From positions 20,314,806-20,378,805 of the forward strand of contig CM048848.1 of NCBI GenBank assembly GCA_026545225.1: 64,000 nucleotides of DNA. The letters are read 5' to 3'. This document shows, one piece after another, positions 1 through 64,000 of this stretch. The DNA comes from Cornus controversa (taxonomy: Eukaryota; Streptophyta; Magnoliopsida; Cornales; Cornaceae). How positions within the stretch are numbered: the first letter of the stretch is position 1; every line of letters begins with the position of its first letter. The notes beneath the pieces were generated by a model. It had not been told where the DNA came from and ran no database searches. It was given only the letters and a program-made list of their open reading frames with translations. The position numbers and the translations under genes were made by a program.

Positions 1-166
1 AAATAGTATGGGTGAAAATAAATATGAAAGTGGAAAAATCCTACAAATTTTTTTATTTATTTAATATATAATAAAAAATCTAACTACAGAAAGAAAAATA
101 AAACTAAGAATAAAATAAAATAAAATACAAAAGAGGGTTACCTTCCTTTCAAGGATGTGGTGGTGA
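1..166. other. AT-rich stretch with no gene
   Basis: A-rich, low-complexity DNA just downstream (minus strand) of the stop codon of the Athila-like ORF. In a complete Athila element this would be the 3' untranslated region leading to the polypurine tract and 3' LTR, which lie outside the window. Confidence 0.5.
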
Positions 167-1333
167 CTAAGCATTCGGATCCAAGTTCGCCTGGCGCATC
201 GGTGCACTCAACATCCTCCTCATCTCTACTTGATCCTGGAGAGTCTCACGAAAGTGATCCGCCATCTCAATCCTCATAGCTCCAAACTGTATGGAAACCT
301 CTGTCTGTAGGGTGCCAAATTGAGCTGTCAACCCAGCAATGTGCCCTTCTAAAGAATGATAATCATGGCCACCAGCTTATGCATGTACCTCCTCTTCTTC
401 AGCTTCCATATCCTCTGGATCTTTCACCTGTGGTGTTATATCTACAGGTTTCCCTCCCTGGGCCAATCGAGACACTTCACCAGGCACATCTATGACTCTT
501 TAGTGCATATGAGATCGGCTTAAATTTTAGTCATGTGTGCCATAATGAATATCACGTGAAAAGCCAAGCTCGTCCTCATGGACTACATACCCCTATGATA
601 GTAGGGAATGGAAATTCCCAGTCACTTGCACTGTCCGGTGGCTTGGCCACAACCTTGGAATAAAACTTTTCCATTTGGCCCCAAACAATCTGTGGGAATG
701 ACAGCCAATACCCAAAATGTATGGCATATAAAGCTCTAAGGAACTCTTGATATCTCTCGGTTTTATGTCCAATGGGACATATATTCTTGAGCAAACCCGC
801 ATCAAGGAACCATAAATGATTTGGCATAGAAGACTTGGAAGCTGCATTCCGCTTTGGTTCAGAGAATTGGTTAGCACACAAATGTGCAACCAAATTACCC
901 AATGATAAATCATCGGGTAGAGGATTATAGATATTAGTCAAATCATCTGGGCACTCATGAGGACAACCCATGGCAATAGCAATGGATACTGTTCCATCTA
1001 CTGAAGAAATAAGCACCTCCTGCTCATTAGGTTTCAGCATTAAGTTTTGATAAAATACCTTGACAAGCCTCGGGTAGATAGTAGTAGAGAGCGGAACAAA
1101 AATCAATGCTGACCGACGTTGACGGATGTCAGAAATCCCCCATCGTGTCTCGAGAAACATACCATAGAATTCAGCAATGTCAAACGTTGTTCAAAATTCA
1201 AGGCCCTTGGATGCCATCTCTCATGAATACCTTCTCGGCGAGATCTTGAGGAACCGGGTGTTGGATCATGCCTTGCTCGGCGAGGATTGCGTGAGCTTGA
1301 AACACCTTGGTGACTTGCTCTCTTTGGTGCCAT
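167..1333 (-). pseudogene. Athila A1: extra ORF downstream of pol (plant transposon protein domain), frameshifted
   Basis: This is the ORF that Athila-type elements carry downstream of pol, in the position called env-like. Its function is not established. It opens at 1333 with a short basic, Ser/Arg-rich start (MAPKRA, SSRNPRRAR) typical of the family. A frameshift near 1150 moves the body into another frame (about 1160-576), which holds the conserved block NHLWFLDAGLLKNICP and a WGQMEKF motif. After a further break an acidic, Glu-rich segment and a heptad-like coiled-coil tail run to a TAG at 169-167. The same domain order is in the plus-strand element A2 at 9601-10495 (SRLWFLDTVLIKNACP, WGQM, acidic stretch, coiled coil), so the two support each other. 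It is inactive because of at least two frame breaks and an internal stop. The assignment is by family resemblance and domain order. Confidence 0.75.
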
Positions 1334-2170
1334 AGAAATAGAAAAAATTTGGTTGAGGAATTAAATCAAATGGCGTGCACAATAAAAATGTATCCTTCAA
1401 CCTCCTCTTTTCAGCACTTTTTCTCCCAAATTGAACAATTGAATCCACCAATTATATCCCCCAAACTTGGTCTTCAAAAGCCCTCAAAAAGATTTGCACA
1501 ATTTTGCCAAAGAAAAACTTCACTTACTTTGATGTAGAACTTGAAAAAGTAAGAGTTTCCTTGAGAACTAGTGATGATCAATCCGATTTTGATGTTCATG
1601 TTGATGATGATCAATGTTAAATACTTGTTCGAAATCACCAATTGAGGAAAAAAAATTCCCGGTTGAAGTAGGAGTCAAATTGGAGCTCAAAGAGGTCAAT
1701 GAAGCAAGTAGAAGCAACAAAGGAGGAGAGGTGGCCTTTATAGGCTTTAAAAATTCAGGCTGCCCTTCCATGGGCTTGGGCGATCGATCCCCCCAGCCAT
1801 GGGCGATCGATCACCCACCTGCTGGTGGGTTTCCTTTGAAAAAGCATGGGGCAATCGATCCCCCTTCAATGGGGCGATCGATCCCCCTTCTGCTGGCCTG
1901 TTGGACCCTCCATCGCCCAAGGTCAATCGAGGCGTGTATTTTTGGAGTCTCCATCACCCAAGGTCGACCGAGAGCTTATTTTTTCACCTGTATTGAGTCC
2001 AAATACCTCAGTACACCTCTTGGCATCCTCTGGAAGCAACTTTTACATCAAAAACTCAAAGAAAAAATATTAAAACGCAAATAGAATTGAAAGAAAACTT
2101 AAGAAAACAAAAACTAAAAATTAAAATCAAGAAAACTAAAGAAATTAAAGGATAGAAATACATACAAAAC
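1334..2170 (-). other. Athila A1 spacer between integrase and downstream ORF
   Basis: Non-coding internal region of element A1. No supported ORF; the plus-strand ORFs here have no recognisable similarity and run through repeats. It contains the GATCGATC-centred repeats listed separately and A-rich DNA at 2060-2160. Confidence 0.5.
1776..1975. repeat. Short interspersed repeats centred on GATCGATC / CAATCGATC
   Basis: At least four copies of GGGCGATCGATCCCC-like words (near 1780, 1804, 1849, 1873), plus two weaker derivatives (near 1922, 1960), are spaced by CC/GG-rich linkers. Each core is palindromic. The plus-strand Athila-like element A2 has analogous TCGATTGATCGA repeats in its LTRs and upstream of its own downstream ORF (9265-9590), so the placement recurs even though the linkers differ. 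Confidence 0.75.
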
Positions 2171-3545
2171 CTACAATTTAGCGTCCATAGGAGATGATCA
2201 ACTCTCTAAAGGGATTAAGTCGGATAGACGGGATCCGTCAAGTCGACAGACTCTACGTCTCTTCTTGGCACAAATCCTTCTATACAATGCTTCAACCTTT
2301 ACCCATTTTATTTCATCAAAGTATTATCTTAGAAGCTTCGAATTTTGACAGCACTGTGAGGAAAAACTGAAATCACCTGGAATGGTCCATCCCACCTTGA
2401 ACGCAATTTTTTGAGAAACAACCGAAGCTTTGAATTGAAGAGCCACACTTTATCACCTGGAGAGAAAGACTTCTGTGAGATATGTCAATCATGAAATGCT
2501 CTTTGAAAATTCGTTAACTTTCATAAGCATCACGTCTAAACTTTTTTAATTCATTCAATTGCAACTTTCTCTCTTCTCCAGCTCTTTTTGCATCGAAATT
2601 GAATTTTCGGATTGCCTAGAGTGCCTTGTGCTCAATCTCTACTGGAAGATGACATGCTTTCCCATACACCAACCGATATGCTAATATACCAATAGGAGTC
2701 TTCTACGCAGTCCGATACGCCCATAGTGCCTCACTCAGTCGTAATGACCAATCTCTTCTATTCGGTCTCACTGTCTTTTCGAGAACATGCTTAATTTCTC
2801 GATTAGACAGCTCTACTTGCCCACTTGTCTGAGGATGGTAAAGTGTTGCCACCTTATGTGTCATTGAATATTTAGCAAGCAAACCTCTCAAGAATTTATT
2901 GCGAGGAATTTTGAATCGACTAAGAATATTCTCATGTATGAACTTAATTACCACCTTGTGATCATTGGTTCAAGTTGCAATGGCCTCCACCAATTTGAAG
3001 ACATAATCCACACCAACCAAAATATACTTGTAGCCAAAAGAGGGTGGAAAGGGTCCCATAAAATCAATTCCCCAAACATCAAAAATTTCAACCACCAAAA
3101 TGGGGCTCATTGGCATCATATCGCGCCTCGACATTGAACCCAATCTTTGACAGCGATCACAAGTTTTATAGAAAACATATGCATCATGAAATAAAGAAGG
3201 CCAAAAAAATCCACATTGAAGTACCTTTGCGGCTGTCTTCCTTGCACTAAAGTGGCCTCCACAAGCTAATGAGTGGCAAAATATGAGAATATCTTGAAAC
3301 TCATTGTCTGGGACACACCGCCGAATAATCTGATCTGGACAATATTTAAATAGCTCTGGATCCTCCCAAAAGTAATGATGAACTTTAGAGAAGAATCTAT
3401 CTCGTTCTCGCTTGGTCTAGTGTCATGGTACTTTTTCTATGGCTAAATAATTCACAATATCTGCATACCATGGTGTGGAGTTGTTGGATACTCTGAACAA
3501 TTGCTCACCCCGAAGTGTTTTGGACGGTGTAGTGGATACAGAATT
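2171..3545 (-). pseudogene. Athila A1: integrase (zinc finger, DDE core, C-terminal domain), broken
   Basis: Ty3/gypsy integrase inserts retroviral-type cDNA into the host genome. Read on the minus strand, a segment typical of the RNase H/integrase linker (STPWYADIVNYLA) is followed by the H2C2 zinc finger (CHSLACGGHFSARK, then CDRCQ). Next come the catalytic-core start VWGIDFMGPFP, the [16 protein letters not shown] block, and the [14 protein letters not shown] segment. The C-terminal part runs to a TAG at 2173-2171. Several stops and frameshifts break it (for example after VEAIAT, near 2960), and the segment around the second catalytic Asp is damaged. It is about 82% of expected integrase sequence but not translatable. 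The RT and RNase H that should lie between protease and this segment are absent. Confidence 0.88.
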
Positions 3546-3590
3546 TACCACAATGGTGGAAAATTGATCTTCGAATACCTTCTTTTCCTT

Positions 3591-4130
3591 CTATTTTTCT
3601 TGCACCTTTATTTCATCTGTAGATTCAGACACATGCGCAGAATCCATGAAGAAAACATCTGTCTGATTTGGAGGATTCTCAACAACATTGAAAATATTAA
3701 GCTTAACCTTCATATTGCCAAATGAAATATCCATGATCCCCGACCTACAATTTATGCAAGTATCAGTAGTACCTAAGAAAGGTCGACCAAGGATCATTGG
3801 AATGTGCCTCTTTGGATTATGAACTGGCTCAGTATCAAGTACAATGAAATCAACAGGAAAGTAGAACTTGTTTACTTTAATGAGCACATTTCAATGATTC
3901 CTCGGGGTTGCTTTGTTGATCTGTCTGCAAATTGCAATACCACCGAGGTAGGCTTCAATTCTCCCAAGCCCAATTGAAAATAAACTGAATAGGGTAGCAA
4001 ATTCACACTTGCACCCAAATTAAGAAGAGCTTTATCAACGTGGTGCTCCCCAATGATACATGAGATAGTTGGGGCACTAGGATCCTTGTACTTGGGAGGA
4101 GTGCACTGCTGAATTATAGAACTCACTTAT
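3591..4130 (-). pseudogene. Athila A1: retropepsin-like aspartic protease, broken
   Basis: The aspartic protease of a Ty3/gypsy polyprotein. Two frames carry it. At 4126-3872 is the start, with ALLNLGASVNLLPYSVY, where the family normally has ALxDLGAS; the catalytic Asp is replaced by Asn. At 3887-3591 is the C-terminal half with the flap-like region and the conserved MILGRPFLGT motif followed by DTCINCRSG. A frameshift near 3880 separates them. Just beyond 3591 the sequence jumps directly to pre-integrase sequence, so the whole RT and RNase H region is deleted. Confidence 0.85.
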
Positions 4131-4279
4131 TGTGGTAGCATCACTTTCTTTGGCACATGGCTTTTAGAACGCCTTTTTTGAGTGCACAAGTCCTTCAAAA
4201 ATTTAGCATCAGGAGGAATTTTCTTGATGGCATCAAGGAGTGGCAAATTAATCTTCACTTGTCGAAACACCTCCATCAT

Positions 4280-5859
4280 GTCACGCAACTTGTCACCTTA
4301 CTTCCCCAATTTAGATGCTTCAAGGAAACGTTGTGGGAAATGAGCCTTGGGCTCATAAGGAATTTCAACACTTGGACTTGTGGTCACTTTTTCTTCTTCT
4401 TTCTTCTCACCCACTTTATTATCAATAATTTTTCCACTCCTAAAAGTGGTAATGGCTTGAACTTGCTCATGATGTGGGTTGCTTGTGGAAGCTTGCATCC
4501 CTCTTGGATTAGCAACTGGTTGACTAGGGAGCTTCCCTTCTTCTTTTCTACTCAATGAAGTAGCAAGCTGTCCAAACTGAGATTCTAGTTTGGCAGTGGA
4601 TTGAGAATGAGAATGCACTAGCTGAACTGTAGATTGTACTATTGCTGTAGTAGCTTGCACTGTCTCTATTAGAGAATCAAGTTTGTCAAATTTGGACAAG
4701 GTAAGTGTCAGCTTGTCTTCAATAGCAGAAATTCTTTGTGCCATAGGACTTTGTGTTTGATATTCCTATTGAGGTACAAAAGTCCTAGGTTGATATGATG
4801 GTTGCATTGCTGCCCCTTGGTTACTGTAAGAAAAATCAGGATGATTTCTCTATGTAGGATTGTAAGTATTACCTCGTGGAGGATTCATTAGTCCAGTGAA
4901 TGTAGCTTGGATTTGCTCATGTTGAACATCAAATATTGCCCCATTGAAGGACAATTGCTCACATTATGCATAGGACTAGAGCAAAATTCACAAGGGCTTA
5001 GCAATGAAGAATTTGGAGCAGAAGGAGTATGATTGGCAGTCATAATTGCTGCTACCTTTTGTGCAATTAAATCAATGTCAGTTGGCATAGCTTCTGAAGC
5101 ACCAACTTCAAAAATCCCATCAGTCTTCCTTGTAGTGGCAGGTCTGCTAGAACAAGTAAAGGATACATGTTGTAGAGAGTTGTCACTAAGATTTTCAAAT
5201 AAGGTCCATGACTCTTCTTCATTCTTCAACATAAAAGTACCTCCACAAGATGCATCAACCATCTATCTGTTGGCTTCTATCAGCCCTTCATGAAAACTCT
5301 GCACTAGTTGCCACTCAGGAACTTGATGATGGGGACACTTCCTAAGAAGGTCCTTGAATCTTTCTCATGTCTTATAAAATTGTTCCCCCTCATGTTGGGA
5401 GAAACCAGTGATAGCACGTCTGAACTGATTGGTCTTCCCTATCAAAAAAAACTTCTTGAGAAACTCATGTTGCATCTGAGTCCAAGTCATGATAGAACCT
5501 GCTGGTAAAGAATTGAATCAATACTTTGCTTTGTCTTTCAGGGAGAATGGAAAAAGTCTCATTCTGAAAGTATCTTCAGAGAAGTTGTGGATTTTGGTAG
5601 CTGAGCACACTTCAATGAATATATCTAGATGCTTGTAAGGGTCTTCTTGAGTCAGCCCAAAATAAGATGGTAGCATCTGAATAATGCTGGACTTGATCTC
5701 ATAATTCTGTGTTGTGACATTGAGCAGTTGAAAACTAGCTGGTGAGGTAAATGTCTCAAGAACATAGTAGTCCCTAAGCAATCTAGCCCTTTCTCCATCA
5801 GCATTAGGAATAAGGTTATTATTCCTCTCTTCTGCCATGTCTTCAATTAATTCTTCCAC
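4280..5859 (-). pseudogene. Athila A1: gag polyprotein, broken
   Basis: Gag forms the retrotransposon virus-like particle and binds RNA. The minus-strand reading starts at 5859. The first 113 residues include LRDYY, the QEDPYKHLDIFIEVC segment and the RMRLFPFSLKDKA motif characteristic of Athila gag. After a stop near 5517 it continues in neighbouring frames: FLKKFFLIGKT, FHEGL and, at 5262-4888, a zinc knuckle CEFCSSPMHNVSNC (CX2CX4HX4C). The segment 4744-4298 has a heptad-rich helix followed by GQLATSLSRKEEGKLPSQP and AITTFRSGK, again typical of Athila. At least four stops or frame changes make it non-functional. The gag leads into the protease remnant. Confidence 0.87.
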
Positions 5860-6088
5860 TTACACAATGGTGTCAACAAGAATGTTCCTCTATTGTCTAA
5901 GAGTACGTTCGAGCTCAGGATCAAGAGGTATCACAGCATCAGCTACAGAACGACGACATTGCATATATTAACCAAAAGCACCTGAAAAGAAAACAAAAAC
6001 AAAAATAAAAAAATAAAATATAAAAATTTTCTAAACTAAAAATCTAATTAAAATTAATTCTTTAAAATCCAATCAATCAACTAGATAA

Positions 6089-6106
6089 TCCCCGGCAACG
6101 GCGCCA
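6089..6106 (-). promoter_or_regulatory. Athila A1 primer-binding site (tRNA-Asp type)
   Basis: The minus strand reads TGGCGCCGTTGCCGGGGA, the complement of the 3' end of plant tRNA-Asp and the usual PBS of Athila elements. It fixes the orientation of element A1 and places its 5' LTR immediately at higher coordinates. Confidence 0.9.
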
Positions 6107-6225
6107 AAAATTGATTCGTGTGTGAGTGTGACTCAATAAGTGTATCAATTAAAAATTACCACATTTCGTAATAGAACGAATTCCTTGCAGAATAGGGCTA
6201 TCGAAAGGGGTGTCAAACCTCAGGG

Positions 6226-6227
<2 letters not shown>
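6107..6227 (-). mobile_element. Athila A1: last ~120 bases of the 5' LTR, truncated
   Basis: The sequence between the PBS and the (AT)n tract. An Athila LTR should be over 1 kb long, so most is missing. The break coincides with the microsatellite at 6228, where plus-strand Tekay LTR sequence begins. Confidence 0.65.

Positions 6228-6276
<49 letters not shown>
6228..6276. repeat. (AT)n microsatellite
   Basis: About 24 uninterrupted AT dinucleotides. A shorter AT tract stands at the corresponding place in the intact Tekay 3' LTR (about 19579-19614), so the tract belongs to the Tekay LTR. It also marks the junction with Athila A1. Confidence 0.95.
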
Positions 6277-6279
<3 letters not shown>

Positions 6280-6383
6280 GTGTGAGTGAAGTTTAAGCTT
6301 GTGTGTGGTTATGAGAGTAAACAGATGCATGAAGTGATGGATTGATTTTGTGGCAGACACTTTGGTGCATGGTTGACACATGG
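6277..6383 (+). mobile_element. Tekay 5' LTR, first segment (left of nested element A2)
   Basis: Matches 19615-19719 of the 3' LTR almost base for base (GTGAGTGAAGTTT, AGTAAACAGATGCATG). It ends at the CATGG target site of element A2 and resumes at 13723. Confidence 0.92.
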
Positions 6384-7779
6384 TGATAAGTGTTCAATTC
6401 TATGCATTTGAACCCTCTTTATTGCATATGTTAGTTTCGTTTTTATAATTACCGAGATATGTTTACGGTATTTTTGTGTTTTTGAGGTATTGCAGGTCTT
6501 GTAGTGAAAGGAGCGAAGTTTGAGGCTATTTGCAGCTGAAGAACAAAAATCAGAAATGCAGCCAAAGGCATCTCGATCAATCGAGATCTCGATTGATCGA
6601 GATCTCATTTCGATTGATCGAAATCTCGATCAATCGAGATCCAATCTCGATTGATCGAGATTCTGTAGAATCCACTTGCCCACTTGCTCACCTGCTCTCC
6701 CACTTGCAACAAAATCCCCCCTTTTTGCACGACTTAGGGGGATTGTCTGACTTAAACAAGACCCTTGGGGACCTTCTTGATACAAGGGATATATATATTG
6801 ATATATATATATATGGTGGGCCCCAAGGTTGAAAAAGGAAGCCTTAGAGCACCAAAAAGCCACATATCTCATATATCTCTCAACACACATCAGATTATCG
6901 AAGGAGAGACATTCGGGAGAGGAAGAGGAGAAGCTGAACCAGACCAAGAAGCTTCACTTTCTTCATCAATGGAAGAGTGCAAGGCAACCATGAGCAACTA
7001 ACTCTTCTACTAGGGTGTTGGTTTCAACCCCTAGCCATGTAAACTTGTTCATCCTTGTAGCACTTGGGATTTGTAATTAAATGTTGATTATTTAGCCTAG
7101 TGATCATGTACACTAATACATTTCTTTTATATATTCATATGATTTTGGTTTTATTCTTGTCTTAGAGTATAATCTTCATGTGAATGCACAACATTTGCAT
7201 ATTCCACAAGAAGTGCAAATGATGGCTAGATAATGGTGTTTAAATGAATGTGTTGTGTTTGTTTGTATAAACCATGCCAAGATAAGGTAGCTTGGATGCA
7301 TGTAGGTTTACTTAGAGAGTAGGGTAATTAGGTAGTTAGTTAGGTTGAAGACTTATGCTTGTTGAAGATGGATTATGATAGGTGGACAAACACATTGATC
7401 TTTTGATATGTCATTGAGGTCACAAGCCTAATGACATTGTTAGGCATTTAATTAATGAATCCCATGCTTGCTACACTTATGAACATGTGAATGGCTAGTG
7501 GTGGAAACCAACCCTAGTTCTCTCTCCCATCCTTTACTCTTTAATTTTATTGTCATTACATTCATGCAATAGTTTATAAACAAAAATTCAAAAACCTATT
7601 TTTAGGATTAAAGTGGAATTAATCTTTCTTTAAGACAATTGCGACTAGTCTTCGTGGGATCGATACCCTCTATATAGAACCGTATCTACAAAGATTCGTG
7701 CTCTTGCGAGTGGTTAAATTATATTTTGATAAAAAGGACAAAATTAAGCTCACAATATAATCTGAGTTTAGCCACATTA
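6384..7779 (+). mobile_element. A2 5' LTR
   Basis: Begins TGATAAGTG and ends CCACATTA, where the 3' copy has the canonical CCACATCA; the C to T change is probably a mutation. It contains palindromic TCGATTGATCGA repeats (6573-6663) and a TATATATA tract near 6790 that could act as a TATA box. Overlapping ORFs of about 100 codons on both strands here also occur in the 3' LTR. They show no known domain and are probably fortuitous. Confidence 0.93.
6573..6663. repeat. Palindromic TCGATTGATCGAGAT repeats in the A2 5' LTR
   Basis: Alternating direct and inverted copies of ATCTCGATTGATCGAGAT and its variants. The same cluster is at 12493-12605 in the 3' LTR, expanded there by one 22-base unit. Confidence 0.85.
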
Positions 7780-7785
7780 AAATTT

Positions 7786-7803
7786 TGGCGCCGTTGCCGG
7801 GGA
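7786..7803 (+). promoter_or_regulatory. A2 primer-binding site (tRNA-Asp type)
   Basis: TGGCGCCGTTGCCGGGGA, six bases after the 5' LTR; identical to the minus-strand PBS of element A1. Confidence 0.93.
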
Positions 7804-7948
7804 CTACGGTGTAATTGTCGCCTTTAGAAGATTAAATCTGGTTTAATTCTTAGGCTGGAAATTCTTTCATTCTTTTTGTATATATCTTGTTCTTATTTGT
7901 AAAATTTCTTGATTTTAGGTATACCACATAGCGGGCATCTAAAGTGTG

Positions 7949-9093
7949 TACCCAACAGTGAATTCCAAAGCATTCTCAAATTTTGTCATACACTCGCTTG
8001 TGGGGGACACTTTAGTGCTAAGAAAACCGCAGTAAAAATTCTTCAATGCGGATTTTTCTGGCCAACACTTCATCGGGATGCATATTCATTCTGCCGCTCT
8101 TGTGAGCGATGTCAGTGCCTCGACGCGATGTCTCGGAAGGACATGATGCCTCTTCACCCTATTCTTATTATTGAGATATTTGATGTGTGGGGCATTGACT
8201 TCATGGGACCATTTCCAACCTCTACTGGTCATTAGTACATACTTGTGGCGGTGGACTACGAATCTAAGTGGATAGAGGCCATTGCTACCAAAACCAATAA
8301 TCACGCAGTCGTGGTTAAGTTCATTCAAGCTAATATTTTTAGCCGGTTTGGTACGTCTCGGGCCATCATCAGTGATGGAGGTAAATATTTTTGTAACCGG
8401 TTCCTTCGAACCTTGCTTACCAAATACTCTGTCACACACAAAGTAGCCACCCCGTACCATCCTCAAACTAGTGGCCAAGTAGAGGTATCCAATAGGGAGA
8501 TTAAGAACATTTTTGAGAAAACTGTTCAGCCAGACCGGAAAGATTGGTCATTGTGACTAAACGATGCATTATGGGCATACCGAACCGCGTATAAAACTCT
8601 CATTGGAATGTCACCTTATCGGTTGGTTTATGGCAAAGCGTGCCATCTTCCGGTTGAATTGGAGCATAAAGCTATGTGGGCCACTAAAACTTTCAATTTT
8701 GACATGCAAAAGGCCGGATCTAATCGAAAGCTTCAATTAAATAAATTAGAAGAATTGCGACATGACGCGTATGAGAACGCTAAAATCTATAAGGCAAAGT
8801 CCAAAGCCTTTCATGATCGTAATATTCGAGTCAAAACATTTTCGCCGGGCCAAAAAGTATAGTTGTACAACTCACGCCTCCATTTGTTTCCTGGAAAACT
8901 TTGCTCCTATTGGGATGGTCCATTTTTGGTTAATTCCGTCGCTCCCCATGGAGCGGTGGAATTGAAAGACTTGAAAGACGGATCGTTGTTCAAAGTAAAC
9001 GGGCAGTGCTTAAAAGTATGCGTGAATGACCAAGTTACCACCGAATACGTGGATGTCGTCACTTTGACGGATCCCGTATATTTTGACTCGTGA
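7949..9093 (+). pseudogene. A2 integrase, interrupted by three in-frame stops
   Basis: An almost full-length Athila integrase kept in a single reading frame. Features in order: H2C2 zinc finger (CHTLACGGHFSAKK then CERCQ); core with the first Asp in VWGIDFMGPFP; the second Asp in [12 protein letters not shown]; and the Glu in [12 protein letters not shown], so all three DDE residues are present. The C-terminal part follows ([34 protein letters not shown]). Stops at about 8235 (TAG), 8554 (TGA) and 8860 (TAG) break it. No protease or RT precedes it; only about 170 bases separate the PBS from the zinc finger. It resembles the A1 integrase closely. Confidence 0.92.
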
Positions 9094-9264
9094 GCTGATC
9101 CGGACGTCGTGCCATAGACGTGTAAGGTGGTGAAGCCATGGTAGCTATCATGCTTCCATGATGTCCCTTTTTAATCCAAAGTAGGTTTTGTATCTAAGCA
9201 ATTTAGTATCTAAATCCCAAAAATCCAAGTCCATGAAGCATAACTTAAGCTGGCTATTTTTGAG
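9094..9264 (+). other. A2 internal spacer
   Basis: Short non-coding segment between integrase and the palindromic repeat cluster; nothing else recognised. Confidence 0.5.
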
Positions 9265-9590
9265 CATCTCGATTGATCGAAACCAAGATCTCGATCAATC
9301 GAGATTTCGATTGATCGAGATCTCAGTCTCGATTGATCGAAAAATTACAGAGAGTTGCAAATCCAAAGTCCTGAGAGGTAGTATTCTTCGATAGCACTTC
9401 GATAGGTCCTCGATCGATCGAAATTTCGATTGATCGAAATGGGATTTCGATTGATCGAAGTAAAATCTCGATTAATTGAAGTAAAGTCTCGATCGATCGA
9501 AATAAAATCTCGATTCATTGAATAAATCTCGATTGATCGAAGGAAAAATCTCGATTCATCGACGCAGATCTCGAGTGATCGAAGTGGGAT
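9265..9590. repeat. Cluster of ~12 TCGATTGATCGA palindromic repeats
   Basis: A long series of TCGATCGATCGA or TCGATTGATCGA cores, mostly flanked by ATC(T) and AAAT/AAGT, spaced about 25-30 bases apart. It is the same core as in the A2 LTRs. It lies immediately upstream of the downstream ORF, the same relative position as the GATCGATC repeats in A1. Confidence 0.9.
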
Positions 9591-9600
9591 TTCCCTCACC

Positions 9601-10495
9601 AACAGCCGCCAAACATGGTTGACCAGGACGGTCAACCGCTTTACAGGGCCGCACTTCCAGCAGACACGACACTGTTCTCCATCGTGATGGACATGTGTGG
9701 TGGGGCGTTTACCACGTCCAGTCACAACTGCACGTCCAAATTGATGTGCCCGAGTAGATTATGGTTCCTGGACACCGTTCTCATCAAGAACGCGTGTCCT
9801 CTCTAGCATGTGGCTGAGCGCAGAGGCGACCTCCTCCGTTGCCTCTATGCTTTCCACACAGGCACGTAGTTTTCTGTCCCATCTCTGGTATGGGGGCAGA
9901 TGTTCAAGGTCTGGGATGGCCTCGTGAACAAGAGGATGCGGTGAGTAGTGAGTTGGCGGCTTCCCTTTCCTTTCCTTGTCGCCGCTTTTCTGAGCCGTGC
10001 TAGTATACCGGTCAGTGATACTGACGTTCAGTTGGCACCGCCCATCCGCTTCACATCTACGCAGTGGGAGCGGGTGAGGCGACACTTAGAGCGACAGGAC
10101 CACCAGGGTGATCCACCAGATGATGTAGATATGGATGCCCCGGTGGAGTTGGATGAGGGAGAGCCTGCAGGGGATGGGTCCGATGATGAGGAGATGGAAG
10201 AGGAGGAGATGGATATTGCTGCAGAGCGGCATGACATCCTAGCGACAGGCTACTCCTGCCTGGCGGCTGACGTAGAGCGGCTCCAGCAGGGTTTTGATGA
10301 GCATGTCCAGGTGCCGCAAAATCAGCTGGCAGGCATTCGAACGGACATTTCATCTCTGGCACAGGGTCAGAGGGCTATTTTAGACGAGTTCCGTGCCTTC
10401 CGGCAGGACCTGCAGTTCCTGCTTGTCAGACGAGCTTCCACCTCCACCTCTACTCCCACCGAGCCACCACCACCACCACCCGCCCTTGAGTAGCT
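9601..10495 (+). pseudogene. A2: extra ORF downstream of pol (plant transposon protein domain), frameshifted
   Basis: The counterpart of the A1 ORF at 1333-167. The first part (9615-9806) has QPLYRAALPAD and SRLWFLDTVLIKNACP. After a stop it continues as ERRGDLLRCLYAFHTG and WGQMFKVWDGLVNKRM. A frame change leads into 9948-10493, which has a hydrophobic patch, an acidic block (DDEEMEEEEMD), a predicted coiled-coil region with heptads around ERLQQGF and QLAGIRTD, and a Ser/Thr/Pro-rich tail ending in a proline run. The function of this protein family is unknown; it is found with Athila-type retrotransposons. The internal stop and frameshift make this copy inactive. Confidence 0.78.
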
Positions 10496-11194
10496 ACTTT
10501 TATTTATCCTTTATGCTTTACTTTCTGTATTTTTTTTTTCTTTATGTTTGATAGGCCATGTTGGCCATGTTTTCTTTCATTTTTAGTTTTTTATGAGTAT
10601 TCCAGATGCATGTACACTGTGTACTAAACTCATTTTCATATTTATGGAATACATTTATCTTTTCTGTTATACCATGTGTTATCTTTCCTGTCTTTATTTT
10701 TGCTTTCTGTCAATATATCTGTTCTCTATACTTTGACTATGTATGTAGTACCACTTGCCTAATTGTTATATGCGATTCAGTTGATAATTTTCATTTATTA
10801 CCGCCTGGTTTAAATTCCCAATACTGTTGAGATTGCTTCAACGCAGTATAGCGGTAATAAAGAAAGGCAACCCCTTTGCATGTTATACATTAGCATGCCT
10901 GGATAGTCAATATCTTATCGCATAGACCTCTTAGACAATTAGAAAACACCAGTTCAGACCCTTATATATGCAGTGATCTTGACATTGTCCATTTGTGTAT
11001 AATTCTTTTATTATGCTCTTTTCATATACTTTTTGTTCCTTTTAATGCTCGTGGTATCCAGTTGGTGTTCTGTGCAGGTTTTTCTTATTTGCAGGATGAC
11101 CGCTACTGTGGAATACCATTTTTGTCGCATTCTGCACTCCCGGTAACTTCTTTCCTTGTTCTTCTTGTCCAAACATTGAGGACAATGTTGCATA

Positions 11195-11208
11195 TAAGTT
11201 TGGGGGTG
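11195..11208 (+). promoter_or_regulatory. Internal polypurine-tract-like sequence
   Basis: TAAGTTTGGGGGTG, identical in all 14 bases to the polypurine tract adjoining the 3' LTR, preceded by ACATTGAGGACAATGTTG. It could act as a second plus-strand priming site. Confidence 0.65.
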
Positions 11209-12290
11209 CAGTATGCTATACCACTTGCATATGCATGCAATGTTCAGTCTTAGTATTGAGTGTCATTGTAGAGTAGTTTTCTTGATATTTTTGCATGCTT
11301 GCTATGATGTCTTGCTTTTTAAAGGAAGCTCATTCGAATAAATGTCCGAGGTAAACGCAGCAGGTAGTTAAGAACTTTAACATTGTAAATACCCGCACTT
11401 TTGCAAGCTATATAGTAGGCTAGAACGGTCTACATTTTTGTCCAAATATGAGCACGTATAGTTCTTGCCCTAAATTTGTCCTTAACTGCACAAATTCACA
11501 CGCATGCATTTTAAATTGTGGGGTATAAGTCTTATGGAGAATTTTGTAAATTTCTATTTTTATCTGAACAACTTAAAGATTAAGTTCTTCCGGTTGTTGT
11601 AAAAAAAATAATAATAAATAACATTATAAAATAAATGCAATAAGCCTTCTCACTCAATAAACCAGATTTCTATGCCTTAAAGCAGGGAGTATTCGCGTAT
11701 AAGTGTGCAAGGTTGAGCAGTAATAAGCGAGTGGCTTGCTTAAGCTCATCGCCTTGTAAGCTCGGTTATTAAGTCCGAGGGGTGTTTCTTCACCTAATGC
11801 CCTAAAACCAATTGGTTTATGAGTCATTGGCCCAATGCCGCTACATGGGCTTGCAAGAAAGCAAAAAGAGCTAAACATTGCACAGTCATCCGCACATGAG
11901 CAATCATGAATGTTTTGTGATAATGAACAGCTGTGTCGAGCGTTTTCAATGAGTTTTTCTCTTAAAAACAGATTTGTTCTTTTTCTTCTCCAAATATGAC
12001 AAAAGCCACGCGTTAGAATGCATGTTCACTTTTCAAAGAGGATTTTGGGGTCGGAATTGGTATGTTTGTTCGGACTGGCCGTTATGTGGGGGCTGTCATT
12101 TATTTGTAGCGTGTGCAAGTTCATTTTTGCTAATGACCACATAGTTCTGTAATACTTGTTGCATTTGCCAAATGTGAAATGAACGGATGATCGCCCTTTG
12201 TCTAGTTGATGACTGAGCATGATTAAACTTTTGTATAAGATAGTTAATTTTATTTTTGTGATATTGCATTGCTAAGGGACTAGCAATATG

Positions 12291-12304
12291 TAAGTTTGGG
12301 GGTG
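12291..12304 (+). promoter_or_regulatory. A2 polypurine tract
   Basis: TAAGTTTGGGGGTG directly abuts the TGATAAG start of the 3' LTR, as expected for the primer of plus-strand synthesis. Confidence 0.9.
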
Positions 12305-13722
12305 TGATAAGTGTTCAATTCTATGCATTTGAACCCTCTTTATTGCATATGTTAGTTTCGTTTTTATGATTACCGAGATATGTTTACGGTATTTTTGTGT
12401 TTTTGAGGTATTGTAGGTCTTGTAGTGAAAGGAGCGAAGTTTGAGGCTATTTGCAGCTGAAGAACAAAAATCAGAAATGCAGCCAAAGGCATCTCGATCA
12501 ATCGAGATGTTGATCTCGATCAATCGAGATCTCGATTGATCGAGATCTCATTTCGATTGATTGAAATCTCGATCAATCGAGATCTAATCTCGATTGATCG
12601 AGATTCTGCAGAATCCACTTGCCCACTTGCTCACCTGCTCTCCCACTTGCAACAAAATCCCCCCTTTTTGCACGACTTAGGGGGATTGTCTGACTTGAAC
12701 AAGACCCTTGGGGACCTTCTTGATACAAGGGATATATATATTGATATATATATATATGGTGGGCCCCAAGGTTGAAAAAGGAAGCCTTAAAGCACCAAAA
12801 AGCCACATATCTCATATATCTCTCAACACACATCAGATTATCGAAGGAGAGACATTCGGGAGAGGAAGAGGAGAAGCTGAACCAGACCAAGAAGCTTCAC
12901 TTTCTTCATCAATGGAAGAGTGCAAGGCAACCATGAGCAACTAACTCTTCTACTAGGGTGTTGGTTTCAACCCCTAGCCATGTAAACTTATTCATCTTTG
13001 TAGCACTTGGGATTTGTAATTAAATGTTGATTATTTAGCCTAGTGATCATGTACACTAATACATTTCTTTTATATATTCATATGATTTTGGTTTTATTCT
13101 TGTCTTAGAGTATAATCTTCATGTGAATGCACAACATTTGCATATTCCACAAGAAGTGCAAATGATGGCTAGATAATGGTGTTTAAATGAATGTGTTGTG
13201 TTTGTTTGTATAAACCATGCCAAGATAAGGTAGCTTGGATGCATGTAGGTTTACTTAGAGAGTAGGGTAATTAAGTAGTTAGTTAGGTTGAAGAGCTATG
13301 CTTGTTGAAGATGGATTATGATAGGTGGACAAACACATTGATCTTTTGATATGTCATTGAGGTCACAAGCCTAATGACATTGTTAGGCATTTAATTAATG
13401 AATCCCATGCTTGCTACACTTATGAACATGTGAATGGCTAGTGGTGGAAACCAACCCTAGTTCTCTCTCCCATCCTTTACTCTTTAATTTTATTGTCATT
13501 ACATTCATGCAATAGTTTATAAACAAAAATTCAAAAACCTATTTTTAGGATTAAAGTGTAATTAATCTTTCTTTAAGACAATTGCAACTAGTCCTCGTGG
13601 GATCGATACCCTCTATATAGAACCGTATCTACAAAGATTCGTGCTCTTGTGAGTGGTTAAATTATTTTTTGATAAAAAGGGCAAAATTAAGCTTACAATA
13701 TAATCCGAGTTTAGCCACATCA
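12305..13722 (+). mobile_element. A2 3' LTR
   Basis: TGATAAG to CCACATCA, followed by the TSD copy CATGG at 13723-13727. It is 22 bases longer than the 5' LTR through one extra palindromic repeat unit at 12509-12530. Confidence 0.95.
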
Positions 13723-16529
13723 CATGGAAACATGGGCAGTGTAGTATTAAGGTTATATTAAGTGATGTAGTAAAACATAGATAGGATAAACTTTCGACAA
13801 AAGTAGGAAAAATATAAGGTGGAGTTTGTGGCTTTCTGTAGAGAGAGAGAGAGAGAGAAACACTTGTGGTCGCTTAGAGAGAGAAAGAAGAAGAACAAAA
13901 GAAGAAGAGAAAGAAAGAGAAGAAGAAGAGGAGAAGAAAATCTTCATTGAGGCAAGTTAAATCTTGTCTTTGCATTTCTATATATATATATATATATATA
14001 GATTTATTTATGATGATGGATATAGATGTAAATGTATCCGGTTAGATCTTTTATTTAAGTCTTGTTAGATATAAATTCTGGATCTTGACGTTAGGAGTTA
14101 CTTGATTAGTCTTTGGGCTGTATATACAAATATATATATATATATATATATACACACAGATTGAAGTATATAGCTGCTGTTAGATATATGTTAGGTTGTC
14201 ATTAATGTGATGACTTACATGAGCCATAAGTGTTCTGGGAGATCTTTTTGTGGGTGTATATTTAGTGATGCATGTGTATATGTATATAGTTATTTATATA
14301 ATATAGTGCTATAGGAAAAATTTTTATGTTTATGTGATAGAAGTGTTGTGCATGTGTGATCCGAATGGAAGGACCCAGATTGATTTATGCCTTTATTCTT
14401 TTATATATATAAATACATTTTTTTATATATATCTTGTTATGCCTGGATACTTACATGCAAATCCACTGTTTTTCTTTTGTTTTAACTTGATCAATTTCTT
14501 TGGTAAAACTTGTAACCCATGTGTGCCTAGCTACATTCATAGAGTATTTTATTGTTTTTTTTTTTTTTGTGCAACTGAAGTTGGCGGAGCTTTGCATGTT
14601 TGATGGAGTGTTAAGGTATGCTGGAGATTGATTTTAATGGTGGATTTTTGGATTTTAGTGCTGGGTCATGTAAGGGTTAAGGATAAAGCATTTTTTTTAT
14701 CATATCTTTGGTCTTGTATCTCTATGTGGTCTATTACTCTCTTTTAAAACCAATGGAAATATCTTTGTGATTGAGACCAATTTGAAGGTTAGACAAAAAG
14801 CTTTTCCTGTATTCTTTTTTTTTCATACATGATATTTATACAATAGCTTTGTGTGTAAAAGAGTAGGATTGGGACTGTCTAAATGAAAGGTTTGGACTAG
14901 TTGAGAATTTTTTTTGGGCTGGATAATAGCATTGGCTATGAAATTGGTTTGGGTCTAGTTTTAATTGATTAAAATTTAGCTTGGTGTTGGAACTGGGCTT
15001 GTTTTTTTTTTTAAATTGGTCTTGAAAATTGGCTTAGACAGTGGGATGAAATATGGTTGTTGGTGATATAGATTGGGCCAAAATTAAGAATTGGCCTAAC
15101 ATCATTTAAAAAGAGATAAATGATGGCTTGATTTTGGACTGGACCATAATTAAGAATAGGCCCAAGGTCATGTAAAAGACATGTAAAGAATTTTCGTGTG
15201 GGCTGAAATTATAGCTTGGAGGAAAAATGTTTTTGACGCTCCATAAATTACAAAAATTTCTGAAATTCTATGTTTATGCATAATAGAACTAATTATGCTA
15301 GATTAATTGGTTCTAGGGAAAAATTCTCGAATGCTCCATAATTTACAAAAATTTATGAAATCTTTTGTTTTAACACAATAGAATTTGTTAAGTTAGAATG
15401 CTTGGTCCTAAGGATTAAAGTTTTGGTTAGTGACGATTTAAGCTTTGTGAACACACATATTTCACTCATTTAATTTATTAAATGTGAAAAGCATTTAATA
15501 AATTATAAAAGATTTTTTGTTGGTAAAGAATGCTTGTTTCCTTTGGTTCAATTTAGATAAAATTGGAGGAAATATCTTTTGAAGCTTTAAAAAATATGAA
15601 AACCTCTAGAGTGATGAATTAATTTGATTAATGATCACATTTAAGAGTGTTTTGATTTATCAAATGTTAAAAGCATTTGATAAATCTTAAAACCTTGAAA
15701 TCTTGAACAATGAGATCAAATTCTTAAAGAAATTGTGAGGTATGGTCAGGGACCTACCTTTGGGGTGTGTACAGCCCTTTTGTTATGGCCATTGGGCAAA
15801 ACGTGCCCTTATGGTGTGGACGTGGTCCGGGACCATCTGCCACATGTGCGAGCTTCTTAGTCTGGGACTATGCGATACGCACCACTTGTTGGCTAAGCAT
15901 GCCATCTATTGGAGGAGAGCCCGGGGCTCATGTGAGATTATGCTAAGTTAATCTAAACGACTAGCTTAATAAGGAATTGTTGAGAATATGGTTCCTGTGT
16001 GTGAAAGAAATTGAGGATATGACAATTAACTAGAGTTTAATTGTCATAAGAAAAATCTGTGTGAAAGAAACTGCAGATATGATAATTAACTAGAGTTTAA
16101 TTATCATAAGAAAATTTGTGAAACTAATCAACAAAGATTGTTGAACGCATCCTTATATGCAGGAATTTAAGGCAAGGTCAATTTGTTGAGCAATGATAGT
16201 GTTTTGCAATTCTTACTGAGCTTGTTGAGCTCACCCCATTTTATTTTTAGGTACCGAGTCAATGGAAGCGCGGTACAGGACGATGGAGGCCATTTACATG
16301 TAAATTTCTTAGCAAATAATTATTTTTGTTGTGCATAGTTGACTTTCAGGATAAGGGATGAGGTCTCGAGATGAAGTTTTTGTAATACATGATCGAGACG
16401 ATCACATTTTGATTGTAATATGTAAAGTTTTTGGATTGATGTATGGTATAATGGACATTATTTTTCAAGTCGCGCACCGAATTCAAGTGCCGGACTAGAG
16501 TTTCAAGTTTTGAAATTTGGGGCATGACA
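13723..16529 (+). mobile_element. Tekay 5' LTR, second segment
   Basis: Resumes the Tekay LTR after element A2 and aligns with 19713-22619 throughout. It starts with the A2 TSD and ends ATGACA next to the PBS. Compared with the 3' LTR it lacks about 80 bases (equivalent of 21598-21680) and a 25-base piece (21905-21930). The AG-rich tract at 13840-13935, (TA)n tracts and two hairpin units are shared. Confidence 0.92.
16019..16107. repeat. Two tandem hairpin units in the Tekay 5' LTR
   Basis: Two units 60 bases apart, each a 10-bp stem (TGATAATTAA / TTAATTATCA, or TGACAATTAA / TTAATTGTCA in the first unit) with a 7-base loop CTAGAGT. The 3' LTR has the pair at 22109-22197. Confidence 0.85.
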
Positions 16530-16532
16530 GTT

Positions 16533-16544
16533 TGGTATCAGAGC
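16533..16544 (+). promoter_or_regulatory. Tekay primer-binding site (initiator tRNA-Met type)
   Basis: TGGTATCAGAGC, complementary to the 3' end of plant initiator tRNA-Met, three bases after the LTR end ATGACA. It is the usual PBS of Tekay/Del elements. Confidence 0.93.
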
Positions 16545-16698
16545 CTTGGTTACGAGTTACTAGGCTAGTGGGAGTGATTTTAAGATAGGAGTTGTATGAG
16601 ACGTACAGATTATCCTATCTGTTTCCTTACCATGCTCCTAGTTTAGGCATAGTTAATTGTTTGACTAACGATATTAACATCCTGTAATGAAAATAGGA

Positions 16699-17707
16699 TG
16701 CTGGAGGTGGTAGAGGACGTGGTCGACAAGGTGACGCTGGTTGTGGAAGTGGCGACCATGGAGTGGAATAGATGGATGAGGCAGTTCAAATGCCGAACTC
16801 GGAAGTTCAAATGCCGAACCCAGTGGTGGGACAGGGTCAAGTCATTACCCTGGTCCAACAAATAAAGAAGTTGGGAGTGATTGACTTTACCAAGGCTACA
16901 GATCCACTAGATGCAGAAAAGTGGATAGAATGCATGGAGAAGTACTTTGAAATTATGGACTGCACTGAAGTGTAGAAAAGAAGGATAGTAGTTTTCTGCT
17001 TATCCGGCGATGCTCAACAGTGGTGGCAATCCATGATTAAGAGTGTCGGAGATGTCACACACATGCACTGGGATGAGTTTAAGAATCGATTCTATGAAAA
17101 GTATTTTCCATGTGCAGTGAGGGATAGAATGGCAGCTGAGTTTATTCACCTGGAGCAAGAAACTGAAGCATTGACGGTGAGCCAATATGAGGCGAAGTTT
17201 GCAGAACTCTCTCGATTTGCACCTTATATGGTTGCAGATGAGGAGAGTCGGGCTAGAAGATTTGTAGAGGGACTGACTTCTAGCATAAGGAGGCTAGTGA
17301 TTAGTCACGGGTTAAATAGTTACACAAAGGTCATAGAGCATGCTATGAGGATTGAACAAGATAACCTTAAATATCAACGGAAGAAGGAGCATAAGGCAGC
17401 AGAGATGGAAAAGGGAAAAAGTAGTTTTAACTCACAGCATAATCTGAGGAGGCAACAGCAGCAATAACCTCCAAAAGATATATAGAGCTAAGCGGGGCAA
17501 AGAGCTAGGCAAGATTGGCAAGTAGCGAAAAGACAAAGAGTTGGTGGAGGTGAGCAGTCCACAGCTCTAGTACTAGCTGCACCTCAAAACGCTCAGCCTC
17601 GCCAGTTTCATGGACAATGCTACAACTGTCAAGAAAAAGGACATATAGCCCGCTACTGTACTAAACCATATAAGGAAGGACAGCAGAGGGTTCAAGCACT
17701 GCAGTAG
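16699..17707 (+). pseudogene. Tekay gag polyprotein with CCHC zinc knuckle, several stops
   Basis: The capsid/nucleocapsid protein of the chromovirus. A Gly/Arg-rich start (GGGRGRGRQG) is followed by the retrotransposon gag domain: FTKATDPLDAEKWIECMEKYF, CLSGDAQQWW, WDEFKNRFYEKYFP and RFVEGL. A Gln-rich linker and the zinc knuckle CYNCQEKGHIARYC (about 17619-17660) come next. Stops at 16768, about 16975, 17467 and in the linker break it. The reading frame is otherwise well kept. The protease remnant follows. Confidence 0.9.
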
Positions 17708-17719
17708 CAGGGGGGAGCA

Positions 17720-18035
17720 AGGGTTTATGCTTTGTACCCAAAAGTTAGGCAAAATGCTGCACCACCTGCAATGAAAGGTACATTTGCTATTTATGGTAGT
17801 ATAATTAGAGTGTTATTTGATTCAGATTCTACGTAGCCATTATTTCACTATCAATGGTAATATATTTGGAATGGAACCTAAGAGTATGAATAGTGATGTA
17901 CCCATTGTAACTCCCCTTGGACACTCAACGACACTTGATAGGGTGAGTCGTGCTTGTTCTATTAGGATTTTTGAAAGAACATCTGGTGGACTTGATGATA
18001 TTACAATTGAGGGCATATCATTACCACCTATCTAG
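17720..18035 (+). pseudogene. Tekay aspartic protease remnant
   Basis: The segment GTFAIYGSIIRVLFDSDST stands where the family has LFDSGATHSF, so the catalytic DSG has become DSD, followed by a stop. A frame-shifted continuation (17817-18035) has TPLGHSTTLDRVSRACSIRIF, resembling the retropepsin body of chromoviruses. It ends at 18035 before the usual ILGMDWL motif. Confidence 0.6.
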
Positions 18036-18689
18036 TTTTAGGAATTTGGTAAGCTAGACCAGAGGATTGAGTCTAGATAGAGATATGGTAGTTAAGATTT
18101 ACGAGTCGTGGTAGACTCCAGTTATGGGAGCCTAGAACTTTGAAAAGTTTTTGATATAGAAATTTTAGGTGGAAAGTGAAGAATCGATTGTGATTGCAGG
18201 GTTGAAAGAATCGAAGGTATGAGGACAAGGAAGACAGGTTGTCGAGGTTGAACTAACGAGGGAAAATGGCCTGGCCAGACATTTTTCTTTGATTAGTGCT
18301 TCTCTTACGATGTGTCAGGTCCAAGTAGTTATGGAATTGACTTGTTGGGTATTGACAAGTGAGGAAAGAGTTATAACCTAGGTGAGTATTAGGGAAAGTA
18401 TGATTTAGTGATATGTTAGATCTTTGTATTGTCTCTCATGAGATACAAGGATTTAATTGCAAATTGGTAATGATTTTTGTTTGTGGATGATGATGTTAAG
18501 CACATGGAAGAGTCAGTCAACTTTATGAACATGTGACTTTTATGTGATAGGGGTGTAGTGGCACACTAATCTACATTGAGAACTATGTGAGTAACAATAT
18601 CTATGAGATATGATATTGGTATTGCATTGATTTTATGCATATAGTTGCATGGAGAACTTGTTGTTCACCGGTATGTTAGGCTGAGGTCG
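18036..18689 (+). other. Decayed Tekay interior, no domain recognised
   Basis: About 650 bases replace what should be more than 2 kb of RT, RNase H and integrase core. I could not find LVDF, YVDD or DDE signatures in any frame. Confidence 0.5.
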
Positions 18690-19249
18690 GTGATAGCTGC
18701 CTATTGGGCCCCGAGTTAGTGCAAGAAACTACAGAGAAGGTAGCTACTATTAGAGACCGACTTCGTACAGCTCAGAGTCGACAGAAGAATTATGCGGATC
18801 GACATCAACGTACTTTGGAATTTAATGTAGGGGACTTGGTGTTTCTATAAGTCTCACCTATGAAGGGAGTGGTCAGATTTAAAGGAAGAAAAGGAAAGTT
18901 AGCTCCTTGACTTATTGGACCCTTCCTGATCACCGAGAGAATTGGGGAAGTGGCATATAGGATAGCTTTACGTCCCAGTTTAGCAGCAGTTCATGATGTC
19001 TTTCATGCCTCCATATTCAAAAAATGTTTGAGAGTTAAGACTCAAGCCATTGACAGAAGTGGGGTAGAGTTACGCCTTGATACTACATATGTTTGAACGC
19101 TTGTTCGCATTGTGGATCATATAGTGAAGCAATTAAGGCAGACAGAGATACCATTTCTAAAGGTGCAGTGGAATCATCAGGACAAAAGAGAAGCTACATG
19201 GTTATTGGAGTCAAAGACGGTGGAAAAATATCCACAGCTCTTTGAATAA
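18690..19249 (+). pseudogene. Tekay integrase C-terminus with chromodomain-like tail
   Basis: Matches the end of chromovirus pol. In order: IGPEVVQETTEKVATIRDRL, AQSRQKNYADRHQR, FNVGDLVFL, KLAP, IGPFLITERIGEVAYRIALR (the GPY/F module), HDVFHASIFKKC, and a terminal chromodomain-like segment (VQWNHQDKREATW then EKYPQLFE) ending at TAA 19247-19249. In chromoviruses this tail targets heterochromatin. Stops after FL, LAP and TTYV make it inactive. The polypurine tract follows 33 bases downstream. Confidence 0.87.
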
Positions 19250-19282
19250 GGTACGCAAATTTTGAGGACAAAATTTCTTTTT

Positions 19283-19294
19283 AGGAGGGTAGAA
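19283..19294 (+). promoter_or_regulatory. Tekay polypurine tract
   Basis: AGGAGGGTAGAA immediately before the 3' LTR start TGTAACACCC. Confidence 0.88.
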
Positions 19295-19578
19295 TGTAAC
19301 ACCCTTAAAATTAGATAGGATCTTGTTTTATTTTCTTTAGGACTCAAAGGGAATTTTTGGACCTTGTGGGGGTAGAAGTGTAATTATGGATATATGTATA
19401 TATATATGCATATATATATGTGTGTATGTGTATATATATGTAGCCCATATGTATATGTCTTGTAAAAGAAGCCTTGAATTGGAAGTGGCAGACAAGTTTT
19501 CCTTTGGTTGACAAATGGAAGATATTAGGAGGGTCACTTTTGCATGTGAAGTTGGATGTTATATGTAATGTATCAAGC

Positions 19579-19609
<31 letters not shown>

Positions 19610-22600
19610 TATATGTCATGTGAGTGAAGTTTGAGCTTGTGTGTGGTCATGAGAGTAAACAGATGCATGAAGTGATGAATTGATTTTGTGGCAGACACTT
19701 TGGTGCATGGTTAACACATGAAAACTTGGCTAGTGTAGTATTAAAGTTATATTAAGTGATGTAGTAAAACATAGATAGGATAAACTTTCGACAGAAGTAG
19801 GAAAAATAGAAGGTGGAGTTTGTGGCTTTCTATAGAGAGAGAGAGAGAGAAACACTTGTGGTCGGTTAGAGAGAGAAAGAAGAAGAAGAAAAAGAAGAAG
19901 AGAAAGAAAGAGAAGAAGAAGAGGAGAAGAAAATCTTCATTGAGGCAAGTTAAATCTTGTCTTTGCATTTCTATATATCTATATATATAGATTTATTTAC
20001 GATGATGGATATAGATGTAAATGTATCTTGTTAGATTTTTTATTTAAGTCTTGTTAGATATAAATTCTGGGTCTTGAGGTTAGGAGTTACTTGATTAGTC
20101 TTTGGGCTGTATATACAAATATATATATATATATATATATACATAGATTGATGTATATAGCTGCTGTTAGATATATGTTAGGTTGTCATTAATGTGATGA
20201 CTTACATAAGCCATAGGTGTTCTGGGAGATCTTTTTGTGGGTGTATATTTACTGATGCATGTGTATATGTATATAGTTATTTATATAATATAGTGTTGTA
20301 AAGAAATTCTTTATGTTTATGTGATAGAAGTGCTGTGCATGTGTAATCCGAATGGAAAGACCCAGATTGATTTATTCCTTTATTCTTTTATATATATAAA
20401 TACATTTTTTATATATATCTTGTTATGCCTGGATACTCACATGCAAATCCACTGTTTTTCTTTTGTTTTAACTTGATCAATTTCTTTGGTAAGACTTGTA
20501 ACCCATGTGTGCCTAGCTACATCCATAGAGCATTTTATTAATTTTTTTTTTTTTTGTGCATCTAAAGTTGGTGGAGCTTTGCATGTTTGATGGAGTGTTA
20601 AGGTGTGCTGGAGATTGATTTTAATGGTGGATTTTTGGCTTTTAGTGCTGGGTCATGTAAGGGTTAAGGATAAAGCATTTTTTTTTTATCAAAGCTTTGG
20701 TCTTATATCTCTATGTGGTCTATTGCTCTCTTTTAAAACCATTGGAAATGTCTTTATGATTGAGACCAATTTGAAGGTTAGACAAAAAGCTTTTCCTGTA
20801 TTCTTTTTCTTCATACATGATATTCATACAATAGTTTTGTGTGTAAAATAGTAGGATTGGGACTGTCTAAATGAAAGGTTTGAACTAGTTTAGAATTTTT
20901 GTTTGGGCTGGATAATAGCATTAGGCTATGAAATTGGTTTGGGTCTAGTTTTAATTGGTTTAAATTTAGCTTGGTGTTAGAACTGGGCTTCTTTTTCTTT
21001 TAAATTGGTCTTGCAAATTGGCTTAGACAGTGGGCTGAAATATGGTGGTTGGTGATCTAGATTGGGCCAAAATTAAGAATTGGCCCAGCATCATTTAAAA
21101 AGAGATAAATGATGGCTTGATTTTGGACTGGGCCATAATTAAGAATAGGCCCAAGGTCATGTAAAAGACATGTAAAGAATTTTCGTGTGGGCTGAAATTA
21201 TAGCTTGGAGGAAAAATGTTTTTGACGCTCCATAAATTACGAAAATTTCCAAAAATCTATGTTTATGCATAATAGAACTAATTATGCTAGATTAATTGGT
21301 TCAAGGGGAAAATTCTCGAATGGTCCATAATTTACAAAAATTTATGAAATCTTTTGTTTTAACGCAATAGATTTTGTTAAGTTAGAATAGTTGGTCCTAA
21401 GGATTAAAGTTTTGGTTAGTGACGATTTAAGCTTTGTGAACACACATTTCGCTTATTTAATTTATTAAATGTGAAAAGTATTTAATAAATTATAAAAGAT
21501 TTTTTGTTGGTAAAGAATGCTTGTTTCCTTTGGTTCAATTTAGAGAAAATTAGAGGAAATATCCTTTGAAGCTTTAAAAATTACGAAAACCTCTAGAGTC
21601 GTACATTTTGGCATAATAAACTTAATTATGCTAAAATAATTAAGTTTAGAAAATTTTGTGTGGTGAAATCCTAAAACGATGAATTAATGTGATTAATGAT
21701 CACATTTAAGAGTGTTTTGATTTATCAAATGTTAAAAGCATTTGATAAATCCTAAAAGCTTGAAATCTTGAACAATGAGATCAAATTCTTAAAGAATTTG
21801 TGAGGTATGGTCAGGGACCTACCTTTGGGGTGTGTACAGCCCTTTTGGTATGGCCATTGGGCGAAGCGTGTGCCCTTATGGTGTGGACGTGGTCCGGGAC
21901 CATCTGGAGAGTAGACGTACAAACCCAGCCACATGTGCGAGCTTCCTTAGTCCGGGACTATGCGATGCGCACCACTTGTTGGCTAAGCATGCCATCTATT
22001 GGAGGGGAGCTCGGGGCTCATGTGAGGTTATGCTAAGTTAATCTAGACGATTAGCTTAATAAGGAATTGTTTAGAATACGGTTCCTGTGTGTGAAAGAAA
22101 TTGTGAATATGATAATTAACTAGAGTTTAATTATCATAAGAAAAATCTGTGTGAAAGAAACTGCAGATATGATAATTAACTAGAGTTTAATTATCATAAG
22201 AAAATTTGTAAAACTAATCAACAAAGATTGTTGAACGTGTCCTTATATGTAAGAATTTAAGACAAGGTCAATTTGTTGAGCAATGATAGTGTTTTGCAAT
22301 TCTTGTTGAGCTTATTGAGGTCACCCCATTTTATTTTCAGGTACCGAGTGAATGGAAGTGCGGTACAGGACGATGGAGGCCATTTACATGTAAATTTCTT
22401 AACATGTCATTATTTTTGTTGTGCATAGTTGACTCTCAGGATGAGGGATGAGATCTCCAGATGAAGTTTTTGTAATAGATGATGTAGACGATCACATTTT
22501 GATTGTAATATGTAAAGTTTTTGGATTGATGTATGGTATGATGGACATTATTTTTCAAGTCGCGCACCGAATTTAAGTGCTGGAATAGAGTTTCAGGTTT

Positions 22601-22619
22601 TGAAATTTGGGCCGTGACA
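19295..22619 (+). mobile_element. Tekay 3' LTR (3.3 kb)
   Basis: TGTAACACCC to CGTGACA. It is not interrupted and shows the empty target site of element A2 near 19712. It holds AT microsatellites (19579-19614, 20119-20141), a GA-rich tract (19830-19930) and the two hairpin units at 22109-22197. The ORFs in it have no recognisable protein similarity. Confidence 0.93.
22109..22197. repeat. Two tandem hairpin units in the Tekay 3' LTR
   Basis: Both units have the TGATAATTAA / TTAATTATCA stem with loop CTAGAGT, spaced 60 bases apart, as in the 5' LTR. Confidence 0.85.
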
Positions 22620-22699
22620 CATTTAGTAATAAGAATCCTTGTTAACTTATCTTTACATGCCTATCCTATCCAATTCCAAAATCCACTTATCATCAACCT

Positions 22700-24720
22700 C
22701 TTTACTCTTGCACAAAACATATCACATGAATGATCATATATTCATTCCTTGTAAGCCCATTCACATCCACAGTGGCAGCCCGGTGGCGCCATATTTTAGT
22801 GCATAAAATATCAACTACATTTGCAGTTCTAGATGCTCTTGTCAACACTACAAGAACCATTAGTCAATTGAACAACTCCAAGAATCTACAAGTTCATAGC
22901 TAATAGAGGGACTAGAGGGGTATTGTTGACTTAGAAGAGAGGAATTGTGTCTCTGAAGTTCCAACTCATGATTGACCAATCATATATATATATATAGATA
23001 TCCCTTTTGAAGTGTGATGTGTGTGTCTAACATGTAACACCTATTTAGTTGTTGGAGATGTTCTCAGCCCGCTAATAAGCAAACAGACGCACACCAAGAT
23101 TTTTTGGCCCTAGTGGGGCTTGAAGACTCCACCTTCCACTTTGAGGAGGAAGAGCTATACCGCGGGAACTGATAACCTTATATGCCGTTACATATGGATA
23201 TATAGTCAACTCCGAGCTTCAAATAAATAATGGTTAAAAGTCATAAAATTCACTTTATAGATACACAAATCTTAAAATTCACAAAATTTTAGGTCCAATT
23301 CTCTTGAGAAACAAACCTTGAATCACATCAAATTGTTTAAAATCACAAAAATTATGTTTAAATGAAATAAACCCAAGAATTTGAAAATTTTAAGTCTAGC
23401 TTCTTAAGAATCATTGTAAATTTAAGTCTAGGCTTCTTAAGAATCGTGGAGAAGTAACCTTTTGCTAATTTTCTTAAATGCAATAAATATTTGAATTCAT
23501 AAATTATAACCCTTAAATTAAAAAAAAAAAACAACAACAACAACAACTACTTGAACATTCTTTCATAAAGTTCGGTTCAAGCAATTTTTTTTTATAGAAC
23601 ATAATTCAAATTTCATCTAAGTCAAATTTGTAATAAAACCCTAGTTTCCTTATAATCTAGGAAGTAAACTTTCCAAATCATAGTAAAACGTTAAAACTCA
23701 ATAAATTTTTAATTCAAAGAAGTCTCTTATAAACAATTAATAACTCTTAGCTCGTGTTTATAAACCCTCAAGGAAATATTTTGATGTTCACCACTCAATA
23801 ATAACTAAACTCCTAATTAATCCATTTAACATAATTTGATTCATTTATCTACTGTCCCTAGTTAATCCTTCTTTGACTAACCACCAAAGGCTATATAGCC
23901 TAGTGGTACTTCCTCAGTTTTGAAAATAAAAGATTAAAAGTTCAAGTTTGCAAAATGCCAAGTAAGTTCATGTGTTATTTGCGAGGATAAAATATAAATA
24001 ATAAAAAATAAAAAAAAATCACCCTTAGACTAAAAATTTTAGTAATCCAACTGATAAGTAATTATTTTTAAGCATGTTACACATCATTCAACTAAGATGT
24101 TTATGGTCCAACTTAATCAATCAAACTCATAACCATGAACTATCAGGAACCTCCTTTAATCAATGAATCTAATATAATTCAATTTAAACAAGTAATTCAT
24201 CAATTGTATGATTAATATACATCTAACCAAGTATCTTAACACACACTCTGCATACCGACTTAGGTTCAAGAAATCTACTGAAAAAAAAGACCTTTATAAT
24301 TATTTCACTTTTGCTTTTGCTTTGAAGAGAGAATGAGAGTAAAATAGATAAATTGGTGACAGAAACAGAGAAGATGAACTTGATATTGGGTCATGAGAAT
24401 GAGGAGCACAGAAAATTTGGAAAAGAAAAGAGAAAAATTGACATAAAAAAGGGTTAGGAACCCTCAAGTCTAGACATAAAATAATTTTGGTGAAAAAAGT
24501 TGACAATTATAAAATAATACACACAGGAAATTAGAATAACAAAACATTTATAAGGTGGCTGTGATTCTCATGTTAGAAACAATTCATGATTTACCACTAA
24601 AAATATCCACATTAATTCCATAACATTACTCATACCTCCTAACAAATCATGATTTACCACTAAAAATACCTACAAGCACCTTATTCCATTACCAAGTTGA
24701 GGCTTCAATATCTGAAAACA
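22700..24720. repeat. Dispersed repeat family, copy A (unclassified)
   Basis: About 2 kb of AT-rich, non-coding sequence that recurs as copy B (33690-35030) and copy C (49690-51117). Landmarks: CATTCACATCCACAGTGGCAG (22770s), ACCTATTTAGTTGTTGGAG, AGCTTCTTAAGAATCATTG, TAAAACCCTAGTTTCC and ATCCAACTNATAAGTAATTA. A segment around 23100-23180, read on the minus strand, has tRNA-like A- and B-box words. A second tRNA-like segment is at 23881-23950. No TIR, LTR or TSD was found, so the class is unknown. Confidence 0.75.
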
Positions 24721-25060
24721 ACATGACTCTTCAGTTAAAAGTGATAGTGACCCGAAATCAATCGGTGCACTTAATTGTATTCAATTTCGACCCTTGTATC
24801 AAATTGGAAGAAATTGGGGACAAAGTTCCAGGAAGAATTTTCGTCGAACTAATGAGAACATGACATCTGTATAAAACAATAACAAATTGTAATATTACAT
24901 CTGCCAGTATAGATGGCAGAAAAGATGATACATTTGGCCAATCGAATGTCCATGGGAGCCAATTCTTTCACCAAGCCAATGATATAACAGACCATGAAAA
25001 GAGTAAAATTAGGGTGGACGTGGCTCTCACAACCGAGAGATTGGTTCTAACACCTCAAGA
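24721..25060. other. Unassigned sequence
   Basis: About 340 bases between repeat copy A and the Tat-like LTR remnant. No ORF or repeat relationship recognised in the window. Confidence 0.4.
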
Positions 25061-25346
25061 ATCAAGGAAAAATCAATTGGAAATCAGAGGAGCTTTCTTT
25101 CTATCTAAATATGTATAGAAAAATCCTGTAAAAAGAGAGGAGGCCATGGCGAGGGCAGAGAGATTTTGAGTGCAATCCTTGTAATGTCTCATGAAATAAA
25201 AAATAAAGTCTTCTTTCATTTATGGACGTAGGCTGAATTATGTCGAACCATATAAATCCTATTTGTCTACTTTAATTTCCGTAATTATTGAGTGTTATTT
25301 GCTTACTAATTGCTTGATTGTATATTGGGCGATTTTTGCACCTACA
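25061..25346 (+). mobile_element. Tat-like 5' LTR remnant
   Basis: Aligns with the end of the 3' LTR (30955-31240). Homology fades upstream of about 25061, so U3 has been lost or replaced. Confidence 0.75.
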
Positions 25347-26916
25347 CTTTGGCGCCATATGTGGGAAATCGATTGATTTCCTGAAAAGTTCGTTCCGACG
25401 CAATTGAATCAAATATGTCACGACGAAAGGTGAAGCAAGAGAAGGGACTGCAATGATACATCTACTGTACAGTGAGATCCAAACACACTATTGTATCAAG
25501 AGATCAAAACTTTATTAGATCTAGACTCAAGCTATGCAAGATTCTCAACACAGATAAGTCGTATTTAAATGACCAAGTGAATAATACTGTTGTAGAAATC
25601 ATAAAATTAATTTCCTATGTTTATCGATGCTTTTCTTAAATCTTTAGCAAATAGAAAATAATTCATGTACTATCAGAAATGGGATTCTATATTCAGAGTT
25701 CTACAAAGGAGCAAGTCGAAGAGAAATTAAAGTTGGGACAGCTACGTTTTTCTGTCATCTCATGGTTCACCACCAAGTTATTGATGCACTTTTGTTCCAG
25801 TTTTGATTACTGGAAAACATTTGCGTACATGTATGTGGCAGGGAAAAAATCAATGAAGATGGGTCTAAGTTGAAGACCCACTTCACCTGCTGAAGCATCA
25901 TCACTACTAACTGTGACTTCACCATCTTCATTGAAGCCAATCACCATCACTGGAGTGTCATGACCATTCCAAACTCACCAAGTCCAGCAGCACCGTGTAG
26001 CTCCAACCATGTCCGAACATTTTGCCAAAGCCGCTGCCCATGGCTTCCACAAGCCGAAGCTTTTATGGCTAGAATCCCATGTCTCCACCGCTGTGGTGAA
26101 CCGTCTTTTCTTATGTATGTGTGGCCAGCTCATGCACTGCCGAAATGGGTCTCCTTCATCTATCATGGATGCCTCCAATCAGCATCCTCATCATAATTGA
26201 TCGGGAATAAACCATTGATCGAGTAATATCAACCATCGAATCTGGCTTCAACGCTAAATGAATCTTCACCACCAAGCATGGCTTCAACACCAAACGAGTC
26301 CCCATCTCCAAACATGGATTCATTACCGAATGTGTCCATCAATTCACCGTCGTGGATCTTAATCATTGCCGAGTATGGCTCCTCAATTTTTCTCTCACCA
26401 AAGAATTGATCCTTACGGATAAACTCACACTGATCTAGGTAACACCATCAATCCCTCTAATTTGTAATCCAAAGTGGAGCCGAACCATCGCCAATTGGGT
26501 ACTATCTCTGTGATTAATCTCAAGATCCGTGTTCTGGCCCATCAATGACGAACTAGCCTGAACCATTAACAACGATCATGGATGTTGTTGATCAAAATCT
26601 TCATCTACAAATGATCAGCTAAACATCAATAATTGAATGGCCAAGCCCCTATAACTTCATCACTGATCAATAACCAAGTTCGTACTCAACATCAAATCTG
26701 GACCAAACCATGCCGATCAAGCCTGAGCATGTACTGACTCATATCAACAATCTAGCATGATCCCATTGCTGAACCATTAGTTATTTTCACCATCAATTGG
26801 TATATTAATCACAACCGATCTATTTTCGCAAACATCAACAACCGAACCACCAGAACTCGTGTATGGGATTATCTTTGTAATTTCAAGTGAATATCATCAT
26901 GATCCGATATGGGGGT
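25347..26916 (+). other. Tat-like interior, left part, non-coding
   Basis: Starts with the Tat-like leader (TTTGGCGCC at 25348-25356). An ATG at 25414 (MSRRKVKQEKG) opens only a short frame, possibly a gag start that has decayed. The rest has degenerate internal repeats with ACCATCA, CCGAACCA and CATCAATG words; for example TTTTGGCCCATCAATG-like words at about 26533 and 27931 recur in similar surroundings. No protein domain recognised. Confidence 0.5.
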
Positions 26917-26921
26917 ATGGT

Positions 26922-27491
26922 TGTAATACCCCACTTCAACACATGGTATGATATTGTTCGCTTTGAGCCTAAGCCCGCACAGTTTTGCTCTTGGGTTTTA
27001 CCCCACAAGGCCTCATACCATTTGAATAGAACATACTACATATAAGCACATCCCGTTTTCCACACCCAGGCGATGTGGGATTGAGCACCCTGTACCCTAT
27101 CAGTGTGGTAGCTCAGCCTAGTGTCTGTCTTCACACCCGTCCACTCACACCCGTCCACAAGGGTTACTACAATCCACTCCCCTACGAGGCCCGACGTTCT
27201 CGTCGGCACACTTCCGGCTGGATTTAGGCTCTGATACCAACTGTAATACCCCGCTCCAACACATGGTATGATATTATCCACTTTGGGCCTAAGCCCGTAC
27301 AGTTTTGCTCTTGGATTTTACCCTAAAAGGCCTCATACCATTTGAAGAAAACATACTACATATAAGCACATCCTCTTTTTCACACTCAGGCGATGTGGGA
27401 TTGAGCACCCTTTACCCTGTCAGTGTGGTAGTGCAGCCCAGTGTCTGTCTTAGCACCCATCCACTCACACCCGTCCACAAAGGTTACTACA
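26922..27491 (-). mobile_element. TRIM (terminal-repeat retrotransposon in miniature), complete with TSD
   Basis: Two direct 250-bp LTRs (26922-27171 and 27242-27491) flank a 70-bp interior. The target duplication is ATGGT (26917-26921 and 27492-27496). On the plus strand the LTRs read TGTAATACCCC to TTACTACA. The PBS TGGTATCAGAGC is on the minus strand (27239-27228), so the element runs on the minus strand. A purine-rich stretch on that strand (TAGGGGAGTGGA, about 27183-27172) serves as the polypurine tract. There is no coding capacity; the ORFs overlapping it are chance. The same LTR family begins again at 63851. Confidence 0.95.
27228..27239 (-). promoter_or_regulatory. TRIM primer-binding site (tRNA-Met type)
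   Basis: TGGTATCAGAGC on the minus strand, two bases from the LTR edge at 27242. Confidence 0.93.
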
Positions 27492-27496
27492 ATGGT

Positions 27497-28215
27497 TATT
27501 CCAGATTGAGACTCAATTGGCACTTTATGACTCATCGGTGATATCGCAGATCGGAATGTACATCACTACCAATTTGCAAACCCATGTGCAATTGCCAAGC
27601 CATTTTCATCCCGCGAAACTATACATTTTATCTAGCAAGGATTCATGTCCTGGATCGATTTGCAACCGATTGAGCATGATGAATCTAGAAATCGACAATC
27701 ATAACTTGGCAGGATTGAACAGATCAGAACGTTGATCTGTTGCTCGATAACCCTTCAGTACGTCGGCCTTCGGCTTCCCTCTCATTGCTGCAAAATTTAT
27801 ACATCGATACAACCAACAAATTCGATCATCACAGGCCATGGCTTCCCAAGCTACTGAACTGATTTAAGTCGAACGAAACCATCACCGATCGGACACTCCA
27901 TCTCTAATCAATTGCTAAATACGTATTTTGGCCCATCAATGTCGAACTAACTTGAACCACTAACGCCAATCGGTATCTGCATCAACATCAATCACCAAAC
28001 AGGATGAAACTCTACAATTTCATTGCCAATCGAAGCATGATATCACCAATGACAATCCCTATAACTATTGAGGCCGAACGAGGTTCCTCAGCAGCAACAT
28101 TGAATGATCATCGGACCTTGGAATTATGAATTGTAGTCGCAAGAGATTTACTAGCAGGGAAGCTATGGAAAGGCGCAGAAATATAGAATTCTCAAATCTA
28201 GTACGCTTATATATG

Positions 28216-28253
<38 letters not shown>

Positions 28254-29152
28254 AGTTCAATGATTTATTTCGTTAGCAATATGCATAAACATGCAAGCAT
28301 ATACAATTATATGTCATGTATGCTTACTTTCAACCTCATTGGTCAAAACCCATCTCGAGTAGTTCAGACACACAATTTGTTATAGTCTTTTGCATGTGGT
28401 TTGTCCATAAACCAGCCATTTCAGTTTCAAATAAGCTTTAAAAAAATAATAATAATAATAAATAAATAAATGAACCGACTAGATACAGTCTTGATGACTG
28501 AACTTAGATTTATACAAAAATCTAACACCAAATCGTATTTTCTACTTCTAGTTGGTTTGCGCAAAAACACACAAACTCAATACTAAGTTGTTTGAATTTT
28601 AAGACTTTATGTGGTGCTAACCTTTCAACGGGACTCAACAAAACATATGGATATGTTTGACATTAGTACACATATAGTTGTTAGGCCTCTCAAAACTTAT
28701 GGTTTTAGTTAAAAACATATTGTCCAACTTTATTAGAAGAGTTGAGATTGAGCTTAAATAATTGGCAAATTTATGTGAATGTAAGAGACCAGACCATTTT
28801 AATTTTTCTAGAGTAAACATGAACTTGAATAGATTGCTTGCTCATTTAGTCGCTTCTGGTACCATTTTCGAGATTAATAACTTTATTGACTAGCATGGCT
28901 TATAGTCATAGCTAAATATGGTGGAAGAGACCATCAATCTTTAGTGCAGGTTTTTGGAAGGGACAATCAGCCTTGAAGCTACACAACAATTAAAGTTGTA
29001 CTCGCAATCTAATTTGTTTGCTAATAGAGACAATCCAAGAGCATAACAACTATGCCATTACTAGCAGAAAAGACATGTCAATCCATGCCATTGGATTTGC
29101 AAATGATTGTTTGAAAATAGACGAAAATGTCAGCAAAGGAAATGAGAAAAAT
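27497..29152 (+). other. Tat-like interior, middle part, non-coding
   Basis: No protein domain in any frame. Contains a (TA)n microsatellite (28220-28251) and AT-rich DNA at 28260-28900. Confidence 0.5.
28220..28251. repeat. (TA)n microsatellite
   Basis: Sixteen uninterrupted TA dinucleotides. Confidence 0.95.
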
Positions 29153-30060
29153 GGCTAAGGCATGACTAGCCGAACGCCAGAAGTGTACAAAAAAGCCTCG
29201 GCATGACTAGCCGTAAATGGCTAAGGCATGGCCAGCCAAACACCAGAAGTGTACAAAAAAGCCTCGGCATGTCTATCCAAACACTACAAACAAATGGCTA
29301 AGGCATGGCCAGCCGAACGCCAGAAGTGTACAAAAAAGCCTCAGCATGACTATCCGAGCACTACAAACAAATGGCTAAGGCATGGCCAGCCGAACGCCAA
29401 AAGTGTACAAAAAAGCCTCGGCATGACTAGCCGAGCATTACAAACAAATGGCTCAGGCATCGCCAGCCGAACGTCAGAAGTGTACAAAAAAGCCTCGGCA
29501 TGACTAGCCGAGCATTACAAACAAATGGCTAAGGCATAGCCAACCGAACGCCAGAAGTGTACAAAAAAGCCTCGGCATGACTAGCCGAGCACTACAAACA
29601 AATGGCTAAGGCATGGCCAGCCGAATGCCAGAAGTGTACAAAAAAGCCTCAGCATGACTAGCCGAACACTACAAACAAATGGCTAAGTCATGACCAGCTG
29701 AACGCCAAAAGTGTACAAAAAAGCACTACAAACAAATGGCTAAGGCATGGCCAGCCGAACTCCAGAAGTGGACAAAAAAGCCTCAGCATGACTAGCTAAG
29801 CACTTCAAACAAATGGCTAAGGCATGACCAGTCGAATGCCAAAAGTGTACAAAAAAGCCTCGGCATGACTAGCCGAGCACTTTAAACAAATGGCTAAGGC
29901 ATGACCAGCCGAATGTCAGAAATGTACAAAAAAGTCTCGGCATGACTAGTCGAGCACTACAAACAAATGGCTATGGCATGACCAGCCGAATGCCAAAAAT
30001 GTACAAGAAAGCCTCGGCATAATTCACCGAGAATTACGAACAAATAGTTAAGGCATGGCA
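29153..30060 (+). repeat. 77-bp tandem repeat array, about 12 copies
   Basis: The word GGCTAAGG recurs at 29153, 29219, 29296, 29373, 29450, 29527, 29604, 29681, 29738, 29815, 29892, 29969 and 30046. Spacing is 77 bases except for a 66-base first unit and a 57-base unit with a 20-base deletion (29681-29738). Each unit includes GCCTCGGCATGACTAGCCGAG, an imperfect inverted repeat, and AAGTGTACAAAAAA. Because 77 is not a multiple of three, the ORF across it is a shadow. Degenerate single units continue to about 30370. Confidence 0.97.
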
Positions 30061-30675
30061 AGCCAAATGCTATTTTGTGAAGAAATTTTGACTAAAGCAT
30101 TACTAGCCAATGCCATCCTAGCGCCAAAAAGAAATAAGGCCTTAAAAGTTGAACGGCCTTAAAAGCCAAACGAATAAACAAGATGCCGATCACCAAAAAA
30201 TAGCAAAGGCCTTAAGAACCAAACGACTCCAACAGTTAAATGATAAATTGGATAAAGCATGCCCAGCCAAACTCCAATAGAAAGTGGTAACAAGCCAAAA
30301 GGGGCTGATCTCCAATAAAATGACAATGGGGGCTGACCTCCAATAAAGAGGCATGACCAGCCGAGCGCCAAATATGAATAAAATGGCAAAGGTATAAAAA
30401 AGTAACAACATACCAAATGGAACTGATAGCTAGTAGCACAGGGGGCTGATCACCAACAAAATGATTGAGTGACAAAGGGCCAACAAAGTTGAATGAAAAA
30501 AAAAAATAAAAGAGGCAAGTGGCATTATAAGTGTCAAACGAAACCTGGGGTCTAAAGAACCAAACGACAAAAAAGGGCTAAGACATGGTTAGCCGAAAGC
30601 GCTCATGTCTCCGTAATGATTAGAAGTGTGAATTTGTATAAATTCCCTCCAGTTGAGATTGATACGTCCAACTAA
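30061..30675 (+). other. Tat-like 3' untranslated region with degenerate array remnants
   Basis: Contains scattered words of the 77-bp unit (CATGACCAGCCGAGCGCCA near 30351, CATGGTTAGCCGAAAGC near 30583) and GGGGGCTGA motifs (30300-30450). No ORF of note. Confidence 0.5.
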
Positions 30676-30693
30676 AGGAAATTGGGGGCTGAG
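30676..30693 (+). promoter_or_regulatory. Tat-like polypurine tract
   Basis: AGGAAATTGGGGGCTGAG directly before the LTR start TGTGGGGG, in the style of Tat elements. Confidence 0.8.
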
Positions 30694-31240
30694 TGTGGGG
30701 GAAGAAAATTCCCACCAATAGGAAAAAGACACCTGAGCATAAGAAAAGTCAACATAGTCCACATGGCATGATCTGGGTCAGTGCTGAGAAAGATATGTGG
30801 CAGTAATTGTGCTAACGTAGACATCACATGTAGCAGCTACAGCCAACAGGTCAAAGAGGGATCATAAAATCAGGTTCAATTTAGGAAAGATTAGATTCTT
30901 TCCTTGAGAGAAGGAATTGATACAAATCAGCCTCAAATCAAGGGAGAATCACGAGATAATCGGCACCAAATCAGCACTAGAATGGCCTACTCCTCGTATA
31001 AATATGTATAAAAAAATCCTGTAAAAATAGAGGAGGCCATGGCGAGGCCAGAGAGATTTTGAGTGCAATCCTTGTAATGTCTCATGAAATAAAAAATAAA
31101 GTCTTCTTTCATCCATGGACATAGGCTGAATTGTGCCGAACCATGTAAATCCTATTTGTCTACTTTAATTTCTGTAATTATTGAGTGTTATTTGCTTATT
31201 AATTGCTTGATTTTATATTGGGCGATTTGTAGCACCTACA
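30694..31240 (+). mobile_element. Tat-like 3' LTR
   Basis: 547 bp, TGTGGGGGAAG to CACCTACA. A TATA box (TATAAATA, 30997-31004) and two AATAAA signals (31088 and 31095) fit U3-R-U5 organisation. The right flank begins CCTTT; the matching left TSD is lost with the truncated 5' LTR. Confidence 0.85.
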
Positions 31241-31802
31241 CCTTTCTTAACCATGTAGCTCATCAAGGTGGAGATGCCAGACCCTCGCTTAAATCTTGAC
31301 TATTTTGAGGAGGAACTTGTTTTTGTTGGCGAAAAAGACATACTGAAGAATTTCATGGAAGATATGCCGACTGCAGTGTCTGTTTGGTACCAGACGTCTG
31401 TGTCAGAGCTGAATGTATTTTGGAGTAAGCCGACGACTGTCTCTCCTTTCAGTAAGCAATCGATTTCTCTATCTTTCTCTGCCATGTAAACCATGCTTTT
31501 GCAGAGATATAACTCAATCCAACTTCACGCAATACTCCTTAATGCCTGTTGCATGCCTTTTTGGGTTAACCGGTTCTTTCGTGATTCACTTGCAAAGTAC
31601 TTACTCTTTAAAAAATGATTTCGTACTAGAGTATTTCCTGAGTTCTAAAGACACATATGAGGAAAACCCAAGTAACTTCTTGTGTTAACTATTAGAAACA
31701 ATGAAATAACATTTCCCAACCTCTAGACAACAACTCGGGAAGGAATTATCAATTGAATTTATTGAAGCTCCCATGAATCAATAACTTACTTCTTCTCCAT
31801 GC
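31241..31802 (+). other. Gene-like fragment of unknown identity
   Basis: An open frame from 31268 to 31489 (start MEMPDPRLNLDYFEEEL) and a possible splice acceptor TCCATGCCACAG ending at 31808 suggest an old exon. I do not recognise the protein. It lies upstream of NLP-like PB1 remnants and may belong to the same dead gene, but nothing in its residues proves that. Confidence 0.25.
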
Positions 31803-31808
31803 CACAGT

Positions 31809-32050
31809 CCTAGATCTCCATCAATATCTGAAGAGACGATGCAGCCACCTTCATCAATAAAGGACAACAATGAAAGGAATGTTGTTAATGCAGAGCAAAA
31901 TAACACTCCTGTTTCTTGTTCAAATGAGGCTCAAATGATTTAGGAGCCTGCTTCTTTTCAATGCCAAAATACTATATCTTCATCTGTGACTGGAGTCTTA
32001 CAGGATGGAGAAAATAAGATGCCGCCACCTCTGTATATTCAAGTATTTTG
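31809..32050 (+). pseudogene. Possible linker exon of an NLP-like pseudogene
   Basis: Reads SPRSPSISEETMQPP from an acceptor-like AG, is Ser/Asn/Gln-rich, contains an in-frame TAG after EAQMI, and stops at about 32050. Low-complexity Ser-rich linkers precede the PB1 domain in NIN-like proteins. The call rests mainly on its position before the PB1 fragment at 32883. Confidence 0.3.
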
Positions 32051-32640
32051 AAACAAAATTATATGCGACTAAGTTATGATTAAAAATCTAAGCTAAATAT
32101 ACGTAGAAGACTAAATTAGTCTGGTTCTTTAATCTATTTTAATCCATTTGTCTATTTTTGTTTATAAGTTGTTTGGTTCTTAATTGCTTGATGATAAATT
32201 AAAGTATTTTTGTAATGTAGTCTTTTTCTGTTGAATAATTAATATATATTAATATATTATATTATTATTTTATAGTCATATCCTTGCCATGTTTGTGTCC
32301 TATTTTCTTAGAATTGCTTATATCACCGTGCCCGTGTCATGTCATGTCGTACGCGTGTCCCATGACCATGTTCATGTCCGTGCTTCCTAGGATATATGAA
32401 AACAGAGAAAGAAATAAATAAATTGAGGGAGATAGAGAGAGAGAGAGTTTATCGAAGTGAGAAAACACCAGTCATCGGATGTCGTCGACTCTTGGAAGTT
32501 AGATCATCATTGATAGCAGCGTAGTGGGGTTGAGGGCTACCGGTGATGGTGTGGGTTGTGGTGAGGAGTGATGAATCGTGAGGATGAGAGGATATGAGGA
32601 GATGCAGTGGGGGTAGGAAGGGAACCCTAAACAGATTTAA
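32051..32640. other. AT-rich, no gene recognised
   Basis: Intron- or spacer-like DNA with TA-rich stretches and a GAGA tract at 32435-32448. Confidence 0.4.
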
Positions 32641-32879
32641 GTATATACATGGAGCATCTATTGCAATTTTTTGGGAAGGGCAAGGGGATTAAATTATTTC
32701 TGTAATTAAATTGCATGATCGGGGCTGGGCGGGGCAAGGTGGGTTTAACTACATATCCACCCCGGCCCCGAACCCAATTTGGGTTACAATAATTAATACC
32801 ATATCCACCCCTACCCCTAAGTGGGACATACCATCCACGTCCCATTAAGGTAGGAACAGGAAAAATTGCCACCCATAGT
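32641..32879 (-). mobile_element. hAT-MITE-like fragment rich in GGGG(C/T)GGG words
   Basis: On the minus strand it begins CTATGGGTGGCAATTTTTCC, close to the TAGGGATGGCAA terminus of the hAT element at 53119-63604, and is rich in CCCGCC/CCACCCC words like that element. It ends exactly where the PB1 coding fragment starts at 32880. The other terminus and TSD were not found. Confidence 0.45.
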
Positions 32880-32882
32880 TAG

Positions 32883-33047
32883 ATGTTTGGAACTTATAAG
32901 ATCAAATATGTAAACAATGAAGGCAATTGGATTTTAATAGCTCATGATGAAGACTTGCATCATTGTATAAGTGGTACAAGATTGTCAAAGATTAATACAA
33001 TAAAAATGTTTGTTGAGCCACTTAGCAATGGATCACCTTTTAGTCCG
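32883..33047 (+). pseudogene. PB1-domain fragment, NIN-like protein (NLP) type, copy 1
   Basis: The frame reads GTYKIKYVNNEGNWILIAHD then EDLHHCISG and NTIKMFVEP. This matches the C-terminal half of the PB1 domain at the end of NLP transcription factors (pattern G-T-[FY]-K-I-K-Y, W-I/V-L-I-A, D-x-D-L, C). PB1 mediates NLP-NLP interaction in nitrate signalling. The N-terminal half of the domain is missing; a hAT-like fragment abuts it. Two more pieces lie at 35216 and 35848. No RWP-RK domain is present. Confidence 0.65.
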
Positions 33048-33104
33048 GCTAATGACACCATGCTAATGCCAAAATTATGCTTTACATTTTCTTTTTCTCT
33101 AGTT

Positions 33105-33205
33105 GGAGACTCACACTTTTTTTTCCCATACCAGAGCTCAAACCCCTTCCCTCTTCGAGGATGGAGAGATTATACCATTGGGCTACAAGCCCTTTGGTAA
33201 TTTAT
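33105..33205 (-). mobile_element. tRNA-derived SINE-like sequence
   Basis: Read on the minus strand it has GGGCTTGTAGCCCAATGGTA (A-box-like) and, 40 bases on, AAGGGGTTTGAGCTC (B-box-like), followed by A-rich DNA. The layout fits the pol III head of plant SINEs. It is not a functional tRNA because there is no cloverleaf. Confidence 0.4.
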
Positions 33206-33689
33206 GCTTTACATTAAGTTGGCCAATTTTAAGGTTTCAAATAATCTTTTGACAATTAAACTATTACTTTCACATATGCATCTGTTCTTATGTTAAGATA
33301 ATGTTTGGATTACTGTTGCTTCAAAACGGCCAAAATATGATTTTTCTAAACACTACTATGATCGAAACACACACAGAAAAAAATGCACTTCAAATTTTTT
33401 ACAACATTTAACTTCTTAATTGTTATTCTGCAAAAATTAAGTCACAGCCTAGGTTTTCTTAAAAATTATTTAAAATGTCAGAGGTTTATTAAAGCTAATA
33501 AAAATGCAATTCCTCAAGTTTTCATAGAAGTTAACAAAGCATTGGAATTCTTAAATTTTAATATCATAAAATCATAAAAGGCTTTCCTAAAAAAATGAAC
33601 TATAAAAAACATCATAAATTTTACGACTAGGCTACTCAGAAGTGCCTACAAAGTAATTTCTCAAGTTTTCTTAAATCAATGAATTTTAA
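33206..33689. other. AT-rich, no gene recognised
   Basis: Low-complexity AT-rich DNA between the SINE-like sequence and repeat copy B. Confidence 0.4.
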
Positions 33690-35030
33690 GTTCTTCAAAT
33701 AAAAATTAGTTAAAAGTCATACCATTCACTTTAAAGATGCACAGACCCTAAAATTCACAAAATTTTAGATTCAATTCTCTTGAGAAATAATATTTGAAGA
33801 TTATTAAAATTCACAAAATTTTAGATTCAATTCTCTTGAGAAATAATATTTGAAGATTATTAAAATTCACAAACCCCGGATCACATAAAATTGTTTAAAA
33901 ATCACAAAAATTAGGTTTAAATGAAATAAACCCTAGAATTCGGAAATTTTAAGTCTAACTTCTTAAGAATCATTGTAAATTTTAGGTCTAGGCTTCTTAA
34001 GAATAGTGGAGAAGTAACCTTTTGCTAATTTTCTTAAATGCAATAAATATTTGAATTCATAAATTATAAGCCTTAGATTAAAAGCAAAAACAAAAAACAA
34101 AAAAACAACAACAACTTGAACATTCTCTCATAAAGTTAGGTTCAAGCAACTTTGTTTGATAGAACAAAATTCAAATTTTATCCAAGTCTATTTGTAATAA
34201 AACCCTAGTTTCCTTACAATCTACAAAGTAAACTTTCCAAATCATAATAATTTAAAACTTAATAAACTTTTAAGTCAAAGAAGTCTCATATTAACAATTA
34301 ACATAATTTGATTCATTTATCTATTACTTAAATTATCCCTACCAATGTTGTAATCTAATGGTATTTACTCACCTTCCAAAGCAAAATGTTGAAAGTTCAA
34401 GTCCGCAGAGGTCGTGTGCTATTTGCACAAAAAAAAGAAAAGAAAATCCCTCTTGGGCTAAAAATGTTAGTATAATCCAACTCATAAGTAATTAATTTTT
34501 AAGTATGTTACACATTATTCAACTAATATGCTTATGATCCAACTTAATCAATCAAACTTAAGTTATTAGGTATGCAACCTTAGGTCCATGAACTATCAAG
34601 AACCTACGTTAATCTATGAACCTAATGTGATTCAATTTAAACAACTGATTCATAAATTCTATGATTAACACACATTCTAACCAAGTATCTTAACACACAC
34701 ATGGCATACTGACTTAGGGTCGAAAAATCTACTGGAACCCTCATGGCTAGACATAAAATAATTTTGGTGGACAAATTTTCACAATTATAAATAACACAAA
34801 TAGGAAATTAGAATAACAAAAAGAGTTAGCGGGGGAACACCCTCACTAGGATATATGTGGCTCTGCCACAGGTATCAAGAATATTCATTTTTTTTTTTTT
34901 TTGTATTCGAGAAAAATAGGTGGCTGTGATTCTCATGTTAGAAACAATTCATGATTTACCACTAAAAGTACCCATATTAATACCATAACATTATTCATTC
35001 CTCCTAAGAAATCATCTTTGTCCTTTAGTC
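33690..35030. repeat. Dispersed repeat family, copy B
   Basis: Aligns with parts of copy A (23215-24660) and copy C. It includes a local tandem duplication of about 56 bases (33755-33868), lacks the segment equivalent to 24290-24455, and has a T-run at 34889. Confidence 0.75.
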
Positions 35031-35215
35031 AACAGAAAATGTTCCATTATTTTTTTACGAGAGAACGTACAAACAAGACACTAAGCTCTTTTTTGATATT
35101 ATACAAGAATTTGTTCTACGATTAAGCATAAATGCAGAGAGAATGGAATCTTTCGCTGGCCACAGGGCAAGAGAAATAAGATCAACCGACTCTCCCTCTA
35201 GACGAGACCCTCCAT
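35031..35215. other. Short spacer, no feature
   Basis: No repeat or coding similarity seen. Confidence 0.35.
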
Positions 35216-35476
35216 GTGGCTAAGAAATTCGTGGCTACTGTTCCTCAGAAGACTCCACCTGTAACACCACTAACACCACCACAAGCAAGGACAATAACTA
35301 TAAAGGCAACATGTGGAGATGATGTGTTAAAATTTCAACTACCTTGTTCATCAACAATGGTGGAGTTGGAAGAGGAAGTCTCCAAGAGGCTCAAGTATGT
35401 TGGAACTTATAAGGTCAAATATACAGATAATGATGGAGAATTGTATCAGTGCTTCCAATTCATTGGGCATGAATAG
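35216..35476 (+). pseudogene. PB1-domain fragment, NLP type, copy 2 (most complete)
   Basis: The open frame has a Pro/Thr-rich lead, then the start of the PB1 domain: TITIKATCGDDVLKFQLP, MVELEEEVSKRLK, GTYKVKYTDNDGE. The pattern KATYGDD...F-L-P...EEV-KRLK...G-T-F-K-[IV]-K-Y is that of NLP transcription factors. The reading diverges after DGE (expected W-[IV]-L-I-A), so the fragment is truncated. It is probably a dead copy of the final exon(s). No RWP-RK or GAF-like domain is present in the window. Confidence 0.65.
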
Positions 35477-35840
35477 AGTTAAAATGTTCATTGTGCCAAT
35501 TACCAAAAAATTGTGTAGGCACCATGTCTAACATCTAAGTTTTGATATACATTCCTTTGACATAAGTTGGCACTTAGAAAGTAATTTCAAAGTTTGCAAA
35601 GATTTCAGATTCTAAATTATTTTTCTCATTTGATGGAGTTGCACTTCCATTATTTTGGGCAACCATCAGAACACAGAAACAACGTGTTTTCTTGTAACTT
35701 CAGACCAACTTTTTGAATATAGATCGACTTCAGACGTACTTCTTAAGTATAGAAAGCATCGATTGGAATATAGAAATCCTGGATGGGGTGAATGAGGAAG
35801 AATGACCCGGTGTTCCAGTGAAAATGGCACGACCTTACTC
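35477..35840. other. No gene recognised
   Basis: Contains a short near-repeat (GACTTCAGACGTACTTC-like words, 35700-35745). Nothing else supported. Confidence 0.35.
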
Positions 35841-35847
35841 CAAATGT

Positions 35848-35935
35848 AAGATCAAATATGACGGCGGTTGGATTTTAATAGCCGATGAGAAGTTGCATCA
35901 TTCTACGAGTGCTTCGATGAGGGGTTACATCATCA
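35848..35935 (+). pseudogene. PB1-domain fragment, NLP type, copy 3
   Basis: Reads CKIKYDGGWILIADEKLHHS, corresponding to the IKY...GWILIA...DLHHC stretch of copy 1 with small deletions. It is too short to function. Confidence 0.5.
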
Positions 35936-36044
35936 TGCTTTAGGGTGGAGTGCCAATTACTCCTATGCTATTCATATCCTGCATATAACTCCCTATATTT
36001 TCATAAGAGTCCGGAGTCCTTAAATTTCACTTCGGGTGTGAAGT

Positions 36045-36407
36045 GTGAACGTGGCCCGACGTCAACTTGCCTTTAACAGAGCATTGAAAAGACTTAAATA
36101 CTCTTCCTACATATATATGCATCGGCCACTTTTCCAACCGAACTCCAGCTGTGACTTCTCCTCCTTGACATCTATATCTTTTTCTCTATCGTCCAACTTC
36201 CATCGAAGAAAAGGAGTCTCACGCCTATTCCGCTGCCCGCCCATCTCTCTTCAACCGGACATCGGACCTGAAATAGCTGGCGTTTCTAATTTTTCCAAAA
36301 GGGTAGTTTGCAAGAGGTCCTTTCTTATACCCGAGTCTCTAGAAAAGGGTTTAGCGCTCTATAGGAGTGAGTCATCGAGAGGTCAGTCTTGCCTTCATCT
36401 TTGAAGG
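36045..36407 (+). other. Unidentified ORF, possibly a truncated first exon with a transit peptide
   Basis: A 119-codon ORF. An inner Met at about 36117 starts a Ser/Phe/Arg-rich, acid-poor stretch (SISFSLSSNFHRRKGVSRLF) that looks like a plastid or mitochondrial transit peptide. It ends at a TGA 18 bases before the CACTA element 1 target site at 36425. I do not recognise the protein. It may be the first exon of a gene cut by the transposon, or chance. Confidence 0.3.
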
Positions 36408-36427
36408 TGACATTCAATTACAGCCAT

Positions 36428-36715
36428 CAGTACAAGAAAAATCATTTTTAACGACGGGCAAAAATGCTTTCCACGACGGGCTTCGTCCGTCGTAATATTG
36501 CCTGTCGTAGTTGATAATTAACTTTCTACGACGATCTTAATGCCAGTCATAGAACAACAACTTTTCATGATGTGCTACGCCCGTCGTAAAAAGTCTACTT
36601 TCCACCACGGGCCATGACCATCGTAGAAAGTTCACTTTCTACGACGGTTAAGGCCCGTCATGGAAAGTGGATTTTCTGTGATGGGCAACGCCCCTAGTAA
36701 AAAGTAAATTTGTTT
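36428..36715. repeat. CACTA element 1 left subterminal repeats
   Basis: Repeated TTTCYACGACGGGC and inverse CCGTCGTAGAAAG words in alternating orientation form short hairpins. In the CACTA family these are typically transposase-binding regions. Confidence 0.85.
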
Positions 36716-37590
36716 TTAAAAAAAAATTTGAATACTTTCTATTGTCCCAAAACCTGTACAACAACCAAACACAACCAAAACTCCATCCAAATCCATATAT
36801 ATCCTCACCAAGCCTTGTATAAACAACATGATGTAAATAAAAAAAAGTTAAAAGCATGGAAAATGGTAAATTTGAATCTAAAGCTCACCAATCACAAAAA
36901 ATAAATCCCAATCCATTTTTATATTCATTAAAGAGTTCAAAAGTGCAAGTTCCATCACTATTATTATCATAGCTATACAAGAGAAAAGTTTCAGTCCTAA
37001 CACAATCAATACATTTCCCACCAAGCTCAAACTACAATTTCAGAACTAATAGCAGCTTAATCATGTGATGAACCCTCATGAGAGACCAGATTCCAGAAAG
37101 CATCAAAATGGCAGAGAAGAATTGTGGGCGAGTATCTGTTACAAAGTTGATTTATGAGGAATAAGAAGTGTGAACAACCTACAATAAGCATTACAAACGC
37201 AAAAAAATCTGAATTATTATTGAAACACGAAACATATGCATGACCAAAATTTACTACTAGATGTCTCCTACAGTTCTACCTGATAGGTGGTTGTCTACCG
37301 CCTCAACTTGATCATGGATGAATTAGAACCATGCTAGAGTATTATGTATTTTTTTATTTTAGCCTGGTTTCACTTTTGAGAGTATAAAGATTGAAAGATT
37401 GGATATGTCAAATTACTTGCTGTTGATCATTCTAGAACATATCCTATTGGGGAAACTAAAGGAGGATGGGCTCAAATATTTTCTCCATTACATGTCTTCT
37501 ATTCATGTTCCATAGTATTGACTACCATTTATAATCAACAATGCTCATGCATTTCAACTTAAAGAACAGCAGAATAAGAGGAGAATATAA
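36716..37590. other. CACTA element 1 left interior, unidentified
   Basis: About 870 bases not shared with element 2. No protein similarity recognised on either strand. Confidence 0.4.
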
Positions 37591-37964
37591 AATGACAAAT
37601 GATCACCAATATAGAAGTATAGAACCAAGATGAAGTTGAATCATTTATAATTAAAAAATGGATGAAGTGAGAGGATGAGATGCAAGATGGGTTAACTACT
37701 TGTCGAGTGCCAACATATCAGGATAATTTCAAAATATTAAAGAAGCGAAATGAAAAAAAAAATCTTTAAAAATAATTTTTTCAAGAAATAATAATCTCGA
37801 CTTTGCCTATGTTGTTTAGAAGAAAAAATCAATTAAACAAGAAAAAGAAGGGTAGAAAGATCCTATATTCTTCTTCAATATTCCTTTTTTTTTGTGGTTT
37901 TGTTTAACACTACAGTCTTAGGTTATGCAACAACAACATGCGTGGATCATACTAAGGAGCAACT
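37591..37964. other. CACTA interior segment shared with element 2
   Basis: Aligns with 58910-59274 (GATGAAGTTGAATCATTT, ACTACAGTCTTAGGTTATG). It lies between the captured PEX6 exon and the left interior. No coding potential. Confidence 0.6.
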
Positions 37965-38441
37965 AAAATCTGCCATAGAACCTGTGAGCCGCACTGAAAG
38001 CTTGAGATAGCATAACAGACATTTTTTTCAGAGGATGCCATCAGATTATGACAACTATATTCCACTACATGCAGGCCCAAATAGCGAGCAACATATTTAA
38101 CCACAGTCTTCTTCCCACACCCTGCAAAAAGTACTGAATCAGTACATAGCAACAATTACACAGTCACATGAATGTATAAATATGTGTGTAATAGCAGAAT
38201 AGAAAAATAAGGCATTTGACTATTTCACTTAGAGGTTATTCAAGTCACCATAATCATTCAAAAACCTTGTCTATGAATCCAGCTTTCAGGATATCAAGCC
38301 ACTGTACGTAACAGTCCCTTCATTTTTTATCAAATCCTTCAATTTTGTGTTGCAAATTATGACTAACAAGAGTCCCTACGGCTATAGCGTTGACTCCCTG
38401 ATCAACAACATTATTAGGAAGCTCTTCAATTTATTTATTTT

Positions 38442-38819
38442 TGATAGAGTATTTGACTCTGATTGTAAAACGAATGACGTGGAAGATAAAAACAAAGTGA
38501 CGTGGACAAAAGTCTATCTTTGACCGGAGTGTCTCTATCTCTAAGAAGGACTGGGAAATTAAAAGAACTAGTCTCCAACCACAGTACAACCTCATTTTAT
38601 CTTTATAAATACAGAGACGGTCCAGATACCAAGGTACACAATTAATACCCTCTGATTTCCTTCATAACTTAAAAAGCCCTTCTGATTTCTGACTTGATCG
38701 TCGAAACGTAGTCGGCTGATACCACACCGGTGCCTTATCGACTACCCTTTGTTAGTCTTTTTTCATAGGTTGGCATTTGACCAGCTCAGGGTGAATTTCT
38801 GTTTCATCAGCTGCGTCAT
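38442..38819 (+). mobile_element. Tat 5' LTR
   Basis: TGATAGAGTATTTGAC to TTTCATCA, 378 bp, with TATA box TATAAATA at 38604-38611. It is followed by GCTGCGTCATCTGTGGGAA, a degenerate form of the Tat leader GGCGCCGTCTGTGGGAA that would contain the PBS. Confidence 0.93.
38604..38611 (+). promoter_or_regulatory. LTR TATA box
   Basis: TATAAATA; the 3' LTR has the same at 43668-43675. Confidence 0.6.
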
Positions 38820-38879
38820 CTGTGGGAATCCCATACCCACGACCTCATTAACCTAATTGTCCTACATGATTTATTCATG

Positions 38880-39500
38880 AAGCATGATGCACATACGATC
38901 TGGATTAGAGACTGCGACCGCACAAGACCCTCCTGCCAGCCAGCTTGCGCAGGACCCTCCTGTTGATCACATTCCCCCAGTCGGGCAGGACCCACCTGCC
39001 GATCAAAATCTTCCACAAGACCCCCTGGTCGGCCAGGACATTCCTGCTAGCCCCAAAGGTCCTACAGGATAGGATCCACCCGCCGCCCCTAGGCTTCCAG
39101 GTGGCAACGTACCATTAGCAGAAGGAGTAGTACAGACCCTTGGTCACAGAGATTTCCCTAGGGAACACCCTGAAGTCCCAAACGACCTAAAGCGTGTCGC
39201 AGCGTTGGAATATCAGATGCAAAACTTGTATCAAAGTTTGGTTCAAATATTCTAGCAAAATGCGACAATCCTGCAACGCCTCCCTCTTGCAGCACCAGTA
39301 CCATCACGGAGTCACCTTAGACCTATTGATTCAGAGGGTGACAGTGTGGGATGAAACAACAAAGTCCCAACTGACGATACGGCCTAGAGTTGAATTAGAG
39401 GTGAGACGATTCCCAGTTATCTGGCCCTGCCAAATAGGAATTAAACTCATGGAGATTCGAGGCATCCAGGAGAAATAACTTATCATGATATGGAGGTACA
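38880..39500 (+). pseudogene. Tat gag N-terminal region, broken
   Basis: A Pro/Asp/Gln-rich stretch with repeated QDPP words (ORF 38884-39072) followed by frames without clear motifs. It leads to the gag domain at 39609. Pro-rich N-termini are common in Tat gag. It is interrupted by a TAG at 39070-39072 and further stops. Confidence 0.55.
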
Positions 39501-39608
39501 GGAACTCAGAGCGAAGGTGGAAAGTATGGCCTAGGCCATGAAAGAAATAGGACTTGCTACAATAAAGGATCTGGTACAGCAACCAACCTTCCTTTCTCCG
39601 CCGGCATA

Positions 39609-40511
39609 ATGAATTGTCCTTTGCCTAACAAATTCAAAATGCCCCCTATGGAGAGTTTTGACGGGACCAAGGACCCGTTGGATCACTTGAAAACTTACAA
39701 AGCATTAATGCATCTCCAAGTAGTGCCAGATGAGATTATGTGCAGAGCCTTCTCCACTACATTAAAAGGCTCTGCCCGATCATGGTTTAATAGCTTGAAA
39801 CCTACATCTGTACACACTTTTAAAGAATTGAGTCAGTTATTTGTGGGAAACTTCATTGCCGCTCGAAGACATAAGAAATTAGCTACCTATCTCCTGAATG
39901 TGAGACAAACCAAGGGGGAAACATTACGAGACTATGTCAACCGATTCAATAGGGAGATGTTGCAAGTGGACGCCCTCGAAGACAAGGTGGCGGTTACTAC
40001 ATTCATGGGAGGCCTACTCCCCTCAAAATTCCTTTACTCAATCTCCAAACATCCTCCAGAGAACATGTCTGAATTACTCATGAAGGCTCAGAAGTTCATG
40101 AACGTTGAAAATGCCCTCGAGGCCCGAAGGGAAAAGGGAGATAACGACAAAAAGACAGATAGGAAAAGGGGAGCACAATCTGGAGGAAAGGATGAACGAA
40201 ACCCTAAATATGGCCGATCATCACAAGATCAGACTGACAGGGCGCCACTTCGTGACAGGGGATTCAATTTTACCCCTTTGAATACGTCGATAAGCCAGAT
40301 CCTCTTTCATATTCAAGATGATCCGACGGTGACATGGACTCCAAAATTAAAATCTGATCCCTCTAAAAGATCTCGTGACAAATATTACAGGTTTCATCGT
40401 GACCACAGGCACGATACAAATGAATGCTTAGATTTGAAGAGACAGATTGAGAGTCTAATTCCGAAGGGCCAACTGCAAAGATTTGTGGATGGCGATGGAA
40501 GAAGAGCATAA
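39609..40511 (+). CDS. Tat gag polyprotein (open, main domain)
   Basis: A 300-codon uninterrupted ORF for the structural gag protein of a Tat element. Residues ~15-120 form the retrotransposon gag domain (FDGTKDPLDHLKTY, FSTTLKGSARSWF, HTFKELSQLFVGNF). Residues ~100-170 carry LRDYVNRFNREML and FMGGLLPSKF. A basic linker then leads to YYRFHRDHRHDTNECLDLKR, where the family has a C-x-FHxDxGHxTexC zinc-knuckle-like motif; the first Cys is Tyr here. Upstream gag sequence is in other frames, so this is probably only the open part of a damaged gag. It is the longest intact ORF in the window. Confidence 0.85.
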   Translation: MNCPLPNKFKMPPMESFDGTKDPLDHLKTYKALMHLQVVPDEIMCRAFSTTLKGSARSWFNSLKPTSVHTFKELSQLFVGNFIAARRHKKLATYLLNVRQTKGETLRDYVNRFNREMLQVDALEDKVAVTTFMGGLLPSKFLYSISKHPPENMSELLMKAQKFMNVENALEARREKGDNDKKTDRKRGAQSGGKDERNPKYGRSSQDQTDRAPLRDRGFNFTPLNTSISQILFHIQDDPTVTWTPKLKSDPSKRSRDKYYRFHRDHRHDTNECLDLKRQIESLIPKGQLQRFVDGDGRRA

Positions 40512-40667
40512 AACCCCCCACAAGATAGAACAGAAGATACTACTCGTAGAAATCCTCTGTTGGGGGAGATCAGAGTCATCTCTGGGGGAATTGGAGGTGG
40601 CAGAGAATCTAATACGGCTTGAAAAGCACATGCAAGAAAAGGCAAAAAAAATTTTGAGGTAGGTGAG

Positions 40668-41075
40668 GTGAGCCAATCACCCGCCAAGTACCCTCGACTG
40701 GATGATCAGATTATTACTTTTATAGAGGCTGATGCAAGGGGGGTTCAACAACCCCATGATGACGCCCTTGTAGTCACGTTGATTATCACCAATTTTACAA
40801 CCAGGCGAGTGCTAATCGACAATGGCAGTTCTGCTGATATCCTATTTATGACCGCATTTGATCAGATGAGAATTGGAAGGGAGAAGCTCAAACCTACCAA
40901 GTCTCCACTTGTTGGTTTTTCTGGAGAGAAGCTTCTTCCGTTTGGTACTGTAAACCTCCCGGTCACTTCTGGCTCAAGCCCCAAACAGGTCACTAAGATG
41001 GTGTCCTTCTTCGTGGTGGATTGTCCGACCACTTACAATGTCATCTTGGGAAGGGCCACGTTGAATACAATATGA
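40668..41075 (+). pseudogene. Tat aspartic protease
   Basis: The frame has VTLIITNFTTRRVLIDNGSS, the active-site motif of Tat proteases ([VI]-D-x-G-S-S-A-D-I-L), then LVGFSGEKLLPFGTVNLPV and TYNVILGRATLN, equivalent to the ILGRPWL motif. The active-site Asp is present. The ORF stops at TGA 41073-41075, so it is not joined in frame with RT. Confidence 0.85.
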
Positions 41076-41199
41076 GCAGTGACCTCCATTTATCATCTCC
41101 TCGTCTAGTTCCCCACTGACAATGGGATTGGAGAGCTTAGAGGTGACCAAGCCACTGCCCGAGAATGTTATACCTCGTCCCTGAGAGAGAAAAGGGTGT

Positions 41200-42240
41200 C
41201 AGAAACTTTAAGCATAGAAGGTGTAGAAGTGGAAGAAAGTGAGAAAGCCCGCCACGCTGAACCTATGGAGGAATTAGTTGAGGTCAACTTGTTTGAACAT
41301 GAGGCAAGAAAAAAGGTGTACGTAGGGTCGTCGCTTTCACCCACCTCTCAAAGTGAACTTATGCAGTTCCTCAAAATAAACCGGGATGTGTTTGCCTAGT
41401 CTCACGAAGACATGCCCAAAATTGATCTAGCCATTGCTATACACCGGTTAAATGTCCACCCAGATGCCAAGCCAGTTAGGCAAAAAAGGAGAACATTTGC
41501 CCCAGAAAGAAATTTAGCAATCTTTGAAGAGATGGATAAATTGTTAAAGGCCAACTTTGTACAGGAAACCCATTACCCGGATAGGCTAGCAAATGTAGTC
41601 CTTGTTAAAAAATCCAATGGCAAATGACATTTGTCTGTTGACTTTACGAATTTAAATAAAGCATGTCCAAAGGACAGCTTCCCCCTTCCAAGATTGATAT
41701 GCTGGTAGAAGGCACGGCTGGATGCGAGCGACTTAGTTTCATGGATGCCTATTCGAGATACAATCAGATCCCAATGTTACCATCAGACCAAGAGAAAATG
41801 TCCTTCATAAAAGAAAGGGGCCTATATTGCTATACAGTTATGTCGTTTGGTTTAAAGAATGCCGGCGCGACTTACCAGAGGCTCGTGAACAGAATGTTTA
41901 AGGAGCAAACTGGCAGAAATATGGAGGTATATGTTGATGATATGCTTGTTAAAATCCAAAAAGCTATAAGCCACTTGGATGATTTACAGGAAGCTTTTGA
42001 TGTTTTGCAAAAGTACAGAGTGAAACTTAACCCCAGCAAGTGCGCTTTTAGGGTGTCGTCCAGAAAATTCTTGGGCTACTTGGTTAGTAAGAGGGGGATA
42101 CAGGCCAACCCACAGAAGGTGTAGGCTATTCTGGATACAAAGTCACCCAGAACGATCAAAGAAGTCTAGAAATTGATGGGAAAGGTGGTAGCATTGAGCC
42201 GACTAATCTTCCGAGCCATAGACAAGTGTCTACCATTTTT
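41200..42240 (+). pseudogene. Tat reverse transcriptase, one stop and frameshifts
   Basis: The RT domain. KIDLAIAIHRLNVHPDAKPV, ANVVLVKKSNGK, then a TGA replacing the Trp codon at 41625-41627, followed by LSVDFTNLNKACPKDSFPLP (RT block B). A frameshift near 41690 restores IDMLVEGTAG, LSFMDAYSRYNQIPM and MSFGLKNAGATYQR. The catalytic YVDD is at 41930-41941 (EVYVDDMLVK). Then come LNPSKCAF and FLGYLVSKRGIQANP, with stops after QKV and in the thumb. All palm motifs are recognisable. Confidence 0.93.
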
Positions 42241-42268
42241 CTAGGTTCTCAAATGAGCCTTTGAGTAG

Positions 42269-42742
42269 ATGCCGGAATGCGAACAGGCCTTGAGTGAGAT
42301 AAAGCAGTACCTCAGTTCACCTCCGCTTTTATCTTGCACGCAACCAGAGGATGAGTTATATTTATATTTGGTTGTCTCCCCTGCAGCAGTCAGTTCAGTA
42401 TTAGTACGAGAAGAGGAAGGGGTGCAAAAGCTAGTTTACTACACCAGCAGAGTGCTTCGAGGCGCAGAGGAGAGATATCCGTTAATAGAAAAGCTGGCGT
42501 TCGCTCTTGTTATGTCAGCCAAGAAACTCAGGCCATACTTCCAAGCACATACCATTACAGTACTAACTGATCAGCCGCTCCGGCAAGTCCTCTTCAAGCC
42601 TAAAACCTCTGGGCGGCTCGTGAAATGGTCCATGGAGTTAGAGGAGTTTGACATTAGATACAAACCGAGGTCGACAATTAAAGGTCAAGTGCTGGCAGAC
42701 TTTATAGTTAAGTTCACCTATTCTCTAGAAGAAGTTTCGTAG
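42269..42742 (+). pseudogene. Tat RNase H (retroviral type)
   Basis: An open segment in continuation of RT: CEQALSEIKQYLSSPPLLS, YLYLVVSPAAVSSVLVREEE, VYYTSRVLRGAEERYPLIEK, ITVLTDQPLRQVLF and KGQVLADFIVKF. It is the RNase H of Ty3/gypsy pol, whose job is to remove the RNA strand. It ends at TAG 42740-42742 before the second RNase H. Confidence 0.9.
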
Positions 42743-42785
42743 GAAAAGGAGGAGAGCTCAGTCCAACAGAACAAAGAAGACCAAA

Positions 42786-43200
42786 TCAACCTGGGTTGTA
42801 CATGGGAATTATTTGTCGACGGATCGTCAAACGCACAAGCTAGTGGCGCAAAGATATTGATCAAATCCCCATAAGGGGAAACACTTAAGTATGCCTTGCA
42901 GTTCGGATTCAAAGCTACAAACAATGAAGCTGAGTATGAGGCCTTGATCGCAGGGTTAAAAATAGCTGATGTTCTTAAGATACAATAGCTGAAAGCTTAT
43001 ACCGACTCTGAGCTGGTTGCCCGTCAAGTACGCGTAGAGTATGAGGCAAAGGGATCAAAAATGAAATCTTACTTGCAGAAAGTCTAGGAGCTAGTCACCC
43101 ATTTCTGAAAGTTTTCCATCACACGGGTTCCCCGCAGTGAAAATTCTAATGCAGACGCTCTCGCTCGACTCACTACGGCACAAGAAGCTACTAATGGGGG
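42786..43200 (+). pseudogene. Tat additional archaeal-type RNase H (aRH)
   Basis: A second RNase H follows the first, as in the Tat lineage. Catalytic positions are visible: Asp in WELFVDGSSNAQ, Glu in ATNNEAEYEALIAGL, Asp in AYTDSELVARQV, and Asp in NADALARLTT. Stops occur after LIKSP, at KIQ and at two later places. This domain places the element firmly in Tat. Confidence 0.9.
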
Positions 43201-43491
43201 AGTATTTATAGAACGTTAAGACAGCTTGAGTGTAACAGAAGAGGTGCTGAATGAGGTAAACCAAGTCACCCACGGCATGGAGTGGGCAAACCCAATTGGG
43301 ATACATTAGGGATGGCGAGCTACCATCTAACAAGACTGAGGCACACAAAATAAGGATCAGGGCATCGAGATATACCTTGATCGATGGAATCCTCTACACA
43401 GTTCTCCCTTATTATTACAAATCAAAGGACATATCTTGACAATCCAAAGAGCCAATCGGAGTGTTCCTGAGGTCTGGCGAGCAACTTTCAT
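43201..43491 (+). pseudogene. Tat integrase stub, core deleted
   Basis: Only the leading part of integrase is left: DGELPSNKTEAHKIRIRASR and YTLIDGILYTVLPYYY, the segment before the zinc finger. The next bases jump to EVWRATF-like sequence and the polypurine tract. The HHCC finger, DDE core and C-terminal domain are gone, a deletion of more than 1 kb. Confidence 0.8.
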
Positions 43492-43505
43492 GAACAGGGG
43501 GCATC
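43492..43505 (+). promoter_or_regulatory. Tat polypurine tract
   Basis: GAACAGGGGGCATC directly before the 3' LTR. It is imperfect because CATC separates the G-run from the LTR start. Confidence 0.65.
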
Positions 43506-43873
43506 TGATAGAGTATTTGACTCTGACTATAAAACGAATGACATGGAAGATAAAAACAAAGTGACGTGGACAAAAGTCTATCTTTGACAGGGGTGTCTCT
43601 ATCTCCAAGAAGGACTGGAAAATTGAAAGAACTAGTCTCCAACCACAATACAACCTCATTTTATCTTTATAAATATAGAGACGGTCCAGATACCAAGGTA
43701 CGCAATTAATACCCTCTGATTTCCTTCATAACTTAAAAAGCCCCTTCTGATTTCTAACTTGATCGTCGAAGCGAAGTTGTCTGGTACCACACCGATGCCT
43801 TATCGACTACCCTTCTTTTGTCTTTTTCACAGGTTGGCATTTGACCAGCTCGGGGTGAATTTCTGCTTCATCA
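43506..43873 (+). mobile_element. Tat 3' LTR
   Basis: 368 bp, TGATAGAGTATTTGAC to TTCATCA, followed by TSD ATTTT. It differs from the 5' LTR by scattered substitutions and small indels. Confidence 0.93.
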
Positions 43874-45418
43874 ATTTTAATAAAATCTCATTAAATCAAA
43901 AAAAAAAATTGTAAACCACAAAACTCACAAGGCAAACCATATAACAGAACAGCAACCCTGAATTTTGACGAAAGAGTTGATGGACACAGAGGTGATGTCA
44001 GTATAAAGGCCAAAGTCTTTACTTTATCTCCTTGTACAGGCACAAAAATTTTAGTTCCAGCAATCAACACATTTGGAGGAATAGTAGAAGGAACATTCCC
44101 TCCAAGCACGAGGGCAGTTTGAGTACGATTGACTCTGAGAACTGGTTCATCTGAGGGTTCCATAGCCACAACTTGAGGCCAATAAACTACTTACAAATAA
44201 GAGTCTTGTGTCATGACATTCCTCGAACATCTCATGCTACTATGAAGAATAGAAAAATTCACCTTGAAGTAGATGATGGTGCCCTTGGTATTTTGCATCT
44301 TTTGGCTGCAAGGAATGCACAAAGCTGAACTGCAATTCCAATTGATACAAATACTGAAAAGATCACCTCTGGCAAGATATCTATCTATTTCAAAGTAATT
44401 ATGTAATGCCAGATCAATCATTTCTTAACGATCTTCAGCTTCAATAGACGAACTTTGTTTAAGAGATTCAAAGGTACCACATTCTGCTATCTTCACAAAA
44501 GAAACCCTCAAGTGTGAGGCATATCTTGGTAATGGAGCCCAAGGTTCAAATCCTACACTGATGATAGAGGCCTCATCCCCTTTTGCATTTGTTTCATCAT
44601 CGACATTAACTTCAAATGAAGATACCAAAGCCAGTTTCCCTTGAAGAACAAGCAATTTCAAGCATGATACATGCAAACTAAGGTTAAATGCCAGGAGGGG
44701 AGATAGATAGGCAACTTCTTGATCTAATAACACACTGTGAATTTGAGGGAGACTATATGAAGAAAAAACTAGCATTACTCGAGAAGACTGGGAAATGGGT
44801 AATCTACTATCCAATGAGTGTTCATGGGTCTTGGGAGGATCAAGAACAATAGCTTGGCCAATTCTCTACATGTTTGTCTCAACATTCTTGACAAGTATGT
44901 AATACATATTTAAAAGAAGAAAAAGGAAAAAGGAAAAAATCAATTGTTTCATCAATCTAGGACACCAAATAAAAAAACTTGTGTAAATGATAATGTAGAT
45001 AAAGAATTAGGTTACAATTGAATAATTAAGTAATTACAAAGAAATGATTTTGCCAAATATGCATAATTACATCCAAGCTGTTGCATGCATAAATGACATA
45101 CAAGAATATTTAAGCCACTATTCAATTTACTTTTGTTGCAGTTCTATGAGCATACTGTACATAAAAATCCACACTTTTTCAGCTTATACATATGTATGTA
45201 TATTTGTTGCAGAATGTGCACACTTTTGATGGGGCATATATGCTTGTCGGATATATATTCTATTTCTTATCAAACCTATTAAGAAAAGAGCAGTTGAGTT
45301 ACAACACCAGTCATCACTAATGCTGATATATAAAAAAGGACACAGAAAAGAAAAAATAAAAGAAAACATGTGGCTCTTACGTTATCCACCCCCACCACTG
45401 ATACATTTTTAGAATTTC

Positions 45419-45582
45419 CATACTTTATTCTGGTGATGTATCAAGAAGTCATACTGAAAAGATAAGAAAAGTATGAACAATGCAATAGCCACTTCAACCC
45501 CATACTTTATTCTGGTGATGTATCAAGAAGTCATACTGAAAAGATAAGAAAAGTATGAACAATGCAATAGCAACTTCAACCC
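45419..45582. repeat. 82-bp tandem duplication in CACTA element 1
   Basis: CATACTTTATTCTGGTGATG to AATAGC(C/A)ACTTCAACC occurs twice (starts 45419 and 45501). Element 2 has one copy at about 61219, so the duplication arose after the elements separated. Confidence 0.9.
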
Positions 45583-46346
45583 CAGACTATTGCAAGTTCA
45601 AAGTGCTCTTTTTTCTCATTCTATATTTCTCTGCAATGAAATGAAAAGTAATGGATTTTTCCTTTTTCTTTAGTGCATGAATCAACTGACACAAAATATC
45701 AATCTGTCAACCAATATAAGCTTTCTAGATATACATCAATAAATCATCACTTGTAAGGCATGAACTAAAAGAAAGTTCTCTTAGAAAAATTTTATATCCT
45801 CTGTTTGGTTTTCAGATAAACTGTAAAAAAGTAAAGAGGTTCGGTTATTGAATCTTAATTTAAAATTTATCTAAATCTTTTAATTATCTTGAACTTAAGA
45901 AAACAAATTTCTCCAGTTATCGGAGCCTGATACAACTACTTTGATCAATTGAGTCGTGAACAAATCTTTCAAATATTTTTTTTTTGTTAAGGAAAGTAAC
46001 AAATCTTTCATATTTGGGAAACCAAGATTACATAAAATATCATCCAGTTCTATTTTCTTTTCTTCTCTTATATTTTCTGGTAACCAAACAAGGTCATAAA
46101 GTAACTAATTATAGCAAAATTCTAAACAATCATAAAAAGAAATAAAAAAAACGTACCAGTGATCCTGAAGTTATCGATAGCTTCTTGAAGACAGACATGG
46201 GGAGCCCAACTAAGGCAGAGTCATCGAGAGAGGCCATCTTCATGAAGACGAAGCAGATCCTCATAACTCAAATTGTTCAAACTCTCACCTGTCCTTTGCC
46301 TACCGAATTAAGCAAATTCATCAAAAATAGCAACACACACAAAACA

Positions 46347-46589
46347 TGTAATACCCCGTAATTTGAGGATATCTAAATTGGATTTTTATTTATTTGATGG
46401 AGTTTTTAATTATTTAAATACTTTAATTAATTTTGTCAATGCCTGTTTTTATATGTTTAATGTGGATGTTTGAATTGTTGCTAAGTGTTGATTGTGTTTA
46501 ATTGTGTGTTAAATATTTGTCTTAAATATAGTTTTTTTTCTCTGTTAAATAAAAATATGTTGGTTTGGGCTACGTTTTCTTTGTTCTTG

Positions 46590-46622
<33 letters not shown>

Positions 46623-47143
46623 GTTGGGCTAGGCTGCTGGGCTGGGCTATATATATATATATATAGTTGGGTTTAAATTTTCAACTCAGAATGATCTTCC
46701 CTTGTTGTTCAATTGATTTTTAAAGTATCCAAAAGTTGGGTTTTTCACTTTCTGTAATTTTAGAAAATACTTTTGTAATTCCAAAAATTCCCAAATTTTT
46801 GTTGTAACTTTCTGGAGGTTAAATAAACTTGGTTTTAAATTTTCAGCTTGAAAAGAGCTTCCCTTTGTTGTTCAAATGATTTTTAAAGTGTCCAAAAGTT
46901 GGGTTTTTCACTTTCTGTAATTTTAGAAAATACTTTTGTAATTCCAAAAATTCCCAAATTTTTGTGGTAACTTTCTGGAGGTTAAATAAACTTAGGCTTA
47001 AATTTTCATCTTGAAAGGAGCTTCCCTTAGTGTTCATTATATCTTTTGTATTCTATGCTTGTTGCTACCAGTTGTATATATCTCCCAGGTTTTGTGTATG
47101 AGACTGGCCACCTCATGCGCGAAATTTTCTGGGGGGTATTTCA
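46347..47143 (+). mobile_element. Solo LTR (797 bp) with TSD AAACA
   Basis: TGTAATACCCCG to GGGTATTTCA, flanked by AAACA (46342-46346 and 47144-47148). Element 2 has the empty site (CGCAAAACACAATTT near 62046). It contains (TTA)n at 46598-46622 and a 163-bp imperfect tandem duplication (46714 and 46877 starts). No interior region remains, as expected after LTR-LTR recombination. The superfamily is unknown. Strand is arbitrary. Confidence 0.9.
46714..47035. repeat. 163-bp tandem duplication inside the solo LTR
   Basis: TGATTTTTAAAGT(A/G)TCC to GGAGGTTAAATAAACTT repeats with a 163-base period and a partial third unit (CTTAAATTTTCAT, GGAGCTTCCCTT). Confidence 0.88.
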
Positions 47144-47334
47144 AAACACAATTTAAATTTTCAGAAAATTTCAACAACGTAACAGAGCAAATTAAGTAAG
47201 CAACAACTACTCCTAAATATCACCTAATTTCCCTCTAAAATTTCCTATTAATGTCTTTGAGTTTCTTCAAGTTCTCTTGCACTCCCTGCAAAACATCAAT
47301 CAACATATATAAGTATAACACAACGATATATTTC

Positions 47335-47392
<58 letters not shown>

Positions 47393-47401
47393 CACACACA
47401 C

Positions 47402-47445
47402 ACATGGAGTTTGTCGGTGCTGGAGAACATGATGAACTCATGGAG
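47402..47445 (-). pseudogene. Trace of the captured AP3/TM6 MADS-box exon 1 in CACTA element 1
   Basis: Reads MFSSTDKLHE on the minus strand, matching MFSSTGKLHE in element 2 (62487-62439). The exon 2 equivalent is absent; (TA)n and (CA)n DNA replaces it (47331-47403). Confidence 0.7.
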
Positions 47446-47461
47446 TTGTGTGCTGACTCAA

Positions 47462-47600
47462 TCAAGGAGTGAGATTAGGTAAGGGCTTTCAACGAATGGA
47501 AAGAGATTGGGTTAGGGCTGCGATCGGTGAGTGGGATTGGGTTAGGCTTTCGATCGATGACTGAGATTGGGTTAGGGCTTCAATAGTCGGGTGAGATTGA
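47462..47600. repeat. GGGTTAGGG-containing ~36-bp repeats, CACTA element 1
   Basis: Repeats of GTGAGTGGGATTGGGTTAGG followed by GCTTTCGAT-like words. The same series is at 62524-62655 in element 2. These are transposon sequence rather than telomere, because the TTAGGG words are isolated within a longer unit. Confidence 0.7.
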
Positions 47601-47814
47601 GTTTAAATTTGGTTGAGGAATAGAGATTATGGGTTGAGATTTTGAGTAGAGCTGAGGGAATGAGAGAGAAGGTCTGAAGTGAAGTGAGAGAAAAATTGAA
47701 CGTGCCCATGAGAGAGTGGAAAAGTGTATCTCGCGTGAAACCAAAATAATAGCATGAAATTATTTTTTAAAAAAACTTTAAATTACGGGAAATTAGCGCA
47801 TAATAAAAATAAAG

Positions 47815-48040
47815 ATTTCTACGATGGGCCATTAGCCCGTCATGGAAATCAACTTTCTACCATGGACCTACATGGCTCGTCTTGAAAAGCTAATTTCTAC
47901 AACAGCTTATGCAAGCTCATCATAAAAAGTGACTTTCTAGAAAGGGCTATGCGGGTCAGTCATACAAAATTATTTTTCACGAGGGGCCATGCGGGCCCGT
48001 CGTAAAAAGTCTGTCGTTAAAACCCTATTTTTTTGTAGTG
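47815..48040. repeat. CACTA element 1 right subterminal repeats and terminus
   Basis: Alternating TTTCTACGATGGGCC / GGCCCGTCGTAAAAAG words, then TTTTTTTGTAGTG at the end and TSD CAT. It is more degenerate than the corresponding region of element 2. Confidence 0.87.
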
Positions 48041-48043
48041 CAT

Positions 48044-48845
48044 GGAAGCTTCAAGGGACTTCTCATGGAAAATGAATCCACTATACCTCAAATGATTCAT
48101 TTGTTTCTTCTATCTAAAGTTAATATGTCAATCAAATAAAGAATTGAAATGTATCTGATCAACACTAAATCAGCTAGGCTATTCAGCGTATTGGCGGGTG
48201 TGCTAGAGTCGTTCAATCGGCTCAAAGAGTTGTATTAACTAGTCGAACAAGGTATCTCTTTTGAGTATTGTGTAGGATCAGGCAATTGTATGAGAAGAGA
48301 GAATACTAAACATCCCAAAGAGTGTTTTTTTGCCTCAATTAAGAGAATTTTGGTTTGCGCAAAAGAATTGCGAAACTAAGTCTTAGAAAGTAGGGAGATA
48401 GCAAGGAGAGAGATAGCAATGGAGGAAGACGTAGAAAGATTGCTTGATGAGAAAAGGTAGGGAGTAAGAAAGTACGAGGAAAAAGTAGAGTTAAGAAGAT
48501 ATAGAACAATATTCGTGGAATATTGTAAAAAAAATAAGTTGTAGTAGCTACAATATTTGATTTGGTTGTGGAACCCTTAATACAGAGTTTATTTATAGAA
48601 GTCAAGTACAACTAACTTCCTAAAATCTAGTTACATAATAAAAATGGAATAACGTAATTACATAAAAACTATATATATACAAAAAATATTAATATATCAA
48701 TACACATAATGTGTCTTCAAGCCCCTCTAATGTAGCTCCCTAATTCCAACCTTTTAGAGTCCAAAACTCACTTGGGCTTATCCACACAGCCATCATGCAT
48801 GTAATAGTCTGCTATACCTTAAGCCTTCACATAGTTGATAGTTTA
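48044..48845. other. No gene recognised
   Basis: Flank of CACTA element 1. Joining across the excised element (36424 to 48044) gives an acceptor-like ACAGCC followed by ATGGAAGCTTCAAGG and 17 open codons to a TGA, so the transposon may sit in an old exon. AT-rich with no further support; possibly an old LTR near 48340-48700. Confidence 0.35.
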
Positions 48846-49679
48846 GGGGTTGTTTGGTAACGTTGTCGAATTCCATTTTGTGATTTCTGAAAAATGAAAT
48901 CGGAAAACATGTTGTGCTGTCATTTCTGTGCAAAACAGAATATGTTTGGTAACGTCATATTGAAATTTTGAAAGCACAAATCTAAAATTTGTTTGGTAAC
49001 CCAAAATTAACTTTAAAAAAAAATAGTAGTATCTTTGACTAAAAATTGTGTTTGAGTAATATGGTTCTAACTTATTTTAACCAACAGAAATGTGATATTA
49101 CATATTTTATGTATATTCTTTCCTCTGAAATTATATTTGTTAGGACTTTATTTTAGTTTATTTTAATTAAAAATTCATTTTTATGCATTTGCATGTTTTT
49201 GGTAATTGTAATATATTATTATATATACTCATTTTATTTCCTTTTATATTTTTATATTATATATAATTGTATTTATATATAACTCTTATTTTATTGTATT
49301 TTCTTCTTATATATATTATATATTTTTTTATTTTTTTATTTTTTTATTGTATTTTATAAACAATTTTATTCTTATTGACTTATAATTTTGTATTTATTGT
49401 ATTTTATTTATATTATATTATTTTTATTTATTGTATTTTATTAAAAAATCAGAAATTAAAACTTGAACTGAAAATAAAAACTGAAACTAAAAGCTTCTTT
49501 ATGAAGCTTCCAAATTATGCCTAAGGATTGTCAAAATTTTGACATTACTTTCATTTTTTTTTAAATGAAAACTGCGTTACCAAATGCGATTTTTACTGTG
49601 ACTTTGAAAAAAAAATAAAAAAGAAAACTAAAATCTTAAGTCTGAAATCTTAAATCGAAAGTGTTACCAAACAGAGCCT
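48846..49679. mobile_element. TIR element of about 830 bp, MITE-like
   Basis: The ends are GGGGTTGTTTGGTAAC and the inverse of GAGGCTCTGTTTGGTAAC. The word TTTGGTAAC repeats near the left end (48855, 48949, 48989). TIRs with TGTTTGG are known in PIF/Harbinger and hAT MITEs, but no clear TSD was found, so the superfamily is open. The interior is AT-rich and non-coding. Confidence 0.6.
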
Positions 49680-49689
49680 CACATCAGTT

Positions 49690-51117
49690 ACACAGCATAT
49701 CACATGAATTTCCATGTATCCATTCCTTGTGAGCCCATTCACATCCACAGTGGCAGCCCAATGGCGCCTCCAAGAATCTACAAGTTCATAGCTACTAGAG
49801 GGGCATGTAAGACCTATTTAGTTGTTGGAGATGTTCTTGGACCCGCTAACAAGCAAACACACGCATCCTAGTAGAGCTTGAACACTCAACCTCCCACTTT
49901 GAGGAGGAAGAGCTATACTGCTAGCCATTAGCCATTTGGTTAATAATGACAACCTTGTATACAGTTACATATGGATATAGAGTCAACTTCGAGCTTCAAA
50001 TAAATAATGGTTAAAAGTCATAAAACTCACTTTATAGATACACAAATCCTAAAATTCAAAAAATTTTAGGTCCAATTCTCTTGAGAAACAAACCTTGAAT
50101 CACATCACTTTTTTTAAAATCACAAAAATTATGTTTAAATGAAATAAACCCTGAAATTTGAAAATTTTAAGTCTAGCTTCTTAAGAATCATCGTAAATTT
50201 AAGTCTAGGCTTCTTAAGAATCGTGGAAAAGTAACCTTTTGCTAATTTTCTTAAATGTAATAAATATTTGAATTCATAAATTATAAGCCTTAAAACAAAA
50301 CAAAAAAGTGAAAAACAAGAACAACAACAACTTGAACAATCTTTCATAAAGTTCGGTTCAAGCAATTTTTTTTGATAGAACAAAATCCAAATTTCATCTA
50401 AGTCAAATTCCTAATAAAACCCTAGTTTCCTTATAATCTAGGAAGTAAACTTTCCAAATCACATTAAAACTCAATAAACTTTTAATTCAAAGAAGTCTCG
50501 TATAAACAATTAATAACTCTTAGCTCATGTTCATAAACCCTCAAGGAAATACTTTGAAGTTCACCACTCAATAATAACTAAACTCCTAATTAATCCATTT
50601 AACATAATTTGATTCATTTATCTACTGTCCCTAGTTAATCCTTCTTTGACAAACCACCGGTACTTCCTCAGTTTTGAAAATGAAAGATTAAAAGTTCAAG
50701 TTTGCAAAATGCCAAGTAAGTTCATGTGTTATTTGCGGGGATAAAATATAAATAATAATAATAATAAAATAAAAGAATCACCCTTGGACTAAAAATTTGA
50801 GTAATCCAACTCATAAGTAATTATTTTTAAGCATGTTACACATCATTCAACTAATATGTTTATGGTCCAACTTAATCAATCAAACTCATAACCATGAACT
50901 ATCAGGAACCTCCTTTAATCAATGAATCTAATATAATTCAATTTAAACAAGTAATTCATCAATTGTATGATTAATATACATCTAACCAAGTATCTTAACA
51001 CACACTCTGCATGCCGACTTAGGTTCAAGAAATCTACTGAGAAAAAAGTCCTTTATAATTTTTTCACTTTTTGCTTTTGCTTTGAAGAGAGAATGAGAGA
51101 GTAAAATAGAGAAATTA
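49690..51117. repeat. Dispersed repeat family, copy C
   Basis: Closely aligned with copy A from about 22735 to 24355 (CATTCACATCCACAGTGGCAG, TAAAACCCTAGTTTCC, TTGCTTTGAAGAGAGAATGAG). It lacks about 290 bases of copy A near 22830-23030. No coding potential. Confidence 0.8.
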
Positions 51118-53110
51118 CTTTGTATTCTTGTGCTCAAAGAACTCTAGCATTTGCAATAGCAAGAGACTTGGTGCAATTCTTGAGTGTATTCGGTGTGAGT
51201 TTTTTTTTTGGATTTTTTTTCCTCTACTTGCATCATTCATGTACCTAGAAGTACTATGTACGTGAAATCACTCTATATTTTATATTAAATGAGTGTAGGA
51301 TGCCTATATATATAAATATATTTTTATATGATATTATTTAATTTATTCCAAAATATATACTTCTATGATAGGGGCAAAAATTGTCTCAACACAAACCGTA
51401 TAACTACTATATATATGTACTAGGGTATTGCCCATGCCTACGGCATTATAAAACAAAAAATTATTGGACTATATATTCAAGCTTGTACATGTCCTATTAC
51501 ATTTGACAGTACTTATGTACACTTAAACACCGCTTCTATGTAAGTGTACAATACATCTTACGGACTCAAAACGTACCCAAACAGTATTGAGTGTTGATCA
51601 CCTCTGTCAAGTGGTTGATTACATTGTTCCTCGTCTGCTAACAGCTCAAAAAAATCGAATAATACCAATTGTCCATGCCTACGGCACTATAAAATAAAAA
51701 ATTATTGATCTGAAATAGAAACTGATTTTATATAATTAACGTGTCAATAAACAAATATTACAAAACACTATTTGCATTAGCTACTGTTTACAAAAAAATA
51801 CAATGACCACGCATCTCCTTCTTCTCTATTTCTTCAAAGTTGAAGCATAATTTCTTTCCACTACCGAGAAGAATATCCTTGTATCAATATGAATGTACTC
51901 CGCATTCAGAAAAGAACTATGTATAACAATCTACAAAAATATATAACATTTTATTATATTATATTAACATTATATAAATAATAATAATTTAGAGTAAACA
52001 CAAAATTAAATTATGTCATTACATTTTTAATTGCATGATGAAGGTGAATTGATATACAATTACAAATATCATAAAAGTATATAGATATCTTGAAAGCAAT
52101 AACATGGCGGCAAATACTTCAACAGTTATTAGTACCCATTGGGCTTCATCCGAACTATTAGAAAAGACCATTATACATCACTCATCATTTCAGTTGGTCA
52201 AAAGTCATGTCTCAATTATCAAAAAAAGAAAAAAAGTCATGTCTTCAATCTTCATATGCCACTGTCACATCAAAATCCAATAAGAATTATTGGCCAAGTA
52301 CCAAACCACCACAAATTTTAGATACTGAAGGCATAAGCCTCAATCAAAGTTATAACGGCATCCAAAGGGGGTTGGCCAAAAATAATTTTTCAAATTTGAA
52401 TTTTAACTGGTCATCACATTATTTTAATTAGTCACATTATCATGTTAGGATCTCTAAATTTTGACTCCAAAATAGGTTGTCCAAATTTTCACTACCCATA
52501 CAATTAAATAATCTTACACAATTAAATTAATCTAAAATTTTATGTATATACATATATATATTAAATTTTTTTATACTTTTTTAACTTGAAAAATTCATTA
52601 TTTTTTCGTTTTAAGTCAAAAAAAAATAGCCTAAGTAGTACTCAAATTAAAGCTCTCGAAATTATCTTTCTAATAGAATTAGTTTCATCAAAAAATTCAA
52701 TTTGTAGTGTGAGTTATTAAGATTTAAGTAAATGATACATATATATATACATACATGGCATGAATTTTTATAAAAGTAAAGACAAAAAAATAATAAAAAT
52801 TGCATTTGGTTGGCTATGTGCTTCACCGAATTCGGCAAAGCACTTAGCCAACAGCTGGTCGGTCCCATGATTTTAGCCAATAGGTTGATTTGCTACAATG
52901 ACGTTTGGTTGGCTAGACGCAAGTCTAGCTAACGTGTTGCTCATGCTCTAAGCTAGCTCCATTTTACTCCCTCGAATTCCACCCTCTTCTAGATCTCATT
53001 ATTATTATGAAATGCTAGTTATTAATGTACAGAGACAGAGAACGTTGAGAATAAATAAGTTATTAATCTCTCTTAGTTTCTTAACCTACTATTTTTTTAA
53101 CAAACCCAAC
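51118..53110. other. AT-rich intergenic DNA, no gene
   Basis: Two related segments, TGCCCATGCCTACGGCATTA (51432) and TGTCCATGCCTACGGCACTA (51671), both lead into TAAAACAAAAAATTATTG-like DNA and suggest a small dispersed repeat. Two adjacent hairpins (52809-52933) are listed separately. No protein similarity found. Confidence 0.4.
52809..52933. repeat. Two adjacent hairpins sharing GGTTGGCTA arms
   Basis: Hairpin 1 (52809-52852): arms GTTGGCTATGTGCTT and AAGCACTTAGCCAAC, 14 of 15 paired, around a loop that itself contains CCGAATTCGG. Hairpin 2 (52908-52933): GTTGGCTAGAC / GTCTAGCTAAC with loop GCAA. Possibly a MITE fragment. Confidence 0.75.
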
Positions 53111-53181
53111 AGTAGAGATAGGGATGGCAACGGGGCGGGGCGGGGCAGGTTTTGCCTTCCCCATAACCGAAACCGTTTAAC

Positions 53182-53705
53182 CACTACAAGAAAATTAGTC
53201 TTTTACGACGGGCCAAAACTGCCTTAAATGACTTTTTAAGGCGCTCCCTGGCCTGTCCTCTATTAAGGCGTTATGATTACTAAGTTTTTTTAAAGGCATG
53301 CAAAAACTTTTTAAAGGCAGTCAGAAACTGCCTTTAATAATTTTAGAAACTCCTTTAAAAGAATTTTTCAAGGCGGTTATTTAGTGTCTTAAAAGTTCCA
53401 TTATTCAAGGCGGTCGTTACACGTCATAGAAGTGTAATTATTTAGGGCGGTCAATTATTGCCTTAGAATCTCAATTATTCAGGGCGGTTAGTTTCTGCCT
53501 TAAAATCTCAATTATTTAGGACGGCCCATGCCCGCCTTAAAAGCTAAACCACATAATATTAAGGGCGGCTTTGGCCCGCCTTAGAAACTAAACCACATAA
53601 TATTAAAGGCGGTTATGGCCCGCCTTAAAAGCTTAATATTAAGGGCAGCTTTGGCCCGCCTTAAAAGATAAGCCTCATATTATTAAAGGCGGCCATTGTC
53701 CGCCT
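53182..53705. repeat. CACTA element 2 left subterminal repeats
   Basis: After one TTTTACGACGGGCC word the array changes to about nine units of AAGGCGGYYATGGCCCGCCTT-type palindromes ending in TTAAAAG. The right end and both ends of element 1 use ACGACGGGC instead. Confidence 0.9.
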
Positions 53706-56671
53706 TATAAAGGTTTTTTTTTTTTTGAAATATTCCTTTTTCTAATACCCCATTCCAAAAACCTGTGAAACCCAATCCAAAAACCTGTGAAACCATACAA
53801 TACCAACATCCAATTTGCATTCGAAGCTAACATATTCAAATGAAAGTCAACCCAAAAACACAGTATGAATAACTTTCATTCCAACCTAAAAGTATATGCT
53901 TCCATACAATATCAATATCTAATTTGCATCCCTTCAAAGCTAGTACATTCAAATGATTTAGCATGCTTAAAAATTACAACCATTAACAAATATTTCTAGA
54001 TACAGTGAACATTTAAAAGACATTCTAGCTATAAATGAACTTAAGCAAAACACTGAACTTGAAGACGTAGTTTAGAGGCAATCGAAACAAAATGGTGCAA
54101 TGGAGCAAGTACAACAGGAGAGAAGACTACTGCTGCTAGTACTGCTGCTGTTGCTGCTACTGCTGTGCTGGTTCATTATCCTGGGAGTTAAGGAGAGAGG
54201 ATCAATGGAGCAAGTACAACAGGAGAGAAGGCAAAGAAAGATCAATATATAATGAAATTTAATTGCAATTTTCTAGCATGCAAGCTTTCAGTTTGATTTG
54301 AATTGTATCATTTAATGTCTTGTTCTATTTAGATTTGAGTGTGTGCATAAAATAATGTTGATTTTTTTTCCTTTTCTAAGCACTAAAAGACTTTTCTAAA
54401 TATTAAAATAGTTTTTTTAGAACATCAAGAGTGTGTTGCACAAGTGAGGACCCACTTAAGTGCTTAGTGTTTAATGCTAAATGAAATGTTCTCGCTTAAA
54501 ATTTAACTTCAGTGTAAGTTCTAAACTGCAATGAAAATGTCTATTTCAAAGGTTGCTCTAGTTACAACTATTGCAGCATTTTGGGGGCGGTACTGCAATG
54601 GGTGTCTAGAGTTTGTAACAGGCATGTGTTTCCTATTTGTTTTTTAAAATGTGCCTAATGATGAATGTAATGGTGTTTCTGATTAAATATAGTTTTATAT
54701 TGCAAGGACAAAAAAAATTGCATTATCAAGCACACAAACAGCACCTTAATTCGATTAGCAATACTAACTTAATTACAATAATACTGTAATGGTAGAGCAT
54801 GACTATTTATACATGTATATCTATTGTAGGAAAAAGTTACAATGAGGGTCTCTCCTTTTGACAAGAGCAACATCCAGATCATTGAATTGAACCTAGATTT
54901 CTCACTCCAGTATCGAGATTACTGAGTTCTAAAGGCTTGGCTAGAAATTCAACATGACACAAAAATCTGAAAGAAAAAATCTTGCACATCAGACATGAAA
55001 AGAAATTGAAATTTACAATAATAATTGTTGCTCCACTAGTAATATTGAAAATTATACAGTAATTGACCAAAAAAATATAAATCTGAAAGTGATCTTTAGT
55101 TGCAATAAATTCTTAGCAACGACAAAACAGTACTCAGGACTTTCTGCTCATACTAAGAGTAAGTAAACAAGGTATACCTTCGATGTATCATTCAAGGTTT
55201 TATCTTGACTTGAACTATTTGTATCATCCTTCAAAGAAGACCAACCATTAGCAATCTCAATACAGGAACTAGTCGTTGCTAATTCAACTCTTTGCCACAG
55301 AAGTATTTGTCGTGGCAAAAAGTTTGTTTTCTACCACGAAATTAATTCGTGGCTATTCTATTACTAATATTAATAAATAATTGATCGCCACAAATAAATC
55401 TCATGACAAATTACAAAAATACACCACAATAATTTCTAAAATACTCCAATTTGAAAATAATTTCAATAGTTAAGCCAAGAAAAGTAAGCAAAAATAATTG
55501 CAAAGTTGTCTCTTTCCACAAGAAACCAATAAGAAAAGAGTCCAACTTCAACCTTATAGACCAGCAACCAAAAGAAACATAACATAAATTATCTTAGTGA
55601 CATTTCAAATATTCAGTTCATAGTAAAATGGGATAGCTTTCCGAATTCCGAACTGTATTTCAACTAGAAGCAAACATCAAAATAACACAGTTCATAAAAT
55701 TTTCAATCACATTATTTTTATCTAAGAATTAATTATGTAATCCTCTGGCCATTCCTTATTCAGTATAAGTTGAGTTTGTAAGTCAGCTTTATCAATAGGC
55801 AGATTATAAATGACATGTACCAAACTTGTGTAGCTAGAATGGTATGCTTATTTAACTTTTAAACATGAAGAATGTATAATTATAACATAAGTAATCTTCA
55901 CCAAAAAATAATAAAGCAATATTAACAAGGCCATGACCAGGATACACCAAGTTCAATTTATAATCATACACTAATGACCTGAGTGACCCATTTAAGATTT
56001 GGTTGAATAGAAACATCTTGCTGAAGATCAAAAAAAATGGTGACATGCCAATAAATGAGACAAATTTGCATTATCCATGCTTTGTCTAAAACTCTAAGTG
56101 TCAATATGTGAGGGACTGACTCAAGATGGGGGCCTCAGCATATCCCAATAATGTGGACCAAACTCACAATATTGCAATCTTTTTTTTTTGGATAAATTAA
56201 TTGAGTTTTATTAAATCAAAAGCTACCAAAAATTAATAGAACTGCAAAAAAGACTCCATTGGAACAGCAGTTATGCACCTACCCTTTGTCACCCAATTCT
56301 ACAGAAGTTGTTAAAAAATATTAAAAAATATGAAAGAGTACTAGTGGTCCAAAGACAGCATCAAACTTCGCAGACATGGAAAGACAGCATAGAGTGCAAA
56401 ACACCTGCAATTTTCAATTTTTAGTTTCATTTAACACCAATTTTCTCATTAAAACCATATTTGTAACAGCGCAATTTTTTCTTCACTCACTAGCCATCTA
56501 GGAGACTCTGGAATAAAGAACAGCCCCACAAGCAAGACAATGCATGGAGCAGGTCCTTCAATTCAAATCAGTTAATCAGTTTCTACATGTCCTTTTTTGG
56601 GTATTAAATTTTACAAATTTTTTAAACTTATACCATATGTCATCATAGAATTATAAACTATGCAAAATTAT
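53706..56671. other. CACTA element 2 left interior, mostly unidentified
   Basis: AT-rich DNA. Contains a CTG/GCT-rich run (54127-54165), an exon-like minus-strand stretch at 55275-55178 (frame CIEIANGWSSLKDDTNS, donor AAG|GTATAC) whose gene I cannot identify, and palindromic words around ACCACGAAATTAATTCGTGG (55336-55356) that may be another transposon fragment. Confidence 0.4.
55178..55275 (-). pseudogene. Exon-like fragment of an unidentified gene
   Basis: A minus-strand open reading (CIEIANGWSSLKDDTNS, then SSSQDKTLNDTSK) ends exactly at a consensus splice donor AAG|GTATAC. It is on the same strand as the other captured fragments in CACTA element 2, so it may be a fifth captured piece. 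Coding status is inferred from the open frame and donor only. Confidence 0.3.
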
Positions 56672-57620
56672 AATTTAACAGAGCTAGTGTTTGCCATGTT
56701 ATCATTGTTCCAATCAAGAATGCAACCAATGAGCCACTATCATGAGCTACAGAAGAGAAAAGAGATGTCAATGATCAAATCCTTTGAATCTGAATTACAT
56801 AAAAATCTAGCATTATGACTCTCCTACCAGATTTAATGGTTGTGAGTCCTCCCCGGAGATTCTTTGATGCTATTTCAGCTATAAATATTGTGATCTATTT
56901 ATTCAATTAAATAAATAGTTTGTTAGATCATGGGACAGTGCAAGAAAACATAAATTCAAACCAAGTAAATAACCTTGTTAAGTTATTTGTAAATTATTCA
57001 GTTGTTAAGTATTTACCAAATAAGAGAAGATGACAATGCCATATCCTGTGAAAATCCTTCCCATGTCAAGTGACAATGTTCCCTATACAAGAATCATGAT
57101 ACAAAGAAAAATAACACCGAGTGATTTAATTTTTATATTTTGACCAAGTTCTAAAGAATAAAAAATGTGCAAATAGTATATACCTTGGAGAAGTAGATTG
57201 CAAGCCATCCGGTAATGCAAAAACCAGTTGACATTCTCATTGCCTGCTTCCATCAACACACCAAAGAAAATACAATTATTAGAAAACAATTGAGCTTAGA
57301 TATGAATTTAGAAGAATTTTAAGCATTACACACCCCTTTTCGACCTAGGAAGTCTGCTATTTTCCCACTTGTTATAGCACCAATCATCGCTCCAATTGTT
57401 AGTAACTTAGTATGGAACCAAATGTGGAGTACTACAAGGTGATAGAAAATTAGTTCCAATTCATATGATATATGGTACTGCTTCTAACGAGGGAGAAGGA
57501 AATGAAAATCAGACAAACCTCAACTAGTGTCAAATTCAAGTCTTCCCTTATAGCAGTTTGAGTAGGTGAAGATCAAAAGTGATAGTCAAGGAGAACTCCA
57601 GGATTTCCCTTGTAAAAATA
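56672..57620 (-). pseudogene. Captured ERD6-like sugar transporter fragment
   Basis: ERD6-like proteins are vacuolar monosaccharide transporters of the major facilitator superfamily. Minus-strand exons: ~57620-57519 (SSPTQTAIREDLNLTLVE); 57431-57334 (YSTFGSIL then LTIGAMIGAITSGKIADFLG, donor GTGTGT); 57243-57184 (AMRMSTGFCITGWLAIYFSK); 57082-57017 (GTLSLDMGRIFTGYGIVIFS); ~56896-56832 (VFIAEIASKNLRGGLTTI); and 56748-56672 (LMI, then SLVAFLIGTMITW). This covers roughly transmembrane helices 1-5, with the diagnostic G-K-x-A-D-x-x-G-R-[KR]-G loop. Lesions: a stop in exon 1, an inserted ~7-base piece that shifts frame in exon 2, and a frameshift in the last exon. The fragment lies downstream (minus strand) of the helicase fragment. 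Confidence 0.9.
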
Positions 57621-57883
57621 TGAAAAAAGTTTAACAAGAGAACTCCAGGATTTCCCTTGTAAAAATATGAAAAAAGTTTAACTACCTTCATCAAAACAAG
57701 CAATCAAATTGACTTTTCAACATAAGGCTACAACCTAATTAACATAACATACAACAAATACCAGCATTTGCATCGGAAGAATAAGTGAAATCTGACACAA
57801 GGAAGACTGTGAACCTTGGACTTTGAATATATATTCACACACATATATTTATATATCATCTAATACATTTATAGAAAGCTCAC

Positions 57884-58560
57884 CACTGCACACTTTACAC
57901 CAATGCCAGATCCTAAAGCTTCAAATTGCTCAGTGATCTGAATAGCAAGCTCTCTAGAATAAGGGAAAATACAATGAGTGATATAAAGCACATCAAATTC
58001 TAAATAGAATCCAATTATAACACAAGATGTACAAATATTAATTTCTTTCACAAACTTAAACCAACAAATCAGATGACAAACCATGTTGGAGAGAGCACAC
58101 ATGCAAAGAACGCCTGTGGAATTCCTAAAAGGGCTTGGAGGCTAGGATAGGGAGTGCAAAAGATGTAATTTTACCAGAACCCGTCTATGCAAGTCCTATC
58201 AGGTCCTTTCCTAAATCACAAAATCCATAGAGTAGAGCCAGCATGATGTCCCATAAAGTATGGATGACTCCAACAAATATAAATGGATGACTTAAAAAAG
58301 AAAATAGTTATCATTTAGATACTAGAAATATACTTAAAAAGAGACTTCCTGTAAAAAACTAAATATAAATAACAAATATCAGTATATAAGATGAAGAAAT
58401 AAAGAGAACGGACCTTCCAATGCATGAGGAATAGCTTCAGCCCGTATCCTGGACGGGTCTTTCCAGCCCAAATTATCACAATCTTCCACTAATTGCTCAC
58501 ATACTCCCAGGTCTTTAAATTACTTGACCTCTTATGCGTCTTCTGCCATCCTTTTCTATA
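57884..58560 (-). pseudogene. RH10: Captured DEAD-box RNA helicase fragment (RH10-like)
   Basis: Minus-strand exons: ~58560-58414 ([35 protein letters not shown], donor GTCCGT), which is the Q-motif region; 58210-58082 (KDLIGLA, TGSGK, FALPIL, LLGIPQAFFACVLS), motif I of the helicase; and 57953-57884 (RELAIQITEQFEALGSGIGV, KCAV, donor GTGAGC), motif Ia (usually PTRELA). This resembles plant RH10/RRP3-type helicases, which act in pre-rRNA processing. The Gln of AxTGSGKT is a stop, GKT has become GKI, a frameshift follows FALPIL, and the PTR of motif Ia is missing at the exon junction. The DEAD box itself lies outside the captured part. The exact paralogue needs a search. Confidence 0.85.
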
Positions 58561-59274
58561 CACCTACCAAAAAAAATAAGAGACCTCAAATCAAGTTAAA
58601 AAAAAGTAAACCCAAATCATATAGAAAGCATTTCTATAAAAAAAGATCAAACTGAAATAATGAAAAAGAAAAGTACTAAAAGCAAAACTTAGTCTTCAAC
58701 AAGCACATATCCATATCCAAACTATTCTTGAGATAATCCTTTTCATGGTGTTACCATTATATTCAATGCCCATGCCACTAATTTCTAATTGATGTCCTGT
58801 ACATATTTCACTACCCCTTCCATTATCTACAGACAATAGTAATCAGTGACAATTACTTGAAGCCTAGTTTTCATGTTCAACAGTAGATAGGTTTTCATAG
58901 AAAGTGAAAAATGATCACCAAAATAGAAGTATAGAACCAAGATGAAGTTGAATCATTTTATAATTAAAAAATGGATGAAGTGAGAGGATGAGATGCAAGA
59001 TGGGTTAACTACCTATCGATTGCCAACATATCAGGATAATAAAGAAGCCAAATGAAAAAAAAATCTTTAAAAATAATTTTTTGAAGAAATAATAATCTCG
59101 ACTTTGCCTATGTTGTTTAGAAGAAAAAAATCAATTAAACAAGAAAAAGAAGGGTAGAAAGATCCTATATTCTTCTTCAATATTCCTTTTTTTTGTGGTT
59201 TTGTTTAACACTACAGTCTTAGGTTATGCAACAACAACATGCATGGATCATACTAAAGAGCAACTAAAATCTGC
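58561..59274. other. CACTA element 2 spacer between helicase and PEX6 fragments
   Basis: The last ~365 bases (58910 onward) are shared with element 1 (37591-37964). The rest has no recognised coding sequence. Confidence 0.5.
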
Positions 59275-61946
59275 CATAGTACCTGCGAGCCGCACTGAAA
59301 GCTTGAGATAGCATAATAGACATATTTTTTTCAGAGGATGCCATTAGATTATGACAACTATATTCCACTACATGCAGGCCCAAACGGTGAGCAACATATT
59401 TAATCACAGTCCTCTTCCCACACCCTGCAAAAAGTACTGAATCAGTACATAGCAACAATTACATAGTCACATGAATGCATATAAATATGTGTGTAATAGC
59501 AGAATAGAAAAATAAGACATTTTATTGTTTCACTTAGAGGTTATTCAACTCACCATAATCATTCAAAAACTTGTCTATGAATCCAGTTTTTAGGATATCA
59601 AGTCACTGCACATAACAGTCCCTTCATTTTTTATCAAATCCTTCGATTCTGTGTTGCAAATTATGACTAACAAGAGTCCCTAAGGCTATAGCGTTGACTC
59701 CCTAATCAACAACATCAGGAAGCTTTTAATTTATTTATTTTAATAAAATCTCATTAAATCTGAACAAAAAATTGTAATCCACAAAACTCACCAGGCAAAC
59801 CATATAATAGAATAGCAAACCTGAGTTTTGACGAAAGTTCTGATGGACACAGAGGTGGTGTCAATATAAAGGCCAAAGTCTTTACTGTATCTCCTTGTAC
59901 AGGCACAAAAATTTTAGTTCCAGCAATCAACACATCTGGAGGAATAGCAGAAGGAACATTCCCTCCAAGCACGAGGGTAGTTTGAGTACGATTGACTCTG
60001 AGAACTGGTTCATCTGAGGGTTCCATAGCCACAACCTGAGGCCAAGAAACTACTTAGAAATAAGAGTTTAGATGATGGTGCCATTGGTATTTTGCATCTT
60101 TTGGCTGCAAGGAATGCATAAAGCTGAACTGCAATTCCAATTGATGCAAATACTGAAAAGATCACCTTTGGCAAGATATCTATCTATTTCAAAGTAATTA
60201 TGTAGTGCCAGATCAATCATTTCTTGACGATCTTCAGCTTCAATAGACGAACTTTGTTTAAGAGATTCAAAGGTACCACATTCTGGTATTTTCACACAAG
60301 AAACCCTCAAGTGTGAGGCATATCTTGGTAATGGAGCCAAAGGTTCAAGTCCTACACTGATGATAGAGGCCTCATCCCCTTTTGCATTTGTTTCATCATC
60401 CACGTTAACTTCAAATAAAGATGCCAAAGCCTCTTTCCCTTGATGAACAAGCAATTTCAAGCATGATACATGCAAACTAAGGTTAAATGCCAGGAGGAAT
60501 AGATAGGCAACTTCTTAATCCAACAACACACTATGAATTTGAGGGAGACTATATGAAGGAAAAACTAGCATTACTCAAGAAGACTGGGAAATGGGTAATC
60601 TACTATCCAATGAGTGTTCATGGGTCTTGGGAGGATCAAGAACGATAGCTTAGCCAATTCTCTAAATGTTTATCTCAACATTCTTGACAAGTATCTAATA
60701 CATATTTAAAAGAAGAAAAAGGAAAAAGGAAAAAATCAATTGTTTCATCAATCTAGGACACCAAATAAAAAAAAAAACTTGTGTAAATGATAATGTAGAT
60801 AAAGAATTAGGTTACAATTGAATAATTAAGTAATTACGAAGAAAGGATTTTGCCAAATATGCATAATTACATCCAAGCTATTGCATGCATAAATGACATA
60901 CAAGTATATTAAAGCCACTATTCAATTTACTTTTCTTGCAGTTCTATGAGCATACTGTACATGTAAATCCACACTTTTTCAGCTTATACATATGTATGCA
61001 TATTTGTTGCAGAATGTGCACATTTTCGATGGGGCATATATGCTTGTCGGATATATATTTTATTTCTTGTCAAACCTATTAAGAAAAGAGCAGTTGAGTT
61101 ACAGCACCAGTCATCACTAATGCTGATATATAAAAAAGGAAACTGAAAATAAAAAAGAAAAGAAAACATGTGACTCTTACGTTATCCACCCCCACCACCA
61201 ATACATTTTTAGAATTTCCATACTTTGTTCTAGTGATGTATCAAGAAGTTATAATGAAAAGATAAGAAAAGTAAGAACAATGCAATAGCCACTTCAACCC
61301 AGACTATTGCAAGTTCCAAGTGCTCTTTTTTCTAATTCTATATTTCTCTGCAATGAAATGAAAAGTAGTGGATTTTTCATTTTTCTTTTGTGCATGAATA
61401 AACTAACACAAAATATCAATCTGTCAACAAATATAAGCTGTCTGGATATACATCGATAAATCATTACATGTAAAGCATGAACTAAAACTCTTAGAAAAAT
61501 TTTATATCCTCTGTTTGGTTTTCAGATAAACTGTAAAAAAGTAAAGAGGTTCGGTTATTGAATCTTATTTTAAAAGTTATCTGAATCTTTTAATTATCTT
61601 GAACTTAAGAAAACAAAATTCTCCAGTTATCTAAGCATGATACAACTACTTTGATCAATTGAGTCGTGAACAAATCTTTCAATTTTTTTTTTTTGTTGGG
61701 GAAAGTAACAAATCTTTCACATTTGGGAAACCAAGATTACATAAAATATTATCCAGTTCTATTTTCTTTTCTTCTCTTATATTTTCTGGCAACCAAACAA
61801 GGTCATAAAATAACTAATTATAACAAAATTCAAAACAATAATAAAAAGAAATAAAGAAAACGTACCAGTGATCCTGAAGTTATTGATAGCTTCTTGAAGA
61901 TAGACATGGGGAGCCCAACCAAGGCAGAGTCGTCGAGAGAGGCCAT
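59275..61946 (-). pseudogene. PEX6: Captured PEX6 fragment in CACTA element 2
   Basis: The same PEX6 segment as in element 1, without a nested retrotransposon. Minus-strand exons: 61946-61866 (SLDDSALVGLPMSIFKKLSI, donor GTACGT); 60694-60069 (acceptor TATTAG; LVKNVEINI, CLKLLVHQGKEALASLFEVN, SHLRVSCVKIPECGTFESLK, CINWNCSSALCIPCSQKMQN); 60035-59792 (acceptor CCTCAG; MEPSDEPVLRVNRTQTTLVL, AILLYGLPG, donor GTGAGT); and 59424-59275 (acceptor TTTGCAG; GCGKRTVIKYVAHRLGLHVV, CHNLMASSEK). Walker A of the first AAA domain (GLPGCGKRT) is intact across the last junction. Similarity ends after AARRY, so the rest of D1 and all of D2 are absent. Lesions include a TAG after INI, a stop at LL(D/*) near 60516, and a ~79-base deletion removing the donor of exon 2. 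Exons 3-4 remain spliceable. Confidence 0.94.
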
Positions 61947-62281
61947 CTTCATGAAGACGAAGCAGATCCTCATAACTCAGATCGTTCAAACTCTCACCTG
62001 TCTTTTGCCTACCGAATTAAGAAAATTCATCAAAAATATCAACACACGCAAAACACAATTTAAATTTTCAAAAAATTTCAACAACGTAACAGAACAAATT
62101 AAGTAAGTAAAAACTTCTCCTAAATATCACCTAATTTCCCTCAGAAATTTCCTATTAATGTCTTTGAGTTTCTTCAAATTTTCTTTCATTCTCTGCAAAG
62201 CATCAATCAACATATATAAGTATAACACAACGATATATATATACACACACACACACATACGTATTAGAAACAGAGAGAGAC

Positions 62282-62487
62282 CTCATAGTGTGAGTTCCGC
62301 AGATCGATCCCCAAAGTCTTCTGGTACTGATCAAACATTGTCTTCATTCTCAAAATATACATAAAAATAAAATAAAATAAGCTAATATTATAGTGAGAGA
62401 AAGAGAGTATAGAGAGAGAGAGAGAAAGGAATATATACGAGATGGAAGGACTGATAAACTCATGGAGTTTGCCGGTGCTGGAGAACA
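62282..62487 (-). pseudogene. AP3: Captured B-class MADS-box gene fragment (AP3/TM6 type)
   Basis: AP3/TM6 proteins are MADS-box factors for petal and stamen identity. Two minus-strand exon pieces: 62487-62439 (MFSSTGKLHEFISPS, the end of the MADS domain in exon 1, donor GTATAT) and 62348-62282 (MKTMFDQYQKTLGIDLRNSH then YE, acceptor TTTTGAG, donor GTCTCT). The second is 67 bp, the usual exon 2 size in this gene group. KTLG(I/V)DLWxSHYE is diagnostic of AP3/TM6. A short intron (62438-62349) has a (GA)n tract. Only about 35 residues are captured and the DNA-binding part is mostly missing. Element 1 retains a trace of exon 1. Confidence 0.87.
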
Positions 62488-62523
62488 TGATGAACTCATG
62501 GAGTTGTGGGCTGACTTAATCAA

Positions 62524-62655
62524 TCAAGGAGTGAGATTAGGTTAGGGCTTTCACCGAAGGGAAAGAGATTGGGTTAAGGCTTCGATTAGTGAGTGGGATT
62601 GGGTTAGGGTTTCGATCGGTGAGTGAGATTGGGTTAGGGCTTCAATAGTCTGGTG
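62524..62655. repeat. GGGTTAGGG-containing ~36-bp repeats, CACTA element 2
   Basis: About four units of GATTGGGTTAGGGYTTCGAT and GTGAGTGGGATT words; shared with element 1. Confidence 0.75.
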
Positions 62656-62819
62656 ATATTGAGTTTAAATTTGGTTGAGGAACAGAGATTATAGGTTGAG
62701 ATTTTGAGTAGAGATGGAATGAGAGAGAAGGTCTGAAGTGAGAGAGAAAATTGAACGCGCCCATGAGAGAGAGGAAGAGTGTATCGCGCGAAACCAAAAT
62801 AATAACATGAAATTATTTT

Positions 62820-63090
62820 TAAAAAACATTTCAATTATGGGCAAAGCCCGTAATAAGAATAAAGCTTTCTACGACGGGCCATTAGCCCGTCGTTAAAACC
62901 AACTTTCTACAACGGGCCTACATGGCCCGTCGTGGAAAACTAATTTCTACAACGGTTCATGCGAGCTCGTCGTAGAAAGTGATTTTCTACAAGGGGCTAT
63001 GCGGGCCCGTCGTAGAAAATTGTTTTTCACAGGGGGCCATGCGGGCCCGTCGTAAAAAGTCTGTCGTTAAAATCCTAATTTCTTGTAGTG
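62820..63090. repeat. CACTA element 2 right subterminal repeats and terminus
   Basis: Five palindromic units of the form TTTCTACGACGGGCC(N4-8)GGCCCGTCGTAGAAA in tandem. The element ends TTTCTTGTAGTG at 63090. Confidence 0.93.
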
Positions 63091-63093
63091 AAC

Positions 63094-63604
63094 TTTCCCC
63101 GTCCCGCAACCATGTATAAACGGGGTGAGGCGGGGCGGGTTTTGACTTCCCCATTCCCATAACCGTTTAACTTTCCCCGCCCCGCCCCGTTTATACATTT
63201 TTTTTTAATGCAAAATCTTTTATAATAATAAATATGATATTTTGATACATATACACCAAAAACACACATTTAGGTACTTGCAACACAATGGATAATATTG
63301 AGTCATCCATTACTGATATAATAAACTTGTATAGTTGAATGATATATATAATATTAATATTTTCTTTATACATTATTAATATTTTCTCTATATATTATAT
63401 ATATAAGTACAAATATATATATACTTAAATGGGGCGGGTACCCGTCGGGGTAGGGTCTTACCCCCCGTTCCCGCCCTGTTTAAACGCGGGTTATTTTCTC
63501 TAATCCCATCCCCACCCCATTTCCTTAAACGATTCCGTAAATGAATTTTAAACGGGGTGTAGCGGGGCGGGTACCCGACGGGGCGGGGCAATTTGTCATC
63601 CCTA
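63094..63604. mobile_element. hAT element, right part
   Basis: GC-rich words GGGGCGGGTACCCG and CCCCGCCCCGTTTA separated by AT-rich DNA; ends TTGTCATCCCTA. No real ORF. Confidence 0.85.
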
Positions 63605-63612
63605 AGTAGAGA

Positions 63613-63850
63613 GGCTTTACATGTGTCCAGTCAAATCACAATAGAACACAAAATAATTTCTCAAGCAGAATAAAGATGGCTGATGTGTGAATAAATACAC
63701 TTAGGAAGGAAATTTTAAAGGAAAAGTTGTGATATTTGTGATTGACCCCTTAAAATAAAAAGAGAATGAAGAATTCCACCACTTGATCAGTAATCTTCCT
63801 CGACACAACCAATAGTTTATGTCTTGTGAAATATTACCTCACAGTGAAGC
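63613..63850. other. Unassigned flank
   Basis: About 240 bases with no recognised feature. Confidence 0.4.
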
Positions 63851-64000
63851 TGTAGTAACCCTTGTGGACGGGTGTGAGTGGGCGGGTGCATAGACAGACA
63901 CTGGGCTGAGCTACCACACTGACAGGGTACAAGGTGCTCAATCCCACATCGCCTGGGTGTGGAAAAGGGGATGTGCTTATATGTAGTATGTTCTCTTCAA
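63851..64000 (+). mobile_element. TRIM LTR, cut by the window end
   Basis: Starts TGTAGTAACC and matches the inverse of the LTRs at 26922-27491 (GGACGGGTGTGAGTGG, CCCACATCGCCTGGGTGTGG). It would be the first 150 of about 250 LTR bases, in plus orientation. Confidence 0.88.

Follow-up and report, generated by a model that had tools for sequence, protein, structure and literature searches.

A CACTA transposon of Cornus controversa with exon-intron pieces of four host genes and its probable stepwise assembly

In this study, we analysed a window of 64,000 nt from the genome of Cornus controversa. Positions 53182-63090 of this window (EL1) are a single non-autonomous CACTA transposon carrying exon-intron pieces of TM6/AP3, PEX6, RH10 and an ERD6-like transporter. 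A second related element (EL2), absent from an earlier note on this DNA, lies 5.1 kb from EL1 in the same orientation. The features are as follows.

36425-36427: left target site duplication of EL2, CAT
36428-48040: EL2, a CACTA element with TM6 and PEX6 pieces, without RH10 or ERD6
37036-46240, minus strand: PEX6 pieces of EL2, split by a nested retrotransposon and extending one exon further 3' than in EL1
38442-43873: LTR retrotransposon nested in EL2 (LTRs 38442-38809 and 43506-43873, 93% alike; target site duplication ATTTT)
46347-47141: 0.8-kb insertion within the TM6 part of EL2
48041-48043: right target site duplication of EL2, CAT
53179-53181: left target site duplication of EL1, AAC
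53182-53209, plus strand: left terminal inverted repeat of EL1, beginning with CACTACAAGAAA; 28 nt, with 79% complementarity to its right counterpart
53182-54428: left arm, common to the class II family (L018-L023), 87-90% by BLAST
53201-53712: left subterminal repeats, (A)AGGCGG...CCGCCTTAA type
55161-56440: inner stretch, also present in class II; 95-96% by BLAST including the adjoining ERD6 part
56441-57568, minus strand: ERD6-like sugar transporter fragment, exons and introns; tblastn match 57572-56491
57566-58870, minus strand: RH10 (DEAD-box helicase) fragment, first three coding exons; tblastn match 58549-57881
57591-57682: 47-bp perfect tandem duplication beside the RH10/ERD6 join
58897-61949, minus strand: PEX6 fragment, from the interior of exon 1 as far as the intron that follows the first P-loop exon; tblastn match 61949-59279
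61945-62493, minus strand: TM6/AP3-type MADS fragment; tblastn match to AP3/TM6 62491-61945
62494-63090: right arm, also found in class III, in L032/L033 and in further elements of the genome
62866-63070: right subterminal repeats, TACGACGGGCC...GGCCCGTCGTA type, units of ~40 nt
63063-63090, minus strand: right terminal inverted repeat of EL1
63091-63093: right target site duplication of EL1, AAC

The ends of EL1 are of the CACTA type. The exact 12-mer CACTACAAGAAA starts the element at 53182 and its complement closes it at 63090; these are the only two exact copies in the window, where up to two mismatches give 20 matches (9.87 expected). Subterminal repeats adjoin both ends, as in CACTA elements. 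The context reads AAC-element-AAC, and the flanks are two halves of one GC-rich repeat, an uninterrupted look-alike of which is found at 63160-63185. The exact termini and the 3-bp target site duplication described in the earlier note were thus confirmed, and its view of the element as non-autonomous also holds, since a six-frame Pfam scan of EL1 (E up to 0.1) detected no transposase domain, and its only matches, K-box (0.002) and AAA (0.032), fell short of the curated cut-offs. EL2 begins with CAGTACAAGAAA (one change) and ends with TTTTTTGTAGTG.

All four host-gene pieces of EL1 lie on the minus strand. They were identified by tblastn with Arabidopsis proteins as queries, and this translated search recovered each of the genes previously named (AP3/TM6, PEX6, RH10 and ERD6-like). 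The AP3 matches are individually weak (E 0.004 and 0.008), and in single-exon Pfam scans the signal was too weak to name TM6 or RH10; it was comparison with L031, the TM6 gene of this genome, that made the identity of the TM6 piece certain. It comprises the end of exon 1, exons 2 and 3 and the start of exon 4, encoding the I region and part of the K region without the MADS domain. AP3-type genes usually have exons 2 and 3 of 67 and 62 nt, and these are the lengths in EL1. GT/AG introns had been reported for all four pieces. Such boundaries are seen in each, but the splice donor of PEX6 exon ii is missing from EL1, where a deletion removed it together with the end of the exon (65 bp kept in EL2 at 44205-44269). 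No host gene was recognised in the inner stretch, which the class II member L023 matches only from 55697.

It is tempting to speculate that the cargo is functional, i.e., that the right arm drives a chimeric transcript which is spliced, and that the TM6 piece gives a short peptide of I region plus K region that disturbs B-class MADS dimers. The common strand of the four pieces (chance 1 in 8), the many splice sites kept, the TM6 frame open over four exons in EL1, L009 and L015, and the chimeric transcripts described for Tgm-Express1 (PMC1947982) and for a Tpn1 element (PMC5105172) would agree with such a role. However, the TM6 frame is broken in five of the eight composite copies examined (L010-L014), EL1 has lost the splice donor of PEX6 exon ii, and stops are present (four in the PEX6 fragment of EL1, three among the RH10 codons compared), so that we regard a function as very unlikely. 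Because PEX6 dN/dS between composite copies is 1.06 and 1.10 (9 and 14 changes) and the PEX6 fragment holds four stops, the cargo looks neutral as judged from sequence comparison. In other comparisons, the dN/dS of EL1 PEX6 is below 1, with values of 0.57 for EL2 (p ~0.06, a hand estimate), 0.60 for L016 and 0.50 for the PEX6 gene.

For three of the pieces, a likely donor was located, on three different contigs. The TM6 gene at C7:35.687M (L031) reads from the ATG through the full MADS domain and the following exons, the PEX6 gene at C6:64.945M (L025) is free of stops in the 354 usable codons that were compared, and the RH10 gene at C8:4.968M (L026/L030) is open in the exons examined. The expectation of intact source loci elsewhere was therefore borne out for these three; for the fourth piece, ERD6-like relatives were found on C6, with a cluster at C6:32.55-33.63M, on C7, on C10 and in other places, none of them established as an intact donor. 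Ancestral linkage of the four genes, named in the earlier note as a finding that would speak against capture, is absent from this genome, where the donors lie on different contigs. EL2 was rejected as the PEX6 source gene, as its stops and CACTA ends make it another element. L027 was provisionally set aside as RH10 donor or as a sharer of the capture; the site pattern is 23/19/19 with one site different in all, and its introns are nearer to EL1 (0.031 vs 0.058).

A search for further copies, as the earlier note had proposed, placed the four-gene composite at ten loci on six contigs of the 772-Mb genome. Nine copies have both ends, and all nine show a 3-bp target duplication with flanks that differ from copy to copy (the TAT duplication at C4:21.42M, inside an AT repeat, is less certain). 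Therefore the composite moves as a unit, carrying the same cargo in multiple copies as expected of a Pack-CACTA. The nine duplications exclude two unrelated ends for the present element; only in a historical sense do the arms come from different elements, namely from two CACTA lineages. That the arrangement is an assembly artefact or a chance similarity has negligible probability, given ten loci and nine two-ended copies in different surroundings.

The joins can be compared among copies and relatives. The PEX6/RH10 join is identical in all seven composite copies compared and the RH10/ERD6 join in all six (of ten loci); the 47-bp duplication is likewise present in 6/6. Overlaps at the joins are ~2-6 bp, and the TM6 5' join shows a back-jump. 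Two of the joins have short templated duplications next to them, which suggests that sequence was copied with template switches. On C5, L032 and L033 (99.3% alike, segmental copies of one insertion) have the right arm and the same TM6 5' join, but their TM6 piece is longer and continues beyond the PEX6 join; no left end of L032 was found within 7.6 kb. EL2, L016 and L017 have a common right flank, and the TM6-PEX6 stage is therefore one insertion in three segmental copies. In EL2 and L024, PEX6 continues past the RH10 join, and their alignments stop at the same base. Class II has the left arm and an ERD6 piece, and its six loci are missing from the TM6 and RH10 search results. From these sequences, the left arm and ERD6 piece of EL1 are assigned to a second CACTA family that bears cargo of its own, and RH10 lies where the two parts meet. 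A direct donor for the left half of the composite was not found, the ERD6 piece of present-day class II being shorter than that of the composite.

We infer that EL1 is very probably a non-autonomous Pack-CACTA that was built stepwise and then spread as a unit with its cargo as passenger; template-switch joins and movement by a transposase acting in trans are the probable means. As the structure shows, the right arm, present in many elements, first gained a TM6 piece; elements without TM6, on which this step draws, could also have lost it. TM6 was then trimmed within exon 4, where PEX6 exon 1 became attached. Subsequently, the left side, from within a PEX6 intron, was replaced by the RH10 piece together with a class II-type left arm and ERD6-like piece, and finally the composite spread to the nine sites at which it is now complete and flanked by a 3-bp duplication. 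The joins probably arose by repair synthesis with template switches, because the donors look intact, introns are kept, overlaps are short and templated duplications stand beside two joins. Any chimeric transcript would be a by-product of passenger DNA. Dating the captures by intron divergence was abandoned since rates vary along the element: the divergence is alike for PEX6 (0.056), RH10 (0.058) and ERD6 (0.055-0.063), which does not separate these captures, and the rate of change in TM6 and right-arm DNA is ~1.4 to 2.3 times that of PEX6 introns. The order thus rests on structure and not on a clock.

The mechanism by which TIR transposons capture host genes is still debated (PMC13317346, section 7). 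For Arabidopsis Pack-CACTA, a model of tandem insertion was proposed (PMC8903248; PMC13317346; Catoni et al., 2019, as cited in both). Applied to EL1, a class-II-like element and a TM6-PEX6 element would have inserted on the two sides of the RH10 piece; once the ends that faced each other were lost, the two outer ends would have transposed as one, taking along the RH10 DNA in the middle. The layout fits, with one family on the left, host DNA innermost and another family on the right; fused elements of this AB kind are described together with the model (PMC8903248, section 9; PMC13317346, section 7), and EL2 and EL1 themselves form the kind of pair that is needed. However, the RH10 gene is open in the exons examined, and its 9.9-kb locus (L026) compared by BLAST with EL1, EL2 and L019 gives the captured stretch only, with no trace of either parent element, an absence today that is compatible with past presence. 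In addition, the seam has the 47-bp duplication and the older TM6 join has its back-jump, and both resemble copying errors. We therefore consider this origin possible yet clearly the less probable one. It might be generalised that cargo-bearing CACTA families of this genome exchange whole arms and merge separately gathered gene pieces into larger composites, a proposal to which we give somewhat less than even weight. L024 and L029 have an EL1-like left arm with a PEX6 piece; if arms are exchanged, these elements would be one product and the composite another, and EL2 and EL1 would together form a substrate for a further round.

The weight given earlier to four source genes in one CACTA element was overstated, as this is not without precedent. 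Tgm-Express1 of soybean (PMC1947982) likewise holds exon-intron pieces of unrelated host genes, five as compared with four in EL1. It is 5.7 kb long, lies in intron 2 of the F3H (Wp) gene and was reported to give chimeric transcripts by RT-PCR, whereas EL1 is 9.9 kb long and its family is known from DNA, with nine two-ended copies and with donors and intermediates mapped. Several captured genes per CACTA are thus already documented, and the value of the present case lies in the preserved assembly series. For Pack-CACTA and other Pack-TYPE elements of Arabidopsis, rice and maize, the fusions presented in section 9 of PMC8903248 involve small PIF and Mariner elements, with CACTA examples in its S5 Fig; in contrast, EL1 joins two families that each already bore cargo, with a further host gene at the seam. 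In the Tpn1 family of Ipomoea nil the interior is, as in EL1, replaced by host genic regions, and all but one of 339 elements have 3-bp duplications (PMC5105172). A piece of a floral-identity gene was also captured by CACTA-like elements of Chenopodium (PMC8978399), but that AP2 piece is short (80 bp) and lies upstream of a transposase domain, while the TM6 piece of EL1 measures 549 bp, includes three introns and sits in a composite that lacks a transposase. A literature search by titles and abstract beginnings, covering few subscription papers, found no paper on the EL1 family.

The assembly stages and the likely donors of three pieces survive in one genome, and the joins are readable base by base. 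The series thereby makes template switching and fusion of neighbouring insertions testable against each other in related species. For annotation, caution is advisable, as elements of the EL1 type could be called MADS, PEX6 or helicase genes. Transposition in trans would depend on a TNPA/TNPD-type transposase of another element. The Tpn1 family has a putative autonomous member, TpnA1 (PMC5105172), whereas none is proved for the EL1 family. The genome does contain Transposase_21 genes (150 scored of 492 candidates), and two of them lie ~14 kb inward of EL1-family right arms, a candidate association.

The CACTA element at 53182-63090 (EL1), described in the earlier note with exact termini and a 3-bp duplication, is real. 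It begins and ends with an exact CACTACAAGAAA inverted repeat, a sequence that has no further exact copy in the 64-kb window, and it has subterminal repeats at both ends and AAC on the left and right flanks. These flanks are halves of a single GC-rich repeat (53129-53181 versus 63119-63171, 85% alike), and a similar sequence lies uninterrupted at 63160-63185. No transposase domain was found in EL1 by a six-frame Pfam scan (E up to 0.1); the only matches were to K-box (0.002) and AAA (0.032) domains, which are cargo and fall below the curated cut-offs. The predicted pieces of AP3/TM6, PEX6, RH10 and an ERD6-like transporter were recovered by tblastn with Arabidopsis proteins as queries; read from the right end they follow one another as listed, all on the minus strand. 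Taken singly, the AP3 matches are weak, but the genome's own TM6 gene supports them. Independently, a PDB search pointed to DDX47 (E 5.2e-05), the animal relative of RH10. Introns had been claimed for all four pieces and GT/AG boundaries are present in each, but the donor of PEX6 exon ii is deleted in EL1. TM6 exons 2 (67 nt) and 3 (62 nt) meet at an in-frame junction.

The 771.7-Mb assembly (window on contig C4) was searched at the DNA level with the whole element (best 35 of 930 candidates) and with its TM6 (36 of 36 scored), RH10 (13 of 13) and ERD6 (32 of 32) parts. The search for further copies placed the composite, EL1 included, at ten loci on six contigs; nine have both ends, and all nine carry a 3-bp duplication.

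Composite copies and their duplications
C4:20.37M, EL1, AAC
C4:21.42M, TAT, less certain because it lies in an AT repeat
C4:2.44M, TGC
C1:49.16M, ACA
C1:87.16M, AAT
C8:0.78M, ATT
C6:34.60M, ATG
C5:25.89M, TAT
C10:3.98M, ATG
C1:51.32M, right part alone found

At C4:21.42M and C4:2.44M the ends were read directly and the interiors are known through the TM6, RH10 and ERD6 searches. Of its ERD6 and RH10 pieces the C10 copy retains just 386 bp and 150 bp, respectively, and two others (L012, L013) miss part of PEX6.

Likely source genes were located in the same genome for three pieces. In the portions read, the TM6/AP3-type gene L031 (C7:35.687M), 89% alike to the stretch captured in EL1, is open through the MADS domain and following exons; the PEX6 gene L025 (C6:64.945M) has a start codon and no stops in the codons compared; and the RH10 gene L026/L030 (C8:4.968M) is open across the exons examined. 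The three best protein matches of the PEX6 gene are from Cornus florida (the first 85% over the 506-aa query), with the next at 63-64%, which makes a dogwood or near relative the probable host. No intact ERD6-like donor was settled among the 32 scored matches. One candidate, L028, is broken, and a match at C10:44.233M is 81% alike. Judged by sequence, a tandem cluster at C6:32.55-33.63M, with matches at 84-94%, is a possible home of the donor.

In a self-comparison of the window, the right half of EL1 recurs at 37585-48040, within a neighbouring element.

36428-48040, EL2, second CACTA element, with CAT duplications and one base changed in the left CACTA motif
38442-43873, LTR retrotransposon nested in EL2, with LTRs 93% alike and an ATTTT duplication

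EL2 carries TM6 and PEX6 pieces, the latter extending one exon beyond that of EL1 (37146-37036), and tblastn found no RH10 or ERD6 match in it. EL2 also has a 0.8-kb insertion at 46347-47141, possibly a further DNA transposon. It starts TGTAATACCCC, ends GGGGTATTT, has repeated CAAAACA-like flanks and contains an internal 163-bp tandem duplication. EL1 and EL2 share one orientation and are separated by 5.1 kb, an arrangement of the kind required by a tandem-insertion model.

Other loci resemble stages of assembly. Among the best 40 of 578 candidates are 12 right-arm loci whose match, at 75-84%, starts at query base 5 (62504) and which do not occur in the TM6 list; such arms fit a pre-TM6 state, with loss of TM6 also possible. 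L032 and L033 join right arm and TM6 with the 5' join of EL1, and their TM6 continues beyond the place of EL1's TM6/PEX6 join; being 99.3% alike with a single right flank, they represent one insertion. TM6 is joined to PEX6 in EL2, L016 and L017, also one insertion since all share the right flank of EL2. PEX6 past EL1's RH10 join is retained in EL2 and L024, whose alignments stop at the identical base. On the other side, six loci (L018-L023, class II) share the left arm and the ERD6 piece with the composite, and none is in the TM6 or RH10 match lists. L019 and L023 have both ends with matching duplications, L020 has a left end with one change and non-matching flanks, and at the remaining three the stretch read showed no right end accompanied by a matching duplication. 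L019, the sole member examined, holds two more host-gene-like pieces, an LRR piece (E 0.0013, under the curated cut-off) and an NPF-like transporter recognised by eye; further gene pieces are possible in class II. In the composite, class-II-like left DNA, RH10 and the TM6-PEX6 right half are joined. The PEX6/RH10 join lies at the identical base in 7 of 7 copies compared and the RH10/ERD6 join in 6 of 6, so a single assembly event suffices. Another element at C2:46.267-46.273M (L024, L029) combines an EL1-like left arm (85%) with a PEX6 piece; TM6 and a right end were not found within the 9.9 kb read. At L027 (C2:63.408M; positions 4700-6692 of that locus), an RH10 piece adjoins repeats of the TTTGCGACCAAA type and an end reading TTTGTTGTAGTG, with non-matching flanks. 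RH10 DNA may lie here in a different CACTA-like element, through a capture either shared with EL1 or separate.

The source genes look undamaged and introns are retained in the captured pieces, so the copying was of genomic DNA. Judged from the alignments, neighbouring pieces overlap only briefly where they join (about 2 to 6 bp). Beside the TM6 5' join a stretch of exon 1, about 17 bp long, is doubled in EL1, EL2 and L032 by alignment reading, as though synthesis had started and then jumped back at TCATCA, and a 47-bp stretch is duplicated beside the RH10/ERD6 join in all six copies compared. Possibly, two neighbouring insertions flanking RH10 fused. Given the intact-looking donors, kept introns, short overlaps and duplications beside two joins, we prefer repair synthesis with template switches as the mechanism these sequences suggest.

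K2P intron divergence was 0.116 for TM6, 0.056 for PEX6, 0.058 for RH10 and 0.055-0.063 for ERD6 against L028; across the inner stretch class II differs from the composite by 0.032-0.043, across the left arm by 0.064, and gene introns among composite copies by 0.006-0.024. Since rates are unequal along the element (right-arm and TM6 DNA changes at about 1.4 to 2.3 times the rate of PEX6 introns), these values give no capture order. The cargo looks neutral, although PEX6 dN/dS is below 1 against EL2 (0.57) and L016 (0.60). Two PEX6 comparisons of composite copies gave 1.06 (9 changes) and 1.10 (14 changes); against L024 and against the gene the values were 1.12 and 0.50. Six RH10 and ERD6 comparisons hold few changes (1 to 11 apiece), four with no synonymous change; RH10 against its gene gave 1.37 and ERD6 against L010 1.39. 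EL1 has four stops in PEX6, three in RH10 and none in ERD6, and the TM6 frame is open in three of eight composite copies and shifted in five.

Transposase_21 genes are many (150 scored of 492 candidates). Two of them, in the same orientation as right arms of this family, are located some 14 kb inward of these arms; the 6.1 kb read at each showed no left end, so both are candidates only.

Published precedents are Tgm-Express1, with five genes and chimeric transcripts (PMC1947982), Tpn1 (PMC5105172), Pack-TYPE fusions (PMC8903248) and Chenopodium CACTA elements carrying an AP2 piece (PMC8978399). The kind of element is already known; the unusual point is the completeness of the assembly series.

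Elsewhere in the window, 5321-5426 matches plant snoR71 barely above the Rfam cut-off (41.7 versus 40 bits). Nested long repeats at 6241-22619 (13721-15612/19715-21599, 94%; 6383-7777/12304-13720, 97%) are perhaps nested LTR retrotransposons. A dispersed repeat occurs three times (23031-24354, 33804-34737 and 49804-51116; 80-89% alike), and a satellite-like array at 29149-30070, of 77-bp units or alternatively 4.1 copies of a 231-bp unit, contains six plus-strand copies of CACTACAAACAA.
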